Shown here: positions 1 to 64,000 of the stretch, one piece after another
Layout: each line of letters opens with the position of its first letter
How positions within the stretch are numbered: position 1 is the stretch's first letter
DNA from: Paenarthrobacter nicotinovorans
Lineage (GTDB): Bacteria; Actinomycetota; Actinomycetes; Actinomycetales; Micrococcaceae
NCBI RefSeq assembly: GCF_021919345.1
Contig: NZ_CP089293.1
Span: forward strand, 3,348,001 to 3,412,000
Direction of reading: 5' to 3'
Length of the DNA: 64,000 nucleotides
Notes under the pieces: model-generated
Told to the model about the DNA's origin: nothing
Database searches by the model: none
Seen by the model: only the letters and a program-made list of their open reading frames with translations
Program-made: the position numbers and the translations under genes

Positions 1-333
1 GCCGGCTGACTCCTGCCGGGCGCGGTCGATGGCGTTGGCGGAGTAGTCGAGCCCCAGGGCCAGGGGGAAGTGCCCTGCGAGGAGCCGGGTGAAACTGCCG
101 TTGCCGCATCCAACGTCCACCACAGCGAGGGCCGGGTCAAGTTTCGCCAGCTTGGGAAGGTAGCCGTTCAGTTCATGGTCGCTTCCCGAGTCCCAGAGGA
201 CATCGCCGCTGGCTCCCGTCGATCGCACGTTGCCCCAGTATTGGTCCCAGGCGGTCAGCGGATCCTTGGGCGCCGAAGAGGAGAGCCTGATGAGGCGTGG
301 GATCAGCAGGTACTTCCTCAGCGCAGAGAGCAT
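1..333 (-). CDS. SAM-dependent methyltransferase, class I (partial, N-terminal part)
   Basis: The first 111 codons of a methyltransferase read in from the window edge, so the C-terminus is missing. The motif VVDVGCGNGSFTRLLAGH (about residues 72-89) is the glycine-rich SAM-binding motif I of class I enzymes. The following GLDYSANAIDRA fits motif II, where an acidic residue binds the ribose. The N-terminus carries WDQYWGNV, as in small cytosolic methyltransferases. The ATG at 333 lies 19 bases after the stop of the upstream DUF7793-like gene, so the two are probably co-transcribed. A GGAG lies very close to the start codon. The substrate cannot be told. Confidence 0.8.
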   Translation of the reverse strand, partial: MLSALRKYLLIPRLIRLSSSAPKDPLTAWDQYWGNVRSTGASGDVLWDSGSDHELNGYLPKLAKLDPALAVVDVGCGNGSFTRLLAGHFPLALGLDYSANAIDRARQESAG

Positions 334-352
334 GCTCCAAATATAGGGTGCC

Positions 353-748
353 TTATCCCTGCACCAGCCACTCCAGCGCTTCTGTTTCGGAGGTGAAGAA
401 TTTGGTGGGACACGGCGGCTTCATGATGCCCAGGAAGAAATTGGCAATGACCCGGTCCACCGGCGACGAACCCCAAAGGGCGATCCTGTTGGCTTGGCAG
501 GGTTTGGCGAAGACGGAGCGGGCGCCGCGCGTGACGTCGTCCGTGGTTGCCATGTCCACAATCATGGGGTGGCGTTCCTGGCCGCACAGCTCGTTGACCC
601 GGTCCATGGCCCGCTGTGCGTCCCCTTCCTTGATCCTGGCGCCGCGAGGCCAGGTAAGACGCAGAATTCCGGACTCTTCAAGCTCCAGCTCAAACATCAC
701 CTGCTGGTGTTCCGGCGGTGTGGCGGGTTGGTCCACGATGCTCCTCAT
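353..748 (-). CDS. DUF7793-like (STAS/SEC14-like fold) protein
   Basis: A protein of 131 residues with no signal peptide or membrane segment. The core from MFELELEESGILRLTW to TSETEALEWL matches small actinobacterial proteins usually called STAS/SEC14-like or DUF7793, which occur in several copies in Arthrobacter. Visible features are a beta-rich start, a helix ending in VNELCGQERHPMIVDMA, and ANFFLGIMKPPCPTKFF near the end. I start it at ATG 748. An inner ATG at 697 (MFELELEE) follows AGCAGG and could be the true start. The frame stays open upstream to 898, but that part has no family-like sequence. The role is unknown; relatives are thought to bind ligands or signal. Confidence 0.7.
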   Translation of the reverse strand: MRSIVDQPATPPEHQQVMFELELEESGILRLTWPRGARIKEGDAQRAMDRVNELCGQERHPMIVDMATTDDVTRGARSVFAKPCQANRIALWGSSPVDRVIANFFLGIMKPPCPTKFFTSETEALEWLVQG

Positions 749-938
749 CCGATTCTGTGCCACAGGCAGTGGGCTTCGGTGCTTCTTCAAGGCTGTCGAA
801 TCCGGAGGACAATGTAAAGGCGTGATCCACGACTCATCCAGCCCGTTTGCTGCGTGGCGTCCGTACGCCCCCACGCCGCTGATAGGGTGTTGCCACATCC
901 GGAATTTACGTGGTTAAGCGTTGAAGGGAAGGGGCTCA

Positions 939-2579
939 GTGGGCCAGGACAATGCCGAAGTACAGCATTCCCTTTCCGCCGTGGTCGCAGATTCCGATGC
1001 GGACCGCCTGGCCGTGGCATCGGCGGCCCTCGCTGCCGCGGGCTTCCGCGTTCTTCCTGCCAAGGACGCCGGCGAAATCGCTTCGCTCCTCCAGCACGAG
1101 CGCCCCGCGGTAGTGGTAGCGGAAAGCTCGCTCGGGCAGTCCCTCCGCAATCCCGGGGTCCCGGTCCTGCTCCTCCTCGGTGAAGACGAATCGCTGGATG
1201 TGGAAGCCGTGGAGTCATGGCGGGTTGCCGACTACGTCATGAGCCCGGTCCGCGGGGGCGAAATTGTCCATCGGGTGCAGACCCTGATCGGCCGCGCCAG
1301 GGAACGCGCGCGCTCACGGGGCGAGGTCGAGGCCTTGCGCGAGAGCCTGCGGGGAGTTTCGTCAGCGATCCGGGAAACGAACGACCCCCAGCTGATCGCA
1401 GACCACGTCGTCCAGGGTTTCGGCGACGCCCTGGGTGTCGACCACGTCTGGTTCGCGACGTTCCAGGATGAACGGGTCCCCAGCATCCGCGCCCAATGGA
1501 GCCGCCCGGGACGCCAGATGCTTCCGGCAAGGCTGGGCGGCAGTGAGGGCGCCATCATGGAGGTGGCCAACAAACTATGGGCTGCGGCAGATGTGCTGGC
1601 CATTACCGACCACCGTGAGGACCCCGACTCGGCCATCGCCCAGGCCCTGAAAACCTGGTCCAACGAACTCAACCCCGTCTCTACAGTGCTGCTGCCTGTG
1701 GGCGAAGGCGCATCGGCCATGGGCATCATCCTGCTCTCCACAGTGGAGGACCGGCACGAATGGACCCGGCCCGAAATCGCACTCCTGCAGCACGTGGCCG
1801 GAAACGTTGCGCACGGACTCATCCAGGGAAACCTCATCAGCGCACAGCAGCGTGTCCTGCACCAGCTGCGGCAACTGGACAAGGCCAAGACTGACTTCCT
1901 GGCCACCGTGAACCACGAGCTTCGCACCCCGTTGACCTCCATCACTGCCTACCTGGACATGATCCAGGACGGTTCAGGTGGCCCGGTTCCCGAGGGCATC
2001 AACAGGATGCTGGACGTCATAGCCCGGAACTCCAGCCGCCTGCGGAAGCTCATTGAGGACATGCTGACGGTATCGATGCAGGACGGCAGCAACCTCGACC
2101 TCAAACCGGTGGACATCGCCAAGCTCCTCCAGGTTGTCGTGGCGACGCTGAGGCCGCTGGCAGAGTCCCGCCACGTGTCGGTGTCTGTCACGGAGGGCCC
2201 CGAGGACATCGAAGTCACCGCGGACGAGGCAAAGCTGGAACAGGTCTTCACGAACATCGTGGCCAACGCCATCAAGTTCACCCCCGAGGGCGGCCGGGTG
2301 GGCATCAGCAGCGCCGTGTCCTCTTCCAAGGATGGCGGCCGGGCAGCGTTGGTAAAGATCGCAGACAACGGCCTTGGTATCCCGGAACACGATCTCCCCC
2401 ATATCCTGACCCGTTTCTACCGCGCTTCCAATGCCACCTCGGCAGCAGTTCCCGGCAGCGGCCTGGGCCTGGCAATCGCACATGACATCATCAGCCGCCA
2501 CATGGGACGCATGGTGTTTGACTCCACCCTCGGCTCCGGGACCACGGTGTCCGTGGAGCTGCCCGTCGGCGGACCTTAG
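939..2579 (+). CDS. Sensor histidine kinase with pseudo-receiver and GAF domains
   Basis: A soluble histidine kinase of about 546 residues. Residues 10-120 resemble a response-regulator receiver but lack the usual phospho-acceptor Asp (AESSLG stands there), so this is probably a pseudo-receiver. A GAF-type sensor domain follows (about 135-295). The dimerisation domain has the H box ATVNHELRTPLTSI with phospho-acceptor His about 326. The ATP-binding domain shows the N box NIVANAIKF, the G1 box ADNGLGIP, the F box RFYR and the G2 box GSGLGLAI, all intact. The start is GTG 939, because AAGGGAAGGGG lies just before it; a TTG at 921 is in frame but has no site. No response regulator is adjacent, so its partner is unknown. 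Confidence 0.88.
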   Translation: MGQDNAEVQHSLSAVVADSDADRLAVASAALAAAGFRVLPAKDAGEIASLLQHERPAVVVAESSLGQSLRNPGVPVLLLLGEDESLDVEAVESWRVADYVMSPVRGGEIVHRVQTLIGRARERARSRGEVEALRESLRGVSSAIRETNDPQLIADHVVQGFGDALGVDHVWFATFQDERVPSIRAQWSRPGRQMLPARLGGSEGAIMEVANKLWAAADVLAITDHREDPDSAIAQALKTWSNELNPVSTVLLPVGEGASAMGIILLSTVEDRHEWTRPEIALLQHVAGNVAHGLIQGNLISAQQRVLHQLRQLDKAKTDFLATVNHELRTPLTSITAYLDMIQDGSGGPVPEGINRMLDVIARNSSRLRKLIEDMLTVSMQDGSNLDLKPVDIAKLLQVVVATLRPLAESRHVSVSVTEGPEDIEVTADEAKLEQVFTNIVANAIKFTPEGGRVGISSAVSSSKDGGRAALVKIADNGLGIPEHDLPHILTRFYRASNATSAAVPGSGLGLAIAHDIISRHMGRMVFDSTLGSGTTVSVELPVGGP

Positions 2580-2663
2580 GTTTCGAGGCCCTGTGACAGC
2601 CCTGTCAATGGCTCAGCCGGACCACACCCGGGCCGTCACTAATGCGCGACATAATTTGAAACA

Positions 2664-2703
2664 AAAATTGATGCCCCAGGCAGCGGCCCGGGGCATCAAT
2701 TTT
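2664..2703. terminator. Bidirectional intrinsic terminator
   Basis: Perfect 14-base arms (2664-2677 and 2690-2703) flank a 12-base loop. The arms begin with A-runs and end with T-runs, so the hairpin reads as a terminator both ways. It serves the histidine kinase gene on the plus strand and the secreted-peptide gene on the minus strand. Confidence 0.85.
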
Positions 2704-2736
2704 ATGTCAAGTGGCCTTGAGAGGCTCCCCCAATGT

Positions 2737-2907
2737 TTAGTTCGGCCACCACCCGATGCTGGTGGTGTTCGTCTTGGTAGTGGTGGTGCTGTTCGGCCAC
2801 CAGCCGATTGCCGTGCTGTCCTGCGAAGGCTCGGCATTAGCCGGAGCAGCGAAGCCCGTTACTGCCAGAACTGCCGCCATGAGCAGGGTTGCCGCAAATT
2901 TTTTCAT
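2737..2907 (-). CDS. Small secreted peptide with duplicated IGWWPN motif
   Basis: An unrecognised 56-residue protein. MKKFAATLLMAAVLAVTG is a clear signal peptide (KK, then a hydrophobic stretch) and APANA followed by E is a signal peptidase I site after residue 25. The mature peptide is about 31 residues. It contains AIGWWPNS and SIGWWPN separated by a Thr/Asn-rich linker (TTTTKTNTT), and the second IGWWPN is the exact C-terminus. There is no cysteine. AAAGG lies about 10 bases before the ATG, and a perfect terminator follows 33 bases after the stop, so this is a complete small transcription unit. It is divergent from the TPR and GGDEF-EAL genes. A surface-binding or signalling peptide is possible, but the function is unknown. 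Confidence 0.8.
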   Translation of the reverse strand: MKKFAATLLMAAVLAVTGFAAPANAEPSQDSTAIGWWPNSTTTTKTNTTSIGWWPN

Positions 2908-2944
2908 CCGCTATGCCCTTTCGTACTGATGCGAATTGTTGACT

Positions 2945-2978
2945 GTGACTTGAATAAAGTCACGGGGCAAACTATACG
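2945..2978 (+). promoter_or_regulatory. Promoter of the TPR gene with an inverted-repeat operator
   Basis: The -35 box TTGAAT (2950-2955) and -10 box TATACG (2973-2978) are separated by 17 bases. The -35 box lies inside the perfect inverted repeat GTGACTTGAATAAAGTCAC (2945-2963: 7-base arms, 5-base spacer). A bound regulator would block this promoter and could also affect the divergent secreted-peptide gene. The regulator is not identifiable. Confidence 0.55.
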
Positions 2979-2998
2979 AGCTTTTCTCCGGCAATGAC

Positions 2999-4066
2999 AT
3001 GGATAATGGGCACATGAATAGTCCCCACCTCGCCTCGCACCTCGTGGCCGGTCTCACGGCCCGTGCCAAATGGAAGGAACGGGATTTCGACGAGGCCTTC
3101 AGGCTTGCGGGTGAAGCCGCGGAGCTGGCCTCGGACGCCGGGGACGACCATTCCTGGTGGGACATGCGCTATTTGCAGGCCGAATGCCTCCGTGACCAGG
3201 GACGGATCGAGGAATACCTTCAACTGGCCACAGAGCTGAAGGACCACAGCTTCACAGCCACTTCCCCGGAGCTCGGCGCGAAAGCGGGAACTATGGTGGC
3301 CGTGGCATACCAAGGACTGGGCCGGCTCGCGGAGGCTGCCACCACCGCAGCCGATGCCGCGAAACTCGCGTCCTTGGACTCCGATTTGCTGTACGTGCAG
3401 ATCCTGGCCCAGCGTGCGCTTATTGCAGCCCTGGCAGAAAGCCGGCTCCTGGATGACGCCTGGCGCGAATGCCTTGTCCTGGAAACGTTGATCACCGACG
3501 ACATTGACGAAGACACCGCGGGCAAAGGCTATTGGGTCATCGGAAACGTAGCGTTCCTGGCCGACCGGGTGGCCGATGGCGGCAGATATCACGACCTTGC
3601 CGCGGAACGGCTTTCGCCGTCGAAAGACGTCGATCTGTGGGCACGCTTCAACCGCGCCTCGGCGGAAATGCGGCTCCAGGCCAAGCTCGACGACGCCGCC
3701 ACCTTGCGCTGCATCGAACGGGCCGAGCTCGCCACCGATATTGTAGGCGGCTCAGAGCGGGACCACCTGGAAATGTCACTGGTCCGCGCCCACTGGAATT
3801 TCCTCAACGGCCAAATGAAGGAAGCCCTGGCCATCCTTGAGCCGTTGAGTGCCCGCTCGTCCATCTTGGCCACCCAAACCGCGGCCGAAGCGCACTTCCT
3901 CCTGGCCCGCGCCCTATTGGACTCCGGCCGGACGGACGACGGCCTGGCAGCATGCGAAGTCGCAGCAAAGCTTTTTGACCAAGCAGCACTGCCCGAGCGT
4001 AGTGCGGCGGTTCGCGACTACTTGCAGAAGACTGTTGAACTGCAGGACGGGCCCCGCAAGGTTTAG
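2999..4066 (+). CDS. TPR-like helical repeat protein
   Basis: A cytosolic, all-helical protein of 355 residues without signal peptide. Paired Ala/Leu-rich helices recur through its length (for example AFRLAGEAAELASDAGD, GLGRLAEAATTAADAAKLA and EAHFLLARALLDSGRTDDGLAACEVAAKL), as in tetratricopeptide repeats, which bind other proteins. The start could be ATG 2999 or ATG 3014 (MNSPHLASH); neither has a strong ribosome site. The next gene, a GGDEF-EAL enzyme, begins 3 bases after this stop, so the pair is translationally coupled. The TPR protein may be a partner or regulator of that enzyme (inference). Confidence 0.7.
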   Translation: MDNGHMNSPHLASHLVAGLTARAKWKERDFDEAFRLAGEAAELASDAGDDHSWWDMRYLQAECLRDQGRIEEYLQLATELKDHSFTATSPELGAKAGTMVAVAYQGLGRLAEAATTAADAAKLASLDSDLLYVQILAQRALIAALAESRLLDDAWRECLVLETLITDDIDEDTAGKGYWVIGNVAFLADRVADGGRYHDLAAERLSPSKDVDLWARFNRASAEMRLQAKLDDAATLRCIERAELATDIVGGSERDHLEMSLVRAHWNFLNGQMKEALAILEPLSARSSILATQTAAEAHFLLARALLDSGRTDDGLAACEVAAKLFDQAALPERSAAVRDYLQKTVELQDGPRKV

Positions 4067-4068
4067 TT

Positions 4069-5622
4069 GTGGCCGAGGCAAGCATGTATTCCGGGAACGA
4101 TCCCCGCTTGGAGCTGCTCCTCGAAGGCATCGTCCGGCTCGCTGCAGGAGACCTGAGCACCCGGGTGAAGGTCTCCGAAGCGCGCGATGAGATCGACGCC
4201 GTCATCATGGGCACGAACCTCCTTGCCGAAGACCTGCAGATTGTTTACGAGGAGCTGGAACAGCGGGTGCAGGCCCGTACCCAGCAGCTCAACGAAGCCC
4301 ACCTCGCAATGCGCCGCATGGCCATGACCGATCCCTTGACCGGCCTTCACAACCGTTCGGCCTTTGCCGCCGCGCTCAACGAAGTACAGGCCGGGGAGGC
4401 AGACGGCAAGAAGAGGGCGGCCATCCTGCTGCTGGACATGGACGGTTTCAAAGCCATCAACGACTCCCTGGGCCACACCATCGGCGACAAAGTCCTGGAA
4501 ACCGTAGCCGGGAGGATCAGCGGGGCGGTCCGGGAACAGGACATGGTGGCACGGATGGGTGGTGACGAATTCGCGGTTCTGATCCCTGGGGTAAGCCCCA
4601 GCGAAGCCGCCGCCATCGGCAACCGCATCCTCGCCGCCGTCGTAGAGGTCATGGAGATCGAAGGCCAGCACCTACGGTGCGGTGCCAGCATGGGCCTGCG
4701 CATGGCCGACCCCGGCCAGCGCGCGGAGGAACTCATGATGGAGGCGGACATCGCCATGTACGAGTCCAAATCCGACGGCCGTGGACGGCTGAAGATCTTC
4801 GAACCGGCCATGTTGCACGCGCGGCAGATGCGCAACCAACTGATCGGCGAACTCAAGGAGGCAATCGCCGGTTCCCAGCTGGTGCTCCACTACCAGCCCA
4901 TCGTCAGGCTGGACACCCGGGAAATCGAAGGCGTGGAGGCCCTGGTCCGTTGGAACCACCCCACCCGTGGACTCATCATGCCCGATGAGTTCATCCCCAT
5001 CGCCGAAGAAACGGGAATGATCTCCGATCTGGGCGGCTGGGTGCTCCGCACCGCCGTCGAACAATTGAAGCAATGGCGAACCGACCCCCTGACCCGACGC
5101 CACCGCTTCAGCATGCGCATCAACGTTTCGGCGGCGGATCTGCAGCGGCTGGAGTTCGTGGAAGACGTGCGGGAGGCGCTTGCTGAGGCAGACCTGGACC
5201 CCTCGCTCCTGGTGCTGGAGCTGACCGAGAGCGCCGTCATCCAGGGAAACGACCTGGATCGATACACCCTCAACAGCCTGCGCCGTTTGGGGGTGGGGCT
5301 GGAGATCGATGACTTCGGCACGGGCTATTCGTCCATCAGCTACCTGCGGCAGTTGCCCGTCGACACCGTGAAAGTGGACCGGACACTCCTGTCAGCACTG
5401 GGCAGCGATCCTTCCCAGCCTGCCCTCCTGGCAGCGGTATTGCAGCTGATCCGGGCATGCGGGCTGAGTGCCGTCTGGGAAGGCATCGAAACCGCGGAGC
5501 AGGCCGAGTACTTGTTGGGCATTGGCTGCACCAGCGGACAGGGCTACTACTTCAGCAGGCCGTTGGCCGAGGCACAGCTGACCGAGCAGCTGAAGCACCA
5601 CAACACGTGGCCGGTCAGCTGA
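4069..5622 (+). CDS. Diguanylate cyclase/phosphodiesterase (HAMP-like, GGDEF, EAL)
   Basis: A soluble c-di-GMP enzyme of 517 residues. A HAMP-like segment (about 15-60, LAAGDLSTRVKVSEARDEID) leads into a coiled coil (about 60-85). The GGDEF domain (about 88-245) keeps MGGDEFAVLI (164-168) and an RxxD inhibitory site, REQD, five residues before it. The EAL domain (about 265-510) keeps EALVRW, NVSAADLQ, ELTES, DDFGTGYSS, KVDR and EGIETAEQ, so both activities look intact. No membrane segment is seen, so it acts in the cytosol. The start is GTG 4069, directly after the TPR gene's stop. The stop forms the palindrome TCAGCTGA with that of the convergent acetyltransferase gene. Confidence 0.92.
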   Translation: MAEASMYSGNDPRLELLLEGIVRLAAGDLSTRVKVSEARDEIDAVIMGTNLLAEDLQIVYEELEQRVQARTQQLNEAHLAMRRMAMTDPLTGLHNRSAFAAALNEVQAGEADGKKRAAILLLDMDGFKAINDSLGHTIGDKVLETVAGRISGAVREQDMVARMGGDEFAVLIPGVSPSEAAAIGNRILAAVVEVMEIEGQHLRCGASMGLRMADPGQRAEELMMEADIAMYESKSDGRGRLKIFEPAMLHARQMRNQLIGELKEAIAGSQLVLHYQPIVRLDTREIEGVEALVRWNHPTRGLIMPDEFIPIAEETGMISDLGGWVLRTAVEQLKQWRTDPLTRRHRFSMRINVSAADLQRLEFVEDVREALAEADLDPSLLVLELTESAVIQGNDLDRYTLNSLRRLGVGLEIDDFGTGYSSISYLRQLPVDTVKVDRTLLSALGSDPSQPALLAAVLQLIRACGLSAVWEGIETAEQAEYLLGIGCTSGQGYYFSRPLAEAQLTEQLKHHNTWPVS

Positions 5623-6199
5623 CGCTGCGGGTCCACGGGCGGTGCCGGTTGCGCCACTCCGAGTCCAGGATTGCGTAGATGTTCTCCGTAGCCCACTGGC
5701 CCTTGTAGTGCCAGTTGTCCACCAAGGTTGCCTCCAAACGCATCCCGAGCCGCTGGCAGATCCCCGCCGAGCCTTCGTTGAGGGCATCGAGCTTGGCGTC
5801 CACGCGGTGGAAGGACAACTGCTCGAACGCCAGGCGCAGGACGGCTTCGGCTGCTTCCGTGGCGTATCCGTGGCCACGGGCATCCGGGTGCAGGATCCAG
5901 CCAAGCTCGCCCTGCCCGGTGCCTTCCAGCCATTTCAGCACGACCTCGCCTACCAGGCCCGGCTGGTCCTGGCGCTCAATGGCCAGGCACACCCAATCCC
6001 CTTCCTGGTTGAACTCGAAGTTGGCGTAGCGGCCCAGGACCTCCATGGACTTGGTCTTGGTGAGTTCGTGGCGGAACAGAAAGCGGGCTGTTTCGGGGAG
6101 GGCCTGGTATTCGTGGAAGCGTTCAAGGTCTTCCACACCGAAACGGCGCAGGATCAGGCGGTCGGTGACAATCGGGAGCTCAATTTCGGGCATGCACAT
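5615..6199 (-). CDS. GNAT family N-acetyltransferase (RimJ/RimL type)
   Basis: A protein of 194 residues with the GNAT fold. It starts like RimJ/RimL enzymes (IVTDRLILRRFGVEDLERF) and has the acetyl-CoA-binding region ELGWILHPDARGHGYATEA, in which the R/Q-x-x-G-x-G/A loop reads RGHGYA. NEGSAGICQRLGMRLEA near the C-terminus is the typical Asn-containing helix. It transfers acetyl to an amine of unknown substrate in the cytosol. Start ATG 6199 (MCMPEIEL) or ATG 6193 (MPEIEL) are equally plausible. The last 8 bases overlap the convergent GGDEF-EAL gene. Confidence 0.85.
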   Translation of the reverse strand: MCMPEIELPIVTDRLILRRFGVEDLERFHEYQALPETARFLFRHELTKTKSMEVLGRYANFEFNQEGDWVCLAIERQDQPGLVGEVVLKWLEGTGQGELGWILHPDARGHGYATEAAEAVLRLAFEQLSFHRVDAKLDALNEGSAGICQRLGMRLEATLVDNWHYKGQWATENIYAILDSEWRNRHRPWTRSVS

Positions 6200-6259
6200 G
6201 AGGCTACTAGGCCGGGACGAATAGTGGCCCAGTCTTGACACGTGGCGCGATCTGGGATT

Positions 6260-6277
6260 ACCTAATGAACATTCGGT
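6260..6277. promoter_or_regulatory. Putative PaaR operator upstream of paaI
   Basis: ACCTAATGAACATTCGGT is an inverted repeat (ACCTAATG / CATTCGGT, 7 of 8 bases matching) placed 25 bases before the paaI start. Its right half TTCGGTAA is identical to that of the site before paaZ. PaaR, a TetR-type repressor of actinobacteria, is known to bind palindromes with a core like ACCGNNCGNNCGGT. This copy is the weakest of the three. Confidence 0.5.
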
Positions 6278-6301
6278 AAATAAAGCTGGAGGCAATGACG
6301 C

Positions 6302-6772
6302 ATGGTTGAAACAACCCTCTCCGGTGCATCGCACCACATCCTGACGAACGACTACGCGTCCGAATGGATGGGTATCGAGGTCCTCAAGCTCGACGACGGC
6401 CACGCCACGATCCGCATGCACCTCCGGCAGGAGATGCTCAACGGATTCGGCATGGCCCACGGCGGAATGATCTTTGCCTTCGGCGACACCGCCTTCGCAC
6501 TGGCCTGCAACCCGGCCAACCCGACACCCGAGGAGGCGGCCTCCATCACGGTGGCCTCCGGCGTCGACATCAATTTCATCAAGCCGGCCTACCAGGGCCA
6601 GGTGATTACCGCCGTCGCAAACCGCCGCGCAAGCACGGGACGCAGCGGACTGTACGACATCCAGATCTTCGCGGCCTCCCCCGACGCCGCACCGGACACG
6701 CCATCCGATGCAGAAACCGGCGAACTCATTGCTGAGTTCCGTGGCCGCAGCCGTACCATCTCCAAGAAGTAG
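6302..6772 (+). CDS. paaI: Hydroxyphenylacetyl-CoA thioesterase PaaI
   Basis: A hotdog-fold thioesterase of 156 residues. FGMAHGGMIFAFGDTAFALACN carries the PaaI signature HGG followed by the catalytic Asp. GVDINFIKPAYQGQVI and GRSGLYDIQIF are the conserved strands of the family. PaaI hydrolyses CoA esters that stall the phenylacetate pathway, freeing CoA. GGAGG (6288-6292) precedes the start. An out-of-frame ATG at 6295 was not used. It is first in paaI-paaK-paaR with a 5-base gap to paaK (counted from the stop), and the PaaR-type site lies upstream. Confidence 0.92.
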   Translation: MVETTLSGASHHILTNDYASEWMGIEVLKLDDGHATIRMHLRQEMLNGFGMAHGGMIFAFGDTAFALACNPANPTPEEAASITVASGVDINFIKPAYQGQVITAVANRRASTGRSGLYDIQIFAASPDAAPDTPSDAETGELIAEFRGRSRTISKK

Positions 6773-6780
6773 GAAACCCC

Positions 6781-8130
6781 ATGACGCAGAACACCGTGGC
6801 CGCACCCACCGCCAACATGTCCGAAGCCGGTTCTCCCGTGCTGGACCGTGAAGAGACCATCTCCCGCGACGAACTCGAGGCACTCCAGCTCACCCGCCTC
6901 CAGCACACGGTGGCCTACGCCTACGATCGCGTTCCCCTGTACAAGCGCAAGTTCGATGAAGCCGGCGTGCACCCGTCGGACCTCCGCGAACTGAGCGACC
7001 TTGGCAAGTTCCCGTACACCACCAAGGAAGACCTCCGCCTGGAGTACCCGTTCGGCATGTTCGCCGTCCCGCAGGACCAGGTGGCACGCATCCACGCCAG
7101 CTCCGGCACCACCGGACGGCCAACCGTCGTGGGCTACACCAAGAACGACCTCGCCAACTGGGCAACACTGGTGGCCCGGTCCTTCCGCGCCTCCGGCGTC
7201 CGCCCCGGCATGAAAGTCCACAATGCCTACGGCTACGGCCTCTTCACCGGCGGCCTCGGCGCGCACGCCGGGGCCGAAGCGCTCGGCTGCACCGTCATCC
7301 CCATGTCAGGCGGCCAGACAGAACGCCAGATCCAGCTCATCCAGGACTTCAAGCCGGACGCCATCCTGGCCACACCCACCTACCTGCTCACCATCGCCGA
7401 CGCCATGGCGCACATGGGAATCGATCCCACGTCCACCTCCCTCAAATACGCAGTGCTCGGCGCAGAGCCGTGGACAGAGGAAATGCGGCACGAACTCGAA
7501 GTCACCATGAACATCAAAGCCTCGGACATTTACGGGCTCTCCGAAGTCATGGGTCCGGGAGTTGCGGGTGAAGCGGTTGAAACGCAGGACGGCTGCCACA
7601 TCTGGGAAGACCACTTCCGCCCCGAAATCATCGACCCGTTCGATCACTCCACGGTCCTGGGCGACGGCGAACCGGGCGAACTCGTTTTCACCTCGTTGAC
7701 CAAGGAAGCGCTGCCGATCATCCGGTACCGCACCAAGGACCTCACCCGCCTGCTGCCCGGCACCGCACGTCCCGCGCACCGCCGCATGGGCCGCATCACC
7801 GGCCGCAGCGACGACATGATCATCCTCCGTGGCGTGAACCTCTTCCCGTCGCAGATCGAAGAAATCGCACTCCGAATCCCCGAACTCAGCCCGCACTTCC
7901 AGCTTGAGATCACCCGCCCCGAGGGCAAGCGCATGGACTCACTGACCGTGAAGATTGAGCGGCGCGAAAACGTCACCGTTGATGCCGGCACGACGGCGGC
8001 CCACACCTTGCGTGAGCAGATCAAGATTCACGTCGGGTCATCTTGCGTAGTCGACGTTGTGGAGCCGGGCTCGCTTGAGCGGTCCAACGGCAAGCTCCGC
8101 CGGATCTACGACATGCGGCCCAAGGGCTGA
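6781..8130 (+). CDS. paaK: Phenylacetate-CoA ligase PaaK
   Basis: A 449-residue member of the adenylate-forming family that converts phenylacetate, ATP and CoA to phenylacetyl-CoA, the first step of the pathway. The P-loop ASSGTTGRPTVVGYT, the segment YGLSEVMGPGV (substrate/AMP binding) and GRSDDMIILRGVNLFPSQIEE (hinge before the C-terminal domain) are typical of PaaK. The Lys-containing end GKLRRIYDMRPKG is present. Length is normal. It follows paaI closely and precedes the TetR regulator. Confidence 0.95.
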   Translation: MTQNTVAAPTANMSEAGSPVLDREETISRDELEALQLTRLQHTVAYAYDRVPLYKRKFDEAGVHPSDLRELSDLGKFPYTTKEDLRLEYPFGMFAVPQDQVARIHASSGTTGRPTVVGYTKNDLANWATLVARSFRASGVRPGMKVHNAYGYGLFTGGLGAHAGAEALGCTVIPMSGGQTERQIQLIQDFKPDAILATPTYLLTIADAMAHMGIDPTSTSLKYAVLGAEPWTEEMRHELEVTMNIKASDIYGLSEVMGPGVAGEAVETQDGCHIWEDHFRPEIIDPFDHSTVLGDGEPGELVFTSLTKEALPIIRYRTKDLTRLLPGTARPAHRRMGRITGRSDDMIILRGVNLFPSQIEEIALRIPELSPHFQLEITRPEGKRMDSLTVKIERRENVTVDAGTTAAHTLREQIKIHVGSSCVVDVVEPGSLERSNGKLRRIYDMRPKG

Positions 8131-8167
8131 GCGCCTTCCCCGGTTGAGATCGTGAGAAAATGCCAGC

Positions 8168-8770
8168 ATGCCTACTGAGACCACCACCAAGCGCGGACGG
8201 CCCGGTTATGACCAGCAGTCGGTGCTCCGCATCGCCGTCGACGTCTTCAACCGCCACGGGTACGACGCCACGTCCATGGGCATCCTGGCCGAGAACCTCG
8301 GGATCTCCAAGTCAGCCATCTACCACCACGTGCCGTCCAAGGGCGATCTGCTGAAGCTCGCCCTGGACCACGCACTGGGTGGTCTTGAGGCCATCCTGGA
8401 GGAGCCCTCAGCAACGTCCGGACCTGCTGATGCGCGGCTCGAGTTCGTGCTGCGGCAGACCATCGCGGTGCTGGTGGACCGCTTGCCGTTTGTGACCCTG
8501 CTGCTGCGTTTGCGCGGAAACACGGAGATCGAACGGGACGCACTGGAACGCCGGCGCGCATTCGACCACAAGGTGGCTGAGTTGATTTCCGCCGCCCGCG
8601 AGGACGGCTCCCTGCGCCAGGACATCGACCCCCGGACGGTCACACGGCTCCTGTTCGGCACCATCAACTCGATCGTGGAATGGTACAAGCCCGGCGGTTC
8701 CCTGTCCCCTGAGAAGCTCGCGGACGACGTCATCACCATGGCCTTCGACGGACTCCACACCGCAGCCTGA
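8168..8770 (+). CDS. paaR: TetR-family repressor, PaaR-type
   Basis: A TetR/AcrR regulator of 200 residues. The N-terminal helix-turn-helix (about 20-65: VLRIAVDVFNRHGYDATSMG ... GISKSAIYHHVPSKGDLL) is standard. The C-terminal half binds ligand, in PaaR homologues phenylacetyl-CoA. The position after paaI-paaK and the three PaaR-like palindromes near paa operons support the assignment. It probably represses the paa genes until phenylacetyl-CoA is made. It is followed by long repeats and a terminator. Confidence 0.82.
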   Translation: MPTETTTKRGRPGYDQQSVLRIAVDVFNRHGYDATSMGILAENLGISKSAIYHHVPSKGDLLKLALDHALGGLEAILEEPSATSGPADARLEFVLRQTIAVLVDRLPFVTLLLRLRGNTEIERDALERRRAFDHKVAELISAAREDGSLRQDIDPRTVTRLLFGTINSIVEWYKPGGSLSPEKLADDVITMAFDGLHTAA

Positions 8771-8787
8771 CCCTCCCGCACATCCCG

Positions 8788-8946
8788 CGTGCTTGATGCC
8801 GACGCTCCATCACACCCCACGTGTTTGATGCCAACGCTCCATCACACCCCCCGTGCTTGATGCCGACGCTCCATCACACCCCCCGTGCTTGATGCCAACG
8901 CTCCATCACACCCCCCGTGTTTGATGCCAACGCTCCATCACACCCC
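8788..8946. repeat. Tandem ~33 bp intergenic repeat, about 5 copies
   Basis: Five near-identical units of about 33 bases, each built on TTGATGCC(G/A)ACGCTCCATC followed by ACACCCC. On the opposite strand they read as relatives of the GTGAG-type units in the array at 9078-9435, so the two arrays face each other. No gene is seen here. Confidence 0.85.
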
Positions 8947-9038
8947 ACGCCCTCCAGGCTGCCACCTTCCCCAAAGGTGGGCGTGGCATGCGCGCCAGGT
9001 GCCGTCGTCGTGCAATGCCCATAGACGCGCAGGCACAA

Positions 9039-9077
9039 AACGAAACGCCATCCCACGATGTGAGAAGGCGTTTCGTT
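9039..9077. terminator. Hairpin terminator after paaR
   Basis: Perfect 11-base arms AACGAAACGCC (9039-9049) and GGCGTTTCGTT (9067-9077) with a 17-base loop. It sits between the two repeat arrays and can end transcription from paaR and from paaZ. Confidence 0.75.
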
Positions 9078-9435
9078 CGTGAGCAAGCGTCAGCACCAAA
9101 CCCTAGGAACGTGAGGAAGGGTTACCACCAAACCCAAGGAACGTGAGCAAGCAACACCACCAAACCCTAGGAACGTGAGGAAGGGTTACCACCAAACCCA
9201 AGGAACGTGAAGCAACACCACCAAACCCAAGGAACGTGAAGCAACACCACCAAACCCTAGGAACGTGAGCAAGCGACACCACCAAACACGCGGGATTTGA
9301 GCAAGCGTCACCACCAAACCCAAGGAACGTGAGCGTCGGCATCAAACACGGGGGGTGTGAGCAAGCGTCACCACCAAACACGCGGGATGTGAGCAAGCGT
9401 CACGACCAAACCCAAGGAACGTGAGGAAGGGTTAC
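9078..9435. repeat. Tandem ~31 bp GTGAG repeat array, about 11 copies
   Basis: About eleven diverged units of 28-32 bases, with the consensus GTGAGCAAGCGTCACCACCA followed by AACCCAAGGAAC. Several have internal deletions. The final partial unit contains the paaZ stop codon. Apparent reading frames here give low-complexity products and I do not call them. The whole gap 8771-9431 holds only repeats and a hairpin. Confidence 0.88.
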
Positions 9436-11531
9436 TTCTCCACGAGGGTCAGGACGTCGTAGGTGGCCACGATCTCGTCGTTCTGGTTGGTCAGGACGGC
9501 GTCCCACGCCACCTCGCCGTATTCGTCCGTTTCACGCGGGGTGATCTTCTTGGCCGTCAGTGTGACGCGGATGGAGTCGCCGGCTGCGACCGGGGTGATG
9601 AAGCGCAGGTTCTCCAGGCCGTAGTTGGCCAGCACGGGCCCCGGCGCGGGCTCCACGAACAGCCCCGCGGCCCAGCTCAGCAGCAAGTAGCCGTGGGCCA
9701 CGATGCCCGGGAAGAAGGGGTTGGCTTCGGCGGCTTCCTGGTTGGTGTGCGCGTAGAAGGTGTCGCCCGTGGAGTTCGCGAAGGCGGTGATGTCTTCAAG
9801 CCTGACCTCGCGCAGTTCCGAACGGACGGCGTCACCAATGCGGAGGGTCGAAAGGTGCTTCCGGAACGGGTGCTCGCCTTCTGTTTCCACAGTGAAGCTG
9901 CGGTCGGCGCCGGTGTGCCACTGGCCAGTGACCGCGGTGAGCATGTTCGGCGAACCTTGGATGGCCGTGCGCTGCATGTGGTGCAGGACGGAACGGATGC
10001 CACCCAGTTCCTCGCCACCGCCGGCGCGGCCCGGACCGCCGTGGACCAAATGGGGCACCGGCGAGCCGTGTCCGGTGGAGGATCGTGCGTCTTCGCGGTT
10101 GAGCATGTGCACGCGGCCGTGGTGGGCTGCGATTCCTGTCACCAGTTCGCGGGCGACAGCGGGATCGTTGGTGCACACGGAAGCCACCAGCGAGCCTGAG
10201 CCGCGGGCTGCCAGGCGGATGGCATCGGCAAGGTCGGAGTACCCGAGCACGGAAGAAACCGGCCCGAAGGCTTCCAGGGAGTGGACTTCTTCGGCTTCGG
10301 CGTCTGCCCAGCTGAGGAGCACGGGCGACATGAACGCGCCGTCCTCCACAACTCCTACGGTGCCTCCAACGGAGGTGACCGACGGCGAATCGAGGGATCC
10401 GTACGCAAGTTCACCTCCGGCGTCGAGCATTGACTGCACGGCCGCGCGGACGTCGGCGAGCTGTTCGAGGGAAGCCAGGGCGCCCATGGTGACGCCCTCG
10501 GCGCGCGGGTCGCCGAGTACGACTCGTTCGTTGATGCGGGCTCCGACGGCGGCCGCGACGTCAGCGGTCAACTCCTGGGGAACGATGATGCGGCGGATGG
10601 CAGTGCACTTCTGGCCGGCCTTGACGGTCATCTCGGTGACGACGGCTTTGACGAAGGCATCGAATTCAGGGGTCCCGGGAACGGCGTCGGGGCCAAGGAT
10701 TGCTGCGTTGAGCGAGTCGGTCTCGGAGGTGAAGCGGACCCCGCCCTGCACCACGTTCCGATGGGATTTGAGGGAGTTGGCGGTGGATGCCGAGCCCGTG
10801 AAGGAAACGAGGTCGCGGTAGTCGAGTTCGTCCAGGATGGTCCGGGCAGACCCGGAGATCAGCTGCAGGGAACCGGCCGGGAGGATGCCGGACTCGACGA
10901 TTGCCTTGACGGCGTCAGCGGCCACATAGCCGGTGGGCGTGGCGGGCTTCACGATGGTGGGAACGCCGGCCAGGAACGCCGGGGCGAACTTTTCCAGCAT
11001 GCCCCAGACGGGGAAGTTGAAGGCGTTGATCTGAACTGCGACGCCCGGAATGCGGGTGTAGATGTGCTCACCGGCAAACGAGCCGTCCTTGGAGAGCACC
11101 TCCATGGGGCCGTCGACAATGACCTGCGAGTTCGGGAGTTCGCGGCGGCCCTTGGAACCGAAGGTGAAGAGGACGCCGATGCCGCCGTCGATGTCGATCA
11201 TGTTGTCGATCTTGGTGGCGCCGCTCTGCGAGGACGACGCGTACAGCTCTTCACGGCGCCCGTTGAGGTACATGGCAAGCTCTTTGAGCTTGAGGGCGCG
11301 CTGGTGGAACGTCAGCTTCCCGAGTTCGGCCTGGCCGGTGGTCCGCGCGAAATGCACGACGGCGGCCAGGTCCAGGCCGTCGGTGCTCACGTTCGCCAGG
11401 ATTTCTCCGGTGCTGGCGTCGCGAACAGGAACCTTCTTGGCATCGGGGGCCGGGGTCCACCAGGCATCCTGGACGTAGCTGGGGACGGTGGCAACGGCTG
11501 TGGTTTCCGGGGCGACTGCGGTAGTGGTCAT
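9432..11531 (-). CDS. paaZ: Bifunctional PaaZ: oxepin-CoA hydrolase / semialdehyde dehydrogenase
   Basis: A two-domain enzyme of 699 residues that opens the oxepin-CoA ring and oxidises the resulting aldehyde with NADP. Residues 1 to about 530 form an aldehyde dehydrogenase with FNFPVWG, VSFTGSAST, TSETDSLNAAILG (general-base Glu) and VKAGQKCTAIRRI (nucleophile Cys309). Residues about 545-699 form a MaoC-type hydratase with FANSTGDTFYAHTN and PFFPGIVAHGYLLLSWAAG. The order and length match PaaZ. Start ATG 11531 follows GGAAGGA; an in-frame start at 11555 is less likely. A strong PaaR-type palindrome lies 60-80 bases upstream. The ring-epoxidase genes paaABCDE are not in this window. Confidence 0.93.
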   Translation of the reverse strand: MTTTAVAPETTAVATVPSYVQDAWWTPAPDAKKVPVRDASTGEILANVSTDGLDLAAVVHFARTTGQAELGKLTFHQRALKLKELAMYLNGRREELYASSSQSGATKIDNMIDIDGGIGVLFTFGSKGRRELPNSQVIVDGPMEVLSKDGSFAGEHIYTRIPGVAVQINAFNFPVWGMLEKFAPAFLAGVPTIVKPATPTGYVAADAVKAIVESGILPAGSLQLISGSARTILDELDYRDLVSFTGSASTANSLKSHRNVVQGGVRFTSETDSLNAAILGPDAVPGTPEFDAFVKAVVTEMTVKAGQKCTAIRRIIVPQELTADVAAAVGARINERVVLGDPRAEGVTMGALASLEQLADVRAAVQSMLDAGGELAYGSLDSPSVTSVGGTVGVVEDGAFMSPVLLSWADAEAEEVHSLEAFGPVSSVLGYSDLADAIRLAARGSGSLVASVCTNDPAVARELVTGIAAHHGRVHMLNREDARSSTGHGSPVPHLVHGGPGRAGGGEELGGIRSVLHHMQRTAIQGSPNMLTAVTGQWHTGADRSFTVETEGEHPFRKHLSTLRIGDAVRSELREVRLEDITAFANSTGDTFYAHTNQEAAEANPFFPGIVAHGYLLLSWAAGLFVEPAPGPVLANYGLENLRFITPVAAGDSIRVTLTAKKITPRETDEYGEVAWDAVLTNQNDEIVATYDVLTLVEK

Positions 11532-11592
11532 CGTCGACGGGTCCTTCCAAGGCACAGGAAATCGGCACGGTCAGATGACTGAAGCCAACATT

Positions 11593-11614
11593 ACTGACCG
11601 GCCGTTCGGTAATA
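11593..11614. promoter_or_regulatory. Putative PaaR operator upstream of paaZ
   Basis: The core ACCGGCCGTTCGGT (11597-11610) fits the actinobacterial PaaR pattern ACCGNNCGNNCGGT exactly, flanked by ACTG before and AATA after. It lies about 65 bases upstream of the paaZ start. This is the best of three such sites in the window. Confidence 0.7.
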
Positions 11615-11658
11615 TATACAGGGTACATGAATCCCCCGGCGAGTACAGCAGTTGTTTT

Positions 11659-12387
11659 TCAAGCGGAGAAGCCCGCCCCGGCTCCCACCTTGGCCCGGAC
11701 CGTGCCCAGCTCCTCCGGAGAAAGCCCGTTGTCCGTGAGGAATCCGGCAACATCAAGCGAAGCCAGGAAGCTCCGCAAAGCCGCCAGGCGTTCAGCCAAC
11801 ATGGCCTCGAGCTGCTCGTCGGGAAGATACGGATCATGTGCGTGGGGCGCCCCATGGGTCCGGTGCCGCTCATTGATCCCGCGGGCAGCAAGCTCATACC
11901 CGGCAAGGATTTCCTGATCGTCCATCCCCGCGAGCCGCTGCAGCATCAGGGCGATCATTCCGCTCCGGTCCCTCCCGGCAGAACAGTGCACCACCACTTT
12001 GCCCGGTGAGGCAGCGATGGCTTTGAAGACGGCGGCGACCTTCTCCCCGAACAGCTGCAGATAGTCGCCGTACTGGGCTGGATCCCTCAGGTACGGGCCG
12101 AACAGCTCACTGAATTGGCTGTGGTCCGGGTCTTCCGTGGGGCAATGGACGACGTCGATGCGCGCCTTCACATCGTCCGGCACCTCAGGATCCGTGTCGC
12201 GTTGCCGCCGCTCGCGCGAGGCGCGGAGATCGATCACGGTGCGGACGCCGTCGTCGTACATTTGCTGCCAACCGTCCCCGGTGACCCATTCGTGGCGACC
12301 CATCCGGTACACGTCGCCGGCGATCTTCCAGGCGTTGACAGCGCCATCCCAGTGGACACTTTGGTGCGTTGAAGAAGTCCCGTCCAT
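11659..12387 (-). CDS. Tyrosine-protein phosphatase (PTP/DSP-like)
   Basis: A 242-residue phosphatase of the bacterial PTP family that includes lipid and tyrosine phosphatases. The active-site loop VVVHCSAGRDRSGMIALML contains HCxxGxxR with the nucleophile Cys and the phosphate-binding Arg. VIDLRASRERRQRDTDPE is the usual early strand and turn. No signal peptide is seen. Start ATG 12387 (MDGTSSTHQSVHWDG). It is not part of the paa pathway; the substrate is unknown. The PaaR site and the paaZ promoter lie beyond its 3' end. Confidence 0.87.
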   Translation of the reverse strand: MDGTSSTHQSVHWDGAVNAWKIAGDVYRMGRHEWVTGDGWQQMYDDGVRTVIDLRASRERRQRDTDPEVPDDVKARIDVVHCPTEDPDHSQFSELFGPYLRDPAQYGDYLQLFGEKVAAVFKAIAASPGKVVVHCSAGRDRSGMIALMLQRLAGMDDQEILAGYELAARGINERHRTHGAPHAHDPYLPDEQLEAMLAERLAALRSFLASLDVAGFLTDNGLSPEELGTVRAKVGAGAGFSA

Positions 12388-12428
12388 AGCAGCCAGCTAA
12401 GCACATCGACGGGCCGGAAGGGACCGCC

Positions 12429-12531
12429 TGCGCGCCGAGGGGTGAGCTCTCGGGACTAACTGCGCGCCGAGGGGTGAGCTCTCGGGACCAACCGCGGGCG
12501 CTTACCGCCGAAAGCTCACCCCTCGGCGCCG
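12429..12531. repeat. Direct and inverted 32 bp repeats forming a long hairpin
   Basis: The unit TGCGCGCCGAGGGGTGAGCT plus CTCGGGAC(T/C)AAC occurs twice in direct order with a 32-base period (from 12429 and 12461). A third copy lies inverted at about 12511-12531. The inverted copy includes the last codons and stop of the acetyltransferase gene. GCGCCGAGGGGTGAGCT can pair perfectly over 17 bases with either downstream copy, making a terminator-like stem. Confidence 0.75.
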
Positions 12532-13118
12532 TACTTGGCCAGCCGGTACTCGAGACCGTTACGCACAGCCGGCCACTCGTGCTCAAGGATGGAGAACACC
12601 ACTGTGTCGCGAAGCACGCCGTCCTTGGTGCGGGAGTGGTTCCGGAGAACCCCGTCCTGCTTGGCGCCGAGCCGGGCAATGGCTTCACGGGACTGGTGGT
12701 TCAGCCAGTGCGTGCGGAATTCCACGGCCGGGCAGCCCAGGGTCTCAAAGGCGTGCCGCAGCAGCAGCAGCTTGGAATCCGGGTTGGTTCCTGTACCGTG
12801 CGCCGACGCCGCGTTCCAGGTGGAACCGATCTCCACGCGAGGGGTCGCGGCGTCGATGTTCATGTAAGTGGTCATGCCGATCAGTTTGCCCGTGGCTTTG
12901 GAGCGCGTGGCGAACGGCAGCATGGAGCCGGCCTCCTGCAAGGAAAGGCGACGCTCGATGTCCGCAGCCATGCCCTCCGGCGTCGGAACGGAGGTGTACC
13001 AAAGCTTCCACAGATCTCCGTCGCGGGCCGCATCCACCAGGCCATCGTGGTGTTCCTGGCTCAACGGCTCAAGTGTCACGAACTTGCCGGTCAGGGTAAT
13101 GGGTTCAATGAAAGTCAC
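12516..13118 (-). CDS. GNAT family N-acetyltransferase
   Basis: A 200-residue acetyltransferase of the RimJ/RimL-like group, with VTLEPLSQEHHDGL at the start, a strand ATRSKATGKLIGMTTYMNID, and VEIGSTWNAASAHGTGTNPD in place of the usual acetyl-CoA loop. LNHQSREAIARLGAKQDGVLRNH is the conserved C-terminal helix and strand. The loop lacks the strict RxxGxG/A pattern, as in many members of this subgroup. Start ATG 13118. The C-terminal codons and stop lie inside a repeat unit. It is 26 bases downstream of paaH and may be read through from that operon. Confidence 0.83.
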   Translation of the reverse strand: MTFIEPITLTGKFVTLEPLSQEHHDGLVDAARDGDLWKLWYTSVPTPEGMAADIERRLSLQEAGSMLPFATRSKATGKLIGMTTYMNIDAATPRVEIGSTWNAASAHGTGTNPDSKLLLLRHAFETLGCPAVEFRTHWLNHQSREAIARLGAKQDGVLRNHSRTKDGVLRDTVVFSILEHEWPAVRNGLEYRLAKYGAEG

Positions 13119-13144
13119 CCGGATAGCCTAACCGGACCCAGCGC

Positions 13145-14008
13145 TTAGTCGTTCCAGTCGAAGAAGCCCTTGCCCGTTTTACGGCCCAGCTCTCCCCGCG
13201 CCACTTTGTCCCGCAGGATCTGTGGCGGAGCAAAACGGTCTCCCAGCGTGGACTGCAGGTACTCGGCAATGCCAAGCCGCACGTCCAACCCGACAATGTC
13301 CGTAGTCTTCAGCGGGCCCGTGGGGTGCTTGTAGCCGAGAACCATCGCGGCATCGATGTCCTCCGCGGACGCCACGCCCTCTTCCACCATGCGCATCGCT
13401 TCCAGGGCTATGGCCACCCCCAGCCGTGAGGATGCAAAGCCCGGAGCGTCATTGACGACGACGGCAGTCTTGCCGAGTGCCTCCGTCCAGCTTTTTGCCG
13501 CTTCAGCGAGTTCGGGAGACGTCTCCTTGGCCAGCACCACCTCGATGAGGGTGGATGCGGGAACAGGGTTGAAGAAGTGCAGCCCGACGAAGTTTGCAGG
13601 CCGGCGAAGTTCGTTGGCGAGTCCTGTGACAGACAGCGACGACGTGTTGGAGGCCAGGAAAGCATCGGCAGACAGGTGGTCCTCCACGGCCTTGAGCGCC
13701 GTGACCTTGAGGTCGTAGTCCTCTGGGACGGCTTCCACCACCAGGCCGCAGTGGACGAAGGATTCGTAGTCCGTGGAGGTACTGAAGCGCGACATTGCCT
13801 CGTCGGTTGTTTCAGTGAGGGTGCCACGCGCTGCGGATTTGGCCACGGCGTCGGCTACCCGGGAGTGCGCACCGGCTGCAGCCTCATGGTCGCGTTCCAC
13901 CACAATGACCGTGGCACCTTTGGTGAGGAAGGCGTGCGCGATGCCGGCGCCCATCCGGCCTCCGCCGAGGACACCTACGACGTGCGGGATTGCGGATACT
14001 GTGGTCAT
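13145..14008 (-). CDS. paaH: 3-hydroxyacyl-CoA dehydrogenase (PaaH type)
   Basis: A 287-residue NAD-dependent dehydrogenase that oxidises 3-hydroxyadipyl-CoA in the lower phenylacetate pathway. VVGVLGGGRMGAGIAHAF is the Rossmann glycine motif and VGLHFFNPVP carries the catalytic His. VVVNDAPGFASSR and DAAMVLGYKHPTGPLKTTDIVGLDV are the usual C-terminal domain motifs. It is third in the operon thiolase-hydratase-dehydrogenase; its ATG overlaps the hydratase stop (ATGA). It resembles 3-hydroxybutyryl-CoA dehydrogenases, so the PaaH name rests on context. Confidence 0.85.
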   Translation of the reverse strand: MTTVSAIPHVVGVLGGGRMGAGIAHAFLTKGATVIVVERDHEAAAGAHSRVADAVAKSAARGTLTETTDEAMSRFSTSTDYESFVHCGLVVEAVPEDYDLKVTALKAVEDHLSADAFLASNTSSLSVTGLANELRRPANFVGLHFFNPVPASTLIEVVLAKETSPELAEAAKSWTEALGKTAVVVNDAPGFASSRLGVAIALEAMRMVEEGVASAEDIDAAMVLGYKHPTGPLKTTDIVGLDVRLGIAEYLQSTLGDRFAPPQILRDKVARGELGRKTGKGFFDWND

Positions 14009-14808
14009 TTCTGCGTCCTGTCCTGCGTGGAAGCGTCGGAGTCTTGCGAAGCTTTGGCCGACTTCTTGTCGAGGAATGCCTGCATGCGGTCGAACTTCGC
14101 CTGGGACTCAAAGAGGATCCCCTGGGCGAGGGTGTCGATCACGGGATGGGCCTCCGCCGGCGCGTGGAACACCGATTTGGTGATGCGCACGGCCATCGGA
14201 TCCTGGCGGGCGATCCGGTCTGCCAGGGCATGGGCCGCATCCATCAGCTCGGGAGCTTCGTAGATCCCGGTAATGAGGTTGATCCGCAGCGCCTCTTCAG
14301 CCCGCAGTACCGCCCCGGCCAGGAGGATCTCCTTGGCTTTCGGTTCCCCGACGAGTTCCTTGAGACGCCAGGTGGCGCCGGCAGCGGCCATGATGCCCAA
14401 TCCGGTTTCCGGGTTGCCGATGCGCACGCTCGGGGTGCCGATCCGGAAATCGGCAGCGTAAGCCAACTCAGCGCCGCCGCCCAGGCAGTAACCATCCAAC
14501 GCCGCGATGACGGGCATGGGCAGCTTGGCGATGCGGACAAAGATCGTGGAGTTGATGCCCTGCAAAGCGTCGTCCCGGCGCCGCTCACGCAACTGGCCGA
14601 TATCGGCACCGGAGGCGAACACGCCGTCGGTACCGGCAATGATCAGTATTCTGGGGTTCCGCTCCAGCTCGGCACACACGGCATGAAGCTCGTCCACCAT
14701 TTTCTGGTCGATCGCGTTGCGGACCTCGGGGCGGTTCAGCAGAACGGTCAGGCGGTCGTCGCGTTCTTCGAGCAGGAGCGTAGTGAAGTCTTCAGGATTC
14801 AGTGCCAT
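14005..14808 (-). CDS. paaF: Enoyl-CoA hydratase (PaaF type)
   Basis: A 267-residue crotonase-fold enzyme, probably hydrating 2,3-dehydroadipyl-CoA. DGYCLGGGAELAYAADFRIG forms the oxyanion hole and supplies the first catalytic Glu. NPETGLGIMAAAGATWRL supplies the second Glu, so it is a hydratase rather than an isomerase. GTDGVFASGADI is the substrate-binding loop. The start is ATG 14808, which overlaps the thiolase stop by one base (TAATG). An in-frame ATG further upstream lies inside the thiolase gene and was rejected. Confidence 0.85.
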   Translation of the reverse strand: MALNPEDFTTLLLEERDDRLTVLLNRPEVRNAIDQKMVDELHAVCAELERNPRILIIAGTDGVFASGADIGQLRERRRDDALQGINSTIFVRIAKLPMPVIAALDGYCLGGGAELAYAADFRIGTPSVRIGNPETGLGIMAAAGATWRLKELVGEPKAKEILLAGAVLRAEEALRINLITGIYEAPELMDAAHALADRIARQDPMAVRITKSVFHAPAEAHPVIDTLAQGILFESQAKFDRMQAFLDKKSAKASQDSDASTQDRTQK

Positions 14809-16034
14809 TACACGCCTTCCAGCAGCATTGCCGTGCCTTGGCCCACGCCGATGCACATGGTGGCCAGGCCGAGTTTCGGTCCCGTCGCCGAGGCCAATTC
14901 GCGTTCCATCCGGCCCAGCAGTGTGATGGCGATCCTTGAGCCGCTGGAACCGAGGGGGTGTCCCAAACTGATGGCACCGCCGTCGTTGTTGACGATTTCA
15001 GGGTCAAGTCCAAGGCGACGCATGCTGGCGAGGGACTGGGTGGCGAAAGCCTCGTTGAGTTCCACGGCACCGAGCTGGTCGACGCTGAGCCCGGTGCGGG
15101 CCAGCACCTTTTGGGTGGCAGGGACGGGACCGATGCCCATGATCTCGGGCTCGCAGCCGGCTGAGGCGCCGTCGATGATGCGGGCGCGTGGTGTGAGGCC
15201 GAACTTCTTGATGGCGGCTTCGGAGGCGACGATGATGGCCGAAGCGCCGTCGTTGAGGGAGGAGGAGTTCCCGGCGGTGACCACGGATCCACCGGGAACC
15301 ACGGGGCGCAATCCGGCAAGGACGTCCATGGTGGTTCCTTCCCGGGGGCCTTCGTCCGTGTCCACCACGGTCTCGGACTTCCGCGTTTTCACGGTGACGG
15401 GAACGATCTCATCTTTGAACCGTCCGCCGGCGATGGCTGCCAGCGCACGCTCGTGCGACCGAACGGCAAACGCGTCGGCGTCTTCGCGGGAGATATTGTC
15501 CACACGGCCGACTTCCTCGGCAGTTTCCGGCATTGAGTAGGTCATCTTGCCGTCGCGCGACAGCTCGCCCTTGGTGAAGAGCGGGTTGGCGAAGCGCCAG
15601 CCGATGGAGGTATCAAAAATCTGGCCAGGCTTGGCGAAGGCCGTGGTCGGCTTCTCCTGGACCCACGGCGCACGGCTCATGGACTCGACGCCGCCGGCAA
15701 CCACGATGTCCGCGGCACCGGATTTGATCATCTGACTGGCCATGATGATGGCGCTCAATCCGGAAGCGCAGAGCCGGTTGACCGTAATGCCCGGGATGTG
15801 GAGGGGAAGCCCGGCAAGGAGGGTTGCCATTCGGGCAACATTGCGGTTTTCCTCCCCGGCGCCGTTGGCGTTGCCGAGGATCACCTCATCAATCGAGTCA
15901 GGGTCGACGCCGGCACGCGCCACAGCTTCCCGGACCACCAATGCGGCGAGATCATCGGGTCGGACTGAGGACAGCGCCCCACCATAGCGACCCACAGGCG
16001 TCCGTGCGCCGCCAACAAGAAAAGCCTCGACCAT
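14808..16034 (-). CDS. paaJ: Thiolase (3-oxoadipyl-CoA / PaaJ type)
   Basis: An acetyl-CoA acyltransferase of 408 residues. VNRLCASGLSAI holds the acyl-accepting Cys89, ISLGHPLGSSGSR the catalytic His, and LATMCIGVGQGTAML the second Cys. It cleaves 3-oxoadipyl-CoA to succinyl-CoA and acetyl-CoA, ending the pathway, and in PaaJ also the dehydrosuberyl-CoA intermediate. It is first in the operon and has a PaaR-like site about 47-60 bases upstream. A pcaF role in the beta-ketoadipate pathway is also possible. Confidence 0.88.
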   Translation of the reverse strand: MVEAFLVGGARTPVGRYGGALSSVRPDDLAALVVREAVARAGVDPDSIDEVILGNANGAGEENRNVARMATLLAGLPLHIPGITVNRLCASGLSAIIMASQMIKSGAADIVVAGGVESMSRAPWVQEKPTTAFAKPGQIFDTSIGWRFANPLFTKGELSRDGKMTYSMPETAEEVGRVDNISREDADAFAVRSHERALAAIAGGRFKDEIVPVTVKTRKSETVVDTDEGPREGTTMDVLAGLRPVVPGGSVVTAGNSSSLNDGASAIIVASEAAIKKFGLTPRARIIDGASAGCEPEIMGIGPVPATQKVLARTGLSVDQLGAVELNEAFATQSLASMRRLGLDPEIVNNDGGAISLGHPLGSSGSRIAITLLGRMERELASATGPKLGLATMCIGVGQGTAMLLEGV

Positions 16035-16080
16035 GAGAACATCCTTCGCGAAAGTGAAAGGGACCGGCCTCGAATAATAT

Positions 16081-16094
16081 ACCGACCGTTCGTT
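16081..16094. promoter_or_regulatory. Putative PaaR operator upstream of the thiolase operon
   Basis: ACCGACCGTTCGTT matches the PaaR core ACCGNNCGNNCGGT at all but one fixed base. It sits in an AT-rich promoter-like stretch (ATAATATACC before, CTATAAAG after), 47 bases before the thiolase start. Confidence 0.6.
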
Positions 16095-16165
16095 CTATAA
16101 AGATTACACGGCCCAGCGGGAGGGTCAACAGATGAAGCTGCCCGCCGGACCGCATCCCACCCCGC

Positions 16166-16822
16166 TCAGACCACCCGGATTCCGAGATGACCGGCCAACA
16201 ACGGCGCCATCAAGCTCAACTGGTAATCGTCGATAACCGCCCCCGCCAGCCCGGCCAAACCATTGATTCCCCGAAACTCCGATGTCCGCAGATCCACGTC
16301 CTTGAGCTTGGCGCCCGTCACATCAAGGGTTCCGATGGTGCAGTTCTTCAACGCCACCCGCGTTCCCGTGCATCCACCGAGATCGAGTTCGTTGATGATG
16401 CAATCGGAGATCTGGACATCCATGAGCTTGGAACCACGGAGATTCACGTAGTCCAGCTTGCCGCCGTCGATTCGGACCGAGCGCCAGTTGCCCTCATAAA
16501 GTTCGGCCGAACCCCATCGGGGATTGGTGATCTCGACATCCTGCCAGGACGTACGCGCAGCCATGAACACGGGCGCGTACGGCTCAGCCAGGATGCACTC
16601 ACGGAACGTCGCTCCCCGCAGTTGTGCCTCGTTGAAGGACACACCGTTGAATTCACACTCAATGAAATCCGCGCCGCTCAGTTCCTCCCCGTCCGCCGAG
16701 ACCCGGGTGAGCCGGACGCCGTCGTACCGTTCGCCGCGCTGGAACTCCGGGGCGTCGTCGTCGCGCAGTTCATCCAACCGCACCGGGGAGATCTTGGGGG
16801 CCGCCACCTTCGCAGCCGCCAT
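16166..16822 (-). CDS. Pentapeptide repeat protein
   Basis: A cytosolic protein of 218 residues. From about residue 45 it shows degenerate pentapeptide repeats A(D/N)LxX: SGADFIECEFNGVSFNEAQL, RGATFRECIL, then DYVNLRGSKLMDVQISDCII, NELDLGGC, TRVALKNCTI, GTLDVTGAKL, KDVDLRTSEF. Such sequences fold as a right-handed quadrilateral beta helix. Some members mimic DNA and bind gyrase, but nothing here proves that. Start ATG 16822 follows GGAGG at 7 bases; the longer in-frame extension upstream has no ribosome site. It is divergent from the dienelactone hydrolase gene. Confidence 0.85.
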   Translation of the reverse strand: MAAAKVAAPKISPVRLDELRDDDAPEFQRGERYDGVRLTRVSADGEELSGADFIECEFNGVSFNEAQLRGATFRECILAEPYAPVFMAARTSWQDVEITNPRWGSAELYEGNWRSVRIDGGKLDYVNLRGSKLMDVQISDCIINELDLGGCTGTRVALKNCTIGTLDVTGAKLKDVDLRTSEFRGINGLAGLAGAVIDDYQLSLMAPLLAGHLGIRVV

Positions 16823-17056
16823 CAGAGCGCCTCCGCTTTTCTTGCAATCGCCGCTGGAGCGGTGGTCCCGGTGTCCGGCGGAAGATCCGGCAAGCCGGCC
16901 CGGGCCCGCTCCGGTCCGGCGTTGATATGCTGCGTCAAAGTGGTGGCTGGTTCCATGCTTCGAGCCTATCCCCGGGCGCCGACAAAACCGTCCCCGGGGG
17001 TCAGCAACCCTGCCAAACCACCGCCGGCGCTGGAAACCACACCGAAAGGCCACCCC

Positions 17057-17782
17057 ATGGTCACCATCGATTTGAGCGGACAGAGCAAAGCAGCGGGAGG
17101 CTCAGTGTCCCTCAAGGGATACCTGGCCGAGCCCCCGGGCGAGGGTCCGTTTCCCGGGGTGGTGATGATCCACGAAGCCTTTGGATTGGATGATGTGATG
17201 CGTCGCCAGGCTGACCGGCTGGCGACGGCGGGCTACCTGACGCTCGCGGTGGATCTGTACAGCGACGGCGGTGCAAGGCGCTGCCTCGTCGCCACCATGC
17301 GCTCTATGCTCTCGGGCGAGGGCCGGGCTTTCACCGATGTGGCCACCGCCAAAGAGTGGTTGCGCAACGATGACAGGTGCACCGGCAAGGTGGGCGTCAT
17401 CGGCTTCTGCATGGGCGGCGCTTTCGCGTTACTCGCCGCAAACGATGGTTTTGACGCCGCGGCCGTGAACTACGGCCAACTCCCGCGGGACCTGCATAAC
17501 GCCCTCCAAGGCGCGTGTCCGGTGGTTGCCAATTACGGCGGCAAGGACCGCACCCTGCCCGGAGCTGCCGCCAAGCTGGATCAGGCCCTCAACAGCCTCG
17601 GCATTGAGCATGACGTCAAGGAATTTCCGACGGCGGGCCACGCCTTCATGAACGACGCCCCGGTAGGACCGAAGCTGCTCCGCCCCCTGACGCGGGTCAT
17701 GGGCATCAAACCCGATCCAGCCTCCGCCCCGGAAGCATGGCGGCGCATCGAAAAGCATTTCGCGAAGCACCTGGCAGGCTGA
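17057..17782 (+). CDS. Dienelactone hydrolase family protein
   Basis: An alpha/beta hydrolase of 241 residues. The nucleophile elbow GVIGFCMGGAFALL has Cys instead of Ser, as in dienelactone hydrolases. NYGGKDRTLPG supplies the Asp and FPTAGHAFMND the His, so the triad is complete. HEAFGLDDVMRRQADRLA is the usual oxyanion region. It may cut dienelactones from chloroaromatic breakdown or other esters; the substrate is not known. GAAAGG precedes ATG 17057. The stop codon lies in the first of three 16-base repeats. Confidence 0.87.
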   Translation: MVTIDLSGQSKAAGGSVSLKGYLAEPPGEGPFPGVVMIHEAFGLDDVMRRQADRLATAGYLTLAVDLYSDGGARRCLVATMRSMLSGEGRAFTDVATAKEWLRNDDRCTGKVGVIGFCMGGAFALLAANDGFDAAAVNYGQLPRDLHNALQGACPVVANYGGKDRTLPGAAAKLDQALNSLGIEHDVKEFPTAGHAFMNDAPVGPKLLRPLTRVMGIKPDPASAPEAWRRIEKHFAKHLAG

Positions 17783-17825
17783 CCCGGGCAAAAGCTGACC
17801 CGGGCAAAAGCTGATTCGGGCAAAA
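17778..17825. repeat. Three tandem 16 bp repeats
   Basis: GCTGACCCGGGCAAAA occurs twice exactly (17778-17793, 17794-17809) and once with two changes (17810-17825). The first copy contains the TGA stop of the hydrolase gene. Slippage duplication at the gene end is likely. Confidence 0.85.
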
Positions 17826-17836
17826 GCGGGCCGAAA

Positions 17837-17891
17837 CGACGGCGGGCGCCCCTTCCGGTGAACCAATCACTGGAGGGGGCGCCCGTCGTCG
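17837..17891. terminator. Bidirectional terminator hairpin
   Basis: GC-rich arms at 17837-17856 and 17872-17891 pair almost fully (CGGGCGCCCC with GGGGCGCCCG at the core) around a 15-base loop. It separates the convergent dienelactone hydrolase and permease genes. Confidence 0.75.
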
Positions 17892-17913
17892 AGCCTCTGT
17901 CAGCTCATAAGCG

Positions 17914-19377
17914 TCAGCTGAAAAGCTCGCTCTTCGGCTGGTTGTTCTTGACCTTCTGCCAGCCGATCCACAGCACCAGGGCGAAGAACGGAATGGTGGC
18001 AAGGGTCCACAGGCCCAGCAGGAAGACCTCGCCTGTTGCCTTGTCGGTCATGGTGTCGAAACCGATCAGCACAGTGATGGCAAGCAGGGCGACCAAACCC
18101 AGCCAGCTGGTCCACGGCGAACCGGGCATGGGGAGGCTGGAGACCTTGCCATGCTTCTTACGAAGCGCGATCTGGCTGGCGAAGATGGAACCCCACGTGA
18201 AGATCACGCCGATGGAGGCCGTGTTCAGTGCGAGGTCGAAGGCGTGCGAGCCACCCAGCCAGATGTTGAGCAGGATGCCAACGAGGTACACGCCGCCGAT
18301 CGCGAGGATGGCCGCGTACGGCACATGGCGGGTGGACATCTTGGTGAGCCACTGCGGGGCGTGGCCATTGTTGGCCATGGTGCGGAAGATACGGCCGATC
18401 GAGTAGAGACCGGAGTTGCAGGAGGACAGCGCGGCGGTGATGACGATCATGTTCATGACATCGCCCATCCAGCCAAGTCCCATCTGGCCGAACACGGTAA
18501 CGAACGGCGAGGTGCCGGCGACGTACTGGTCGGACGGCAGCAGCATGGCAAGCAGCGTCACCGAACCGACGTAGAAGACAACGATGCGGAATACGACGGC
18601 GCGGATCGCCTTGGGAACTTCGCGTTCCGGGTTCTCCATCTCACCTGCGGTGATGCCGACGAGTTCAATGGCGTTGTAAGCGAAGATCACGGCGTTGAGG
18701 ACCAGGATCATCACCAGGCCGCCCTTGGGGAACATGCCGCCGTCTTCGTGGAAGAGGTTGGCAACAGACGCATGGCCCTCGCCCACCTTGGCGTTGGTGA
18801 CAACCATGAACGTGCCAACGGCCAGGAAGATCACGATTGCTGCGACCTTGAGGCAGGATGCCCAGAATTCGAACTCGCCGAACGCCTTGACGCTGAACAG
18901 GTTCACAGCCACCAACAGCACCAATGCGGCAATGGCGGACAGTTCAATAGGAACGTTGGGGAAGAAGAACTGGAAGTACAGTCCGATCGCGATGAGTTCG
19001 GCAATGCCCGTCATGGCCCAGTTGATGAAGTACATCCAACCGGAGAGGAAGGCGCCCTTCTTGCCGAACATTTCGCCGGCGTAGCTCACGAAGGAGCCCG
19101 ACGTCTGGCGGTACATGATGAGCTCACCGAGTGCGCGCATCAGCAGGTAGGCGATGACGCCGGCGATGGCGTAGGAGAAGATGAGGGCCGGGCCCGTGGA
19201 GGCCAGGCGGCCACCGGCACCCATGAAGAGGCCGACGCCGATGGCGCCACCCATGGCGATCATGGTGACGTGGCGGCGGCTCAGGGTCTTTTTGTATCCC
19301 TCGGCGCTGAGGGTAGAGCCTGCGGCTGTGGATGAGGCCTTGGGGCTCTGGAGATCTGTGGGAGTACTTTGCGGCAC
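17914..19377 (-). CDS. Amino acid permease, APC family (AnsP/CycA-like)
   Basis: A membrane transporter of 487 residues with about 12 hydrophobic segments. SRRHVTMIAMGGAIGVGLFM is the signature first helix of amino acid permeases, with the glycine loop that binds the substrate carboxyl. ALGELIMYRQTSGSFVSYAGEMFG is the conserved loop after helix 2-3. It resembles L-asparagine and D-serine/alanine/glycine permeases; the amino acid cannot be fixed. The chosen start is GTG 19377 behind AAGGAA; the frame stays open upstream to 19494 without a ribosome site. It is divergent from mntH. Confidence 0.88.
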   Translation of the reverse strand: MPQSTPTDLQSPKASSTAAGSTLSAEGYKKTLSRRHVTMIAMGGAIGVGLFMGAGGRLASTGPALIFSYAIAGVIAYLLMRALGELIMYRQTSGSFVSYAGEMFGKKGAFLSGWMYFINWAMTGIAELIAIGLYFQFFFPNVPIELSAIAALVLLVAVNLFSVKAFGEFEFWASCLKVAAIVIFLAVGTFMVVTNAKVGEGHASVANLFHEDGGMFPKGGLVMILVLNAVIFAYNAIELVGITAGEMENPEREVPKAIRAVVFRIVVFYVGSVTLLAMLLPSDQYVAGTSPFVTVFGQMGLGWMGDVMNMIVITAALSSCNSGLYSIGRIFRTMANNGHAPQWLTKMSTRHVPYAAILAIGGVYLVGILLNIWLGGSHAFDLALNTASIGVIFTWGSIFASQIALRKKHGKVSSLPMPGSPWTSWLGLVALLAITVLIGFDTMTDKATGEVFLLGLWTLATIPFFALVLWIGWQKVKNNQPKSELFS

Positions 19378-19596
19378 AGCTGTTCCTTGTGGGTTGGGGT
19401 ATTGCTGTAGGGGTTTCGCCCAGTGCCGGGACACGGGCGGCTTTGGCACACATAATTCGAGCTTTCCCGCTTTGAGGATCCCGAAGTGTGACAAAGAACG
19501 CAGAACGCCGAAGCTTCGCGCAACCCGTCTATCTTACGGGATTAACCGGAATGCCCGTGACGCAGGCAACAGCACCCCTTTCTCCGGAAGCCACGC

Positions 19597-19647
19597 GGGG
19601 TCGGATATGGCCCATATTTATCCGCTGGATGGGCCATCTCCGACCCC
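19597..19647. other. Strong hairpin in a divergent intergenic region
   Basis: Arms at 19597-19615 and 19629-19647 match at 18 of 19 bases (GGGGTCGGATATGGCCCAT against its complement) with a 13-base loop. It lies between divergent promoters, about 220 bases before the permease start and 100 before mntH, where a terminator is not expected. No T-run follows. It may be a 5' UTR element, an operator or a mobile palindrome. The rest of 19378-19745 holds promoter-like sequence only. Confidence 0.6.
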
Positions 19648-19683
19648 GGATTTCGGTTCTCCAATGGATTGCCTAAATAAAAC

Positions 19684-19701
19684 TTTTCGGTATGCCTAAA
19701 T
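19684..19701. promoter_or_regulatory. Putative MntR-type operator in the mntH promoter
   Basis: TTTCGGTATGCCTAAA (19685-19700) is an inverted repeat (TTTCGG / CCTAAA, one mismatch) of the DtxR/MntR style. A second GCCTAAAT lies just upstream (19671-19678). A possible promoter TTGCCT (19669-19674), 16 bases, TATGCC (19691-19696) overlaps it, so binding would block transcription when manganese is plentiful. Confidence 0.55.
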
Positions 19702-19745
19702 TTCGCTATCCTCGTAGTGAGTACCCCCAACGATGAGGAACCCCA

Positions 19746-20996
19746 ATGGCTGCACCCACCCTGGAAACACGTGCCACCCCCGGCAAAGTATGGTCCCGGC
19801 TCCTGCTCCTGGGACCTGCCTTCGTTGCTGCGATCGCCTACGTGGATCCGGGAAACGTCGCAGCCAACCTCACGGCCGGTGCCAACTACGGCTACCTGCT
19901 GGTCTGGGTCCTGGTTGTAGCGAACGCCATGGCAGTCCTGGTCCAGTACCAGTCAGCCAAACTCGGCCTCGCCACAGGAATGAGCCTCCCTGAGATTCTT
20001 GGCAAGCGGCTCGGCAACAAGCGCCGGCGCCTCTATTGGCTGCAAGCTGAAGTTGTTGCCGGAGCCACGGATATGGCGGAAGTCATCGGTGGAGCCGTGG
20101 CCTTGAACCTGCTGTTCGGAATTCCGCTGCTTGCCGGTGGCGTGATCGTCGGCATCGCCTCCATGCTGCTTTTGGCCTTGCAGTCGCGGCGGGGCCAGCG
20201 CTCCTTCGAGTACGCCATCCTGGTTCTCCTGGGGATCATCGCCGTGGGCTTCGTGTCCGGGCTGTTCGTCAATCCCCCGGATGCAGGGAGCGCCCTTGGC
20301 GGGCTGGTTCCGCGTTTTGAAGGTACGGACACCATCCTTCTGGCAGCGAGCATGCTGGGCGCCACCGTGATGCCCCACGCGATCTACCTCCACTCGGCCC
20401 TTGCCCGCGACCGGCACGGCTTCTCCCCGGACCCCGCCATCCGGACAAAGCTGATCCGCGCCACCCGCACGGACGTCGTCGGCGCCCTGCTCCTGGCCGG
20501 GGTCGTCAACATCTCCATGCTCCTTCTTGCCGCCTCCAGCCTGCGCGGCATAGAAGGCACGGACACCATCGCCGGCGCCCACGCCGCGGTGACGTCCGCC
20601 CTGGGCCCGGCCATCGGCGTGATCTTTGCCATCGGCCTGCTGGCATCCGGACTGGCGTCCACATCGGTTGGTTGCTATGCCGGCGCGACCATCATGGGCG
20701 GTCTCCTCAAAGTCCGCATTCCCCTGCTCACCCGCCGCGTCATCACCCTGATCCCCGCCCTGATCGTGCTGGGGGCCGGCATTGAGCCGACACTCGCCCT
20801 GGTGCTGAGCCAGGTGTTGCTCAGCTTCGGTATTCCTTTCGCTTTGATTCCCCTGATCCGGCTCACCGGCAAGAAGGATGTCATGGGCCTCCACACCGAC
20901 GGCATGCCGCTGAAGATCGCGGGTTGGACAAGTGCCGTGCTGATCGTCGGTTTGAACTGTGTCCTCATCACGCTCACCCTCACAGGGCAGTCCTGA
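19746..20996 (+). CDS. mntH: Nramp-type manganese transporter MntH
   Basis: A proton-coupled Mn2+ importer of 416 residues with about 11 membrane helices. AAIAYVDPGNVAANLTAGA holds the DPGN metal-binding motif of helix 1, and GATVMPHAIYLHSAL holds the MPH motif of helix 6; both are intact. LVWVLVVANAMAVLVQYQSAKLG fits the conserved helix 3 region. ATG 19746 follows GAGGAA. The MntR-type operator upstream fits manganese control. A short hairpin follows the gene. Confidence 0.93.
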   Translation: MAAPTLETRATPGKVWSRLLLLGPAFVAAIAYVDPGNVAANLTAGANYGYLLVWVLVVANAMAVLVQYQSAKLGLATGMSLPEILGKRLGNKRRRLYWLQAEVVAGATDMAEVIGGAVALNLLFGIPLLAGGVIVGIASMLLLALQSRRGQRSFEYAILVLLGIIAVGFVSGLFVNPPDAGSALGGLVPRFEGTDTILLAASMLGATVMPHAIYLHSALARDRHGFSPDPAIRTKLIRATRTDVVGALLLAGVVNISMLLLAASSLRGIEGTDTIAGAHAAVTSALGPAIGVIFAIGLLASGLASTSVGCYAGATIMGGLLKVRIPLLTRRVITLIPALIVLGAGIEPTLALVLSQVLLSFGIPFALIPLIRLTGKKDVMGLHTDGMPLKIAGWTSAVLIVGLNCVLITLTLTGQS

Positions 20997-21007
20997 TATC
21001 CGGCCTG

Positions 21008-21028
21008 GCCTGATCCGGAGCATCAGGC
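21008..21028 (+). terminator. Short hairpin after mntH
   Basis: GCCTGAT (21008-21014) and ATCAGGC (21022-21028) form a perfect 7-base stem with a 7-base loop just after the mntH stop. No T-run follows, so it may be weak. Confidence 0.4.
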
Positions 21029-21048
21029 AGCAAAGCTAGGCTGGAACC

Positions 21049-21777
21049 ATGGGCACTCTTCATACCAAGGCATCTTTGTACAGATTCACTGCCCTGGATG
21101 CCTTGGCCGTAGCCGTCTATCTCGGGTTCACCGTCTACTTCACGGTCAGCGGGGAAGCAGTCGAACGGCTGATGCTTCAGCTGTTTCCCGACCCGGCCAC
21201 AGCGTCCTATGCCGTCAACGCGGTCTTCTATGCCGGCGTCGGAATATTTGCCGCGGCGTCAGCCTGGCGTGTGGCGGGACGTGACCTGAAGATCCTGGGG
21301 ACGCGTCCGTGGTTCACCTTGGGCATGATTCCCCTCGCGATCGTGGTGATGCTTATCCTGACGGCTCTGCTCGTCGCCGCGTTCGGGACTGCCCAAAGCT
21401 CCGAGAACCAACTGGGTATCCAGGGATTGCTGCAGCACGTTCCGGCCTGGTTGATGGTGCCCCTGCTGGTGGTTCTGGGGCCGTTTGTTGAGGAGTACCT
21501 ATTCCGCCATCTCCTGATCGGCAAGTTGTCGCAGCATGTGAACATCTGGATCTGCTGCGTGATCTCCGTGGTGGTTTTCGCGTCCATCCATGTGGTGGGC
21601 CGCGAAGGACTGGTGCTTTCAGCCTTGGCGCCCTATCTGGGAATGGCCGCGGTGCTGGTGGCCGTCTATGTCTGGACAGGCAAGAACCTGATGTTTTCCT
21701 ACTTCGTGCACGCGGCCAAGAACCTCATGGCCGTCGTGCTGATCTACGCGGTCCCGCCCGAGCTCCTGTCCAACTAA
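21049..21777 (+). CDS. CPBP family intramembrane metalloprotease
   Basis: A membrane protein of 242 residues with about six hydrophobic segments. FVEEYLFRHLLIGKL is the EExxxR motif, FASIHVVG the FxxxH motif and YFVHAAKNLMAV the last His, together the active site of CAAX-protease/bacteriocin-processing (Abi/CPBP) enzymes. The substrate is unknown; relatives act in prenyl-protein processing, bacteriocin immunity or scaffolding. ATG 21049 starts the gene (MGTLHTKASLYRF). It seems to be transcribed alone. Confidence 0.85.
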   Translation: MGTLHTKASLYRFTALDALAVAVYLGFTVYFTVSGEAVERLMLQLFPDPATASYAVNAVFYAGVGIFAAASAWRVAGRDLKILGTRPWFTLGMIPLAIVVMLILTALLVAAFGTAQSSENQLGIQGLLQHVPAWLMVPLLVVLGPFVEEYLFRHLLIGKLSQHVNIWICCVISVVVFASIHVVGREGLVLSALAPYLGMAAVLVAVYVWTGKNLMFSYFVHAAKNLMAVVLIYAVPPELLSN

Positions 21778-21882
21778 GGGACAGCAAATCTCTACGCGCA
21801 CTGTCCCCCGCTCGGGTAACCCGGACGGAAGTTGACCGCATTGCGCTACCCAGCCACCCGCCGTCGGAATAGCTTGGTGGGC

Positions 21883-22320
21883 ATGACACTCAACATCCAG
21901 GTAGCCGTCGACTGCAGGAAGCCCCACGAACTCGCCGATTGGTGGGCCGAGACCCTCGAATGGACCGTGGAACCCCAGGACGAGGCGTTCATCCGGTCCA
22001 TGATCGAGCAGGGATTCGCCACCGAAGACCAGACCATCACCCACAACGGCAAACTCGTCTGGGCCGAAGGCTGTGCGATCGTGCCCGCCGAAGACACCGA
22101 TCCCAAAACAGGCCGCCGTATCCTCTTCCAGACCGATCCCAACCCCAAGACCGTCAAGAACCGGGTGCACTGGGACGTCCGCCTGGACGGCCGGGACAAG
22201 GACGTCGTGCGCAAGGAGCTGGAAGCCCGCGGCGCCAAACACCTCTGGACCGCCCGCCAGGGACCCCAGGAATGGCACACCATGGCCGACCCCGAAGGCA
22301 ACGAGTTCTGCATCAGCTAA
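21883..22320 (+). CDS. VOC family protein (glyoxalase-like)
   Basis: A protein of 145 residues of the vicinal-oxygen-chelate fold. LNIQVAVDCRKPHELADWWAETLEW and KNRVHWDVRLDGRDKDVVRKELEARGAKHLW are the two beta-alpha-beta halves. MADPEGNEFCIS is the typical C-terminal signature with the Glu metal ligand. Members act as lyases, dioxygenases or resistance proteins; the role here is unknown. I start at ATG 21883; an in-frame start at 21832 is possible but the added residues are Arg-rich and unlike the family. menB begins 21 bases after the stop. Confidence 0.8.
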   Translation: MTLNIQVAVDCRKPHELADWWAETLEWTVEPQDEAFIRSMIEQGFATEDQTITHNGKLVWAEGCAIVPAEDTDPKTGRRILFQTDPNPKTVKNRVHWDVRLDGRDKDVVRKELEARGAKHLWTARQGPQEWHTMADPEGNEFCIS

Positions 22321-22341
22321 GGCCATTACTAGACTCGGACT

Positions 22342-23304
22342 GTGAACAACGATCTCCCTGCCAAGGTTTCCGACATCTTTGACCCCTCGCGCTGGCGCAC
22401 GGTTTCGGGTTTCGACGACTTCAAGGACATGACTTACCACCGGCAGGTCGAACGGTCCGCGGACGGCACGGTCAAGGATCTCCCCACAGTCCGTATCGCG
22501 TTCAACCGTCCCGAGGTCCGCAACGCCTTCCGTCCCGGCACCGTCGATGAGCTCTACCGGGCCATGGACCACGCCCGGATGACTCCGGACGTCGCCACCG
22601 TGCTGCTCACCGGCAACGGGCCGTCCGAAAAGGACGGCGGACATTCGTTCTGTTCCGGTGGCGACCAGCGGATCCGTGGCCGCGACGGATACAGGTACGC
22701 AGTAGAAGACGCCCCAGGAGACTCTGCTGAATTTATAGACCCCGCCCGTGCAGGCCGCCTCCACATCCTGGAAGTCCAGCGGCTCATGCGGACCATGCCC
22801 AAGGTGGTCATCGCCGTCGTCAACGGCTGGGCGGCCGGCGGCGGGCACTCCCTGCACGTGGTCAGCGACCTCACCATCGCCTCCCGCCAACACGGCAAGT
22901 TCAAGCAGACGGACGCCACGGTAGGAAGTTTCGACGCCGGATACGGCTCTGCGCTGCTGGCGCGCCAGATCGGGCAGAAAGCCGCGCGGGAAATCTTCTT
23001 CCTCGCCCGCGAATACTCCGCCGAGGACATGGTCCGGATGGGTGCCGTCAACGAGGCCGTGGACCACGAACGCCTCGAAGAAGTCGCCCTCGAGTACGCC
23101 GCCGACATCGCCCGGCAATCCCCGCAGGCCATCCGCATGCTCAAATTCGCGTTCAACCTGGCCGACGACGGACTGGCCGGGCAGCAGGTCTTCGCGGGCG
23201 AAGCCACCCGCCTGGCGTACATGACGGACGAGGCTGTGGAAGGCAAGGAAGCGTTCCTCCAAAAGCGGGATCCCGACTGGTCCAGCTTCCCCTACTACTT
23301 CTAG
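22342..23304 (+). CDS. menB: 1,4-dihydroxy-2-naphthoyl-CoA synthase MenB
   Basis: A 320-residue crotonase that cyclises o-succinylbenzoyl-CoA to DHNA-CoA in menaquinone synthesis. RIAFNRPEVRNAFRPGTVDELYRA, FCSGGDQRIRGRDGY, VNGWAAGGGHSLHVVSDLTIASR and TDATVGSFDAGYGSALLARQIG are MenB-specific motifs. The length is typical of the longer actinobacterial form. Start GTG 22342. It is followed 9 bases later by menE, then menA, giving a menB-menE-menA order. Confidence 0.95.
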   Translation: MNNDLPAKVSDIFDPSRWRTVSGFDDFKDMTYHRQVERSADGTVKDLPTVRIAFNRPEVRNAFRPGTVDELYRAMDHARMTPDVATVLLTGNGPSEKDGGHSFCSGGDQRIRGRDGYRYAVEDAPGDSAEFIDPARAGRLHILEVQRLMRTMPKVVIAVVNGWAAGGGHSLHVVSDLTIASRQHGKFKQTDATVGSFDAGYGSALLARQIGQKAAREIFFLAREYSAEDMVRMGAVNEAVDHERLEEVALEYAADIARQSPQAIRMLKFAFNLADDGLAGQQVFAGEATRLAYMTDEAVEGKEAFLQKRDPDWSSFPYYF

Positions 23305-23313
23305 GACTCCTCC

Positions 23314-24453
23314 GTGAACGTCGATCCTGTCCTCAAAGCCCTGATGGCTGCCCTCCACGGTGAGGGTCCCGCCGTCGAAATCGTCTTGGATGAAAACGGC
23401 GAACCCCGGGCGGTGCCGGTGGAGACCGGCGTCGAGGATGCCGCAGTGGTGGTCCGCACCTCCGGTTCCACGGGAACACCCAAGGCAACTGTCCTGACCG
23501 TCGATGCCCTCGCGGCGTCGTCGGTGGCGACCGCCATGGCACTGCGCGGCGAAGGCCAGTGGCTGCTCGCGCTGCCCCTGCAGTACGTGGCCGGCGTGCA
23601 GGTGCTGGTCCGCTCCCTTTATGCGGGAACCCGGCCGTGGGTGATGGACCAGACCAACGGCTTCACTCCGGAGGCCTTCACCGCCGCAGCCGAGGAACTG
23701 ACGGACAAGATCCGGTTCACCTCCCTGGTGCCGACGCAGCTGCAACGGCTCCTGGACTCCACCGCGCCCGAAACCCTCGCCGTACTGCGCCGCTTCAACG
23801 CCATCCTGCTGGGCGGCGCACCGGCGTCGCCCGACCTCCTGGCAGCCGCCCAGGCCGCGGGCCTGAAGGTGGTCACCACCTACGGTTCCGCCGAAACGTG
23901 CGGCGGGTGCGTGTACGACGGCGAGCCGCTGGACGGCGTCGAAATCCGGATCGGCGACGGCGACCTGGAAGGCCGGGTCCTGCTGGGCGGCGACACGGTG
24001 GCCGCGGGTTACCTGGATGCTGCCCGCGCGTCAAAGGCTGCGTTCTTCGAAGAGGACGGTACGCGCTGGTACGTCACCGGCGACCTTGGTGAACTGTCCC
24101 CGGAAGGCAAACTCACCGTGCTGGGACGCGCCGACGACGTCATCATCACCGGGGGCGTCAAGGCCTCCGCCACGTATATCCAGAGCAAGCTGGAAGAGCT
24201 CGACGGCGTCACCGCGGCTTTCGTCGCAGGCGTCCCCTCGCGGGAATGGGGCCAGGCTGTTGCGGCCTACGTGGCCGTCGAGGATCCCAGCCCTGACGGA
24301 ATCAAGGGTTTCACGGCCCGGCGGGAAGCCGCCCTGGGCGTCCTGGCCCCGAAAACAGTGTTGGCCGACAAGGAATTGCTGATGCTGCCGAACGGAAAAC
24401 CGGACAGGCTGGCCATGATTGAACAGCTTTCCAATCTGCATCAGGGACAATAG
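23314..24453 (+). CDS. menE: o-Succinylbenzoate-CoA ligase MenE
   Basis: A 379-residue adenylate-forming enzyme that makes o-succinylbenzoyl-CoA, the substrate of MenB. VVRTSGSTGTPKATVLTVDAL is the AMP-binding P-loop. TTYGSAETCGGCVYDG is motif A5, and YVTGDLGELSPEGKLTVLGRADDVIITGG covers the Asp and hinge motifs. LMLPNGKPDR ends with the catalytic Lys. It is shorter than the Escherichia coli enzyme, as is usual in actinobacteria. Start GTG 23314. Confidence 0.93.
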   Translation: MNVDPVLKALMAALHGEGPAVEIVLDENGEPRAVPVETGVEDAAVVVRTSGSTGTPKATVLTVDALAASSVATAMALRGEGQWLLALPLQYVAGVQVLVRSLYAGTRPWVMDQTNGFTPEAFTAAAEELTDKIRFTSLVPTQLQRLLDSTAPETLAVLRRFNAILLGGAPASPDLLAAAQAAGLKVVTTYGSAETCGGCVYDGEPLDGVEIRIGDGDLEGRVLLGGDTVAAGYLDAARASKAAFFEEDGTRWYVTGDLGELSPEGKLTVLGRADDVIITGGVKASATYIQSKLEELDGVTAAFVAGVPSREWGQAVAAYVAVEDPSPDGIKGFTARREAALGVLAPKTVLADKELLMLPNGKPDRLAMIEQLSNLHQGQ

Positions 24454-24506
24454 ACAAGTTCTTCCCCCCAACTGAGATCAAACGCGAAACACACGAGGTA
24501 CTACAC

Positions 24507-25388
24507 GTGGCGACAGCTGCACAATGGATCCAAGGAGCCCGGCTCCGCACCCTGCCCGCGGCAATAGCGCCGGTCCTGATCGGTTCGGCAGCGGCGTACG
24601 AGCTCCATGCTTTCCGGCTGCCGAACGCGATCCTCGCGGCGCTTGTCGCGCTTCTGCTGCAGATCGGCGTCAACTACGCCAACGACTACTCCGACGGCAT
24701 CCGCGGAACCGATGAGGACCGGGTCGGCCCGCTGCGCTTGGTGGGTTCCGGCGCAGCGAAGCCGGAACAGGTGAAGTGGGCGGCCTTCGCCCTTTTCGGC
24801 GCTGCCATGCTGTGCGGCCTCATCCTGGTGATCATTACCCAAACGTGGTGGCTCATCCTGGTGGGCATCGGTTGCGTCCTGGCAGCGTGGGGTTACACGG
24901 GCGGCAAGAACCCCTACGGCTACATGGGCCTGGGTGATGTATTCGTGTTTGTGTTCTTCGGACTGGTGGCCACCCTGGGTACCACCTACACGCAGGCCGG
25001 CCAGGTGAGCCTGGCCGCAGTCATCGGCGCAATAGGTACCGGCCTCATCGCCTGCGCCTTGCTCATGGCCAACAACGTACGGGACATCCCCACGGATACC
25101 GCGGCCGGGAAGCGGACCTTGGCAGTCCGCCTGGGTGACCGTCATGCCCGCGAAAGCTACGTGCTGATGCTGGCCGTGTCCATCCTGCTGGTGATCGTCC
25201 TGGCGCCCACGAAGCCCTGGATGTTGATCGTGCTCCTGCTGATCCCCGCCTGCCTCATGCCTGCATGGCTGATGGTCAACGGCAAGAAGCGCAAGAGCCT
25301 CATCCCGGTGCTCAAGCAGACCGGCCTGATCAACCTCGGCTACAGCCTGTTGTTCTCGCTCGGGCTCATTCTGAGCCGCGGCTTCTAG
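24507..25388 (+). CDS. menA: 1,4-dihydroxy-2-naphthoate polyprenyltransferase MenA
   Basis: A membrane prenyltransferase of 293 residues with about nine helices (UbiA superfamily). It attaches the polyprenyl tail to DHNA to give demethylmenaquinone. VNYANDYSDGIRGTDEDR is the first Asp-rich Mg-diphosphate motif, and NNVRDIPTDTAAGKRTLAVRLGD the second. WIQGARLRTLPAAIAPVLIGSA is the typical start. GTG 24507 starts the gene 53 bases after menE. A strong terminator follows, so the men operon ends here. Confidence 0.95.
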   Translation: MATAAQWIQGARLRTLPAAIAPVLIGSAAAYELHAFRLPNAILAALVALLLQIGVNYANDYSDGIRGTDEDRVGPLRLVGSGAAKPEQVKWAAFALFGAAMLCGLILVIITQTWWLILVGIGCVLAAWGYTGGKNPYGYMGLGDVFVFVFFGLVATLGTTYTQAGQVSLAAVIGAIGTGLIACALLMANNVRDIPTDTAAGKRTLAVRLGDRHARESYVLMLAVSILLVIVLAPTKPWMLIVLLLIPACLMPAWLMVNGKKRKSLIPVLKQTGLINLGYSLLFSLGLILSRGF

Positions 25389-25399
25389 GCTCCACAAAA

Positions 25400-25437
25400 A
25401 GCGAACGCCCCCGGCAATGTGCTGAGGGGCGTTCGCT
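25400..25437. terminator. Bidirectional terminator after menA
   Basis: Perfect 12-base arms AGCGAACGCCCC (25400-25411) and GGGGCGTTCGCT (25426-25437), loop 14 bases, with A-run before and GTTTC after. It serves menA and the convergent DUF4229 gene. Confidence 0.88.
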
Positions 25438-25447
25438 GTTTCAATTC

Positions 25448-25759
25448 TTAGGCCGCGCCGGGGCGCTTGTCGTTATTGACGGCAATGTCCGGGTTCTTCT
25501 CCACCAGGCTGTCCTCAGCTTCGGCGTCTTCAACCTCGCCGGCGGTGCGGATGGGCTTGGCGCGCCCGGAGAAACGCTCGCGCATCGCCGCCGTGGCTTC
25601 GTCGCGCTGCTTCTGGAAGAACAGGTAGCTGATGGCGAAGGCCATGAGCCCTGCGAAGATGGCCGCAGGCAGCAGACCCACCTGCAAAAGGGCGAAGATG
25701 ATGAACAACGGCACGAACAGCGCCAGGCGGATGAGGGAATACTTCAGGAAAGCCACCAT
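25448..25759 (-). CDS. DUF4229 domain small membrane protein
   Basis: A protein of 103 residues with two membrane helices (about 5-27 and 29-48) joined by a short turn, then a charged cytosolic tail (KQRDEATAAMRERFSGR ... VEDAEAEDSLVEKNPDI). This matches the actinobacterial DUF4229 family, often found near menA. The function is unknown. A link to quinone or respiratory membranes is only suggested by position. Confidence 0.75.
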   Translation of the reverse strand: MVAFLKYSLIRLALFVPLFIIFALLQVGLLPAAIFAGLMAFAISYLFFQKQRDEATAAMRERFSGRAKPIRTAGEVEDAEAEDSLVEKNPDIAVNNDKRPGAA

Positions 25760-25846
25760 CCAAGTTTAGCCGCCCGAATGGTTGCACTCTGGTCACGGCC
25801 CAAAGAGGGCGTCCAGCGAACGGCTTCCGGGCACTAGACTTGATGC

Positions 25847-26254
25847 ATGCTCCGCGTTATAGGCGTCGTCGTCGTTCTTGTTGTCTTCGTCTATGCCCTG
25901 GTGGATGTCATACGCACTGACCGGCACCAGACCCGCGGCATTTCGAAGACCGCGTGGATCATCGTGATGATCGTCCTGCCGTTGCTGGGTGCCGTTCTGT
26001 GGTTCATTTTCGGCCGTCCCTACAACAAGCCCACGGCCACCCCCGTAAGGCGCCACCCCACCGCACCGGACGACGACCCCGAGTTCCTCCGCAACCTGGA
26101 GACCCGCCGTCGCAACCAAGCCGAAGAGGACCGCCTGAAGAAGCTCAAGGCGGATCTCGAAGCCAAGGAACGCAAACTCCGGGACACGTCATCAGGCACG
26201 GACGATGCCCACCGCGGTGAGCCGGATACGCATGATACCGACGAGCTGAAGTAG
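25847..26254 (+). CDS. PLD nuclease N-terminal domain membrane protein
   Basis: A protein of 135 residues with two membrane helices (VIGVVVVLVVFVYALVDVI and AWIIVMIVLPLLGAVLWFIF) around RTDRHQTRGISKT, the pattern of the phospholipase D N-terminal (PLDc_N) family. GRPYNK follows the second helix. No catalytic HKD motif is present, so it is not a nuclease. The C-terminal 75 residues are highly charged and probably coiled coil. It is 6 bases upstream of the next membrane protein gene and likely co-transcribed. Confidence 0.75.
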   Translation: MLRVIGVVVVLVVFVYALVDVIRTDRHQTRGISKTAWIIVMIVLPLLGAVLWFIFGRPYNKPTATPVRRHPTAPDDDPEFLRNLETRRRNQAEEDRLKKLKADLEAKERKLRDTSSGTDDAHRGEPDTHDTDELK

Positions 26255-26260
26255 GCAAAC

Positions 26261-26851
26261 ATGGCCCAGCAAGCTGATGGTTCACGGCAGTCACCCTCCA
26301 CGCCATCAGTCAGCGGGCCACCGGCGCCACCCCAGCGCCCGGGCATGTCCCTTTCAACTCCGCCGCCCATCCCTGCAGCGGTAAAGCCTCCCGGCCCGGC
26401 CCGGTTGTCCCGTTCGCTGTGGCTGGCAAGTTTCGTGGCCGGCATCGCCGTGGTCTTCACGGGGTTCCTTGGCCGCGACGCCCACTTTGAGCGCTTGAAG
26501 GGCGTTATCCAGTCCATGGTCCCGGACGGCGACGCCAACTCCGTCGAGGGGGCCGCCGCCGTCGTATTCCTCGGCAGCCTGGCCATGATCGCCGTGGTGG
26601 TCGCGATGGAAGCCGTCCTCTTGGCGATCCTTTTCAGGCGACGCACGTGGCCCCGTTGGGCCTTGGCTCCCCTGCTCCTCCTCCACGCCGTCGTCACCGT
26701 GATCACCGCTGATTATGTGGTCGCTCCGGGCAATGACGGCGTCATGGCCATGGTGCTTCTCGCCGCGCAATTCATCCTCGCTGCAGCCGGCCTGATTCTG
26801 CTTTTCCTGCCGTCGACGACAGCCTGGCTGCTCAGCGGGCGGCGGGCATAG
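26261..26851 (+). CDS. Hypothetical four-helix membrane protein
   Basis: I do not recognise this 196-residue protein. A proline-rich N-terminus of about 45 residues (PSVSGPPAPPQRPG and similar) is followed by about four membrane helices: WLASFVAGIAVVFTGFLG, AAVVFLGSLAMIAVVVAMEA, WALAPLLLLHAVVTVITA and VLLAAQFILAAAGLILLFL. It follows the PLDc_N gene closely. Its last 20 bases overlap the end of the convergent dynamin-like gene. Confidence 0.65.
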   Translation: MAQQADGSRQSPSTPSVSGPPAPPQRPGMSLSTPPPIPAAVKPPGPARLSRSLWLASFVAGIAVVFTGFLGRDAHFERLKGVIQSMVPDGDANSVEGAAAVVFLGSLAMIAVVVAMEAVLLAILFRRRTWPRWALAPLLLLHAVVTVITADYVVAPGNDGVMAMVLLAAQFILAAAGLILLFLPSTTAWLLSGRRA

Positions 26852-28310
26852 CCGCCAGGATACCTTCGCAACTGCGCAGGACAACCCGGCAGGCTTCCAC
26901 CGCCGAAGGCTCGACCAACAACGGGTTTTCCGCGATCTGCCGCCAACGGTCAAGGGCCCTGCGGGTTTCGCGCGCGATCTCCTCCGCGTCCGCGTCCGGG
27001 GGAAGTCCCAGCCTCTGGAACGGAAGGTTGCCGCGGCCGCCCACCAGTCGTTCCGCGTCCTCTGCCTGCCCGGGTGGCAGGACCACACCACCTGTCCGCA
27101 GCGAGCCCAGGAGCTTGAGTTCGCGGAATTCGTGCGCGCCGGCAAGCAACTCCTCCAGCGCCGGTTCGAGGACTGCTGACTGGCCGGGTTGGGAGCCGCT
27201 CAGCAGTGACTCCAAACCCACGACGGCGGCACGCGCCTTGAGTGCGTCGGCCCGCGTTTGGAACAAGGAGGCCACTGTGTCCAGCAGGCGGCCGAGTCCG
27301 CTGCGTCGCGCGAGTTCGTGCGCCAGTTCCGTCGGGTTGGTGATTCCGCCCCGGATCAGGGCCACTGCCAGCCGGATCCCGAACAGCCCGAACCGTTGAA
27401 CCAGGGAAGCCTTCAGGCCGGGCTCCACGCCTTCCGGTCCGGCCGCGCGGACAAAGCGGTCAACAGAAAGCATCATCCTTTCGCGCTGGTTCCGGTCCAT
27501 GCGCGCCAGGAGCATGAGGGCGTCCACGTCGCCCTGGCGCATGGTCCTGGAGCTCTGCGCCAGCAGTCCCGCCACGGGTACCACTCCCAGCGCGAGCGGT
27601 TTGAGGTTTTCGTCCCGGCTGTATCTGTCGGCAATCACGGCAGCGGAAATGAGCGAATCTATCCTGCCGGCACCTATCTCATCCGCGCGTGACAGGACAG
27701 CGAGGGCATTGACCGTCCCGGACTTCCCGGCGGCGGTGTCCTTGAAGGATTCGAGGAACCGGACATCCGAGGCGTGCAAATGACGCATCAGGTAGATAAC
27801 GGCGTCCGCAGCGGTGGGAGCGTCTTCGGGAAGCAGGAAGGCCGTGGACCTCCCGGATACATCCTTGGACAAGGAAGCGATGCCCGGAGTGTCGATCAAG
27901 GTGAGATCCCGGAGGCTGGCTGCCGGCCAATCAACCACGAGCTTTTCCACGTCCTCCGCCTGGAATTCCCCCAATGAAAACACCAAGCGGCCATCTTCAC
28001 GGTGCACTGGCAGCGCCTGCGGCCCGCCTGCCAAGGGGTGCAGGGTGATACGGGGAGCGTGCCCGTAGCGGTACCACGTGACGATCTTCGTGCACTCACC
28101 GGCGTCGGTAGGAGCGATCTCCTCGCCGATGATGGCATTGAGAAGGGTGGACTTTCCGGCTTTGACCATTCCGGCCACCGCAATGCGCAACGGCCCGGCA
28201 AGGCGTTGGTCGAGGTCGTCCAGGACAGCCAGGGCAGCCGGGTCCCCCTGGAAGACCTCCCGCGCTTGCCGGAGCAGCTCCGCTGCGCCGGCGATTCCCG
28301 ATTCGATCAT
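26832..28310 (-). CDS. Dynamin-like GTPase, IniC-like
   Basis: A 492-residue large GTPase. The P-loop VAGMVKAGKSTLLNAI (about 45-57) matches GxxxxGKS. LTLIDTPGIASLSKD is the G3 motif, and ALAVLSRADEIG stands in the G4 position with RAD instead of NKxD. The C-terminal half is helical, as in bacterial dynamin-like proteins. No clear membrane segment is seen. Its start overlaps the stop of the larger GTPase gene by four bases (ATGA), so the two are translationally coupled. The order IniB-, IniA-, IniC-like equals mycobacterial iniBAC. These proteins respond to envelope stress and probably remodel membranes. Confidence 0.82.
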   Translation of the reverse strand: MIESGIAGAAELLRQAREVFQGDPAALAVLDDLDQRLAGPLRIAVAGMVKAGKSTLLNAIIGEEIAPTDAGECTKIVTWYRYGHAPRITLHPLAGGPQALPVHREDGRLVFSLGEFQAEDVEKLVVDWPAASLRDLTLIDTPGIASLSKDVSGRSTAFLLPEDAPTAADAVIYLMRHLHASDVRFLESFKDTAAGKSGTVNALAVLSRADEIGAGRIDSLISAAVIADRYSRDENLKPLALGVVPVAGLLAQSSRTMRQGDVDALMLLARMDRNQRERMMLSVDRFVRAAGPEGVEPGLKASLVQRFGLFGIRLAVALIRGGITNPTELAHELARRSGLGRLLDTVASLFQTRADALKARAAVVGLESLLSGSQPGQSAVLEPALEELLAGAHEFRELKLLGSLRTGGVVLPPGQAEDAERLVGGRGNLPFQRLGLPPDADAEEIARETRRALDRWRQIAENPLLVEPSAVEACRVVLRSCEGILAAMPAAR

Positions 28311-30190
28311 CCCGCCGGAACCGCGGACGACGCCGGAACGGCGTGCTGTCCTCCGGCCCCTTCTTCCTGAAGTTGCCGGGCAACCGCGTGCAAGGTTTCC
28401 ACGGCTTTGAGCTGGTTCTTGATCTCCTTGATCCGCAGGTCCCGCTCGGCAGCATAGGTGGCTGCCGCCTTCTGCGCCGCAGCCACGGATTCGGTGAGGG
28501 AACGGTGGTGTTCCTCTGCGATGTCCGTGAAGTGATCCCGGGTGGCCCGCTGAACCAGCCGCAACCGGTCCTTGAGTTGCTTGCCCACCTGGAACACGAC
28601 GTCGTCCACCTGCTTCCGCACCAGGAGTTTGGCCTCTGCCTGCCGACGTTTCAGCCGTGCTTCCTGCTCCTCCCGATACGCTTTCCGGCCCAGCATGAGC
28701 CCGGCCCCCACAGACAGCGGGTTGATCAGGGCCAAGCCAAACAAACCCGTCAAGAGGCCAAACATCAGCACCCCGCCGTAGGACCCGCGCATGCCGATCA
28801 GAACCTTCTGCACAGGTCCCATACGGCCATCTTCCATGTCCTGGATTTCTGCCACGGGGTCAAGCACTCCGCCGGTGTCGGCAACGTGGAGGGCAGGCAA
28901 AGCCACTTCGTCTTCGGAAAAATGCTCTGCCACCTGTCCGGCCAGCCACTGTGCCCGCTCGCTGGTCCACACGAAAGTGTCGGACACGGCGGCGGCAACG
29001 CTTTGTTCAAGCCACTTGGCGAACTGTTCCCACGCGGGACCGGGATCGCCCTGGTCAATGGCCGCCTCGGCTTCGCGTTGTATTCGCCGAAGACGGTCCT
29101 TGAGGTCATATTCCATGTCCGCGATGAGATCGCCAATGCCGTCATTCAGGGTGGTCTGCCATCGGGCGGACTTCTTCCGGAGCGCGTCGGCATCGTCCTT
29201 GGCCGCTTTCAGGCCCGCGATCATCTGCGGTGTGTCTTCGGGATTTTCCAAGGCCCCAAGTTCCGACCGCAACGCCAGCATGAGGTTCCCCGTAACCGAC
29301 ACGAGGTCGTTGCCTACGGACCGGCGCTGGATGAGAGCCGCCTCAGCAACAATGGCGTTTCGCAGGTAGGAGACCAGCTCCGGGAATCCGGATTCGTTGT
29401 TCAATTCGGCGTCCTGGAGCCTCGCGGCCTCGAGCCGCACCTCCGAAGAGACAGGAAACAGGGGGATGTCCGGCCCGACGTCGGCCAGGTGGCCCTTGTC
29501 CAGCTCAGCGATCTGGCGCCATGCCGGATAGAGGTCTGTTTTGGACAGCACGCAGGCTACGTTGGGACTCACGCGCATGGCTTGCCGGAGGAAGCGCATT
29601 TCCGGTTCTGTGTACTCCTGGGACGCATCGGAGACAAACAGCATGGCATGTGCCGAGGGCAATGCCGTGAGCGTGGTCAGGGTGTGGCTTGAGCCAAGTC
29701 CTCCCACTCCCGGGGAATCCACAATGCAGAGCCCGCCTGACAGGAGCTTCCTGGGAAGGGCCACCTCCGCTGCAACGATGTTCCGGGCATTTCCCGGGTT
29801 GCCCTTCTCGGAGACGAAGTCGGACAATTCGGCCAACGGCACGGGCTTGCGCTCAAGGCGCGATTCACCGCCGTCGATGTCCGTAAAGCTGTCCGGCCCT
29901 GGGGGATCGGCCGCGGGGACAAGGACAACCGCCGACGCCGGATCACCTTGCCTTACCAGCGTGGGAACGGTGGTGGCGATGTCGTCATCCACCGGGCACA
30001 CAGGAGCGTTGACCAAAGCGTTGATGAGCTGGCTCTTCCCTTGTTTGAACTCGCCCACCACAATCACCCTGACGTTGGGGTCCTGCAGGCGTCGGAGCGT
30101 GTTGTCCAAGCGCCGCCTGAGGTCGTTCCGCTCACCTGCCAGTGCTATCCCGTGCTCCACAAGGGTGGTCATGCGTACTGTTTCCGCCAC
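28307..30190 (-). CDS. Dynamin-like GTPase, IniA-like
   Basis: A 627-residue dynamin family GTPase. The P-loop VIVVGEFKQGKSQLINALV (about 43-61), LCIVDSPGVGGLG as G3 and ACVLSKTDLYPAW as G4 (SKTD) are all present. A hydrophobic hairpin YGGVLMFGLLTGLFGLALINPLSVGAGLMLG (about 505-535) is probably a membrane paddle, followed by a charged coiled coil. This layout equals mycobacterial IniA and other bacterial dynamins that bind and fuse or stabilise membranes. Start GTG 30190, behind AAAGGAAG; GTG 30208 is an alternative. It lies 130 bases after the IniB-like gene. Confidence 0.85.
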   Translation of the reverse strand: MAETVRMTTLVEHGIALAGERNDLRRRLDNTLRRLQDPNVRVIVVGEFKQGKSQLINALVNAPVCPVDDDIATTVPTLVRQGDPASAVVLVPAADPPGPDSFTDIDGGESRLERKPVPLAELSDFVSEKGNPGNARNIVAAEVALPRKLLSGGLCIVDSPGVGGLGSSHTLTTLTALPSAHAMLFVSDASQEYTEPEMRFLRQAMRVSPNVACVLSKTDLYPAWRQIAELDKGHLADVGPDIPLFPVSSEVRLEAARLQDAELNNESGFPELVSYLRNAIVAEAALIQRRSVGNDLVSVTGNLMLALRSELGALENPEDTPQMIAGLKAAKDDADALRKKSARWQTTLNDGIGDLIADMEYDLKDRLRRIQREAEAAIDQGDPGPAWEQFAKWLEQSVAAAVSDTFVWTSERAQWLAGQVAEHFSEDEVALPALHVADTGGVLDPVAEIQDMEDGRMGPVQKVLIGMRGSYGGVLMFGLLTGLFGLALINPLSVGAGLMLGRKAYREEQEARLKRRQAEAKLLVRKQVDDVVFQVGKQLKDRLRLVQRATRDHFTDIAEEHHRSLTESVAAAQKAAATYAAERDLRIKEIKNQLKAVETLHAVARQLQEEGAGGQHAVPASSAVPAG

Positions 30191-30320
30191 GGTTCTTCCT
30201 TTGCTCACATGCCGCCCCTTGTCAGGGGGCCACGAAGTGCCCGGCAGGAGGGGGTCCACCTGCCGGGCACTGCTGGGGTTTCGCGCTTGTGCTTGCAACT
30301 CCTGCGCGGAGGGTGCTGCC

Positions 30321-31688
30321 TCAGTCGATGTCGACGTCGTTCTTGGCAACCACCACCGAATCATCAATGTCGTTGTACTCGACATCGAGTTCGTTATCCG
30401 CCACAACAACGTTGTCCTCGACGTTGGTGTAGTCAACGTCGACGTCGCCTACGGTGGTGGAATTGTCCTCGGTGTAGGTCAACTCGTTGTCGGCCACAAC
30501 GATGGAATCATTGATGACGTTGACGTCGTCCACTTCCACGTTGGTGGAGTAGTCCGGCGAGTATTCCAGGTCCAGTTCGTTGTCCTGGACCACCACGGAA
30601 TCGTTCACCACTTGTACGTCCTCCAGATCGACATCCACGTCCGTGGAGTTGTCGTTGAACGAGTCCGTGGCCGTGTTGGTGGTGTTGGTTGTGGTGGTCG
30701 TGTTCGTTGTGTTGGTGGTATTCGTTGTGTGGTTGGAGTTGTCCTCGTTGAACGAATCCTCGATCTCCACATCCACATCAACATCGGTATTGTACGAATC
30801 CTCTGTGTTGTAGGAATCGTCCGTGTTGTACGAGTCCTTGGTCACCGAATGATCCGAGTAGTCGTTGCCCACCGAGACATCGTTGTTGTTGCCGCTGGTG
30901 TTGACGTTGACCGAGTTGTCCACGGTGTGGTCATCGTTGTTCGTGGTGGTGGTTGTGGTCGTGGTGTTTCCGGAATTCGTGACATCGTCGCCGGCGGCAA
31001 TGGCACCATCACCGGAGGCGATCACTGCGTCCTGGTTGAACATCTGGGAGACATCTCCGTTGGCCCAGATGTTCTGGTTCACCGACTGGTCCGTGATCGT
31101 GTCGCGGTCATCAATGGTGGTGGTGTAGGAGTAGTTGTTCACCACGTGGACGAGTTGCTGGACCGCATGTGCATGGTCGTCGTGCCCGCCGCCCCAACCA
31201 CCGCCGGCACCGCCACCGCCGCCGCCGTGATCGTCGTCGTGGTCGTGGTCATGACCGTCATGCCCGCCATCCCAACCACCGCCGGCACCGCCACCGCCGC
31301 CGCCGTGATCGTCGTCGTGGTCGTGGTCATGACCGTCATGCCCGCCATCCCAACCACCGCCGGCACCGCCACCGCCGCCGCCGTGATCGTCATCGTGTTC
31401 CGGGCGTCCGCCGCCACTCCAGCCGCCGCCATCGTGCTCGGGCCGTCCGCCGCCGGTCGTCGCGTGGTTTCCTCCGGTGTTGTATTCACGGTCGAAGGAC
31501 GACCGGGCATTGATCGGTGCGTAGTCGAGGACCACGGGGCGGACGGCGTCGACATCTGCGGAGGAGACATCCCGCAGGCCCGCAGCGGCGAGGGCCGCTT
31601 CGGGATCGCGTACAAAGTCTTCTGCGGCGTCAGGATCGTTGAACAGGCTCATCAGGAACTGCACGAGCTGTTGTGCGAGTGTTGGCAT
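30321..31688 (-). CDS. IniB N-terminal domain protein with acidic repeat region
   Basis: A 455-residue protein. Residues 1-60 (LVQFLMSLFNDPDAAEDFVRDPEAALAAAGL and on) match the IniB N-terminal domain. Residues about 75-170 hold three copies of DDDHGGGGGGAGGGW(D/G)GGHD with a 26-residue period, rich in His, Asp and Gly. Then VNNYSYTTTIDDRDTITDQS starts a long Asn/Thr/Asp-rich part ending in repeats such as NDSVVVQDNELDLEY and NDSIVVADNELTYTE. The repeats suggest a beta-solenoid or fibrous surface protein. There is no signal peptide. GAGGGAG precedes ATG 31688. It is first of the iniBAC-like genes. Confidence 0.82.
   Translation of the reverse strand: MPTLAQQLVQFLMSLFNDPDAAEDFVRDPEAALAAAGLRDVSSADVDAVRPVVLDYAPINARSSFDREYNTGGNHATTGGGRPEHDGGGWSGGGRPEHDDDHGGGGGGAGGGWDGGHDGHDHDHDDDHGGGGGGAGGGWDGGHDGHDHDHDDDHGGGGGGAGGGWGGGHDDHAHAVQQLVHVVNNYSYTTTIDDRDTITDQSVNQNIWANGDVSQMFNQDAVIASGDGAIAAGDDVTNSGNTTTTTTTTNNDDHTVDNSVNVNTSGNNNDVSVGNDYSDHSVTKDSYNTDDSYNTEDSYNTDVDVDVEIEDSFNEDNSNHTTNTTNTTNTTTTTNTTNTATDSFNDNSTDVDVDLEDVQVVNDSVVVQDNELDLEYSPDYSTNVEVDDVNVINDSIVVADNELTYTEDNSTTVGDVDVDYTNVEDNVVVADNELDVEYNDIDDSVVVAKNDVDID
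31201..31391. repeat. 78 bp coding tandem repeat (about 2.5 copies)
   Basis: Units begin at 31201, 31279 and 31357 with a 78-base period; the first two are identical and the third covers about 35 bases before diverging. They encode the 26-residue His/Asp/Gly repeat of the IniB-like protein. Copy number may vary between strains. Confidence 0.85.
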
Positions 31689-31812
31689 TGGAGTGCTCCC
31701 TCAAATTCTGTGGTTTTCGAAATTGGCCCGGCGCCTTTGCCGGGCTTGCATTCAACGTATTGCCGGGACCGAAGACCGGGCATCGGGGGTGGTCCCCCTA
31801 CCCCATGCCCTG

Positions 31813-31846
31813 CCGTTAGGGGATTGCCGGGTTTTCCGTTAGGGGG
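31813..31846. promoter_or_regulatory. Direct repeats upstream of the IniB-like gene
   Basis: CCGTTAGGGG occurs at 31813-31822 and again at 31836-31845, 23 bases apart (about two helix turns), 125-158 bases before the IniB-like start. The spacing suits an activator of the LuxR type, and such a gene lies just upstream. The gap 31689-31862 also has a GCCCGGC/GCCGGGC hairpin near 31733-31754. Confidence 0.45.
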
Positions 31847-31862
31847 CTGAGGGGGGTCCCGC

Positions 31863-33932
31863 TTACGGAGGGGGGTACCCCTCCCCCAACGCCAGGCGCA
31901 GGCGGACCAGCAGCTCTGAACGGTTTTCCGCTCCCAGGCGACGCCGCATGCGCGCCACATGGTGTTCCGCGGTGCGGGGCGAGATGTAGATGGCCTCGCC
32001 GATCTCGCGGTAGGTCTTGCCTTCCAGGATGAGCCGGGCGACCTCGCGCTCCCTGGGGCTGAGCCCGGATGAATCCTGAACCCCCGGACTCCCGTACTCC
32101 CCGGCAAGTGCATGCAAGGAGACGTCAGCTTGTGAAGCGCCGGCCCGCTCCGGAGGCGGGGCCGATGGGGAAACCCCCTGGGGGTGGATGTCCCGGGCAC
32201 AGGCAAGGAGCCGCACCATGTCCCGCCGCTCTTCGGCGTGCGCAGCGGCATGGCCGGCCAGCCGTGCGCCTTCCCAGGGCAATCCGACCGAGGCCAAACC
32301 ACGGGCGGCGGTTTCGACGTCGGACGCTTCAAACCGTGCGGCCAGGACCGAAACCCAGGCTTTGCCCGCTGCAGCGAGCACGGACGCCAGGTGGCTGTGT
32401 TCGGAGGCACGCACCAGCGCAGCAGCGTGGGGAGCGAGTTCGGCCGGACTTTCGCTAAGAAGGGCTGCCTGCACTCCAGCCCAATGCAGGGGCACCGACC
32501 ATAATGGGGCATCCCCCAGGCGGCCAACGAAGTGCCAGACACCGTCCAGGTAATGCCCCACCCGGCGGGTCTCCCGCAACCGTGCGGCGGCGATCATTAG
32601 CTCTCCCCAGGGCAGGAGACTGAACAGGTCCACTGACACATGCATCATTGCCTCGCGGGCCCGCTCCCACGCCAGCAGCAGCTCGTGGACTTCGCTGCCC
32701 CGGCGTGCCAAACCGACATCCAACGCAGCAAGCAGGAAATCATCCCTGGGCGCCAAGGGCCAGTGGTTCGCTTTCAATGCTTCGTTGATGGCCAAGCGGG
32801 CTTCGTCCGGGTTGTCCTGCTGCATGGCGGTCCAGGCCTGCAACAGGAACAGCCTGGGACGGGCCGTATTGCCGCCCTGTCCGGCGGCAAGCGCTGCCTT
32901 GAGGACCATATCGGCGATGCCGGCTTCCCCGGTGTGGAGGGCGCACAGCGCGGCAAGGGCCGCCGGTGTCTCCACAAGGGGAATCGACGTGCCGGCCGCG
33001 TTCATCATGTCGGAGGCCCTGATGAGCTCCGGCAGTGCGATTTGTGGCGTGGGTCCCAGTGTTTGACGAAGTCCCTGCTGGGTCAATGACAGAGCCACAG
33101 CCAGGAGTGTAGGTGAGCCCTCCGGCGAGGCAGCAGCCGCCAACTGACCGGCGCCCGCAACGTTGCCTGAACCAATCATGGCCACGGCTGCAAGGGGCGC
33201 CGAACCGTCGATCCTGTCCCGCCCCAGCCAGGTGTACGTGTCCGCGCTCCGGGAGAGCATGCCCCGCTGTGCCCAAACAGCCGCAGCAACGTCAACTCCC
33301 AGGCGGATGTGAGGGGCCTCCGGCGTTGCCAGGAGCCGGTCCACTATCCTGCCGGCAGTGTCCAGATCGCCCAAGGCCGCCGCTGCCTGCGCCCGCCTGG
33401 CCGCGGTGGTGGTCTCCTGTCCTCCGGCGAGAAGTGCTTCTGCATAGAGTTCGGCCGCCAGGCCGGGCTCGGAGTCCAGAACCCCCTCCGCGGCACGCTC
33501 CAGCTCCGCGACGATCCGTGGATCCTGGAACCCGTTCTGCGCAAGCTGCCGGGCAACGTCGCCCAAGGGACGGCCCTCTGCCGCGGTCCTGTCCACCAGT
33601 TCCCTCTGCAGGGCCCGGATGCGCGCCGGCGCTGTGCTCGAGAGCAAGGCATAGTGGACGGTCCCAACCACTGATCCATCAGGCGATATCAGCCCGGCGT
33701 CCTTTGCCACGTGGATGACCGAGTCCAGGTCTTCGCGGTGTTCAAGGCTGCCGGGCAGAAGGGAGTGGAGGGAAAAACCCAAGGACAGCGCCAGCAGCAA
33801 CTCCTGGACTGCGGCGGGCTGACCGGGCAGTTCAGGGCCCGGCGCCTCTCCCGGGGCGTCGTCCGGGAGGCCGGACGGCTGCTCATCCCACCCGGGCGGA
33901 AAATGCCGCGGCCGGTGGTCCTGTCCCGTCAT
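31863..33932 (-). CDS. LuxR-family regulator, IniR-like, lacking the ATPase domain
   Basis: A 689-residue regulator. Residues about 40-110 (LLLALSLGFSLHSLLPG ... VHYALLSSTAPARIRALQRELVD) look like the winged-helix linker after the ATPase in LAL/IniR proteins. Then come many TPR-like helices. The last 65 residues are a LuxR helix-turn-helix (LSPREREVARLILEGKTYREIGEAIYISPRTAEHHVARMRRRLG). No Walker A motif is found, so the usual N-terminal ATPase is missing. It is 3 bases downstream of the Hsp70-like gene. In mycobacteria the related IniR controls iniBAC, and this gene probably has the same job. Confidence 0.82.
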   Translation of the reverse strand: MTGQDHRPRHFPPGWDEQPSGLPDDAPGEAPGPELPGQPAAVQELLLALSLGFSLHSLLPGSLEHREDLDSVIHVAKDAGLISPDGSVVGTVHYALLSSTAPARIRALQRELVDRTAAEGRPLGDVARQLAQNGFQDPRIVAELERAAEGVLDSEPGLAAELYAEALLAGGQETTTAARRAQAAAALGDLDTAGRIVDRLLATPEAPHIRLGVDVAAAVWAQRGMLSRSADTYTWLGRDRIDGSAPLAAVAMIGSGNVAGAGQLAAAASPEGSPTLLAVALSLTQQGLRQTLGPTPQIALPELIRASDMMNAAGTSIPLVETPAALAALCALHTGEAGIADMVLKAALAAGQGGNTARPRLFLLQAWTAMQQDNPDEARLAINEALKANHWPLAPRDDFLLAALDVGLARRGSEVHELLLAWERAREAMMHVSVDLFSLLPWGELMIAAARLRETRRVGHYLDGVWHFVGRLGDAPLWSVPLHWAGVQAALLSESPAELAPHAAALVRASEHSHLASVLAAAGKAWVSVLAARFEASDVETAARGLASVGLPWEGARLAGHAAAHAEERRDMVRLLACARDIHPQGVSPSAPPPERAGASQADVSLHALAGEYGSPGVQDSSGLSPREREVARLILEGKTYREIGEAIYISPRTAEHHVARMRRRLGAENRSELLVRLRLALGEGYPPP

Positions 33933-33935
33933 GGG

Positions 33936-36041
33936 TCAGACCGCCGGAGTCAGTGCTGGATCCGGGGCCGGACTTGTTTCTGTTGGCAGGGGCTCCGGGG
34001 CGACAGTGGCCGGCGGGATAGTGGGCTCGGGCTGCACTGTTGGTTCAGGCGACGGTGGAGCAGGGTCCTGGGTCACTGTGGGTTCTGGCTGCGGCACCGT
34101 GGGTACCGGCGATGGGGTAACCGGGTCCGTCGGTATGACAGGTGGCGTGGAAGGATCGGTTACCGGCGGCGGCACAGTGGGTGGCGTCGTTGCCGGTGGT
34201 GGTGTGGGTCCGCTGGCGGCCCCGCCTGTAGGCTCCGGGGTGGGCGTCGCCGCCGGAGGGTTGCTGGAGCCGCTTCCGGGAGTCTCCGGCGTCGTGGTTC
34301 CAGTGGCAGCCCCGCCTGTAGTGGCAGCCCCGCCTGTCCCGGCCGCGTTGCCTGCTCCGCCGGTACCGCCTGTCCCGGCCGCACTGCCTGCTCCGCCGGT
34401 ACCGCCTGTCCCGGCCGCACTGCCTGCTCCGCCGGTACCGGCTGTCTGGCCTTGGGCAGCCCCCGATCCCGCACCTGAGCCGTTTCCCGTGCTTCCCGAC
34501 CGTGCCGGGCTCTTTCCGGTCCCGGTCCCCGCCCGCGTCACTCCTGCGCGGGCACTGGCCTCAAGTCCCGCCGTCGGACCTCCCACTGCCGGTGCCGCAC
34601 CCGGGGCGGCATCGCCCCCGCCGTTGGCTTGGGCTGCGGCAACCGGCGAGCCGTCGCCGCGCATGACGTCGGCAGCCTGGTTTCCGAACATGGACGCCAG
34701 AATGCCGCTGCCTTCAGGGCTCTGCGCCGCCGTGGCGGTGGCAATGGTCAGCGCAGTTGCTGCTGCGACCGCCGCTGCGGCCAGGCGGACGTGGGAGCGG
34801 TGTGCGCCCCCGGGAGCGACCGCGGCTTTGACGGCACCGAGGTGGGGCCTGGAGCCGGCGACGTGCGGCCGCGCAGTCTTTGCCCGCTTGGCAACGCCAC
34901 GTCCTTCCATCACCGTCGCCGGGGCAGCCTCAGCTTCGGCCGCTTCCAGGTCTGCTGCAGTTGCGGTACCCAGACCCGCGACAGCGGCGCCAAGGCAGAT
35001 GGACGACTTGGGATCGGCATCGACGGCGATCGGACGGTCCAGTTCCACCGAAATCATTTCCGCCACCAAGGGAATGCGGGACGAACCGCCGATGAGCAGC
35101 ACGGTACTCAGGTCCCCGGGCTCAAGGTGGATGCTGCGCAGGCTCCGCTCGAGAGCGTGCACGGTTTCCCGGATGGACGCCTCGATCAGGGCCTCGAACT
35201 CGGACCGCACCAGCCGCAGGGTCCGCTGGGTTCCCGGCAGCGCGACGGCGATACTGGCCTCGCTGTCCATGGACAGCGCTTCCTTGGCTTCGCGGCACTC
35301 CCGCCGCAGCCTGGATAACGCTGCCTTGCTTTCCGGCGCCTCCGGCTCGAGTCCCTCCAAGGCGTCCCCGAGGTGACCCATGACGTGGCGCAGAACGGCG
35401 GCGTCGAAATCGGCGCCGCCAAGGGTTTCAATGCCGTCGGGACGGCCCAGGAGTTCGAAGCTGCCAGCGCCCGCCTTGCGCAGGACCGCGGTATCGAACG
35501 TTCCGCCGCCAAGGTCATACACGGCGATGGTGCTGCCGTCCTCCACGCGGGTTTGGGTGGCGTAGTGCAGGGCGGCGGCAACGGGTTCGCTGATCAGGGT
35601 GACATCGTGCAGGCCCGCAACGTTCAACGCGGCGAGGACCGTCGAGGTACGGTGCGCGCCCCACGCTGCGGGGTGCGTCATGATGATCGACGACGGCAGG
35701 CTCCCCTCCCGCTCTTCGGCCCTGTCCACCACCCATCGAGCCATGGTGGCGTACACGTCCTCGGGCGACATCCAGCCCTCACCCACAGCGAGTGGAACGG
35801 AGTCGCCTATGCGGCGCTTGAATTCCCTGACCATCCGCCGGGGATCGTCCAGGCCCCGGCGTTCAGCCGCCTCGCCCACCAATATCCGGCCGTCGTCCGC
35901 GTAGAAAAGCACCGAAGGCACAGTGCTTCCATGGATCCCAAGGGGCAGGATTTCAGGCGTGGGTGCGGCGCTCCGCCCAGGCTTGATAAGAGCTGCGGCG
36001 GTGTAACTTGTCCCGACATCAATGGCGAGAACATAGCTCAT
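33936..36041 (-). CDS. Hsp70-type ATPase with membrane anchor and Pro/Gly-rich outer tail
   Basis: A 701-residue protein. Residues 1-370 form an Hsp70/actin-like ATPase: LAIDVGTSYTAAALI (phosphate 1), VYDLGGGTFDTAVL (phosphate 2) and LLIGGSSRIPLVAEMI (adenosine) are intact. There is no substrate-binding domain of the DnaK kind. Instead a basic linker leads to one membrane helix (about 419-440, LAAAAVAAATALTIATATAA), then 260 residues rich in Ala, Gly, Thr and Pro that should be outside the cell. These include GGTGGAGSAAGT repeats and a PTP/PVP-rich end. It could sense or push on the envelope (inference). It heads the island, 3 bases before the LuxR gene. Confidence 0.85.
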   Translation of the reverse strand: MSYVLAIDVGTSYTAAALIKPGRSAAPTPEILPLGIHGSTVPSVLFYADDGRILVGEAAERRGLDDPRRMVREFKRRIGDSVPLAVGEGWMSPEDVYATMARWVVDRAEEREGSLPSSIIMTHPAAWGAHRTSTVLAALNVAGLHDVTLISEPVAAALHYATQTRVEDGSTIAVYDLGGGTFDTAVLRKAGAGSFELLGRPDGIETLGGADFDAAVLRHVMGHLGDALEGLEPEAPESKAALSRLRRECREAKEALSMDSEASIAVALPGTQRTLRLVRSEFEALIEASIRETVHALERSLRSIHLEPGDLSTVLLIGGSSRIPLVAEMISVELDRPIAVDADPKSSICLGAAVAGLGTATAADLEAAEAEAAPATVMEGRGVAKRAKTARPHVAGSRPHLGAVKAAVAPGGAHRSHVRLAAAAVAAATALTIATATAAQSPEGSGILASMFGNQAADVMRGDGSPVAAAQANGGGDAAPGAAPAVGGPTAGLEASARAGVTRAGTGTGKSPARSGSTGNGSGAGSGAAQGQTAGTGGAGSAAGTGGTGGAGSAAGTGGTGGAGNAAGTGGAATTGGAATGTTTPETPGSGSSNPPAATPTPEPTGGAASGPTPPPATTPPTVPPPVTDPSTPPVIPTDPVTPSPVPTVPQPEPTVTQDPAPPSPEPTVQPEPTIPPATVAPEPLPTETSPAPDPALTPAV
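34335..34446. repeat. 36 bp coding tandem repeat in the Hsp70-like tail
   Basis: About three copies of a 36-base unit around CTGCTCCGCCGGTACCGCC. Each encodes 12 residues of the GGTGGAGSAAGT type in the predicted outer tail. Confidence 0.8.
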
Positions 36042-36218
36042 GGGTACCTCGAGAGTTCACATGGCACGACGCAAGCGAGCTGCTTCACTAGCGGGTCTTG
36101 AACAAGTTAGCACCTGCTCCGGACACGCAAAAGGCTTAATTGCTACACCGAATTGTCAATTTCCCGAGGCCGCTGATGACTATTGAAGTAAAGCTCCTGC
36201 TCAGCGCCGGATTGGACC

Positions 36219-37286
36219 TTAGAGGCCGGAGTAGGAATGCAAGCCGTTGAAAACGGTATTTACCAACGTGAAGTTGATGATGACGCAGGCGTATCCGACG
36301 ATTGACAACCACGCTGCACGGGTGCCTGTCCAACCACGGGTGGCACGGGCGTGCAGGTAGCCTGCGTAGACAACCCAGATCACGAAGGTCCAGACTTCCT
36401 TGGGATCCCAGCCCCAGAACCGGCCCCAGGCCTTCTCGGCCCAGATCGCGCCGAACATGAGCGTGAACGTCCAGCCAATGAACGCGATCGCGTTGATGCG
36501 GTAGGACAGGTTCTCCAGGCTCAGGGCGTTGGGAACCACGCGCATGAAGGCCAGGTTGTCTGCGCGGCCGGCCGCCAGGTTCTTCTGCCGGTACGACTGC
36601 AGCAACTGCAGGACGGACATGGCGAAGGTCAGGGTGAACAAAGCGGATGACAGGACCGCGATGGAGACGTGGATGATGAGCCAGTAGCTCTGCAATGCGG
36701 GGACCAGGTGGCCAACCGGGGTCCAGAAGGACACCGACGCAGCCACCAGCATGATGATAGCCAAGCCCAGCACGAACGTGCCGAGGAACCGCAGGTCGCG
36801 GCGGATCAGCGTGATCAGGAAGACGGCCACGGCAACGAAAGCGCCCGTGGTGAGGAATTCATACATGTTGCCCCACGGCACGCGGCCGGCGCCCAATGCC
36901 CGGGTCACCACTCCTGCGCCGTGAATCAGCACGCCAAGCACCGTCAAGGCCACTGCCACGCGAGCGGGAACGCGCCGTTCGGCCGTGTACCGCATGTCGC
37001 CTGCCGCAGTCCCGCCTGCATGGGTGGGGCCCGACGTCGGACGCTCGGCCCGGCCGGCCGGCCCGCCGGCGTCGGGACCTGACAGGGCAGCCCCAACGCG
37101 ACCGGCTGCAACGCTGACCTTTTCGCTGGTGGACCTGGCTGCTGCCTTCAAATCCACTGCCTGGAAGGTCTTGCTGCTCTTCGCCAGATCCCAGGCAAAG
37201 GCGATGAACGCCACGGTGTACGTGCCGGCGGCCAACAGCATGAACAGCTCGCTGTACTGGCCCAGGGTTTCGTTGATGGCTGGCAT
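36219..37286 (-). CDS. ccsB: Cytochrome c biogenesis protein CcsB (CcsA/ResC family)
   Basis: A membrane protein of 355 residues with about eight helices. WAEKAWGRFWGWDPKEVW is the tryptophan-rich haem-handling motif of CcsA/ResC proteins. Conserved His residues lie in LLIHGAGVVTR, LIIHVSIAVL and GYLHARATRGW. With ResB it moves haem across the membrane and attaches it to apocytochrome c (System II). The start is ATG 37286, one base overlapping the resB stop (TAATG) and preceded by GAAGGACC. It is last of the operon. The gap 36042-36218 after it should hold the Hsp70-like gene's promoter; I see no clear terminator. Confidence 0.92.
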   Translation of the reverse strand: MPAINETLGQYSELFMLLAAGTYTVAFIAFAWDLAKSSKTFQAVDLKAAARSTSEKVSVAAGRVGAALSGPDAGGPAGRAERPTSGPTHAGGTAAGDMRYTAERRVPARVAVALTVLGVLIHGAGVVTRALGAGRVPWGNMYEFLTTGAFVAVAVFLITLIRRDLRFLGTFVLGLAIIMLVAASVSFWTPVGHLVPALQSYWLIIHVSIAVLSSALFTLTFAMSVLQLLQSYRQKNLAAGRADNLAFMRVVPNALSLENLSYRINAIAFIGWTFTLMFGAIWAEKAWGRFWGWDPKEVWTFVIWVVYAGYLHARATRGWTGTRAAWLSIVGYACVIINFTLVNTVFNGLHSYSGL

Positions 37287-38995
37287 TACTGGTCCTTCGA
37301 GGTTGAGGAAGAGACGGTTCGAGGTGCGGGAGGCTCCGGTGATTCCGGGAGGTTCCATTCGCGGGCAAAGATTTCACGCAGTGCTGCGGCTTCTCCGGCG
37401 AGGCGGTGGTCTTCACCGCGTGCCAGCAAGCCGTACTCCACCATGGTGCGCCCGTCCTGGTGGGTTCCGGTGCGGACCCAGACCCGGCGGCGGTTGACGT
37501 AAAGGGAAACCATCAGGCCACCCACCGCCAGCAGGCCGAAGATAAGGGCGTACAGCTGGCCGGGGTTGTGGTGGATGTCAACGCCGATGTACTTCTTAAC
37601 ACTGTCGAAGGTGATGCTTCCCTTACCCTCGGGCAGAGTTGCGGTCTGGCCCAAACCGAGCACGATGCCGCCGGCCTCAAGCTTGCGCCCGTTCAGCTGG
37701 GTAAGGTTCTTGACGTCCAGTTCAAAGACATTCTGGGGCGTTCCCTCATCCAGGCCCAGGTCGCCGTAGTAGGAATCCAGGTTCAACTGCGGGTTGGCCA
37801 AAGCGGGGTCGGCACTGAAGGAGATTCCTTGTTCCGACTCGAAGGCGGTCGGCAGGAAGAAGCCGTTGAAGCCAAGCTGGTCGGGAGTGCCGTCCGGGAC
37901 CTTGATGACCACGGACGAGTAGTAGTTGGCCCCCTGGACCTTCGCGGTGACGGGACCTTGGAAAGCCACGTTGCCGTCGCCGTCCCGGACCGTGACCACG
38001 GGTGCGTAGCCGTTGCCCGTGAGGTACAGGCTTGTTCCGCCCAGGGAAATGGGGTCGTTGACCTTCAGCACTTCCTTCTGCTCGGGCGCGCCTGGGTCTT
38101 CCTTGGTGGTGACCTCGGCCGTGTAGTCGATCGGCTGGCCGGTCTTCTTGGGCGACTCCCGGTCGAACGTTGCCTGGAACTTGTCCAAACGGACCGAGTA
38201 CGGCTGAAGCGAGCTGCTTTGGAAGTTGGTGCCCGGGGTGAACTGGTCATAGCCAACCAGGGTGTTGACGAAAGTTTCGCCTTCGACCAGGATGCGCTGG
38301 CCGCTGTATCCGAACAGGCCGCCGATGGCCACGGACACCAGCACGCCGATCAACGAGGTGTGGAACACCAGGTTGCCCACTTCCTTCAGGAAGCCCCGCT
38401 CGGCGCCCAAGGACGGCAGGGCGCCGTCGACGTCGCGTACATCAACGCGGTAACCGCGCTTCTTGAGCAGCCCGGCGGCATCGTTGATGGCTTTCGACGC
38501 CGGGATCCCGGCGTCGGCGGGCAGCGCCAGGGTGCCGTACTCCGGAAGCCGCGAAAGGCGCTTGGGAGTGCGCGGCGGCTGCGACTTCATGGCTTTGTAG
38601 TGCGCAATGGCGCGGGGGGTCACGCAGCCGATCAGCGAAATGAACAGCAGAATGTAGATGGCCGAGAACCAGGCGGACGAATAGACGTCGAACATCTGGA
38701 GGGCATCCAGGAACGGCCCGGTTGCAGGGTTGTTCTTGATCCACTCAGTGACCGTGACAGGGTTGGCGGCGCGCTGCGGGAACAGCGAACCCGGCACTGC
38801 ACCGACGGCCAGCAAGAGAAGCAGGAACAGCGCTGTACGCATGCTCGTCAACTGGGTCCAGGCCCACCTGAGCATGCCCTTGAATCCGAGCACGGGTACC
38901 GCGGCCTCAGACTTGGCCTGCTGGAGTTTTCCTTCCGCTGTGGTGGCGCCTTCAGCGGCTGGTGACTTCTTCTTGGCTTTCACGGACTCGCTCAT
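37286..38995 (-). CDS. resB: Cytochrome c biogenesis protein ResB
   Basis: A 569-residue membrane protein of the ResB family (called Ccs1 in plastids). Three N-terminal helices (TALFLLLLLAVGAVPGSLFP, WFSAIYILLFISLIGC and FHTSLIGVLVSVAIGGLF) are followed by a large outer domain and a last helix before YVNRRRVWVRTG. The outer domain includes VEGETFVNTLVGYDQFTPG, as is usual. It partners CcsB in haem delivery and ligation. The start ATG overlaps the ccdA stop by one base (TGATG), showing tight coupling. Confidence 0.92.
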   Translation of the reverse strand: MSESVKAKKKSPAAEGATTAEGKLQQAKSEAAVPVLGFKGMLRWAWTQLTSMRTALFLLLLLAVGAVPGSLFPQRAANPVTVTEWIKNNPATGPFLDALQMFDVYSSAWFSAIYILLFISLIGCVTPRAIAHYKAMKSQPPRTPKRLSRLPEYGTLALPADAGIPASKAINDAAGLLKKRGYRVDVRDVDGALPSLGAERGFLKEVGNLVFHTSLIGVLVSVAIGGLFGYSGQRILVEGETFVNTLVGYDQFTPGTNFQSSSLQPYSVRLDKFQATFDRESPKKTGQPIDYTAEVTTKEDPGAPEQKEVLKVNDPISLGGTSLYLTGNGYAPVVTVRDGDGNVAFQGPVTAKVQGANYYSSVVIKVPDGTPDQLGFNGFFLPTAFESEQGISFSADPALANPQLNLDSYYGDLGLDEGTPQNVFELDVKNLTQLNGRKLEAGGIVLGLGQTATLPEGKGSITFDSVKKYIGVDIHHNPGQLYALIFGLLAVGGLMVSLYVNRRRVWVRTGTHQDGRTMVEYGLLARGEDHRLAGEAAALREIFAREWNLPESPEPPAPRTVSSSTSKDQ

Positions 38996-39750
38996 CAGAT
39001 TGGCAACTTCACGTCATTTTGGAACCAGTACTGCAACCCGGTCACCCACTGGCCCCACACACCGGTGGCCATCAGGATGCCGAGCAAAATCAGGATGCCT
39101 CCGCCGATCCGCTGGATGGCCAAACGGTGCTTGCGGAAGAAGGACATGACACCCATGCCCCGGCGGACGGCCAGAGCGATCAGGAGGAACGGGATGCCCA
39201 GGCCAAGGCTGTAGATGAACGCCAGGAGCGCACCTTTGGCCGCCGACGATCCGCCGGACAAGCTCAGCAACTGTACCGCGGAGTAGGTCGGGCCAATGCA
39301 TGGTGCCCAGCCCAAACCGAACGTGAGTCCAAGCAGCGGCGCACCCCACAGTCCGGCCGGCGGTTTGGCGTGGATCTTGGCATCACGCTGAAGCCAGCCG
39401 AAGCCGCCCATGAACACGACGCCCATGACGATCACCAGAAGGCCCAGCAGCTGCGTGATCCAGGCGTTCTGCGGGCCCGTCAGCAGCGTCCCGAGCTGGC
39501 CGAAGGCGCCGCCCAGGAGCACGAAAATTACGGAGAATCCGAGGACAAACAGCCCGATCCCCGCCAGCATCCGGCCACGCCGCTGCTTTTGCAGGTCGAC
39601 GCCGGTCAGCCCGGTGACGTACCCCAGGTACCCGGGTACCAACGGCAGCACGCACGGCGAGAGGAACGAAACCAGCCCGGCCAGCAATGCGACCGGCACG
39701 GCCAGCAGAAGGGAACCGTTGAGGATGGTCTCGGCGAAAGGACTGTTCAC
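38995..39750 (-). CDS. ccdA: Thiol-disulfide membrane transporter CcdA
   Basis: A 251-residue protein with about six membrane helices. LLAGLVSFLSPCVLPLVPGYLGYVTG and LTFGLGWAPCIGPTYSAV contain the two redox-active Cys residues in PC contexts, in helices 1 and 4, as in CcdA/DsbD. It carries electrons from cytosolic thioredoxin outward to keep apocytochrome c thiols reduced, via ResA. It lies between resA and resB. Confidence 0.93.
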   Translation of the reverse strand: MNSPFAETILNGSLLLAVPVALLAGLVSFLSPCVLPLVPGYLGYVTGLTGVDLQKQRRGRMLAGIGLFVLGFSVIFVLLGGAFGQLGTLLTGPQNAWITQLLGLLVIVMGVVFMGGFGWLQRDAKIHAKPPAGLWGAPLLGLTFGLGWAPCIGPTYSAVQLLSLSGGSSAAKGALLAFIYSLGLGIPFLLIALAVRRGMGVMSFFRKHRLAIQRIGGGILILLGILMATGVWGQWVTGLQYWFQNDVKLPI

Positions 39751-39755
39751 GGTGA

Positions 39756-40361
39756 CTACTCGCCCACGGCTGAGGTGATGAGGGCCTTCAAGGTGCTCTT
39801 TTCAATCTCGCCAAGCACGCGGGAGGCAACTTTGCCTTCCTTATCAAGGACCAGGGTTGTGGGGACGGCACCGGGCGGGACGATGCCGGACACGGACAGC
39901 AGCACGGACCCGTCCTTGTCGTTGAAGCTCGGGTAGGTGAGGTTGAACGTCTTGTCGAAGGCCTCAGCGGTGGCCTTTTCATCGCGGAGGTTCACGCCGA
40001 AGAACTGGACGCCCTGGTCCTTGAATTCCTGGTGCAGCGCTTCAAGCTGCGGCGCTTCGATCCGGCAGGGAGCGCACGCAGCAAACCAGAAGTTCAGGAC
40101 CGTGACCTTGCCCTTGAGGTCCTCGGGCTTGACCTCATTTCCGTTGAACAGGGTGCCCTTGAGGGCTACGGGCGCTGCACGGTCGGCTTTGGCGAATTCC
40201 GTCACCGAGCCGTCGCCGGCCACGTAGTTCTTGTTGTCGCCCGCCTTTGCCTGCTCCGCAAGGGAGTCCTTCTGGGCGCACGCGGAAAGTCCCATGGTCA
40301 GTCCCGCCAGCAGGACACCGCCGGCGGTAAGAACGCCTCGACGTGAAAGGTTGTTGTCCAT
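39756..40361 (-). CDS. resA: Thiol-disulfide reductase, ResA/TlpA-like lipoprotein
   Basis: A 201-residue membrane-anchored thioredoxin-fold protein. The signal MDNNLSRRGVLTAGGVLLAG ends in the lipobox LSAC with lipid-bearing Cys28. NFWFAACAPCRIEAPQLEAL has the active-site CAPC (Cys95, Cys98). PPGAVPTTLVLDKEG contains the cis-Pro. It reduces the haem-binding cysteines of apocytochrome c outside the membrane, fed by CcdA. It is 5 bases upstream of ccdA and 6 bases downstream of the phosphatase gene. Confidence 0.92.
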   Translation of the reverse strand: MDNNLSRRGVLTAGGVLLAGLTMGLSACAQKDSLAEQAKAGDNKNYVAGDGSVTEFAKADRAAPVALKGTLFNGNEVKPEDLKGKVTVLNFWFAACAPCRIEAPQLEALHQEFKDQGVQFFGVNLRDEKATAEAFDKTFNLTYPSFNDKDGSVLLSVSGIVPPGAVPTTLVLDKEGKVASRVLGEIEKSTLKALITSAVGE

Positions 40362-40367
40362 GTCTTC

Positions 40368-41033
40368 CTATGCCCCCGGAGTGCTGGCCGCACCGGGAAG
40401 CAGCGCGGCGGCAGGTTCGCTGTACTCAACCCGGATAATCCGGCCGTCGTCGTCGAGCGTCAGGGACGTAAGCGACGTCAAAGTGCATTCACGTTTACGG
40501 GGATCGTGCGCCAGGCGACGGCCCTCAGCCGTGAGCCGTGTTGACCAGATCGGCAGCTGGTGGCTGACCAGGATGGCCTCGGCGCCGTCCCCGCCAAGTT
40601 CGATTGCCTTGACGCGGGCATCCTCAACTGCAGCCAGCACGCGGGCTGCCTGCTCCTTGTACGGCTCGCCCCAGGAGGGCCGCATTGGATTCCGGAAGTA
40701 GAACCAGTGCTTGGGCTTCAGGAACTCGCTCTTTGTGGGGTGGAGTCCCTGGAAGTGGTTCTCGGCTTCGATGATGCGCGGCTCGACCGTGATTTCGAGG
40801 TTCAGTGCTTCCGCCGTCGGCATGGCCGTCTCCTGGGCACGCGTCAACGGAGAGGCCACCAGATGGACTATCTTCGCACCGTCGGCGGCGCGGGCAACAA
40901 AGTGGTCGGCCAGCATACGGGCCATCTCCCGGCCACGCTCGGAGAGGTGGAACTCCGGCAGGCGACCGTAGAGGACGCCGTCGGGATTGTGGACCTCGCC
41001 ATGGCGAAGCAGATGGACAGTTGCTTGGGGCAT
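40368..41033 (-). CDS. Histidine phosphatase family protein
   Basis: A 221-residue member of the phosphoglycerate-mutase-like superfamily. VHLLRHGEVHNP carries the RHG motif with the phospho-accepting His. LSERGREMARML and VASPLTRAQETA (with the conserved Arg) and ILVSHQLPIW (second His) complete the site. The substrate is unknown. It heads the cytochrome c maturation operon, as in several actinobacteria. Start ATG 41033. Confidence 0.9.
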   Translation of the reverse strand: MPQATVHLLRHGEVHNPDGVLYGRLPEFHLSERGREMARMLADHFVARAADGAKIVHLVASPLTRAQETAMPTAEALNLEITVEPRIIEAENHFQGLHPTKSEFLKPKHWFYFRNPMRPSWGEPYKEQAARVLAAVEDARVKAIELGGDGAEAILVSHQLPIWSTRLTAEGRRLAHDPRKRECTLTSLTSLTLDDDGRIIRVEYSEPAAALLPGAASTPGA

Positions 41034-41131
41034 GTTTACCAGTTTCTCAAAGAAGCGGGGCGATCCGAAATCTTCTACCGCAAGTAGAACTCAAAGTTTT
41101 CCGTAAATGTTCCGTGGAGTTGGAATAAAAG

Positions 41132-41152
41132 ATGCATATGCATGTTTATACT
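41132..41152 (+). promoter_or_regulatory. Palindrome and -10 box before the YceI gene
   Basis: ATGCATATGCAT (41132-41143) is a perfect 12-base palindrome, followed closely by TATACT (41147-41152), a good -10 box. This looks like a repressor site over a promoter, for instance of a MarR regulator. The regulator is not nearby. Confidence 0.45.
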
Positions 41153-41238
41153 AGACACGAAGCTCAGTTGACGCTTCAAGCAATTGGTTCAACCGGGCAA
41201 GCACGCAGTACCTTCCACTACCTATAGGAGCAACAACC

Positions 41239-41793
41239 ATGATGACCCTCCCCGCTTCCGTCACCACCGGCACCTGGACCCTCGACGCTTCCCACAGCGA
41301 GATCGGCTTCACCGTCCGCCACGCAGGCATCAGCAAGGTCCGCGGCCAGTTCAAGGACGCTTCGGCCACTTTGGAGGTCGGCGAAACCCTGACGGACTCC
41401 AAGGTCTCCGCAACCATCCAGACCGCCAGCTTCGACTCCGGCGATGTCAACCGCGATGGCCACGTCAAGGGCGAAGACTTCTTCGACGTCGAGAAGTTCC
41501 CGGAAATCACCTTCGTGTCCCGCCACGTCAAGGCCAACGGAAACAGCTTCGACCTCGTGGGCGATCTCACAATCAAGGGCGTCACCAAGGAGGTCTCCAT
41601 CGAGACCGAATTCAACGGCGTTGCAGTAGACCCGTTCGGCAACACCCGCGCAGGCGTCTCGGGTGAAACCACCATCAGCCGCAAGGACTTCGGCCTTACC
41701 TGGAACGCAGTCCTCGAAGCCGGTGGCGTTTTGGTCAGCGACAAGGTCGTTATCAACCTCGAACTCGCGTTCATCGCTCCGGCCGCAGCCTGA
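41239..41793 (+). CDS. YceI family protein
   Basis: A 184-residue protein of the YceI lipocalin-like family. TGTWTLDASHSEIGFTVRHAGISKVRGQF is the typical start and GDLTIKGVTKEVSIETEFNG the middle signature. SRKDFGLTWNAVLEAGGVLVSDKVVINLEL ends it. Unlike the Escherichia coli protein it has no signal peptide, as is usual in actinobacteria. YceI proteins bind long isoprenoids such as polyprenyl quinones. AGGAG precedes ATG 41239. A terminator follows, so it is transcribed alone. Confidence 0.93.
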   Translation: MMTLPASVTTGTWTLDASHSEIGFTVRHAGISKVRGQFKDASATLEVGETLTDSKVSATIQTASFDSGDVNRDGHVKGEDFFDVEKFPEITFVSRHVKANGNSFDLVGDLTIKGVTKEVSIETEFNGVAVDPFGNTRAGVSGETTISRKDFGLTWNAVLEAGGVLVSDKVVINLELAFIAPAAA

Positions 41794-41809
41794 TTCCAGA
41801 ACACCCCGG

Positions 41810-41848
41810 ACGGCGTCCCTGCCCAGCTTCGCGCTGCAGGGGCGCCGT
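41810..41848 (+). terminator. Terminator after the YceI gene
   Basis: ACGGCGTCCCTGC (41810-41822) pairs with GCAGGGGCGCCGT (41836-41848) over 13 positions with one G-U pair. It is followed by TTTCG. Confidence 0.75.
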
Positions 41849-41959
41849 TTCGCATACACATGAGTCACCCGGCCATTGTTCGGCAAACACCCTGTATTTA
41901 GCTGCGAGTTGGCTCGGAATTTCCTATGCAACCTTCAACCTGCGGTCTACAGTGATGCC

Positions 41960-42640
41960 ATGAGTACCCCAGATGAAGCACCTCAGCCACAGCAGCCCGG
42001 CGCCCAGCCACCGCAGCCAGGCAATGTTCCTCCTGCGGGCTACCAACCTCCCGGCGGTTACCAGCCTCCCCAAAGCGGATCTGTTCCGCCAGGTGGCTAC
42101 CAAGGGCAGCAAGGTTACCAACCTCCCCCTGCCTACCAGCAGCCGGGACAACCCGCCTACACAGCACCGGCCGGCCCGAACCCCGCACCGCCCGCCGGAC
42201 TCGGCTATAACGCACCTCCGCGGAACGTCTTCGGTTTGGACTTCAACAACATCGCCCAGAGATTCCGTGACACCACGGGCGTCCCTAAGACCCTCACCAC
42301 GTCCTACTGGCTGTGGATTGCCGCAGCGGCACTGGGCGTCATCGCCAACTTCGCCAATATCTTCATCTACCGCGACTACTTCGGAGCCCTGGCCATCGGG
42401 ACGGGGATCTTCAACTTCGTCTTCAGCATCATCATGGCCGCCGTCTACGCCTTCATCGCCATCCGCATGAAGGAGGGCGCCCGGTGGGCCCGGCTGGTCC
42501 TCTCCATTTTGGGCGGCTTCGCGGTCTTCTCCCTGCTGTTCCTCCTGATCACTTTCAACCTCGGGTTGCTCAGTTCGGCGGCCGCTGTTGCCGCAGCAAT
42601 CATGATGTGGCTCCCGGAATCGCAGAAACACTTCGTTTAG
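41960..42640 (+). CDS. Pro/Gln-rich membrane protein
   Basis: An unrecognised protein of 226 residues. The first 80 residues are Pro/Gln/Tyr/Gly-rich with repeats like GYQPPGGYQPPQSG and GYQGQQGYQPPPAYQ. Then come a short amphipathic part and four membrane helices (WLWIAAAALGVIANFANIFI, GIFNFVFSIIMAAVYAFIAI, LVLSILGGFAVFSLLFLLI, LLSSAAAVAAAIMMWL). It shares this layout with the gene 230 bases downstream, and the membrane part (RMKEGARWARLVLSIL against NVRKGKNWARILGTVL) shows they are paralogues. The start ATG 41960 has no strong ribosome site. The role is unknown. Confidence 0.75.
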   Translation: MSTPDEAPQPQQPGAQPPQPGNVPPAGYQPPGGYQPPQSGSVPPGGYQGQQGYQPPPAYQQPGQPAYTAPAGPNPAPPAGLGYNAPPRNVFGLDFNNIAQRFRDTTGVPKTLTTSYWLWIAAAALGVIANFANIFIYRDYFGALAIGTGIFNFVFSIIMAAVYAFIAIRMKEGARWARLVLSILGGFAVFSLLFLLITFNLGLLSSAAAVAAAIMMWLPESQKHFV

Positions 42641-42652
42641 CACTTGCTGAGC

Positions 42653-42696
42653 ATGAAGGCCGCGGCCGGATCCCCTGGGATTCCCGCGGCCTTCAT
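42653..42696 (+). terminator. Hairpin terminator
   Basis: Perfect 13-base arms ATGAAGGCCGCGG (42653-42665) and CCGCGGCCTTCAT (42684-42696) with an 18-base loop, just after the first Pro/Gln-rich membrane protein gene. Confidence 0.7.
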
Positions 42697-42868
42697 CATG
42701 AAGACGTACGCCAACATGATGATTTTCCCTGCCCTCTTGAAATTCCTGCGTGTGGTATGCAGCGGCGCGGGACCCTGGGGGTACGGTGGAAGCAGAACCA
42801 CGCTGGGGGCAGGGTCACTTTGCTGATCCCGGCGGCCGTACCTGCAGTCGAACAAGCAAAGGAATGCC

Positions 42869-43612
42869 ATGAGCAACCCTCCATACCCGCCGTCGAACCC
42901 GGGCGACTCCAACCAGCCTGAGCAGCCGGGCACGCAGCCCGCTGCACCACAGTACGGCCAGCAGTCCCCACCGCCGGCAGCTCCGCAATATGGCCAGCCT
43001 GCTGCACCACAGTACGGCCAGCCTGCAGCACCGCAGTACGGCCAGCAGTCCCAGCCGCCAGCGGCCCCACAGTACGGCCAGACCGGCGCTTCGCCCTATG
43101 GCCAGGCGCCCCAGTACGGTCAGGACACCAACTGGCCGAGTCAGCAGCCGGGTCCTGCCACAGTCCCGCAAATGGTCAACATCGCCTTCTGGTTGATTGT
43201 CGGCGCAGGCGCAATCTGGCTGATCTCCATCCTTATTTCCATGGCGGCACTGAACGACCCCTCCTTCAGGAGCATGTTCGAAGACCAGATGTCGGCCGGC
43301 GGCGCCGCGGATGTCCGCTTTGAAGACGTCCAGGGCTTCATCGTCGGCGTCATGATTGCACTCGGTGTCATTGGTGCCGGCCTGTACGCACTCGTTGCCA
43401 TCAACGTCCGCAAGGGCAAGAACTGGGCTCGCATCCTCGGCACGGTCCTCGCCGCGCTCTCGATCTTTGCCCTCGTGCCGCTCAGCCTGGCGACGCTTTC
43501 AGCACTGCTCGGAATCGTAGCGATCGTCCTGCTGTACCTGCCGGCGTCGGCTCCGTACTTCCGCAAGACACCGCAGTTCGGAAACCCGTACCAGACTCCC
43601 TCCGGACGCTAA
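42869..43612 (+). CDS. Pro/Gln-rich membrane protein, paralogue
   Basis: A 247-residue protein with an N-terminal 95-residue region built from QYGQ units (AAPQYGQQSPPP, AAPQYGQPAAPQYGQP and so on). Four membrane helices follow (MVNIAFWLIVGAGAIWLISILI, FIVGVMIALGVIGAGLYALV, ILGTVLAALSIFALVPLSLA, LLGIVAIVLLYLPA). The loop before the second helix is acidic (ADVRFEDVQ). It is a paralogue of the preceding gene but has its own promoter region, since a terminator lies between them. Proline-rich tails like this often bind other proteins. The role is unknown. Confidence 0.75.
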   Translation: MSNPPYPPSNPGDSNQPEQPGTQPAAPQYGQQSPPPAAPQYGQPAAPQYGQPAAPQYGQQSQPPAAPQYGQTGASPYGQAPQYGQDTNWPSQQPGPATVPQMVNIAFWLIVGAGAIWLISILISMAALNDPSFRSMFEDQMSAGGAADVRFEDVQGFIVGVMIALGVIGAGLYALVAINVRKGKNWARILGTVLAALSIFALVPLSLATLSALLGIVAIVLLYLPASAPYFRKTPQFGNPYQTPSGR

Positions 43613-43638
43613 AGCGACAGGGTTCCAAACACACCACT

Positions 43639-43691
43639 ACGGGCGCGGACCCGGCGAAGGCTAAACAGCCTGGCCCGGGGTCTGCGCCCGT
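43639..43691. terminator. Bidirectional terminator overlapping the rex stop
   Basis: ACGGGCGCGGACCCGG (43639-43654) pairs with the arm at 43674-43691 with few mismatches. The rex stop codon lies in the loop, so the stem uses the last rex codons. Confidence 0.65.
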
Positions 43692-44389
43692 TGTGCGTGG
43701 TAGGCAAGAATCTGCAGCTCCGTGGCCATGTCCACTTTCCGCAGATTCACGTGCGGCGGAACTTGCAGGAGCACCGGAGCAAAGCTCAGGATGCTCCTGA
43801 TGCCGGCAGCAATAACCCGGTCACACACTGCCTGCGCCACCGTGGCCGGCAGGGCAAGCACCACCATGTTCGTGTGGGTTCGCTCCAGGACCCGCTCAAG
43901 CTCGGCTGAGTCGCTGACGCGCAGCCACCCTACCTCGTTGCCTATCACCATGGGGTCCGCGTCGAAGATGGCTACGACGTCGAATCCCCTGGACTCGAAG
44001 CCGCCATACCGGGCCAGGGCCTTGCCGAGGTTGCCGGCACCGACGATGGCGACTTTCCAGTCATGGGTCAGACCCAGCGCCGCGGCGATGTGACGGCTCA
44101 AGTACTGGACTTCATAGCCGACCCCGCGCGTGCCATACGAGCCTACGTACGAGAGGTCCTTGCGGAGCGTGGAGGAACTGACACCTGACGCCTCGGCCAG
44201 CGCTTCGGAGGAGACGCGCTCAACTCCTTCGGCCAAGAGCGAGTTCAGCGCACGCAAATAGAGGGTCATCCGGGCCACAGCCGCGGGCGGGATCTGCTTA
44301 GCCGCAGGTTCGTTGTCCCCGGATAGTGCTTCCGCGGACGGTTCCAGCGCAGTCACGGTATTCTCCATTGCGTCGCTTTGTTGTTCCAC
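43661..44389 (-). CDS. rex: Redox-sensing transcriptional repressor Rex
   Basis: A 242-residue NADH-sensing repressor. The N-terminal winged helix (about 35-105) has MTLYLRALNSLLAEGVERVSSEALAEASG and STLRKDLSYVGSYGTRGVGYEV. The Rossmann domain starts with VAIVGAGNLGKALARYGGF and IFDADP, the NADH site. The C-terminal helix swaps between subunits. Rex represses respiration and NADH-linked genes until NADH rises. The start is GTG 44389 or ATG 44368 (MENTVTALEP). It is 56 bases downstream of the glutaredoxin-like gene and probably co-transcribed. Confidence 0.93.
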   Translation of the reverse strand: MEQQSDAMENTVTALEPSAEALSGDNEPAAKQIPPAAVARMTLYLRALNSLLAEGVERVSSEALAEASGVSSSTLRKDLSYVGSYGTRGVGYEVQYLSRHIAAALGLTHDWKVAIVGAGNLGKALARYGGFESRGFDVVAIFDADPMVIGNEVGWLRVSDSAELERVLERTHTNMVVLALPATVAQAVCDRVIAAGIRSILSFAPVLLQVPPHVNLRKVDMATELQILAYHAQRAQTPGQAV

Positions 44390-44445
44390 TCTATGACCCC
44401 CGGGCCGGACTCAACAAAAGCCGCTACATACGGGCAAGGCCACCC

Positions 44446-44700
44446 TCAGCCCTCCAGGGCTTTCTTCAAGGTGCGGGTCAGCCGGGCCTCGTCGATCTTC
44501 CAAAAATCGCGCTGGACACCGTTCACCAGCACCACCGGAATCTCTTCCGCGTAGCGCTCCTGAAGTTGGGGGTCGGCGTCGATCCGCTGTTCAGACCAGC
44601 TCAAGCCGAGGCCCGCAGTAACGCGCTCGACGGCGGCGCGGGCGTCCGTGCAGAGGTGGCAGTCAGCTTTGGTGAGGAGGACGACGTCGGGAGTAGCCAT
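44446..44700 (-). CDS. Glutaredoxin family protein
   Basis: A thioredoxin-fold protein of 84 residues. VVLLTKADCHLCTDARAAVERV has the redox motif CHLC (CxxC) near the N-terminus. EIPVVLVNGVQRDFWKIDEARL contains the cis-Pro strand. It is of the small glutaredoxin-like (DUF836) type found next to rex in actinobacteria. It probably reduces disulfides in the cytosol. I start at ATG 44700; the upstream extension does not look family-like. Confidence 0.87.
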   Translation of the reverse strand: MATPDVVLLTKADCHLCTDARAAVERVTAGLGLSWSEQRIDADPQLQERYAEEIPVVLVNGVQRDFWKIDEARLTRTLKKALEG

Positions 44701-44732
44701 GTGATTAACGGTAACCGCCCCGCGATCCTCCC

Positions 44733-44842
44733 TCACACCCCACCCCCTTCAACCCCACCCTCCCTCACACCCCACCCCCTTCAACCCCACCCTCCCTCAC
44801 ACCCCACCCCCTTCAACCCCACCCTCCCTCACACCCCACCGG
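44733..44842. repeat. Tandem ~30 bp repeat, about 3.5 copies
   Basis: Units of CCTCACACCCCACCCCCTTC followed by AACCCCACCC repeat nearly exactly. On the minus strand they read GGGGTGTGAGGGAGGGT, sharing the GTGAG core of the other arrays. It lies in the divergent gap 44701-44900. Confidence 0.85.
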
Positions 44843-44900
44843 TAAGGGCGTTCGAGTGCGCCCTCAACGCGGGGTACTCGCCATTGACTAGACTCAAGGC

Positions 44901-45719
44901 ATGCCCGAGGAGAAGAACGTCGCCGTTGCCGCTGCTGCCCAAGCGCAGAAGCACAGCGGCGAAGCTGCTTTCTTCGACGTCGACAACACGTTGATGAAGG
45001 GTGCGAGCCTCTTCCACGTCGCACGCAAAATGTATGAACGCAAAGCTTTTACCTTGCCGCAAGCGGCCGGGTTCGCCTGGAAGCAATTTAAGTTCGTGAT
45101 GCGCGGCGAGAACATGGAGGACGTCCATGCCGTTCGCGACTCGGCCTTGACCCTGGCGGCCGGCATCACCGTAGATGACATCAAAGCCCTGGGCGAAGAG
45201 GTCTACGACGAAATGATCGAGTCCCGGATTTGGCCCGGAACGAAGGCTCTCGCAGAGCAACATCTCAGGGTGGGCCGTAAGGTCTGGCTGGTGACGGCGA
45301 CGCCGATCGAGGTTGCCACCGTAATTTCCACCCGGCTCGGGCTCACCGGTGCATTGGGGACCGTGGGTGAAGTGCATGAGGGCATGTACACGGGGAAATT
45401 GGTCGGAGACATCCTGCACGGACCGGCCAAGGCGGTCGCCGTGCAGTTGGTCGCCGACCGGGAGGGCCTGGATCTGGACCACTGCTGGGCCTACAGCGAT
45501 TCCGCCAACGACATCCCGCTTTTGACAATGGTGGGGCACCCCGTCGTCATCAATCCTGACGCCAAGCTGCGACGCCATGCCCGCGACAACAACTGGCCCG
45601 TATACGACTTCCGGTCCGGCCGACGCGCGGCAACCCTCGGCCTCAAAGCCGCCACCGTCGGAGGGGCGATCTACGGCCTGTGGCGCGGCTTCTCACGATT
45701 CCGCGGCCCCCGCCTCTAG
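44901..45719 (+). CDS. HAD-IB family hydrolase
   Basis: A 272-residue phosphatase-like protein. AAFFDVDNTLMKGAS is HAD motif I (DxD), VWLVTATPIEVA motif II (Thr), and WAYSDSANDIPLLTMVGHPVVINPD motif IV with the Mg-binding Asp residues; the Lys of motif III is in HGPAKAVAV. It belongs to the SerB-like IB group common in actinobacteria near lipid genes. A C-terminal hydrophobic stretch (AATVGGAIYGLWRGF) may touch the membrane. The substrate is unknown. Confidence 0.88.
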   Translation: MPEEKNVAVAAAAQAQKHSGEAAFFDVDNTLMKGASLFHVARKMYERKAFTLPQAAGFAWKQFKFVMRGENMEDVHAVRDSALTLAAGITVDDIKALGEEVYDEMIESRIWPGTKALAEQHLRVGRKVWLVTATPIEVATVISTRLGLTGALGTVGEVHEGMYTGKLVGDILHGPAKAVAVQLVADREGLDLDHCWAYSDSANDIPLLTMVGHPVVINPDAKLRRHARDNNWPVYDFRSGRRAATLGLKAATVGGAIYGLWRGFSRFRGPRL

Positions 45720-45724
45720 CGTCG

Positions 45725-45815
45725 CCAAACCCTCCCTCACATCCCCACTGCTTGAACCAAACCCTCCCTCACATCCCCACTGCTTGAACCAAACCCTCCC
45801 TCACATCCCCTCATG
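45725..45815. repeat. Tandem ~31 bp repeat, about 3 copies
   Basis: Three units of AACCCTCCCTCACATCCCCA followed by CTGCTTGAACC. On the minus strand GGGATGTGAGGGAGGGTT is seen, again with GTGAG. It follows the HAD gene directly. Confidence 0.85.
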
Positions 45816-45876
45816 AGGGCAGACCCGCCTGTGGATAACTTCTGCGCTCACAGCCGGATCCGGGTAACAATGCCGT

Positions 45877-46842
45877 ATGCAGATACCGAAACCCGTTCCG
45901 TCCCAACTGGGATCCGCTCCGTTCACTCTTGACGAGGCCAAGGCTGCCGGCCTCGCGCATCGCAATCTCTGGAACCGCGTCAGCATTGAAGCAGTGAGTA
46001 AAGGTATCTACCGGCCATCGGATTGGGACTTCGACCTTGAAGCAGCTGCCCGATCGCTCTCGGTCGCGAGTCCAGGCGCCTGGATTTCGCATGTCACTGC
46101 CGCCCGGCTGCACGGCTTGCCGCTCCCTCCGTGGCTCGCCGATTCCAATGAGCTGCACCTGAGCAAGCCTCGAAATCTGCCGGCAGTGCGGCGAAAGGGC
46201 GTCTCCGGGCATAGCGTCGTAGTGGCGGAGAGCGAGGTCGAGTTGGTCCGAGGGTTTTGGATCAGCACCCGGTCCCGGACCTGGCTGGATTTGGCCCGCA
46301 TATTGCCGTTGAAGGAACTCGTCTGCGTCGGAGACCAACTCATCCGCGTACCCAGGCCCGAATTTGAACAACGGGACACAGCGTTTGCAACCATTGCATC
46401 CCTCCGCTCGATGGTGGAGCTCCACAAGAACCTTCAAGGTGTTGTGCGGGCTCGGGAAGCGATCGACCTGATGCGGGTAGGCGCTGACTCAGCCCCCGAG
46501 TCGCTGCTTCGTCTTGCGATGCTTGACGACGGTCTTCCGGAACCCGAACTGCAACTTCGGCTCCGGCCGGCCGATCCCCTTTCCCCTTCTGCCGACCTCG
46601 GTTACCGGGAGCGTCGGATCGCTATCCAGTACGACGGCGGCCATCACCTCGCGGAGGAGCAGATCTTTAGCGATCGGCGCAGGGATAAAGCGTTCGGGGC
46701 TGCCGGGTGGACGGTTCTCATCTTCGGGAAGGACGACCTCGCAGACAATTTCGCAAACGCTACCCGGCAGATAAAGAGGGCGTTGCGGCAAGGATGGGTA
46801 GACCCCGCAGTCCGTTCCGGCTTCGCACGGCCCCGGACGTGA
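45877..46842 (+). CDS. AbiEi-like / DUF559 domain protein
   Basis: A 321-residue protein. The N-terminal half (FTLDEAKAAGLAHRNLWN ... VSKGIYRP) resembles the winged-helix AbiEi antitoxin domain, then HVTAARLHGLPLPP, typical of actinobacterial members. The C-terminal part has the DUF559 (Vsr-like, PD-(D/E)xK) pattern: ESLLRLAMLDDGLPEPELQL, ADLGYRERRIAIQYDGGHH and WTVLIFGKDDL. Where relatives usually have E in (A/V)IEYDG, this one has Q, so nuclease activity is doubtful. No AbiEii toxin is next to it. It is flanked on both sides by GTGAG repeats. Confidence 0.72.
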   Translation: MQIPKPVPSQLGSAPFTLDEAKAAGLAHRNLWNRVSIEAVSKGIYRPSDWDFDLEAAARSLSVASPGAWISHVTAARLHGLPLPPWLADSNELHLSKPRNLPAVRRKGVSGHSVVVAESEVELVRGFWISTRSRTWLDLARILPLKELVCVGDQLIRVPRPEFEQRDTAFATIASLRSMVELHKNLQGVVRAREAIDLMRVGADSAPESLLRLAMLDDGLPEPELQLRLRPADPLSPSADLGYRERRIAIQYDGGHHLAEEQIFSDRRRDKAFGAAGWTVLIFGKDDLADNFANATRQIKRALRQGWVDPAVRSGFARPRT

Positions 46843-47012
46843 GCAAGCATCACCACCAAACCTGCGGAACGTGAGCAAGCGCCACACCCAAACCCACGGA
46901 ACGTGAGCAAGCGCCACACCCAAACCCACGGAACGTGAGCAAGCGCCACACCCAAACCCACGGAACGTGAGCAAGCGTCACACCCAAACCCGCGGAACGT
47001 GAGCAAGCGTCA
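46841..47012. repeat. Tandem ~32 bp GTGAG repeat, about 5 copies
   Basis: Five units GTGAGCAAGCGCCACACCCA followed by AACCCACGGAAC, the first diverged. They are nearly the same sequence as the array after paaR, 37 kb away. The stop of the AbiEi-like gene lies at the first unit. Confidence 0.9.
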
Positions 47013-47073
47013 GGGATGCAAAAATGCCCGCCACCTCGAGAGGCAACGGGCATTCACGCTTGATGAAGTATCT

Positions 47074-47172
47074 CTACTTCTTATTGCGGCGCTGGTGGCG
47101 AGTCTTGCGAAGCAGCTTGCGGTGCTTCTTCTTGGCCATACGCTTGCGGCGCTTCTTAATAACTGAACCCAC
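47074..47172 (-). CDS. Small ribosomal subunit protein bS22
   Basis: A 32-residue, very basic protein: MGSVIKKRRKRMAKKKHRK then LLRKTRHQRRNKK. This matches actinobacterial bS22, which binds 16S rRNA near the decoding centre, and the AURKAIP1/COX24 domain. Start GTG 47172 with AAGGAA 5 bases before it. It lies downstream of a BldC-like regulator gene, a common actinobacterial order. It is short and easily missed. Confidence 0.93.
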   Translation of the reverse strand: MGSVIKKRRKRMAKKKHRKLLRKTRHQRRNKK

Positions 47173-47336
47173 GAAAGTTCCTTACAAACTAGAAGTTCCT
47201 GTCTGTTGGAACACATCCGCGGAAGCAGACAAGTACAACTGACAGATTCTTACATTGACGTAAAACGTTCCTTAACAGAGTACCGCTTCAAAGGGGTACC
47301 CCATGACCACGGTCCGTTGGACGGACCCCGGCAGCC

Positions 47337-47549
47337 TCAGGCGGTCTCGGATTGTCCGTCAACCACAGCACCTTTGAGGTACTGGGCCACGGCTTCTTCG
47401 GGGACCCGGAAGGAGCGGCCAAACCTGACGGCCGGCATTTCCCCTGAGTGGACCAGGCGGTACACGGTCATTTTGGAAACACGCAAGACGTCGGCCACTT
47501 CAGCCACCGTCATGAATCGCGCATTCGAGAAGTTGGTCTCCGCGGACAT
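47337..47549 (-). CDS. Helix-turn-helix protein, BldC-like (excisionase family)
   Basis: A 70-residue DNA-binding protein. FMTVAEVADVLRVSKMTVYRLVHSGEMPAVRFGRSFRVPEEAVAQYL is a MerR/excisionase-type winged helix, close to BldC, the developmental regulator of Streptomyces that binds DNA cooperatively on direct repeats. There is no effector domain. It precedes bS22 by 164 bases. A role in growth-phase control is possible but unproven. Confidence 0.88.
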   Translation of the reverse strand: MSAETNFSNARFMTVAEVADVLRVSKMTVYRLVHSGEMPAVRFGRSFRVPEEAVAQYLKGAVVDGQSETA

Positions 47550-47688
47550 TTCCCATATTCCTTTGCTCTCAGCCGACTAGGACACCCCCAGGAAACGGTG
47601 TGACGATGCTGAGCCATCAAACAACCATGTGCTAGATACTCTAGAGGCTGATGGGGCCTATGTGAAAGCCTTTCGACGAAGTGGGATA

Positions 47689-48837
47689 CTACTCCCCCGA
47701 GACTTCCCGGCGCTTCCGGGCTGAGGCCGCGAGCTGCTCCAGCACCGAAGCGGTGACATCCCATTCCATGCAGGCATCAGTAACGCTCTGGCCGTACACG
47801 AGCTCCTGTTCACCGGCCAACTGCTTGGCAACATCCAGGTTCTGCGCACCGCCCACCAGGAAGCTCTCCAGCATGATGCCGGCAATCGGGGAGGAAGCAC
47901 CTGCTTCGAGCTGGGCTCCGATCTCCAGGGCAACCTCTGCCTGGCGGTGGTGGCTCTTGCCGCTGTTGGCATGGCTCGCATCAACGATCAAGCGCGGGTT
48001 GAGTCCCTTGGCCGCCAGTTTGGCGGAAGCCGCTGCTACATCGTCCTGCGAGTAGTTCGGTCCCTTGCGTCCGCCGCGGAGAATCACGTGCGTGTCCGGA
48101 TTGCCGGAGGTCGCCACGAGGGCCGCCCGGCCGTCGTCGTCGATTCCCAGGAAGGCCTGTTCAGCGGCCGAGGCGCCGCAAGCGTCGATGGCAACCTGGA
48201 GGTCGCCGTCGGTACCGTTCTTGAAGCCGATCGGCATGGACAGGCCCGAGGCGAGCTGGCGGTGGATTTGGCTCTCGGTGGTGCGGGCACCGATGGCACC
48301 CCACGAGACCAGGTCAGCCATGTACTGCGGGCTGATGGGCTCCAGGAATTCGGTGGCTGTGGGCAGGCCCAGGGCGGTGACCTGCTTGAGGAAACCGCGG
48401 GCGGCACGAAGGCCTGCAGCGATGTCGTGGCTGCCATCCAGGTGGGGATCGTTGATGAGCCCCTTCCATCCGACGGTGGTGCGCGGCTTTTCGAAGTACG
48501 TACGCATCACGATCAGCAGGTCTTCCTTGTGCTTCTCGGCCTGGCTGACCAAGCGGCGGGCGTATTCAAGTCCGGCTTTGGGATCGTGGATGGAGCAGGG
48601 TCCCACGATCACCAGCAGGCGGTCGTCGACCCCGTCCATGATGGCGCGGACCTGGTCACGGCCACGGTCGACGACGGCTGCTGAGCGGGCGTCCAGCGGC
48701 AACTCGGCGATGAGGTCCTGCGGGGCCGGAAGCGGCTCGAAGCGGGCAACCCGCAGGTTGGAGGTGGCGGGCTGCGCGGCGTCCGTTGCGGCTGCGGAAT
48801 CGAGCGCTTCGATGGATTCGGGGGCGGTGCTGGTCAT
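47689..48837 (-). CDS. aroG: 3-deoxy-7-phosphoheptulonate (DAHP) synthase, type I
   Basis: A 382-residue enzyme joining phosphoenolpyruvate and erythrose 4-phosphate, the first step of the shikimate pathway. LLVIVGPCSIHDPKAGLEYARRL, MRTYFEKPRTTVGWKGLINDPHLDGS, GFKNGTDGDLQVAIDA and LIVDASHANSGKSHHRQ match the AroG/AroF class, with the metal-binding Cys, His and Asp. An Ala-rich N-terminal tail of about 35 residues is extra. The start ATG 48837 follows AGGACC. An aromatic-rich leader peptide and hairpins lie upstream, suggesting attenuation. The name aroG is by class only. Confidence 0.93.
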   Translation of the reverse strand: MTSTAPESIEALDSAAATDAAQPATSNLRVARFEPLPAPQDLIAELPLDARSAAVVDRGRDQVRAIMDGVDDRLLVIVGPCSIHDPKAGLEYARRLVSQAEKHKEDLLIVMRTYFEKPRTTVGWKGLINDPHLDGSHDIAAGLRAARGFLKQVTALGLPTATEFLEPISPQYMADLVSWGAIGARTTESQIHRQLASGLSMPIGFKNGTDGDLQVAIDACGASAAEQAFLGIDDDGRAALVATSGNPDTHVILRGGRKGPNYSQDDVAAASAKLAAKGLNPRLIVDASHANSGKSHHRQAEVALEIGAQLEAGASSPIAGIMLESFLVGGAQNLDVAKQLAGEQELVYGQSVTDACMEWDVTASVLEQLAASARKRREVSGE

Positions 48838-48898
48838 GTCTGGGTCCTGTCCGGGATACGGAGCGGGCCCCTTTTCAGAACCCGCCGGATATGGCGAA

Positions 48899-48981
48899 GG
48901 GCAGAGAATCATCTCTGCCCTGTTGGCTCTGAAGGAAAGTTGGATGCGTGTCAGTTAGACGCGGGCCCCTCCAGAGCCAAC
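48899..48981 (-). promoter_or_regulatory. Putative attenuator hairpins of the DAHP synthase gene
   Basis: Stem A pairs GTTGGCTCTG (complement of 48972-48981, within the leader peptide codons just after Phe) with CAGAGCCAAC (complement of 48922-48931). Stem B is a perfect 9-base hairpin, GGGCAGAGA/TCTCTGCCC (48899-48920), right after. CAGAG in the 3' arm of A can also pair with CTCTG of B, so the folds may exclude each other. A ribosome stalled on the Trp-Tyr-Tyr-Phe codons would cover the 5' arm of A. There is no T-run after B. Confidence 0.6.
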
Positions 48982-49010
48982 GAAAAATACGCATACCAAC
49001 GGTTTGTCAT
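48951..49010 (-). CDS. Aromatic leader peptide of DAHP synthase
   Basis: A 19-residue frame, MTNRWYAYFSLALEGPASN. It holds Trp, Tyr, Tyr and Phe within five codons (WYAYF, 48984-48998), all three end products of the pathway. It stops 113 bases before the DAHP synthase start and overlaps a hairpin arm. The promoter (-10 ending six bases before the ATG) would make the mRNA start at or near this ATG, so it could be leaderless. It is very probably a ribosome-stalling sensor of aromatic amino acids. Confidence 0.72.
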   Translation of the reverse strand: MTNRWYAYFSLALEGPASN

Positions 49011-49016
49011 AGCCAC

Positions 49017-49046
49017 ACCATAACCGCGCCCGATCAAACCCGGCAA
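49017..49046 (-). promoter_or_regulatory. Promoter of the leader and DAHP synthase
   Basis: On the minus strand TTGCCG (49046-49041), an 18-base spacer and TATGGT (49022-49017, TAnnnT type) lie just before the leader ATG at 49010. Transcription should start about at that ATG. Confidence 0.55.
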
Positions 49047-49056
49047 ATCGTGTTCA

Positions 49057-50076
49057 TCATGATGACAAAAGTTTGCGCAGGAACTGCAACTGCTTGATCC
49101 AGTGGTGTTCCTGGCCGCCTTCATGGTTGTTGAAGCGGTACACCTCGATGTCCTTGGCGGGCTCGCTGCCCTTGGCCCGGGAATCAGTGCCGTAGTTGTT
49201 GTAGCTCGCGAACACCGTGGACGGCGGGCAGATATCGTCCATTTGGGCTGCTGAGAACAGCGCCGGGACGCTTGCCGCCCGGCCAAGGTGGACGCCGTCG
49301 AAGTAGTTGAGCACCGCCAGCATGGGCTCGTAACGGTCGCGGTGGCGGCCCAGGAAACCGGCGATCTCCGGGTACGGACCACGCGGGGCGATGTCGATGG
49401 CGCGCGGGAAGTCCTGTAGGAAGGGGACGTCGGGCAGCGTGGCTATGACGCCGTCGAGCCTTCCGGCCGTCAGCCCGGCAGCCGCCACAGTGATGCCGCC
49501 GCCCTGGCTTATGCCGGTGAGGACCACCGCGGAAGGGTCGACGGCGGGATGGTTCTGTGCCGCCTCTACCGCGCGGAAGGCGTCGACGTAGACCCGGCGG
49601 AAGTAGTAGTTGTCCTGGTGGTCGGCACCGCGGGTCATCAGGCCCGCATAGTTGACCTCGCCCGCTGAGGGGTGGGGATCCGGGGTATCCCCGGCGACAC
49701 CCCCGTAGCCCTGCCCGCGGATGTCCATGATGAAGTGCGCATAGCCGGCCTGCGCCCAGCGGGTGTTCTGGTTGACCAGGCCGCGACCGCCCGAGTAGCC
49801 GATGTATTCCACCGCGACCGGTAGCTGCTGCCCGGCCTCGAGGTGGGCGGGCACGTGCAGCCAGCCCTTGATCCGGTCTCCCCCGAAGCCGGAGAACGTG
49901 ACATCGAACGTGTCGATGACGCTGAGGTAGTTGTCCACCGGTTCGAACACTGCATCGAGCGGAACCGTGCGGGCTTCGGCGATGGTCCGGTCCCAGAATT
50001 GATCCAGGTCGGCCGGCGGGAGCGCTGGTGAGACGTACTCGCGGAGTTGCTCGAGGGGGAGGTCAAAGAGAGGCAT
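49057..50076 (-). CDS. Acetylxylan esterase / cephalosporin-C deacetylase (CE7)
   Basis: A 339-residue alpha/beta hydrolase of carbohydrate esterase family 7. IMDIRGQGYGG is the RGQ motif, VVLTGISQGGGITVAAAGL the GxSQG nucleophile elbow (Ser), AAQMDDICPPST supplies the Asp and YRFNNHEGGQEHH the His. It takes acetyl groups off xylo-oligosaccharides and similar sugars. It has no signal peptide, as usual for CE7, so it acts on imported sugars. It fits the glycan locus next to it. Start ATG 50076 (MPLFDLPLEQL) behind GAGG. Confidence 0.92.
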   Translation of the reverse strand: MPLFDLPLEQLREYVSPALPPADLDQFWDRTIAEARTVPLDAVFEPVDNYLSVIDTFDVTFSGFGGDRIKGWLHVPAHLEAGQQLPVAVEYIGYSGGRGLVNQNTRWAQAGYAHFIMDIRGQGYGGVAGDTPDPHPSAGEVNYAGLMTRGADHQDNYYFRRVYVDAFRAVEAAQNHPAVDPSAVVLTGISQGGGITVAAAGLTAGRLDGVIATLPDVPFLQDFPRAIDIAPRGPYPEIAGFLGRHRDRYEPMLAVLNYFDGVHLGRAASVPALFSAAQMDDICPPSTVFASYNNYGTDSRAKGSEPAKDIEVYRFNNHEGGQEHHWIKQLQFLRKLLSS

Positions 50077-50140
50077 GAGGACATCCTACGTCATGGTTTT
50101 GAGGGCGACGCCACCGGGCAAAGCCGACTTTTTTGAATCG

Positions 50141-50200
50141 TTACATTTCTACGTACACCGCGCTACACTGATCTGTAACTACCATTGGAAAGCGCTTGCT
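50141..50200 (+). promoter_or_regulatory. Promoter and LacI-type operator
   Basis: TTACAT (50141-50146), 17 bases, TACACT (50164-50169) make a good promoter. The operator TTGGAAAGCGCTTGC (centre AAGCGCTT, 50190-50197) lies just downstream of the start point, in a repressing position. The reverse complement of the operator before the GH42 gene reads TTTGGAAAACGCTTGCC, nearly the same. Confidence 0.65.
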
Positions 50201-50287
50201 AAGTAGAGTCTTAGCCAGCACAGTACACCGTAAAGACTCCGACGACGACGTCACGCGCCTTCGTTGCAGCCCCAGCAGAGGAGAGCC

Positions 50288-52366
50288 ATGGACACCCCAT
50301 CTTTCGAGCCCGCCATGGGTTCGAGGCCCTTGCAGAGCACATCGGGAACCACGCCGGTACGGGCACGGGTTGCTTTGGTAGGAGTCCATGGATTCGGCAC
50401 TCACCACCTCCACAACCTTGAGCGGCTCGCCGCCGATGGAATGGTGGAACTTGTTGCGGTGGCAGACCCCAATCCCCCTGCTGCAGGAGGCCTGCCGGGT
50501 ACCACGGCGGTCCACAGCACACTGGATGAACTGCTTGCCGCGGACCACCGCCCGGACATCATCATCGTGGCAACACCCATCCAGACCCACGCACCCCTGG
50601 CACTGTCCGTACTGGCCTCCCATGCGGACCTCTACCTGGAAAAGCCCCCTGTGGCGTCCATGGCGGATTTCCTGCGGCTCCAGGAAGCGGCATCCGCCAC
50701 CGGCCGGAGTGTCCAAGTGGGGTTCCAAAGCCTTGGCTCGCACGCCCTGGCCGCACTGGAACAACTGGCGGTCGGCAACTCCACGGCGGACTTCCCCGGC
50801 ATTGGCACCCTCAAGGGAATCACGGCGACCGGGCGTTGGGTCCGGGACCGGGCCTACTACAAACGCTCGCGCTGGGCCGGAAAGCGCAGCCTGGACGGCG
50901 TCGACGTGGTGGACGGCGTGGCTACCAACCCCTTGGCCCATGCGATCGCGACGGCCCTGCGCATCGCCGGGGCACGCGAACCACTTGACCTGGCCTCGGT
51001 GGAAACCGACCTGTACCGCGCGAACGACATTGAAGCCGACGACACCTCCGTGATCCGCCTCCGGACCGCCAGCGGCCTACCGATAACCTGCGCCCTCACC
51101 CTCTGCTCGGCCGAATCAGTGGAACCATACATCACCCTGCAGGGCACTAATGGAACAGCTGTCTTCCACTACACCGAGGACCGCGTGGCCGTCACCACGG
51201 AGGCGGGCGAAAGCAGCCGTGTCTTCGGGCGCGACGACCTCACCGGGAACCTGATAGAGCACCTGGCCACCGGCGTACCGCTGATCAGTCCACTCCAGCA
51301 CAGCGGTGCGTTCATGCGTGTTGTGGAAGCCATCCGCACTGCGGAACCGCCCCAGCCGATCTCGCCGGACTTCGTGGAGTGGGTGGGTACAGGCCAGCAG
51401 GCCCATGCAGTGATTCCGGGCATCCAGGACGCCGTGGAACGTGCGACGCATGCCCACGCAACCTTCGCCGAATTGGGCCTACCCTGGGCACGACAGGCAA
51501 CGACGAACACCGAACCGCTGTTCGCGAACGGACCGTCCGACACCGTCCTTCGGAACGGGAGTGGCCTCGAATCCTGGCTCTCGCCCCGCCCTTACCTGCA
51601 CCCCGTCAGCACCCCGTCCGGGACAGTGGTGACGGACCATCTTCCGTCGGACCACGTCTGGCACCTAGGGGCTGGTTTCGCGCTGCAGGACGTCAACGGG
51701 AGCAATTTCTGGGGAGGTCGAAGCTACCGGCGGAGCGCCGGAAAGTACGTGGACCTGATGGACCACGGCCGGATCGAGATCGCCGCTGCTGCCCGCGCTG
51801 CCGACCACACCGCCTTGGACCTCGACTGGTTCGGTTCGGACGGCAGCCTCCTCCTCCAGGAACGCCGGACCTTCGAACGGACCGCCATCACCGCCCGCAC
51901 GTGGCGACTGGACATCCGGACCCGGCTCACCGCCGTCGTCGACGCCTCGCTGGGGAGCCCGGGATCGCATGGTGCCCCCGGCAGCGGCTACGGCGGATTC
52001 TTTTGGCGGCTTCCGGCAAACGCCTCGCCGCGCGTCTTTTCCTCCACAGCCGACGGCGAATCCGCCGTGCACGGCTCGGTTTCGCCCTGGTTGGCCTGGA
52101 CGGGAGAGTTCGACGCCGGCCCTGCCACCTTGGTGTTCGCCGCACCCCGGGAGTCGGCGGACCCATGGTTCGTCAGGTGCGGGGGCTACCCGGCCGTTGG
52201 CTCGGCTCTGGCCTGGGATGAGTCCGTCGAGTTGGCTGCCGGTGAGACGCTGACGCGGACCAACTCCGTCTGGATCAGTGACGGCTTGCTGGATCTGCGG
52301 GAGATCGACGACTTGGTTACGGCTGGACGCGACGACGCCCTGAGCCCCACATCAGGAGGCCAATGA
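50288..52366 (+). CDS. Gfo/Idh/MocA oxidoreductase fused to a DUF6807 domain
   Basis: A 692-residue fusion. Residues about 28-390 are a sugar dehydrogenase: RVALVGVHGFGTHHL is the NAD-binding loop, YLEKPPVASM the EKP motif, and GVDVVDGVATNPLAHAIATAL the region with the catalytic His. Residues about 430-690 match the DUF6807 (PmoA-like) family: LSPRPYLHPVSTPSGTVVTDHLPSDHVWHLG, FWRLPANASPRVFSSTADGE and ADPWFVRCGGYPAVG. In many genomes these are neighbouring genes; here they are one protein. AGAGGAG precedes ATG 50288. It probably changes an imported sugar, but the product is unknown. The last 50 bases overlap the convergent MFS gene. Confidence 0.87.
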   Translation: MDTPSFEPAMGSRPLQSTSGTTPVRARVALVGVHGFGTHHLHNLERLAADGMVELVAVADPNPPAAGGLPGTTAVHSTLDELLAADHRPDIIIVATPIQTHAPLALSVLASHADLYLEKPPVASMADFLRLQEAASATGRSVQVGFQSLGSHALAALEQLAVGNSTADFPGIGTLKGITATGRWVRDRAYYKRSRWAGKRSLDGVDVVDGVATNPLAHAIATALRIAGAREPLDLASVETDLYRANDIEADDTSVIRLRTASGLPITCALTLCSAESVEPYITLQGTNGTAVFHYTEDRVAVTTEAGESSRVFGRDDLTGNLIEHLATGVPLISPLQHSGAFMRVVEAIRTAEPPQPISPDFVEWVGTGQQAHAVIPGIQDAVERATHAHATFAELGLPWARQATTNTEPLFANGPSDTVLRNGSGLESWLSPRPYLHPVSTPSGTVVTDHLPSDHVWHLGAGFALQDVNGSNFWGGRSYRRSAGKYVDLMDHGRIEIAAAARAADHTALDLDWFGSDGSLLLQERRTFERTAITARTWRLDIRTRLTAVVDASLGSPGSHGAPGSGYGGFFWRLPANASPRVFSSTADGESAVHGSVSPWLAWTGEFDAGPATLVFAAPRESADPWFVRCGGYPAVGSALAWDESVELAAGETLTRTNSVWISDGLLDLREIDDLVTAGRDDALSPTSGGQ

Positions 52367-53618
52367 CCACGGCGGAGGCCATGCCCAGGGCACCGGTCAC
52401 CACCAGACCGGTCCGCACATCGAAGTCTTCGGTGAGCCACCCCGCGAGCAGCCCGCCCAACGCATGGCCACCCAGGAGCAGCGGAAAGTAGAGCGCCAGG
52501 ACCCGGCCCCGGACATGCGCGCCGGCTTCAAGCTGCACGGCAGTGGCCGCGCTGGTGAGGAAGACGAGCGTCATGAAGCCAACCACCACGAGCATGGCCA
52601 CGAACCATTCCTGCGTTGGCATCACGGCGGCAATCGCTTGTGTCAACCCAAAAAGGCCTGCGCTGGCCACGATTCCTTTCCGGCCAAAGCGCTTGATCCG
52701 GGTAGCCACCAGCGCCCCGGCCAACGCGCCGAGGGCACTGACGGTGTTGAACAAACCGAAGCCTGCGGGACCGCCGTGCCAGACCCGGTCGGCGAAGGCG
52801 GCCAGAACCACAGGACCGTTCATTCCGAAGGCACCCAGCAAGCCTGCCAGCAGCATGGTGAGGAGGAGTCGTGGGCGGGCACGGACGAAGTGGAATCCAG
52901 CCAATACCCGGCCTTTTCGCACCGTAGGATCAGGCACCACCGGCGAGTGATGGAGTTCCCCGGGCCTGATGGCTGCGGTCATCACCAGGACCGCTACGCC
53001 AAGGCAGGCATTGGCCGCGAACGCCGCCGCCGGGCCTGCCTGGGCAATGACAACGCCTGCCAGCGCGGGTCCGGCCATGGCCCCCAGTTGGCCGATGGCG
53101 CTGTTCAGTCCGATGGCCGCCGGCAACCCGGCGTCGCCCACCACTTCGTTGACGAAAACCTGCCGTGCGGGGCCGTCAATGGCGCTGGTTACTCCCAGTG
53201 CGATGCACGCGGCGTAGACAACCCAGACGTCGCTGCCTCCCATCGCGTTCCAGACAGCGAGCCCGGCAGCCAGGACGGCGGCCACCGATTGGCAAACAAC
53301 GAGAATGCGGCGTTTGGGGAATAGGTCCACCAGGACACCGCTGACCGGGCCCACCACCAGCATGGGCAGGAATTGGAGCGCGACGGCAAGACCCACGGCG
53401 GCCGGGCTGCCCGTGAGCTGGAGAACCAGCCAGTCCTGGGCCAAACGCTGCATCCAGACCCCGCCGCTGCCCACCAATGAGAGGGCCACAAAGATCCGGT
53501 AGTTGTGGTGCCGCAACGGATAGTGCCAGGTCTCGACCGAGCGGGCCCGTGGGCTTGCAGGCTGAGTGGGGGTGGATCGACGTGGAAAAAGGCGCGGTGG
53601 AAAGGGGCGCGGCGACAC
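52317..53618 (-). CDS. MFS transporter (EntS/MFS_3-like)
   Basis: A 433-residue permease with about 12 membrane helices. RHHNYRIFVALSLVGSGGVWMQRLAQDWLVLQLTG is the typical first segment of the MFS_3 exporters, and VLVDLFPKRRILVVCQS is the loop 2-3 motif. ATRIKRFGRKGIV is its repeat in the second half. Members export siderophores or drugs; the substrate is unknown. The start is GTG 53618 without a clear ribosome site; the N-terminal 27 residues are Pro/Arg-rich and may not be translated. Its 3' end overlaps the convergent fusion gene by 50 bases. Confidence 0.85.
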   Translation of the reverse strand: MSPRPFPPRLFPRRSTPTQPASPRARSVETWHYPLRHHNYRIFVALSLVGSGGVWMQRLAQDWLVLQLTGSPAAVGLAVALQFLPMLVVGPVSGVLVDLFPKRRILVVCQSVAAVLAAGLAVWNAMGGSDVWVVYAACIALGVTSAIDGPARQVFVNEVVGDAGLPAAIGLNSAIGQLGAMAGPALAGVVIAQAGPAAAFAANACLGVAVLVMTAAIRPGELHHSPVVPDPTVRKGRVLAGFHFVRARPRLLLTMLLAGLLGAFGMNGPVVLAAFADRVWHGGPAGFGLFNTVSALGALAGALVATRIKRFGRKGIVASAGLFGLTQAIAAVMPTQEWFVAMLVVVGFMTLVFLTSAATAVQLEAGAHVRGRVLALYFPLLLGGHALGGLLAGWLTEDFDVRTGLVVTGALGMASAVVIGLLMWGSGRRRVQP

Positions 53619-53650
53619 TGGGGGTCTGCTCGATTCAGCTGGGTCGGTGG

Positions 53651-53715
53651 GGAGTTTTTGTACAGCTGATGCCTTTAAGAAGGCTTCTTTAGGGCATCAG
53701 CTGTACAAAAACTCC
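53651..53715. repeat. 65 bp near-perfect palindrome
   Basis: Perfect 23-base arms (53651-53673 and 53693-53715) contain GGAGTTTTTGTACAGCTGAT and its complement. The 19-base centre is itself palindromic (AAGAAGGCTTCTT). It starts at the stop codon of the DUF624 gene, so it can act as terminator for the sugar-transport operon. It looks like a mobile palindromic unit. Confidence 0.8.
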
Positions 53716-54365
53716 TAGTGGTGGGAGCGGATTTTGACGGCCGCAGCGGCCAGGACCAGGGTTCCGGGGACAATGACGAACAAGGCTTGCAACATCCAGA
53801 CGAACACCACTGCCATGAACACGGCCGCGAGCAGCAGCAGTGAGCCGCTCCAGTCACGGAGCGAATCAGCCTTGGCGCTGGAGTAGGCAGCAGACCAGCG
53901 CTGTGGTCCGGGGACATCGGCGGGGTGCCGGTCGGCGTCGCCGTCCCAGGTCACTCCCCCGCTCCAATTTGCGACGATCCGAAGGAACAGCACGGCGCCG
54001 GCCGCAGCCAGGATCAGCGTGGCGGGCAGGATGACTGCCCGGCCGGGCAGTTGGCCCACCAGGGCGAGCAGCAGGTTCAGGACAATCACGACGGCGGCTG
54101 CCGCCGTCGTGATTCCGATCTTCCAGCTGCCGGGCAGCGCACGGCGGAAATTCCCCCACAGGCTGCGGAGCGAATCGTCCCTGCCGCTGAGGTGCCTCTC
54201 CAGGTGTGCGACGCCGGCCGCATAGGCAGCCGGCGCCGTCACCAAGGGGATGGACAGGAGGAGCACGATGACTCCCGCCAGGATGGTCTCGGCGAAGAGG
54301 GCAAAGCGGTTGACCGGAATCCCGGGCTTCGGCGAGGACTTGCCAGTGGCGTCCATGGTGCTCAT
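53715..54365 (-). CDS. DUF624 (YesL-like) membrane protein
   Basis: A 216-residue protein with about five membrane helices (ETILAGVIVLLLSIPLVTAPAAYAAGV, IGITTAAAAVVIVLNLLLALV, AVILPATLILAAAGAVLFLRIV, SGSLLLLAAVFMAVVFVWMLQAL and a last one). LSGRDDSLRSLWGNFRRALPGSWK is the conserved loop of the DUF624/YesL family. It usually stands next to sugar ABC permeases of the CUT1 type, as here (13 bases after the permease). Its part in transport is not known. Confidence 0.85.
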   Translation of the reverse strand: MSTMDATGKSSPKPGIPVNRFALFAETILAGVIVLLLSIPLVTAPAAYAAGVAHLERHLSGRDDSLRSLWGNFRRALPGSWKIGITTAAAAVVIVLNLLLALVGQLPGRAVILPATLILAAAGAVLFLRIVANWSGGVTWDGDADRHPADVPGPQRWSAAYSSAKADSLRDWSGSLLLLAAVFMAVVFVWMLQALFVIVPGTLVLAAAAVKIRSHH

Positions 54366-54378
54366 TTCTGTCTCTCCC

Positions 54379-55296
54379 CTAGCCTTTGAGGCCTTGTGTT
54401 GAAACGCCTTCGACGATGTAGCGCTGGAAGACCAGGAAGAACACCAGCACGGGCAGGAGGGCCAGGACCGACATGGCGATCATCGCTCCGTAGTCCGATG
54501 ACTGGGTCTGGTCCACAAAGAGCCGCAATGCCAACGGCAGCGGGTACTTCTCGGGGGTGTTCAAGTAGAGCAGCGGCCCCAGGAAGTCGTTCCAGCTCCA
54601 GATGAAGGAGAAGATCGACGTGGAAATCAGGGCCGGTTTCATGAGCGGGAGCATGATGGAACCGAAGATGCGGACGTGTCCTGCGCCGTCGATACGCGCT
54701 GCTTCGTCCAGTTCGGCCGGCAGTCCGCGCATGAACTGGACCATGAGGAACACGAAGAACGCATCCGCTGCCAGGAACTTGCCGATCAGCAAGGGCACGT
54801 AGGTGTCTACGAGGCCCAGCTGCTGGAACACGATGTACTGCGGAATGATCACCACGTGGAAAGGCAGTAGCAGGGTGGCGATCATCATGCCGAAGAACAG
54901 TCCGCGGCCGGGGAAGTTGATCCGGGCGAAGGCGTAGGCGGAGATGGACGCTGAAAGGACCGTTCCAACCACGGCGCCGACGGCCAGGATCAGCGAGTTG
55001 GTGAAGAACGTCAGTGTGGAGACCCCGCCGATGCCTTCCATGGCCGTGGCGAAGTTGTCGAAGCTGAAGTTGTTCGACCACAACGCGTTGTTCGCGCCGC
55101 CGATTTCGGAGTTCGGTTTGAAGGCGGAAGTGATCATCCACAGGGCAGGGTAGAGAACCATGGCCACCAGTGCCAGGGCAATAATGTGGAAGATGGCGCT
55201 CTTGATCCGCTTGGCCATGACGGATTCGGACTTCGGGTTGTAGGCCGGCGCCGGAGTGCTTGGCGTGGACTGGATGGGCGTTGCCGTGGTTGTCAT
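54379..55296 (-). CDS. Sugar ABC transporter permease (MalG type)
   Basis: A 305-residue inner-membrane permease of the CUT1 family with six helices. EAARIDGAGHVRIFGSIMLPLMKPAL is the EAA loop that contacts the ATPase. RGLFFGMMIATLLLPFHVVIIPQYIVFQQLGLVDTY is typical of MalG-like proteins. Its start overlaps the other permease's stop by four bases (55293-55296). With the partner permease, the lipoprotein and an ATPase coded elsewhere it imports oligosaccharides. Confidence 0.92.
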   Translation of the reverse strand: MTTTATPIQSTPSTPAPAYNPKSESVMAKRIKSAIFHIIALALVAMVLYPALWMITSAFKPNSEIGGANNALWSNNFSFDNFATAMEGIGGVSTLTFFTNSLILAVGAVVGTVLSASISAYAFARINFPGRGLFFGMMIATLLLPFHVVIIPQYIVFQQLGLVDTYVPLLIGKFLAADAFFVFLMVQFMRGLPAELDEAARIDGAGHVRIFGSIMLPLMKPALISTSIFSFIWSWNDFLGPLLYLNTPEKYPLPLALRLFVDQTQSSDYGAMIAMSVLALLPVLVFFLVFQRYIVEGVSTQGLKG

Positions 55297-56243
55297 TTTG
55301 AATCACCGCTGTAGTGGACCCAGGACTTGGAGGTCTTGAAGAAGATCAGCGTTATGATGCCGACCACGATCACCAGGAGCCAGGCCATCGCCGAGGCGTA
55401 ACCCATCCGGAAATCGGAGAAACCGCGCAAGTACAGGTAAAGGGTGTAGAAGAGGGTGGATCCTGCCGGGCCGCCTTCACCGTTGGAGATGATATAGGCC
55501 GAGGCGAAGATCTGGAACGCGTGGATGGTTTCCATCAGGAGGTTGAAGAAAATCACCGGGGACAGCATGGGCCAGGTGATGTTCAGGAACTTCCGGACCG
55601 GTCCGGCGCCGTCCATTGACGCTGCTTCGTAAAGGTCCGTGGGGATCTGCTTGAGGCCGGCGAGGAAGATCACCATGGGGGCGCCGAACTGCCACACGGT
55701 CAGCAGGATCATCATGCCCATGGTCATGTTGGGGTTGCCCACCCAGCCACCGAGGTTGATTCCGAAGAAGGACAGTCCCTGGTCCACGGGGCCGGAATCG
55801 CCGAACATGGCCTTCCAGACGATTGCGATGGACACCGATGCGCCGATCAGGGACGGGGCGTAGAACGCGGACCGGTAGAAACCCTGGCCCTTGCGTTTGC
55901 TGTTGAGCAGCATCGCGATGGCCAACGCCGCCGCGAGCTTCAGCGGGGTACCGAAGACAACGTATTGCAGGGTCACACCTACCGACTGCAGGAAGCGTTC
56001 GTCCTGGAAGAGGGTGGTGTAGTTATCGAAGCCGATCCATTTGGGGGCATCAAAGAGGTTGTAGTTGGTGAAGGAAAGGTACAGCGAGGAAATCATCGGT
56101 CCTACGGTCAAGGCGATGAATCCCAGCAGCCAGGGCAGCAGGAAGGTGTAGCCGGCGCGGGCGTCCGCCCCGCGCCGCCGCGACTTGCGCGGCTGCGAGG
56201 GAGCGGAGGCGGTGCGCCTGCTCAGGGTTGGGCTTTGAGTCAC
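55293..56243 (-). CDS. Sugar ABC transporter permease (MalF type)
   Basis: A 316-residue CUT1 permease. An Arg/Ser-rich cytosolic tail (SRRTASAPSQPRKSRRRG) is followed by six helices (LLPWLLGFIALTVGPMISSLY and others). YEAASMDGAGPVRKFLNITWPMLSPV is the EAA loop. It comes after the solute-binding lipoprotein gene (50 bases) and before the MalG-type gene (overlap). Confidence 0.92.
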   Translation of the reverse strand: MTQSPTLSRRTASAPSQPRKSRRRGADARAGYTFLLPWLLGFIALTVGPMISSLYLSFTNYNLFDAPKWIGFDNYTTLFQDERFLQSVGVTLQYVVFGTPLKLAAALAIAMLLNSKRKGQGFYRSAFYAPSLIGASVSIAIVWKAMFGDSGPVDQGLSFFGINLGGWVGNPNMTMGMMILLTVWQFGAPMVIFLAGLKQIPTDLYEAASMDGAGPVRKFLNITWPMLSPVIFFNLLMETIHAFQIFASAYIISNGEGGPAGSTLFYTLYLYLRGFSDFRMGYASAMAWLLVIVVGIITLIFFKTSKSWVHYSGDSK

Positions 56244-56293
56244 GAGATCAGTCCGTCAGTTGGGAAGCCAGGATCAGACACGGAAGGTCTGGA

Positions 56294-57583
56294 TCAGGCG
56301 TTCTGCTTGATGAGGTCTTCGGCTTCCCTGAACCACGCATCCACTGCGCCGTCCACGGTGAGCTTTCCGTAGTTCAGGTCCTGGGTGACCCGCTTGAACG
56401 TGGACTCGAGGGTGCCGAAACCAACGATGGGCGGCTCCGGTGCGTCCTTCAGGTACTTTTCAATGGACTTCTCGTAATCGACGACGAGCTTGTCGGTGCC
56501 TTCGAAGGTGGTTCCGTCGCGCTGGGTCTTCGACGCCGGTACACCGCGGGAGGTCTTGAAGATCTGGCCGACCTCGGGATCGTTGACCATGAAGTCGATG
56601 AAGCGTGCAGCAGCGTCCTTGTACTTGGTCTTCGCGCTGGCCACCATCAACATGGACGGCTTGAGGAACAGGCCCAGGTTGTCCGGATCATCCGATGGGA
56701 CCGGCACCAGCTTGAGTTCCTTGGCGCCGCTGTCCGCGAGGTACCCGGCCATGAAGTTGTCCCAGGTGACTTCGGTAGCGGTGACATTCGAACCGAACGG
56801 GGACTTGGGCAGCAGCTGGGTGGCCTTGTCTTCGCCCACAATCGCACCGGTACCGCGCAGGTCCGCGGTGAGGTTCCACCACTTCTTCAGGTCGTCTTTG
56901 GAGAAACCGAGTTTGCCTTCGTCGGTGAAGGCCTTGATGTTGTTCTGCCGCAGCCAGATGTTGAAGTTCCACCAGATGCCCGTGTAGTCGGTGCCGCCGA
57001 ACAGTGTGCCGTTACCCTTGGCGCCAACCTCAGCCAGGAACGCGTTGAATTCCTTGTAGTTCCAGGAACCGTCCGGCTCCGCAATGCCCAGTGAAGCGAG
57101 CTTGGCGGGGTCGTAGTACACCGCGAAGGCGTTGGTGCTGGTGGGGATGCCGTAGGTCTTGCCGCGGATCTGGCCCGACGGAAGGAGGGACTTCTCAAAG
57201 GCGTCCGTGTTGATCTTTACGGTGCCCAGGTCCAGGAGCTGGTTCCGCTGCCCGTAATCGCGCAGATAGGACAGGTCCCACTGCATCACATCCGGCAGGC
57301 CACCGCCGGCGGCCTCCGTAGCACGCTTCTGCCAGTAGCCCGCGAAGTCCGAGAAGTTGCCGTTGACCTTGATGTCCGGGTTCTTGGACTCAAACAACGC
57401 AATGGCCTTGCGGGTGCGTTCGGCACGGTCGTCGTTGCCCCACCAGGTGTAGGTGATGGTGACGGGGTTGTCCGCGGAACCGGTCTGTCCGCTGGACGAC
57501 GACGACTGGCCACAAGCGGAGAGGAACGCGGCAGATGCAGTGCCGAGAGCCACCGTGGTGAGGAATTTCCTTCTGTCGATCAT
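56294..57583 (-). CDS. Sugar ABC transporter solute-binding lipoprotein
   Basis: A 429-residue extracellular lipoprotein. MIDRRKFLTTVALGTASAAF ends in the lipobox LSAC (Cys24), and the RRKF start may go by the Tat route. The body (ITYTWWGNDDRAERTRKAIALFESKNPDIKVNGNF) is of solute-binding family 1, for oligosaccharides. AAGGAGG lies before ATG 57583. It is divergent from the GH42 gene and shares its operator, so its ligand is probably a beta-galactoside (inference). Confidence 0.92.
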   Translation of the reverse strand: MIDRRKFLTTVALGTASAAFLSACGQSSSSSGQTGSADNPVTITYTWWGNDDRAERTRKAIALFESKNPDIKVNGNFSDFAGYWQKRATEAAGGGLPDVMQWDLSYLRDYGQRNQLLDLGTVKINTDAFEKSLLPSGQIRGKTYGIPTSTNAFAVYYDPAKLASLGIAEPDGSWNYKEFNAFLAEVGAKGNGTLFGGTDYTGIWWNFNIWLRQNNIKAFTDEGKLGFSKDDLKKWWNLTADLRGTGAIVGEDKATQLLPKSPFGSNVTATEVTWDNFMAGYLADSGAKELKLVPVPSDDPDNLGLFLKPSMLMVASAKTKYKDAAARFIDFMVNDPEVGQIFKTSRGVPASKTQRDGTTFEGTDKLVVDYEKSIEKYLKDAPEPPIVGFGTLESTFKRVTQDLNYGKLTVDGAVDAWFREAEDLIKQNA

Positions 57584-57690
57584 GAGAGCCTCCTTGCTCA
57601 GTTGGTGCAAGCTTTCCGAGTTTCTGCAACGTGGCAGTGATCTCGCTTACACTCGTTCTGAATCGATACAATATCCTCAATGCACCATCT

Positions 57691-57709
57691 GGGCAAGCGT
57701 TTTCCAAAG
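57691..57709. promoter_or_regulatory. LacI-type operator between the SBP and GH42 genes
   Basis: GGGCAAGCGTTTTCCAAAG. Its reverse complement TTTGGAAAACGCTTGCC almost equals the operator before the DUF6807 fusion gene. It lies in the divergent promoter region 57584-57777 and could control both directions. Confidence 0.65.
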
Positions 57710-57777
57710 ACAGTGGGTTTCGCCCATTTCCACACACAGCTTCCATCCAAATCCGGCAACCCGAGCAAGGAGTCCCC

Positions 57778-59796
57778 ATGACCTCCCCCGAAACACCCCA
57801 CCGCCCCGACGTGTGGAGCAGCCTGGACGGCATCGCTTACGGCGGTGACTACAACCCGGAACAGTGGCCCGAGGACGTCCGTTTGGAAGACATCGGACTT
57901 ATGAAGGAAGCGGGCGTCACCTTCCTCAGCGTCGGGATCTTCTCCTGGGGCCTGCTTGAACCCACCGAGGGCAACTACGATTTCGCCTGGCTGGACGATG
58001 TCATGGACAACCTCCACGGAGCCGGCATCAAGGTTGCCCTGGCCACAGCTACCGCATCACCGCCGGCATGGCTGGCCCGCAAGTACCCCGAAATCCTGCC
58101 CGTCACGGCGGAAGGAACCAGACTTGAGAGGGGCTCCCGACGCCACTACACGCCGTCGTCCGCCGTGTACCGCAGGTACGCCACCACCATGACGAGGGTC
58201 ATCGCCGAACGCTATAAAGACCACCCGGCCCTGGCCCTCTGGCACGTGGACAATGAACTCGGCTGCCACGTGGGCGAGTTCCACGGCGAAGAAGACGCAG
58301 CCGCGTTCCGGGCCTGGCTCGAGCGGCGGTACGGCTCCATTGAAGAACTCAACGAATCGTGGGGAACGGCCTTCTGGTCCCAGCACTACGCGTCCTTTGA
58401 CGAGATCATCCCGCCGGGTGCCGCCCCCACCACCCTGAACCCAGGGCAGCAACTTGATTTTGCCCGTTTCAATTCGTGGGTGTTCATCGACTACTACCGC
58501 GAACTGCTGGCAGTCATCCGGGAGGTCACACCTGACATTCCGGCCACCACCAACTTCATGGTGTCCAGCGCTACCAAGTCACTGGACTACTTCGACTGGT
58601 CCAAAGACATGGACGTCGTGGCAAACGACCACTACCTGGTGGCCGCCGACCCCGAGCGCCACATCGAACTGGCCTTCAGTGCCGATCTCACCCGCGCCGT
58701 GGCAGGCGGCGCGCCCTGGATCCTGATGGAGCACTCGACATCAGCGGTCAACTGGCAGCCGCACAACCAGCCCAAAATGCCCGGCGAAATGCTGCGCAAC
58801 TCCCTCAGCCACGTGGCCCGCGGCGCTGACGCCGTCATGTTCTTCCAGTGGCGGCAAAGCAAAGCCGGATCAGAGAAGTTCCACTCCGCCATGGTCCCCC
58901 ATGGCGGACGCGAAACCCAGGTGTGGCGGAACGTCGTGGAGCTCGGAGAAGCCCTGTCCAAGCTGGAACCGGTCAAGGGTTCACGGGTGGACTCCAAGGT
59001 GGCGATCGTGTTCGACTACGAGGCCTGGTGGGCTTCGGAACTGGACTCGCATCCGAGCAATTCGCTGAAGTATCTGGACACCATGCGGGCCTTCCACCGG
59101 GCACTCTACCTGCAGGGAATCAGCACCGACTTCGTCCATCCCGGCGCCGATTTGTCCGGCTACGAGCTGATCCTGGTGTGCACGTTGTACTCCGTGACAG
59201 ATGCGGCAGCAGCTTCCATCGCCGCAGCCGCGGCAGGTGGAGCCACTGTCCTCATCAGCTACTTCAGCGGCATCGTGGACGAGAGGGACCATGTGCGCCT
59301 GGGTGGCTACCCCGGCGCTTTCCGGGATCTCCTGGGAATCCGCAGCGAGGAATTCCACCCGCTGTTCCCCGGCACCACCATCACCCTGAGCGACGGCACT
59401 GACGCTTCGGTCTGGAGCGAACACGTCCACGCGGAACCGGCGACACACGTGGAGGCGACGTTCACCGGCTACCCGCTGGAGGGCGTTCCGGCACTGACCC
59501 GGCGCAGCGTCGGGACGGGATCGGCGTGGTACCTCGCCACCCTCCCGGACGCCGCCGGGATTGAAGCGCTGACCGCACGACTGGTTGAAGAAGCCGGGGT
59601 GAGGCCGGTGACCGAGGCCTCCGTCGGCGTCGAGCTGTCACGCCGGCGGTGCGACGATGGCCGGACCTTCCTGTTTGCCATCAACCACAGCACCGAGGAC
59701 GCCACCGTCAAGGCCGACGGCGAGGACCTCCTCAGCGGGGCCCGCTTCAGTGGAGTGGTTCCCGCCGGCGCCGTCGCAGTCATCGCCGAAAGCTGA
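57778..59796 (+). CDS. Beta-galactosidase, GH42
   Basis: A 672-residue cytosolic glycoside hydrolase. GIAYGGDYNPEQWPEDV is the GH42 start. ALALWHVDNELGCHVGEFH contains the acid/base Glu160, and PWILMEHSTSAVNWQPHN the nucleophile Glu318. The trimerisation domain (VAIVFDYEAWWASELDSHPSN) and a C-terminal beta domain follow, so it is complete. It hydrolyses beta-galactosides, often from galactans or galacto-oligosaccharides. AAGGAG precedes ATG 57778. It lies between two CUT1 transporters and is followed by a terminator. Confidence 0.95.
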   Translation: MTSPETPHRPDVWSSLDGIAYGGDYNPEQWPEDVRLEDIGLMKEAGVTFLSVGIFSWGLLEPTEGNYDFAWLDDVMDNLHGAGIKVALATATASPPAWLARKYPEILPVTAEGTRLERGSRRHYTPSSAVYRRYATTMTRVIAERYKDHPALALWHVDNELGCHVGEFHGEEDAAAFRAWLERRYGSIEELNESWGTAFWSQHYASFDEIIPPGAAPTTLNPGQQLDFARFNSWVFIDYYRELLAVIREVTPDIPATTNFMVSSATKSLDYFDWSKDMDVVANDHYLVAADPERHIELAFSADLTRAVAGGAPWILMEHSTSAVNWQPHNQPKMPGEMLRNSLSHVARGADAVMFFQWRQSKAGSEKFHSAMVPHGGRETQVWRNVVELGEALSKLEPVKGSRVDSKVAIVFDYEAWWASELDSHPSNSLKYLDTMRAFHRALYLQGISTDFVHPGADLSGYELILVCTLYSVTDAAAASIAAAAAGGATVLISYFSGIVDERDHVRLGGYPGAFRDLLGIRSEEFHPLFPGTTITLSDGTDASVWSEHVHAEPATHVEATFTGYPLEGVPALTRRSVGTGSAWYLATLPDAAGIEALTARLVEEAGVRPVTEASVGVELSRRRCDDGRTFLFAINHSTEDATVKADGEDLLSGARFSGVVPAGAVAVIAES

Positions 59797-59809
59797 CCGG
59801 CACGCAAAA

Positions 59810-59855
59810 AACCGTGCCCCGGACGGATCACGAATGATCAGCCCGGGGCACGGTT
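59810..59855. terminator. Bidirectional terminator after GH42
   Basis: AACCGTGCCCCGG (59810-59822) and CCGGGGCACGGTT (59843-59855), perfect 13-base arms with an A-run before. It ends the GH42 gene and the convergent lipoprotein gene. Confidence 0.88.
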
Positions 59856-59870
59856 CCTGCTGCGACGCTG

Positions 59871-61181
59871 CTAACTGATGGCGGACTTCATTTCGTCCAC
59901 TGCCTTCTTGCCTGCTTCTTCCGCCGAAAGCCTGTCGAACATGACTTCCGAGGTGTAGCGCTTGATGATTTCCTGGATGGCACCTGCACCCTTCGGCGGA
60001 GCCGCCGGCGCATCACCGAGCTCGTCCTTGATGGCGCTGATGAAGTCAACCACCTTGACGTCTGCCTTGGCCAGCTTGGGCGCGATAGCCTCCCGGACCT
60101 CGGAGTTCGGGTAGACGCCGCGGTCAGCGAGGAGGATCTCGCCGGCCTTGACGTTGTTGGTCAGGAAGTCGATGAACTTGGCGGCTTCTTCAGGGTGCTT
60201 GGTCCTTGAGGACGCGGACCAGAACTGTGAGGCCTTGTACCAAAGCCCGGCATCGTCAGCCTTGCCCGTCTTGGACGGGAACCGGAGGATCTGGAGTTCG
60301 CCGCCCGCTGCCTTCTCAAGGGCGGGGAGCTGGTTGGACCACCAGAACGCCATACCGTTCTTGCCGGTTGCCAGCCCGCTCTGGTCGAGCGGCGCAGCTT
60401 CCGCTTCAACGATTTCCGACGCCGACGGGACTGCCTTCTTCTCGCTCATCTCCTTGAGGAATTCCCAGTAGCCCTTGATGTCATTGGGCTCGAAGCCAAG
60501 CTTGCCGTCCTGGGTGTAGAGCGACTTGCCGTTCTGTCGCAGCCAGACCCCGAGCGAAGCCTCGTCCGTGCCGTAGGCTGCGGCACCGTAAGTCCCCTTG
60601 GGAGACTTGGCGGTCACTTCGGCGGCAATGCGCTCGAAGTCTTCCCACGTCCAGGTCTTGTCGTCCGGGAGTTGGACGCCGGCAGCCTGGAAGACTGCCG
60701 GGTTCGCGAGGATTGTCGCTGCATTGATGCCGGCCGCGATGCCTGTGAGGCCCTTCTCGCCCTTGCCTGCGTTCAGCGCAGCTTCATCGAGTTTGGAGGT
60801 ATCGATGTCGTACTTGGAGAGGTCGAGCAAAGCGCCTCGGGTGGAGTATTCGGTGATGTACTTTTCGTCCATCTGAATGATGTCCGGAGCGTCGTTGGCA
60901 GCGACCTGCGTCGCGAGCTTGTCCCAGTATCCGGACCAGTCGCCAAACTCAGCCTTGACGGTGATGTTGGGGTTCTCGGCTTCGAACGCCTTGATGGCTT
61001 CCTGCGTCAGCTGGGCCCTCTTGTCCCCACCCCACCAGGAGAAGCGGAGCTCCACTTTGCCGTCGGCGCTCTTGGGTTCCGAACCTCCGCCGCAGGCGGT
61101 AAGTGCAAGGACCGCTGCGGCCGTAGCGGCGATCAGGGCAGAGGCTCGGAGCTTGCGCTTGGTGCGTTTGGCCTTGGCCAC
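59871..61181 (-). CDS. Sugar ABC transporter solute-binding lipoprotein (second system)
   Basis: A 436-residue extracellular lipoprotein. The basic start MAKAKRTKRKLRAS and a hydrophobic stretch end in LALTAC (lipid Cys30). ELRFSWWGGDKRAQLTQEAIKAFEAENPNITVKAEFGDWSGYWDKLATQ is like the first system's protein, so they are paralogues. Start GTG 61181 with AGGAGG 7 bases before; the open frame continues to 61388 but covers the promoter and operator. It has its own promoter apart from the two permease genes. Confidence 0.92.
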   Translation of the reverse strand: MAKAKRTKRKLRASALIAATAAAVLALTACGGGSEPKSADGKVELRFSWWGGDKRAQLTQEAIKAFEAENPNITVKAEFGDWSGYWDKLATQVAANDAPDIIQMDEKYITEYSTRGALLDLSKYDIDTSKLDEAALNAGKGEKGLTGIAAGINAATILANPAVFQAAGVQLPDDKTWTWEDFERIAAEVTAKSPKGTYGAAAYGTDEASLGVWLRQNGKSLYTQDGKLGFEPNDIKGYWEFLKEMSEKKAVPSASEIVEAEAAPLDQSGLATGKNGMAFWWSNQLPALEKAAGGELQILRFPSKTGKADDAGLWYKASQFWSASSRTKHPEEAAKFIDFLTNNVKAGEILLADRGVYPNSEVREAIAPKLAKADVKVVDFISAIKDELGDAPAAPPKGAGAIQEIIKRYTSEVMFDRLSAEEAGKKAVDEMKSAIS

Positions 61182-61289
61182 CAAGGGTCCTCCTGTTGAC
61201 GTTGCTGCTGCGGGGGCGACTGCTTCACCCTCTGAATGTACGGGCACTGATGTCTCCGATCTTCGTTGATCCTGATGCGATGGAAAGAC

Positions 61290-61346
61290 TGAGAAAGCGT
61301 TTTCTTGCTTGGTATTTATGATACAAGTCACATTCTTGTATGACAA
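61290..61346 (-). promoter_or_regulatory. Promoter and LacI-type operator of the second lipoprotein
   Basis: On the minus strand TTGTCA (61346-61341), 17 bases and TATCAT (61323-61318) form a near-ideal promoter. The operator TGAGAAAGCGTTTTCTTGC (61290-61308) lies right after the start point. The -35/-10 region also contains an imperfect GGTAT...ATACAAG / CTTGTAT...ATACC inverted repeat. Confidence 0.75.
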
Positions 61347-61392
61347 GATACCATTTTGTTCTTGTTCGGGACGTCCGACGGCGGCCACTCAC

Positions 61393-61416
61393 CCGGAGGG
61401 GGCCGCCCCCCTCCGG
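61393..61416. terminator. Terminator of the permease operon
   Basis: CCGGAGGGGG (61393-61402) and CCCCCTCCGG (61407-61416) make a perfect 10-base stem 17 bases after the permease stop. It separates the permeases from the lipoprotein promoter. Confidence 0.7.
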
Positions 61417-61432
61417 ATGGAGACCGGCACGT

Positions 61433-62365
61433 CTACTTGATACCGGTGGTGGCGATGCCCTTGATGAGGAACCTCTGGCCGAAGAGGAACACCAGGAAGA
61501 CCGGCAGCAGGGACACGATGGACATCGCGAACAGCGATCCCCAGCTGGTGGCCGACTGCGAATCGACAAAGGCACGAAGGGCGACGGGAACTGTGAACAT
61601 GTCCGGGTCCGTCAGGTAGATCAGGGCCCCGAAGAAGTCGTTCCAGGTCCAGATGAAGGTGAAGATGGTGGTGGTGGCCAGGGCCGGGACCATCAGCGGA
61701 AGGATGACCCGGAGGAAGATCCTGGGGTGCCCTGCGCCGTCAATGCGCGCTGCTTCATCGAGGTCCTTCGGAATGCCGCGGATGAACTGGACCATCAGGA
61801 ACACGAAGAACGCATCCGTGGCGAGCAGCTTGGGCACAATCAGCGGCCAGAAAGTATTTACCCAGCCGATCTGCGAGAACAGGATGTACTGCGGAACGAT
61901 CACCACGTGGAACGGCAGCATGATGGTCAGCAGCATGATGCCGAAGAACAGCTTCTTGCCGGTGAACTGCAGCCGGGCGAACGCATAGGCAGCCATGGAA
62001 CAGGAAACCAGGTTGCCAACAATCGAGCCCAGGACCACGATCGCCGAGTTGATCATGTAATGACCGAACGGGTGGGTCAGCGCCGACCAACCATCCGTAT
62101 AGTTGCCCATTTCAAGGTTGTTCAGCCACAGTCCGGGCTCACGGAAGATGAGGTCATTCGGCCGCAGGGAAGAGATCACCATCCACAGCAGGGGGTAGAT
62201 CATCACGCCGCCCACAATGATGAGGATCGCGTGCTTGATCAGGCCTTTGACGCGGGCACTGCGGCTGAAAGCCAGGCTTCCGCGGGATTCACGCCGGCGT
62301 GGGTTCTTCCCGGACTTTTCGGCGGAACCGCCATTAGCGGCGGGGAGGGTCTGGAGTTTAGTCAT
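61433..62365 (-). CDS. Sugar ABC transporter permease (MalG type, second system)
   Basis: A 310-residue CUT1 permease with six helices. LDEAARIDGAGHPRIFLRVILPLMVPALA is the EAA loop, and KLFFGIMLLTIMLPFHVVIVPQYILFSQIGWVNTF the long conserved segment. It is close to the MalG-type protein at 54-55 kb. Start ATG 62365 (MTKLQTLPAANGG) overlaps the partner permease by 8 bases. The frame upstream of it lies inside the partner gene and was rejected. Confidence 0.92.
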   Translation of the reverse strand: MTKLQTLPAANGGSAEKSGKNPRRRESRGSLAFSRSARVKGLIKHAILIIVGGVMIYPLLWMVISSLRPNDLIFREPGLWLNNLEMGNYTDGWSALTHPFGHYMINSAIVVLGSIVGNLVSCSMAAYAFARLQFTGKKLFFGIMLLTIMLPFHVVIVPQYILFSQIGWVNTFWPLIVPKLLATDAFFVFLMVQFIRGIPKDLDEAARIDGAGHPRIFLRVILPLMVPALATTTIFTFIWTWNDFFGALIYLTDPDMFTVPVALRAFVDSQSATSWGSLFAMSIVSLLPVFLVFLFGQRFLIKGIATTGIK

Positions 62366-63302
62366 CGTAGAACACCCAATACTTTGAAGCGATGAAGTTG
62401 ATGGCAGTGAAGACACCGATGATGACCAGCAGGAACCAGGCCATCGCTGAGGCGTAGCCCATATCAAACTGGCCGAAGCCCTTTTGGTAGAGGTACAGGG
62501 TGAAGAACATGGTGGAGTCTGAGGGGCCGCCGTTGCCGCCGGAGACGATGAACGCCTGGGTGAACGACTGGAACGAACCGATGATCTGCAGCACCAGGTT
62601 GAAGAAGATGATGGGGCTCAGCATGGGCAGGGTGATCCGCCAGAACTGCTGGAGCGTGGTGGCCCCATCCACCTTGGCTGCCTCGTAGTACATCACCGGA
62701 ATCTGCCGCAGCCCGGCCAGGAAGATGATCATGGGGCTGCCGAAGGTCCACACGTGGAGCAGGATGATCGAGCCGAGAGCGGTATTGGGATCCGAGATCC
62801 AGCCCGGCCCTTCTATTCCGATCATCGCCAGGACCTGGTTCACCAGACCGGTGGTGCCGAAGATCTGCTTCCAGAGGATGGCAACAGCCACGGAGCCGCC
62901 CAGCAGGGAGGGCAAGTAGAAGATGGAACGGTAGAACGGCAAACCGCGAAGGCCCTTGTCCAGGACGAGGGCGATCACCAAGGCAACCGCCAGCTGCAGA
63001 GGTACGCCGACCAGCACGTAGGTGAACGTGACCCGTAGCGAGTTGTGCAACCGGGCATCGCCGAACATTCGGACGAAGTTGTCCAGGCCCACCCATTCCG
63101 GGGGCTGGAGGAGGTTGTAGTCCGTGAAGGACAGGTAGAGCGACATGAGCATGGGCCCCACCGTGATGACCGCCAGGCCAAGCAGCCACGGAAGGAGAAA
63201 GACGTAGGCGGCCTTGTTGTCGCGCCCGTTTGCCTTCTTCTCTTCCTTGGTCATGGGGCCCTTGCGGCGCGTCATGGTTGAGAGTTCGCCAATAGCGCTC
63301 AT
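62358..63302 (-). CDS. Sugar ABC transporter permease (MalF type, second system)
   Basis: A 314-residue CUT1 permease. A charged N-terminus (TRRKGPMTKEEKKANGRDNK) precedes six helices (VFLLPWLLGLAVITVGPMLMSLYLSF first). YEAAKVDGATTLQQFWRITLPMLSPI is the EAA loop. The start is ATG 63302 behind GGGGGAAG. It heads the operon, with the LacI-type operator about 250 bases upstream. The ATPase gene is not in the window. Confidence 0.92.
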   Translation of the reverse strand: MSAIGELSTMTRRKGPMTKEEKKANGRDNKAAYVFLLPWLLGLAVITVGPMLMSLYLSFTDYNLLQPPEWVGLDNFVRMFGDARLHNSLRVTFTYVLVGVPLQLAVALVIALVLDKGLRGLPFYRSIFYLPSLLGGSVAVAILWKQIFGTTGLVNQVLAMIGIEGPGWISDPNTALGSIILLHVWTFGSPMIIFLAGLRQIPVMYYEAAKVDGATTLQQFWRITLPMLSPIIFFNLVLQIIGSFQSFTQAFIVSGGNGGPSDSTMFFTLYLYQKGFGQFDMGYASAMAWFLLVIIGVFTAINFIASKYWVFYDD

Positions 63303-63546
63303 TGCTTCCCCCTCGCCGTCCCGCGGGCGCCTTGCGGCGTCCCCGCGTATTCGTATGCGGCCATGTGGTCTCCTTTGGTCATCGTGGCCATCCACGGAGT
63401 ACGAGTGTGGTTGGTGTTTGCCTGCCGGGACGTCGCCGATGCTCTGGCGCTACCCCTTCGAAGTGCCAGGATGCGGGTCCCGGTTTCAGCGGCTCCGTAC
63501 CAAAGTAAACGTTTTCTTGACCCATGTACAGCCTTTTGCTAATTTT

Positions 63547-63565
63547 TGAGAAAGCGTTTTCTTGC
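63547..63565. promoter_or_regulatory. LacI-type operator upstream of the permease operon
   Basis: TGAGAAAGCGTTTTCTTGC, identical in all 19 bases to the operator at 61290-61308. It lies in the divergent gap 63303-63674, which otherwise shows no gene; it could control the permeases and the hydrolase gene to the right. Confidence 0.7.
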
Positions 63566-63674
63566 GAACTCGCCCAATACGGTTTTCCACGCTGAAGAAG
63601 CCCGGCGTGCGCATTCGCATACCCTCCGCATCGACAAGGCAGGACACCATTGTTTCCCACCGACCCCGCCTGCC

Positions 63675-64000
63675 ATGACCCGAACTGACGTGGCAGGGCC
63701 ATCCACCCGCCCCACCGCGCTGGGTGGTTACGAAGACTGGCCCGTCTACCTGGCATCCCATCGCCATGAGGCGGACTCCCCGGAGCGCAGGGACCTGGCC
63801 GATATCTTGGGCGTGCCCGCAATAGCTTCGGGCCTTTCGTACACGACTCACCGGGAGACGAAGCACGACGGCGTCATCACCTCTTCGCTGTCCTGGCAGT
63901 TGGGCTTCGGGCCCCGGACAGCCGCTTGGTTTGTACGCCCTGCACAAGTTACCGGCCCGCTTCCGGCCGTGCTCGCCCTGCACTGCCATGGCGGGATCAA
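63675..64000 (+). CDS. Alpha/beta hydrolase (partial, N-terminal part)
   Basis: The first 108 codons of a protein cut by the window end. GGYEDWPVYLASHRHEADSPERRDLADILG is followed by LPAVLALHCHGGI, the strand and oxyanion loop (HGG-like) of alpha/beta hydrolases of the acetylxylan esterase or dienelactone hydrolase kind. The catalytic Ser lies beyond the edge. The start ATG 63675 has no clear ribosome site. Its position next to the sugar transporter and operator suggests a role in the same glycan locus. Confidence 0.65.
   Translation, partial: MTRTDVAGPSTRPTALGGYEDWPVYLASHRHEADSPERRDLADILGVPAIASGLSYTTHRETKHDGVITSSLSWQLGFGPRTAAWFVRPAQVTGPLPAVLALHCHGGI

What the first reader, a model, noticed from the sequence alone, without database searches (positions are those of the whole stretch)
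26832..36041. iniBAC-like envelope-stress island with an Hsp70-type membrane ATPase and its own LuxR regulator
Five minus-strand genes, several joined by 3-base gaps or ATGA overlaps, encode an Hsp70-like ATPase with a membrane helix, a LuxR regulator, an IniB-like protein and two dynamin-like GTPases. The IniB-, IniA-, IniC-like order equals mycobacterial iniBAC, which responds to cell-wall drugs, and IniR there is a LuxR-type regulator. The Hsp70-like protein has, to my knowledge, no described role in such a set. A possible model: the Hsp70-like protein senses envelope state, the LuxR protein switches on the IniB-like gene, and the dynamins remodel the membrane. The model is inference.
Basis: partly seen in the sequence, partly recalled or inferred. 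Interest (0 to 1): 0.78.

Follow-up and report, generated by a model that had tools for sequence, protein, structure and literature searches.

The report
Membrane Hsp70 paired with iniBAC regulator
A soil bacterium carries a cell-wall stress gene set known from tuberculosis-type bacteria, in which the master switch protein has lost its own ATP-burning part and sits beside an unstudied membrane-bound relative of the Hsp70 chaperone, suggesting that the two work together as one sensor.

Summary
The window (nearest relative Paenarthrobacter) holds hsp70-like, iniR-like, iniB, iniA and iniC genes. In 79 of 79 assessable named loci chosen by their IniR (three judged by eye), an Hsp70-like gene lies directly upstream on the same strand, while the other ini genes occur in several orders and orientations. 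The Hsp70-like protein is an ATPase domain, one membrane helix and a Pro/Thr/Gly-rich outer tail without a substrate-binding domain: not a DnaK-type chaperone. The LuxR protein is an IniR homologue lacking the AAA+ ATPase domain (39 of 98 IniR rows; four changes on the best tree, three forced by well-supported branches) but keeping the MalT-III-like superhelix and HTH. New here: repeated CCCCTA(A) boxes upstream of iniB (two or more CCCCTA in 62 of 100 sequences; 0.6 in shuffles; the exact pair occurs once in this genome) and a sixth gene, a small membrane protein convergent with iniC. IniR and iniBAC are known; a dnaK-like gene beside iniR was mentioned for M. smegmatis. The Hsp70 partnership, ATPase-less IniR and boxes I met in no listing or paper opened. 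Gating of IniR by Hsp70 is inference (about 0.55); work with the dynamins is the main rival.

The parts
33936..36041 (-). Hsp70-like membrane ATPase, 701 aa: ATPase domain (residues 1 to about 372), linker, one membrane helix (420-438, bases 34728-34784), 263-residue Pro/Thr/Gly/Ala/Ser-rich outer tail; no substrate-binding domain
   Evidence: 10 of 10 scored ATP-site residues match DnaK; pLDDT over 90 to about residue 360; DnaK-type structures best
31863..33932 (-). IniR-like LuxR regulator without the AAA+ ATPase domain, 689 aa: helical superhelix (residues 40-582) and LuxR HTH (623-682)
31837..31845 (-). candidate IniR box 1 (CCCCTAACG, read on the minus strand)
31814..31822 (-). candidate IniR box 2 (CCCCTAACG), 23 bases from box 1
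31779..31800 (-). TAGGGGGA and CCCGATGCC elements of the iniB upstream region, whose k-mers recur in many loci
31754..31759 (-). TACGTT, possible -10 hexamer of the iniB promoter (by position only; the sigma-70 scan found no promoter in 26200-36400)
   Evidence: inference
30321..31688 (-). IniB-like protein, 455 aa: IniB N-terminal domain, Gly/His/Asp-rich stretch, Asn/Asp/Thr/Val-rich repeats with an IDDRDTI...SGDGA stretch shared with a distant locus
28307..30208 (-). IniA-like dynamin GTPase, 633 aa from GTG at 30208 (the ORF opens upstream at 30436)
26832..28310 (-). IniC-like dynamin GTPase, 492 aa; overlaps iniA by 4 bases
26261..26851 (+). sixth member: 196 aa, Pro-rich N-terminus and about four hydrophobic segments (by eye), convergent with iniC; no match in Pfam, NCBIfam or PADLOC

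Best explanation
This is a conserved actinobacterial envelope-stress module made of a sensing half and an output half. Sensing half (hsp70-iniR, short gap or overlap): a membrane-anchored, wall-facing protein with a cytoplasmic Hsp70-type ATPase domain, made together with an IniR-type activator. Output half (iniB-iniA-iniC, plus a convergent small membrane protein): an IniB surface or scaffold protein and a pair of dynamin-like GTPases that act on the membrane. IniR binds tandem CCCCTAA boxes upstream of iniB and switches the output half on. The step I think most likely but which is not shown: the Hsp70-type ATPase binds IniR's superhelix and holds or releases it according to nucleotide state and to the state of the wall felt by its outer tail, much as MalK and other partners hold MalT (recalled). 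In this genus IniR has lost its own AAA+ domain, so any ATP-dependent gating must come from the Hsp70-type partner or has been given up. Shown: gene content, domain make-up, hsp70-iniR adjacency, retained ATP-site residues, boxes. Inferred: contact, gating, wall sensing, DNA binding, induction.
For: Adjacency: of 80 named loci picked by their IniR (the best 80 of 529 relatives, so weighted to close ones), the Hsp70 gene was scored upstream on the same strand in 76 (genes broken by frameshifts in L111, L123 and L132); L101, L115 and L145 also show it by eye, L103 is cut by the contig edge, so 79 of 79 assessable. Junctions in the 76: 36 gaps of 0-30 bases (12 of exactly 3), 20 overlaps of 4 bases, 1 of 1 base, 2 gaps of 31-100, 2 over 100, 15 unresolved ORF starts. 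The other genes move: the 74 loci tabulated show four main orders (hsp70-iniR-iniB-iniA-iniC; hsp70-iniR-iniB with iniA-iniC inverted; iniB-iniA-iniC divergent from hsp70-iniR, without or with the sixth gene), while hsp70-iniR and iniA-iniC stay paired. Co-occurrence: of 396 genomes of the phylum, 16 have IniR and 18 an ini-type Hsp70 above 250 bits; 15 have both, in six families. Anatomy: a helix in 70 of 74 with positive-inside topology; repeats or conserved end segments in the outer tails of some distant copies, such as L065, as expected of a receptor. ATPase-less IniR: 39 of 98 rows, all 39 with Hsp70 directly upstream; in 37 of 39 the Hsp70 keeps all 10 scored ATP-site residues, against 31 of 56 where IniR has its own ATPase. 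Boxes: 62 of 100 upstream sequences carry two or more CCCCTA against a mean of 0.6 (maximum 3) in 20 shuffles; the exact pair occurs once in this genome, before iniB. Known anchor: M. tuberculosis IniR binds upstream of iniBAC in ChIP-seq, and the M. tuberculosis and M. marinum proteins activate that promoter (PMC5760070, section read).
Against: No interaction, expression or phenotype datum exists for this organism. The reciprocal pattern (ATPase in IniR or in Hsp70) is not independent evidence: only 3 to 4 independent contrasts on the tree, none significant; L051 lacks the IniR ATPase while its Hsp70 site is also degenerate, and L085 (probably a damaged gene, inference) is a second exception. 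In mycobacterium-type loci (L059-L064) the Hsp70 ATP site is degraded, so ATPase activity of the partner is not universal. An ini-type Hsp70 also lies near dynamin genes where no IniR was found (L152-L154), which fits the rival. In seven deep loci Hsp70 is 4.7-6.3 kb from IniR. One genome (G073, L039) has IniR with no Hsp70 above DnaK-like scores and no IniA match. Four Hsp70 copies have no clear membrane helix. The boxes are weaker outside the Arthrobacter group and mycobacteria: two or more in 6 of 12 Pseudonocardiales-type and 3 of 15 Microbacterium-type sequences.
Confidence: 0.55

Rival explanations
1. The Hsp70-like protein is a partner of the dynamin pair, not of the regulator: a membrane-anchored ATPase that recruits, disassembles or remodels IniA/IniC (and IniB) assemblies; its place beside iniR reflects co-regulation only.
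For: In G232 (L152) the order is IniA-IniC-Hsp70 with 4-base overlaps and no IniR was found; in G227 and G358 (L153, L154) an ini-type Hsp70 lies within a few kb of dynamin genes without a strong IniR, the dynamin of G358 being only a weak IniC-type match. In deep lineages (L047, L052, L054, L056, L057, L058, L066) Hsp70 is 4.7-6.3 kb from IniR, with IniA and IniC between or beside them; an IniB-like gene is seen by eye in six of these seven (not L058, not examined).
Against: In 79 of 79 assessable named loci Hsp70 lies beside IniR, also where IniA-IniC is inverted or on the other side. There is no CCCCTA box in the 177 bases upstream of hsp70, so it is probably not expressed with the boxed iniB unit.
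Confidence: 0.28
2. The ATPase-less IniR is controlled by its ligand alone: a sugar or peptide binds the MalT-domain-III-like superhelix and drives DNA binding without any ATPase; the Hsp70 has a structural job at the wall.
Against: It leaves unexplained why the Hsp70 gene stays next to iniR through the rearrangements and why its ATP site is kept in 37 of 39 ATPase-less cases.
Confidence: 0.12
3. The Hsp70-like protein is a dedicated chaperone for exported or aggregation-prone IniB.
For: Hsp70 fold and conserved ATP-site residues; IniB is long, repetitive and polar.
Against: No substrate-binding domain: matches to Hsp70 profiles and structures end near residue 356-360, and the rest is a linker, a membrane helix and a tail.
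Confidence: 0.04
4. Chance or hitchhiking neighbours.
For: Only the general tendency of neighbours to be inherited together; within the genus 32 of 33 IniR matches lie within 5 kb of ccsA on the same contig.
Against: Adjacency across many families with rearranged surroundings, and 15 of 16 IniR genomes with an ini-type Hsp70 against 3 of 380 others.
Confidence: 0.01

Closest known systems
Mycobacterial iniBAC operon with its activator IniR (Rv0339c, MMAR_0612)
   Same: IniB N-terminal domain, IniA and IniC dynamin-like GTPases in the same order; LuxR-type regulator with a MalT-domain-III-like middle next to the operon (PMC5760070, sections 10, 11 and 17 read)
   Different: IniR here lacks the AAA+ domain; hsp70-iniR points the same way as iniB instead of diverging as in L059-L061, L063 and L064; only one IniB_NTERM gene in the genome, so no iniB*; Hsp70 ATP-site residues intact where the copies in L059-L064 are degraded
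dnaK-like gene beside iniR in M. smegmatis
   Same: An Hsp70-family gene next to iniR, mentioned in one sentence of PMC5760070, which places it directly downstream of iniR
   Different: No analysis of it there. L059 and L060 have Hsp70-like genes on both sides of iniR; I looked up no named M. smegmatis record, so which copy is meant is not shown
E. coli MalT with its negative partners
   Same: Superhelix plus LuxR-type HTH, here with direct repeats upstream of the target operon (the MalT side is recalled knowledge)
   Different: MalT carries its own STAND ATPase domain and its partners are not Hsp70-type (recalled)
DnaK/Hsp70 chaperones
   Same: ATPase domain fold and ATP-site residues
   Different: No substrate-binding domain; membrane helix and outer tail instead
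DO-GTPase conflict systems with HSP70 and tubulin (Kaur et al. 2020, PMC7159879, passages seen)
   Same: One or two TRAFAC-clade GTPases linked to an HSP70, in a subset with a second HSP70 lacking the peptide-binding domain; many systems have TM components
   Different: Their GTPases are described as a separate family with a GAP1 partner; here both GTPases are IniA/IniC-type dynamins with IniB and IniR; GAP1 was not searched for

Membership tests
iniBAC operon | IniB N-terminal domain (NF038175) | tested here: met
   72.3 bits, cut-off 40
iniBAC operon | IniA and IniC dynamin-like GTPases in the order B-A-C | tested here: met
   Dynamin_N 64.6 and 49.9 bits, cut-off 27; IniA structure 6j72 E 1.4e-138; order
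iniBAC operon | Induction by cell-wall inhibitors | not testable with these tools
   no expression data
IniR (NCBIfam equivalog NF038181) | Score over the curated cut-off of 750 bits | tested here: not met
   348.4 bits
IniR | N-terminal AAA+ ATPase domain with Walker A and B | tested here: not met
   profile 1-220 unmatched; absent in the alignment and in the all-helical model; only 45 residues' worth of DNA between the Hsp70 stop and the conserved domain
IniR | MalT-domain-III-like superhelix and LuxR HTH | tested here: met
IniR | Binds the iniB promoter | tested here: inconclusive
   conserved CCCCTA(A) boxes; binding itself not tested
Hsp70 chaperone (DnaK type) | ATPase domain with catalytic residues | tested here: met
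   10 of 10 scored residues
Hsp70 chaperone (DnaK type) | Substrate-binding domain | tested here: not met
   profile match ends at position 372 of 599; the rest is disordered or membrane helix
Hsp70 chaperone (DnaK type) | DnaJ and GrpE partners | not tested
   partners were not examined
DO-GTPase/HSP70 conflict system | DO-GTPase and GAP1 genes | not tested
   no model of either was run; PADLOC gave LeoA/LeoBC dynamin similarities (up to 52 bits), PDC-M61B 20 bits for the Hsp70 and a CARF model 18 bits over the HTH

The most novel reading that the evidence does not exclude
The Hsp70 fold serves here as the cytoplasmic transducer of a one-pass membrane receptor: a wall-facing tail linked to an actin-fold ATPase that gates a MalT-like activator, and in Arthrobacter-type bacteria this partner has taken over the ATP switch that the activator itself lost. 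It would be a transmembrane signalling architecture that is neither histidine kinase, Ser/Thr kinase, anti-sigma factor nor a one-component receptor.
Probability: 0.33. Interest if true: 0.88.

Novelty: new variant of a known kind. Interest (0 to 1): 0.72.

Why it matters
iniBAC is described as the promoter most strongly and specifically induced in mycobacteria by ethambutol and isoniazid (PMC5760070, abstract), yet how IniR senses damage is open: one paper proposes that its AAA+ domain senses an ATP burst and says this remains to be determined (PMC6104191, passages). Natural IniRs without that domain, in 39 of 39 rows beside an Hsp70-type gene, are a ready-made experiment on that question in soil bacteria. 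The survey also gives a candidate operator, an overlooked close partner and a sixth gene, and shows that the system is widespread in Actinomycetota rather than mycobacterial.

Tried and rejected
Strict reciprocity ('either IniR or Hsp70 keeps its ATPase') was my working idea. The row count looks strong (37 of 39 against 31 of 56; Fisher p 1.7e-5), but rows are related, the tree offers only 3 to 4 independent contrasts with no significant result, L051 has neither and L085 is a further exception. I keep it as a hint only.

An apparent Hsp70-IniR fusion in L101 spans a run of N in the assembly and is not evidence. The HMM called L066, L131 and L137 ATPase-less; Walker motifs seen corrected this. 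L058 and L090 have N runs there and were dropped.

Dropped before the 98-row count (of 109 loci, window included): L048, L049, L050, L103 (contig edge), L058, L090, L101 (N runs), L111, L132, L145 (frameshifts), L053 (two partial copies). Dropped from the gene-order table (of 80): L073, L085, L099, L111, L132, L145. Left out of the helix count (of 81): L085, L101, L103, L111, L115, L123, L132. The 250-bit line between ini-type Hsp70 and DnaK was set after seeing the scores (255 against 231 for the best from another genome), and model A3 holds rows from some of the genomes counted. The box motif was picked from the same sequences on which it was then counted, many of them from close relatives; the best 7-mer of one shuffled set reached 25 of 89 loci against 62 for CCCCTAA.

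The sigma-70 scan found no promoter (0 found, 1.0 expected) and terminators only at chance level (7 against 6.8). Foldseek alone ranked eukaryotic TPR proteins first for IniR; MalT came from the VIA second look. A search for a conserved palindrome gave nothing clear (best dyads in 11 of 89 loci). The first operator pattern had a wrong gap range and found nothing; the corrected one found a single site. A first family search used a wrong Pfam accession. In one search the IniA query was cut one base short, so its IniA rows are not used.

Literature: searches (9 papers listed of 9; 30 of 2,572; 15 of 637; 25 of 28; 1 of 1; 4 of 4; 12 of 2,012, mostly noise) showed in their listings no paper on an Hsp70 partner of IniR beyond the one sentence in PMC5760070, none on ATPase-less IniR and none on a CCCCTAA motif at iniB. 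I opened five papers, by sections or passages: PMC5760070, PMC13413693, PMC6104191, PMC6715688, PMC7159879. The library lacks most subscription journals, including the iniBAC promoter paper, so this is no proof of absence from print.
Full report
What is there. The window lies in a 4.48-Mb genome. Its IniR is nearest to that of Paenarthrobacter histidinolovorans (91% over 557 columns). The five minus-strand genes are at the stated coordinates. IniA more likely starts at GTG 30208 than at the ORF start 30436; one junction is a 3-base gap (hsp70/iniR), one a 4-base overlap (iniA/iniC), and the two others are gaps of 174 and 112 bases. The hsp70 and iniR genes are GC-richer (0.695, 0.68) than the window (0.635).

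The Hsp70-like protein. The ATPase domain matches Hsp70 (164 bits), models with high confidence and finds DnaK-type structures. All ten scored ATP-site residues match DnaK (D8, G10, T11, K70, E171, D194, G196, T199, G341, G342 in E. coli numbering, which is recalled). Matches end near residue 356-360; there is no substrate-binding domain. A membrane helix at 420-438 follows, then a 263-residue tail. Of 74 copies scored (window included), 69 have a helix at mean hydropathy 1.6 or more and one at 1.4-1.6; K/R average 3.9 in the 20 residues before and 0.55 after, so the tail should face the wall. The four without a clear helix (L105, L128, L139, L144) also have degraded ATP sites and an IniR with its own ATPase domain. 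Some distant tails carry repeats or a conserved end segment (L055, L056, L065, L066).

How general it is. Searching 198 genomes of the order and 396 of the phylum with the IniR model gave a top group well above the HTH-only background. The 28 loci of that group were fetched: an Hsp70 above 100 bits is near IniR in 26 of 28 (not L039, L053) and IniA in 24 of 28 (not L039, L051, L053, L055); for L055 (G514) an IniA match lies a little further along the same contig. The Hsp70 gene was scored upstream on the same strand in 76 of 80, with broken genes in L111, L123 and L132. L101, L115 and L145 show it too on inspection, and L103 begins at the contig edge. IniA and IniC are both present in 69 of 80; ten of the other eleven loci are under 15 kb, but L085 has 22 kb and neither. 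IniB was detected in 74 of 80. In six deep loci looked at, an IniB-like gene missed by the short model is seen by eye, and one of them shares an IDDRDTI...SGDGA stretch with the window's IniB (2e-08 in a two-sequence comparison). In the 74 loci tabulated, 35 have the window's order including the sixth gene, 10 have iniA-iniC inverted, and 8 have the divergent mycobacterium-like order.

Co-occurrence. Among 396 genomes of the phylum, 16 carry IniR (131 bits or more; next genome 53) and 18 an ini-type Hsp70 above 250 bits. Fifteen carry both, one IniR only (G343, whose degraded Hsp70 lies by iniC, L062, 176 bits), three Hsp70 only, 377 neither (Fisher p 2e-23; relatedness not removed, six families). 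The three Hsp70-only genomes have it near dynamins: L152 reads IniA-IniC-Hsp70 with 4-base overlaps; in L153 it is about 3.7 kb from iniA-iniC; in L154 the dynamin is a weak match (122 bits) and no IniA match was found in that genome. G073 has IniR but neither partner. These cases keep the dynamin-partner rival alive.

Loss of the IniR ATPase. Of 98 scorable IniRs, 39 lack the domain: most Micrococcaceae rows (not L092, L093, L105), Compostimonas (L106), one Pseudonocardiales MAG (L114) and G468 (L051). The best tree (quick method, several long branches) needs four changes, three forced by well-supported branches. Hsp70 lies directly upstream in 39 of 39, with an intact ATP site in 37 of 39. 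Where IniR keeps its ATPase, 31 of 56 scored Hsp70s are intact; the copies in L059-L064 have D8 to S, K70 to V, E171 to D and T199 to G. This suggests, but does not prove, that the Hsp70 ATPase matters more where IniR has none; L051 and L085 are exceptions.

Operator. The 220 bases before iniB (100 sequences, 89 loci) are rich in CCCCTAA (62 of 89 loci; best 7-mer of a shuffled set 25). CCCCTA occurs at least once in 86 and at least twice in 62 of 100, against means of 11.2 and 0.6 in 20 dinucleotide shuffles; spacings peak at 8-9 and 22-23 bases, the latter about two helical turns. Two or more are found in 30 of 34 sequences of the Arthrobacter group, 12 of 12 mycobacterium-type, 6 of 12 Pseudonocardiales-type and 3 of 15 Microbacterium-type sequences. 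In this genome the exact pair occurs once. There is none in the 177 bases upstream of hsp70, so the sensing half is probably not under its own control.

Sixth gene and site. A 196-aa protein with about four hydrophobic segments by eye and no family match is convergent with iniC in 62 of 92 loci that reach 1 kb past iniC. Within the genus, 33 of 61 genomes have a match to this IniR at E 1e-50 or better while all 61 have ccsA; in 32 of the 33 the two lie within 5 kb on one contig (searches compared; in G589 on two contigs). In four genomes without it (L157-L160), ccsA is followed by the PLDc_N gene within 0.2 kb (1.7 kb in L157), and none of the six genes is found in the stretch. So the set seems to be gained or lost as a unit at one site.

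Mechanism. Most likely, the wall-facing Hsp70-type protein holds or releases IniR, which then binds the boxes and switches on iniB-iniA-iniC; IniA of M. smegmatis is reported to mediate membrane fission (PMC6715688, title, start of abstract and passages). The iniBAC response tracks an ATP burst in M. bovis BCG, and the AAA+ domain of IniR was proposed as ATP sensor, undetermined (PMC6104191, passages). An IniR without that domain beside an Hsp70-type ATPase makes this testable. Contact, gating, wall sensing and DNA binding are inference.

Noticed in passing
window 26261-26851 (+): Uncharacterised 196-aa membrane protein convergent with iniC, a conserved sixth member of the set (62 of 92 loci), with no Pfam, NCBIfam or PADLOC match.
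   Followed up: partly
L157-L160 against window 25847-37358: Four same-genus genomes without the set have the PLDc_N gene next to ccsA (0.05-1.7 kb away): all six genes are absent together from that site.
   Followed up: partly
L059, L060, L064: Mycobacterium-type loci carry a second Hsp70-like gene downstream of iniR or beside iniC.
   Followed up: no
L055, L056, L066 (C-terminus of Hsp70): A conserved segment of about 85 residues with two cysteines ends the outer tail of some distant Hsp70-like proteins; it could be the sensor domain. The tail of L065 instead has repeats that look RCC1-like to me.
   Followed up: no
L152 8569-13789: IniA, IniC and an ini-type Hsp70 overlap by 4 bases as one apparent operon, without a strong IniR in that genome.
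   Followed up: partly
L162 (G614) and L092/L145 (Arthrobacter sp. SF27): Some genomes hold two copies of the set; the second copy in G614 is about 51% identical in IniR to the window and lies on another contig.
   Followed up: no
L138: Record titled Planococcus sp. APC 4015 holds a Microbacterium-type ini locus; its IniR groups with Microbacterium, so the record is probably misnamed or contaminated.
   Followed up: no
window 36219-40361 (-): ccsA, resB, DsbD-like and thioredoxin-like cytochrome c maturation genes lie directly upstream of the set.
   Followed up: no
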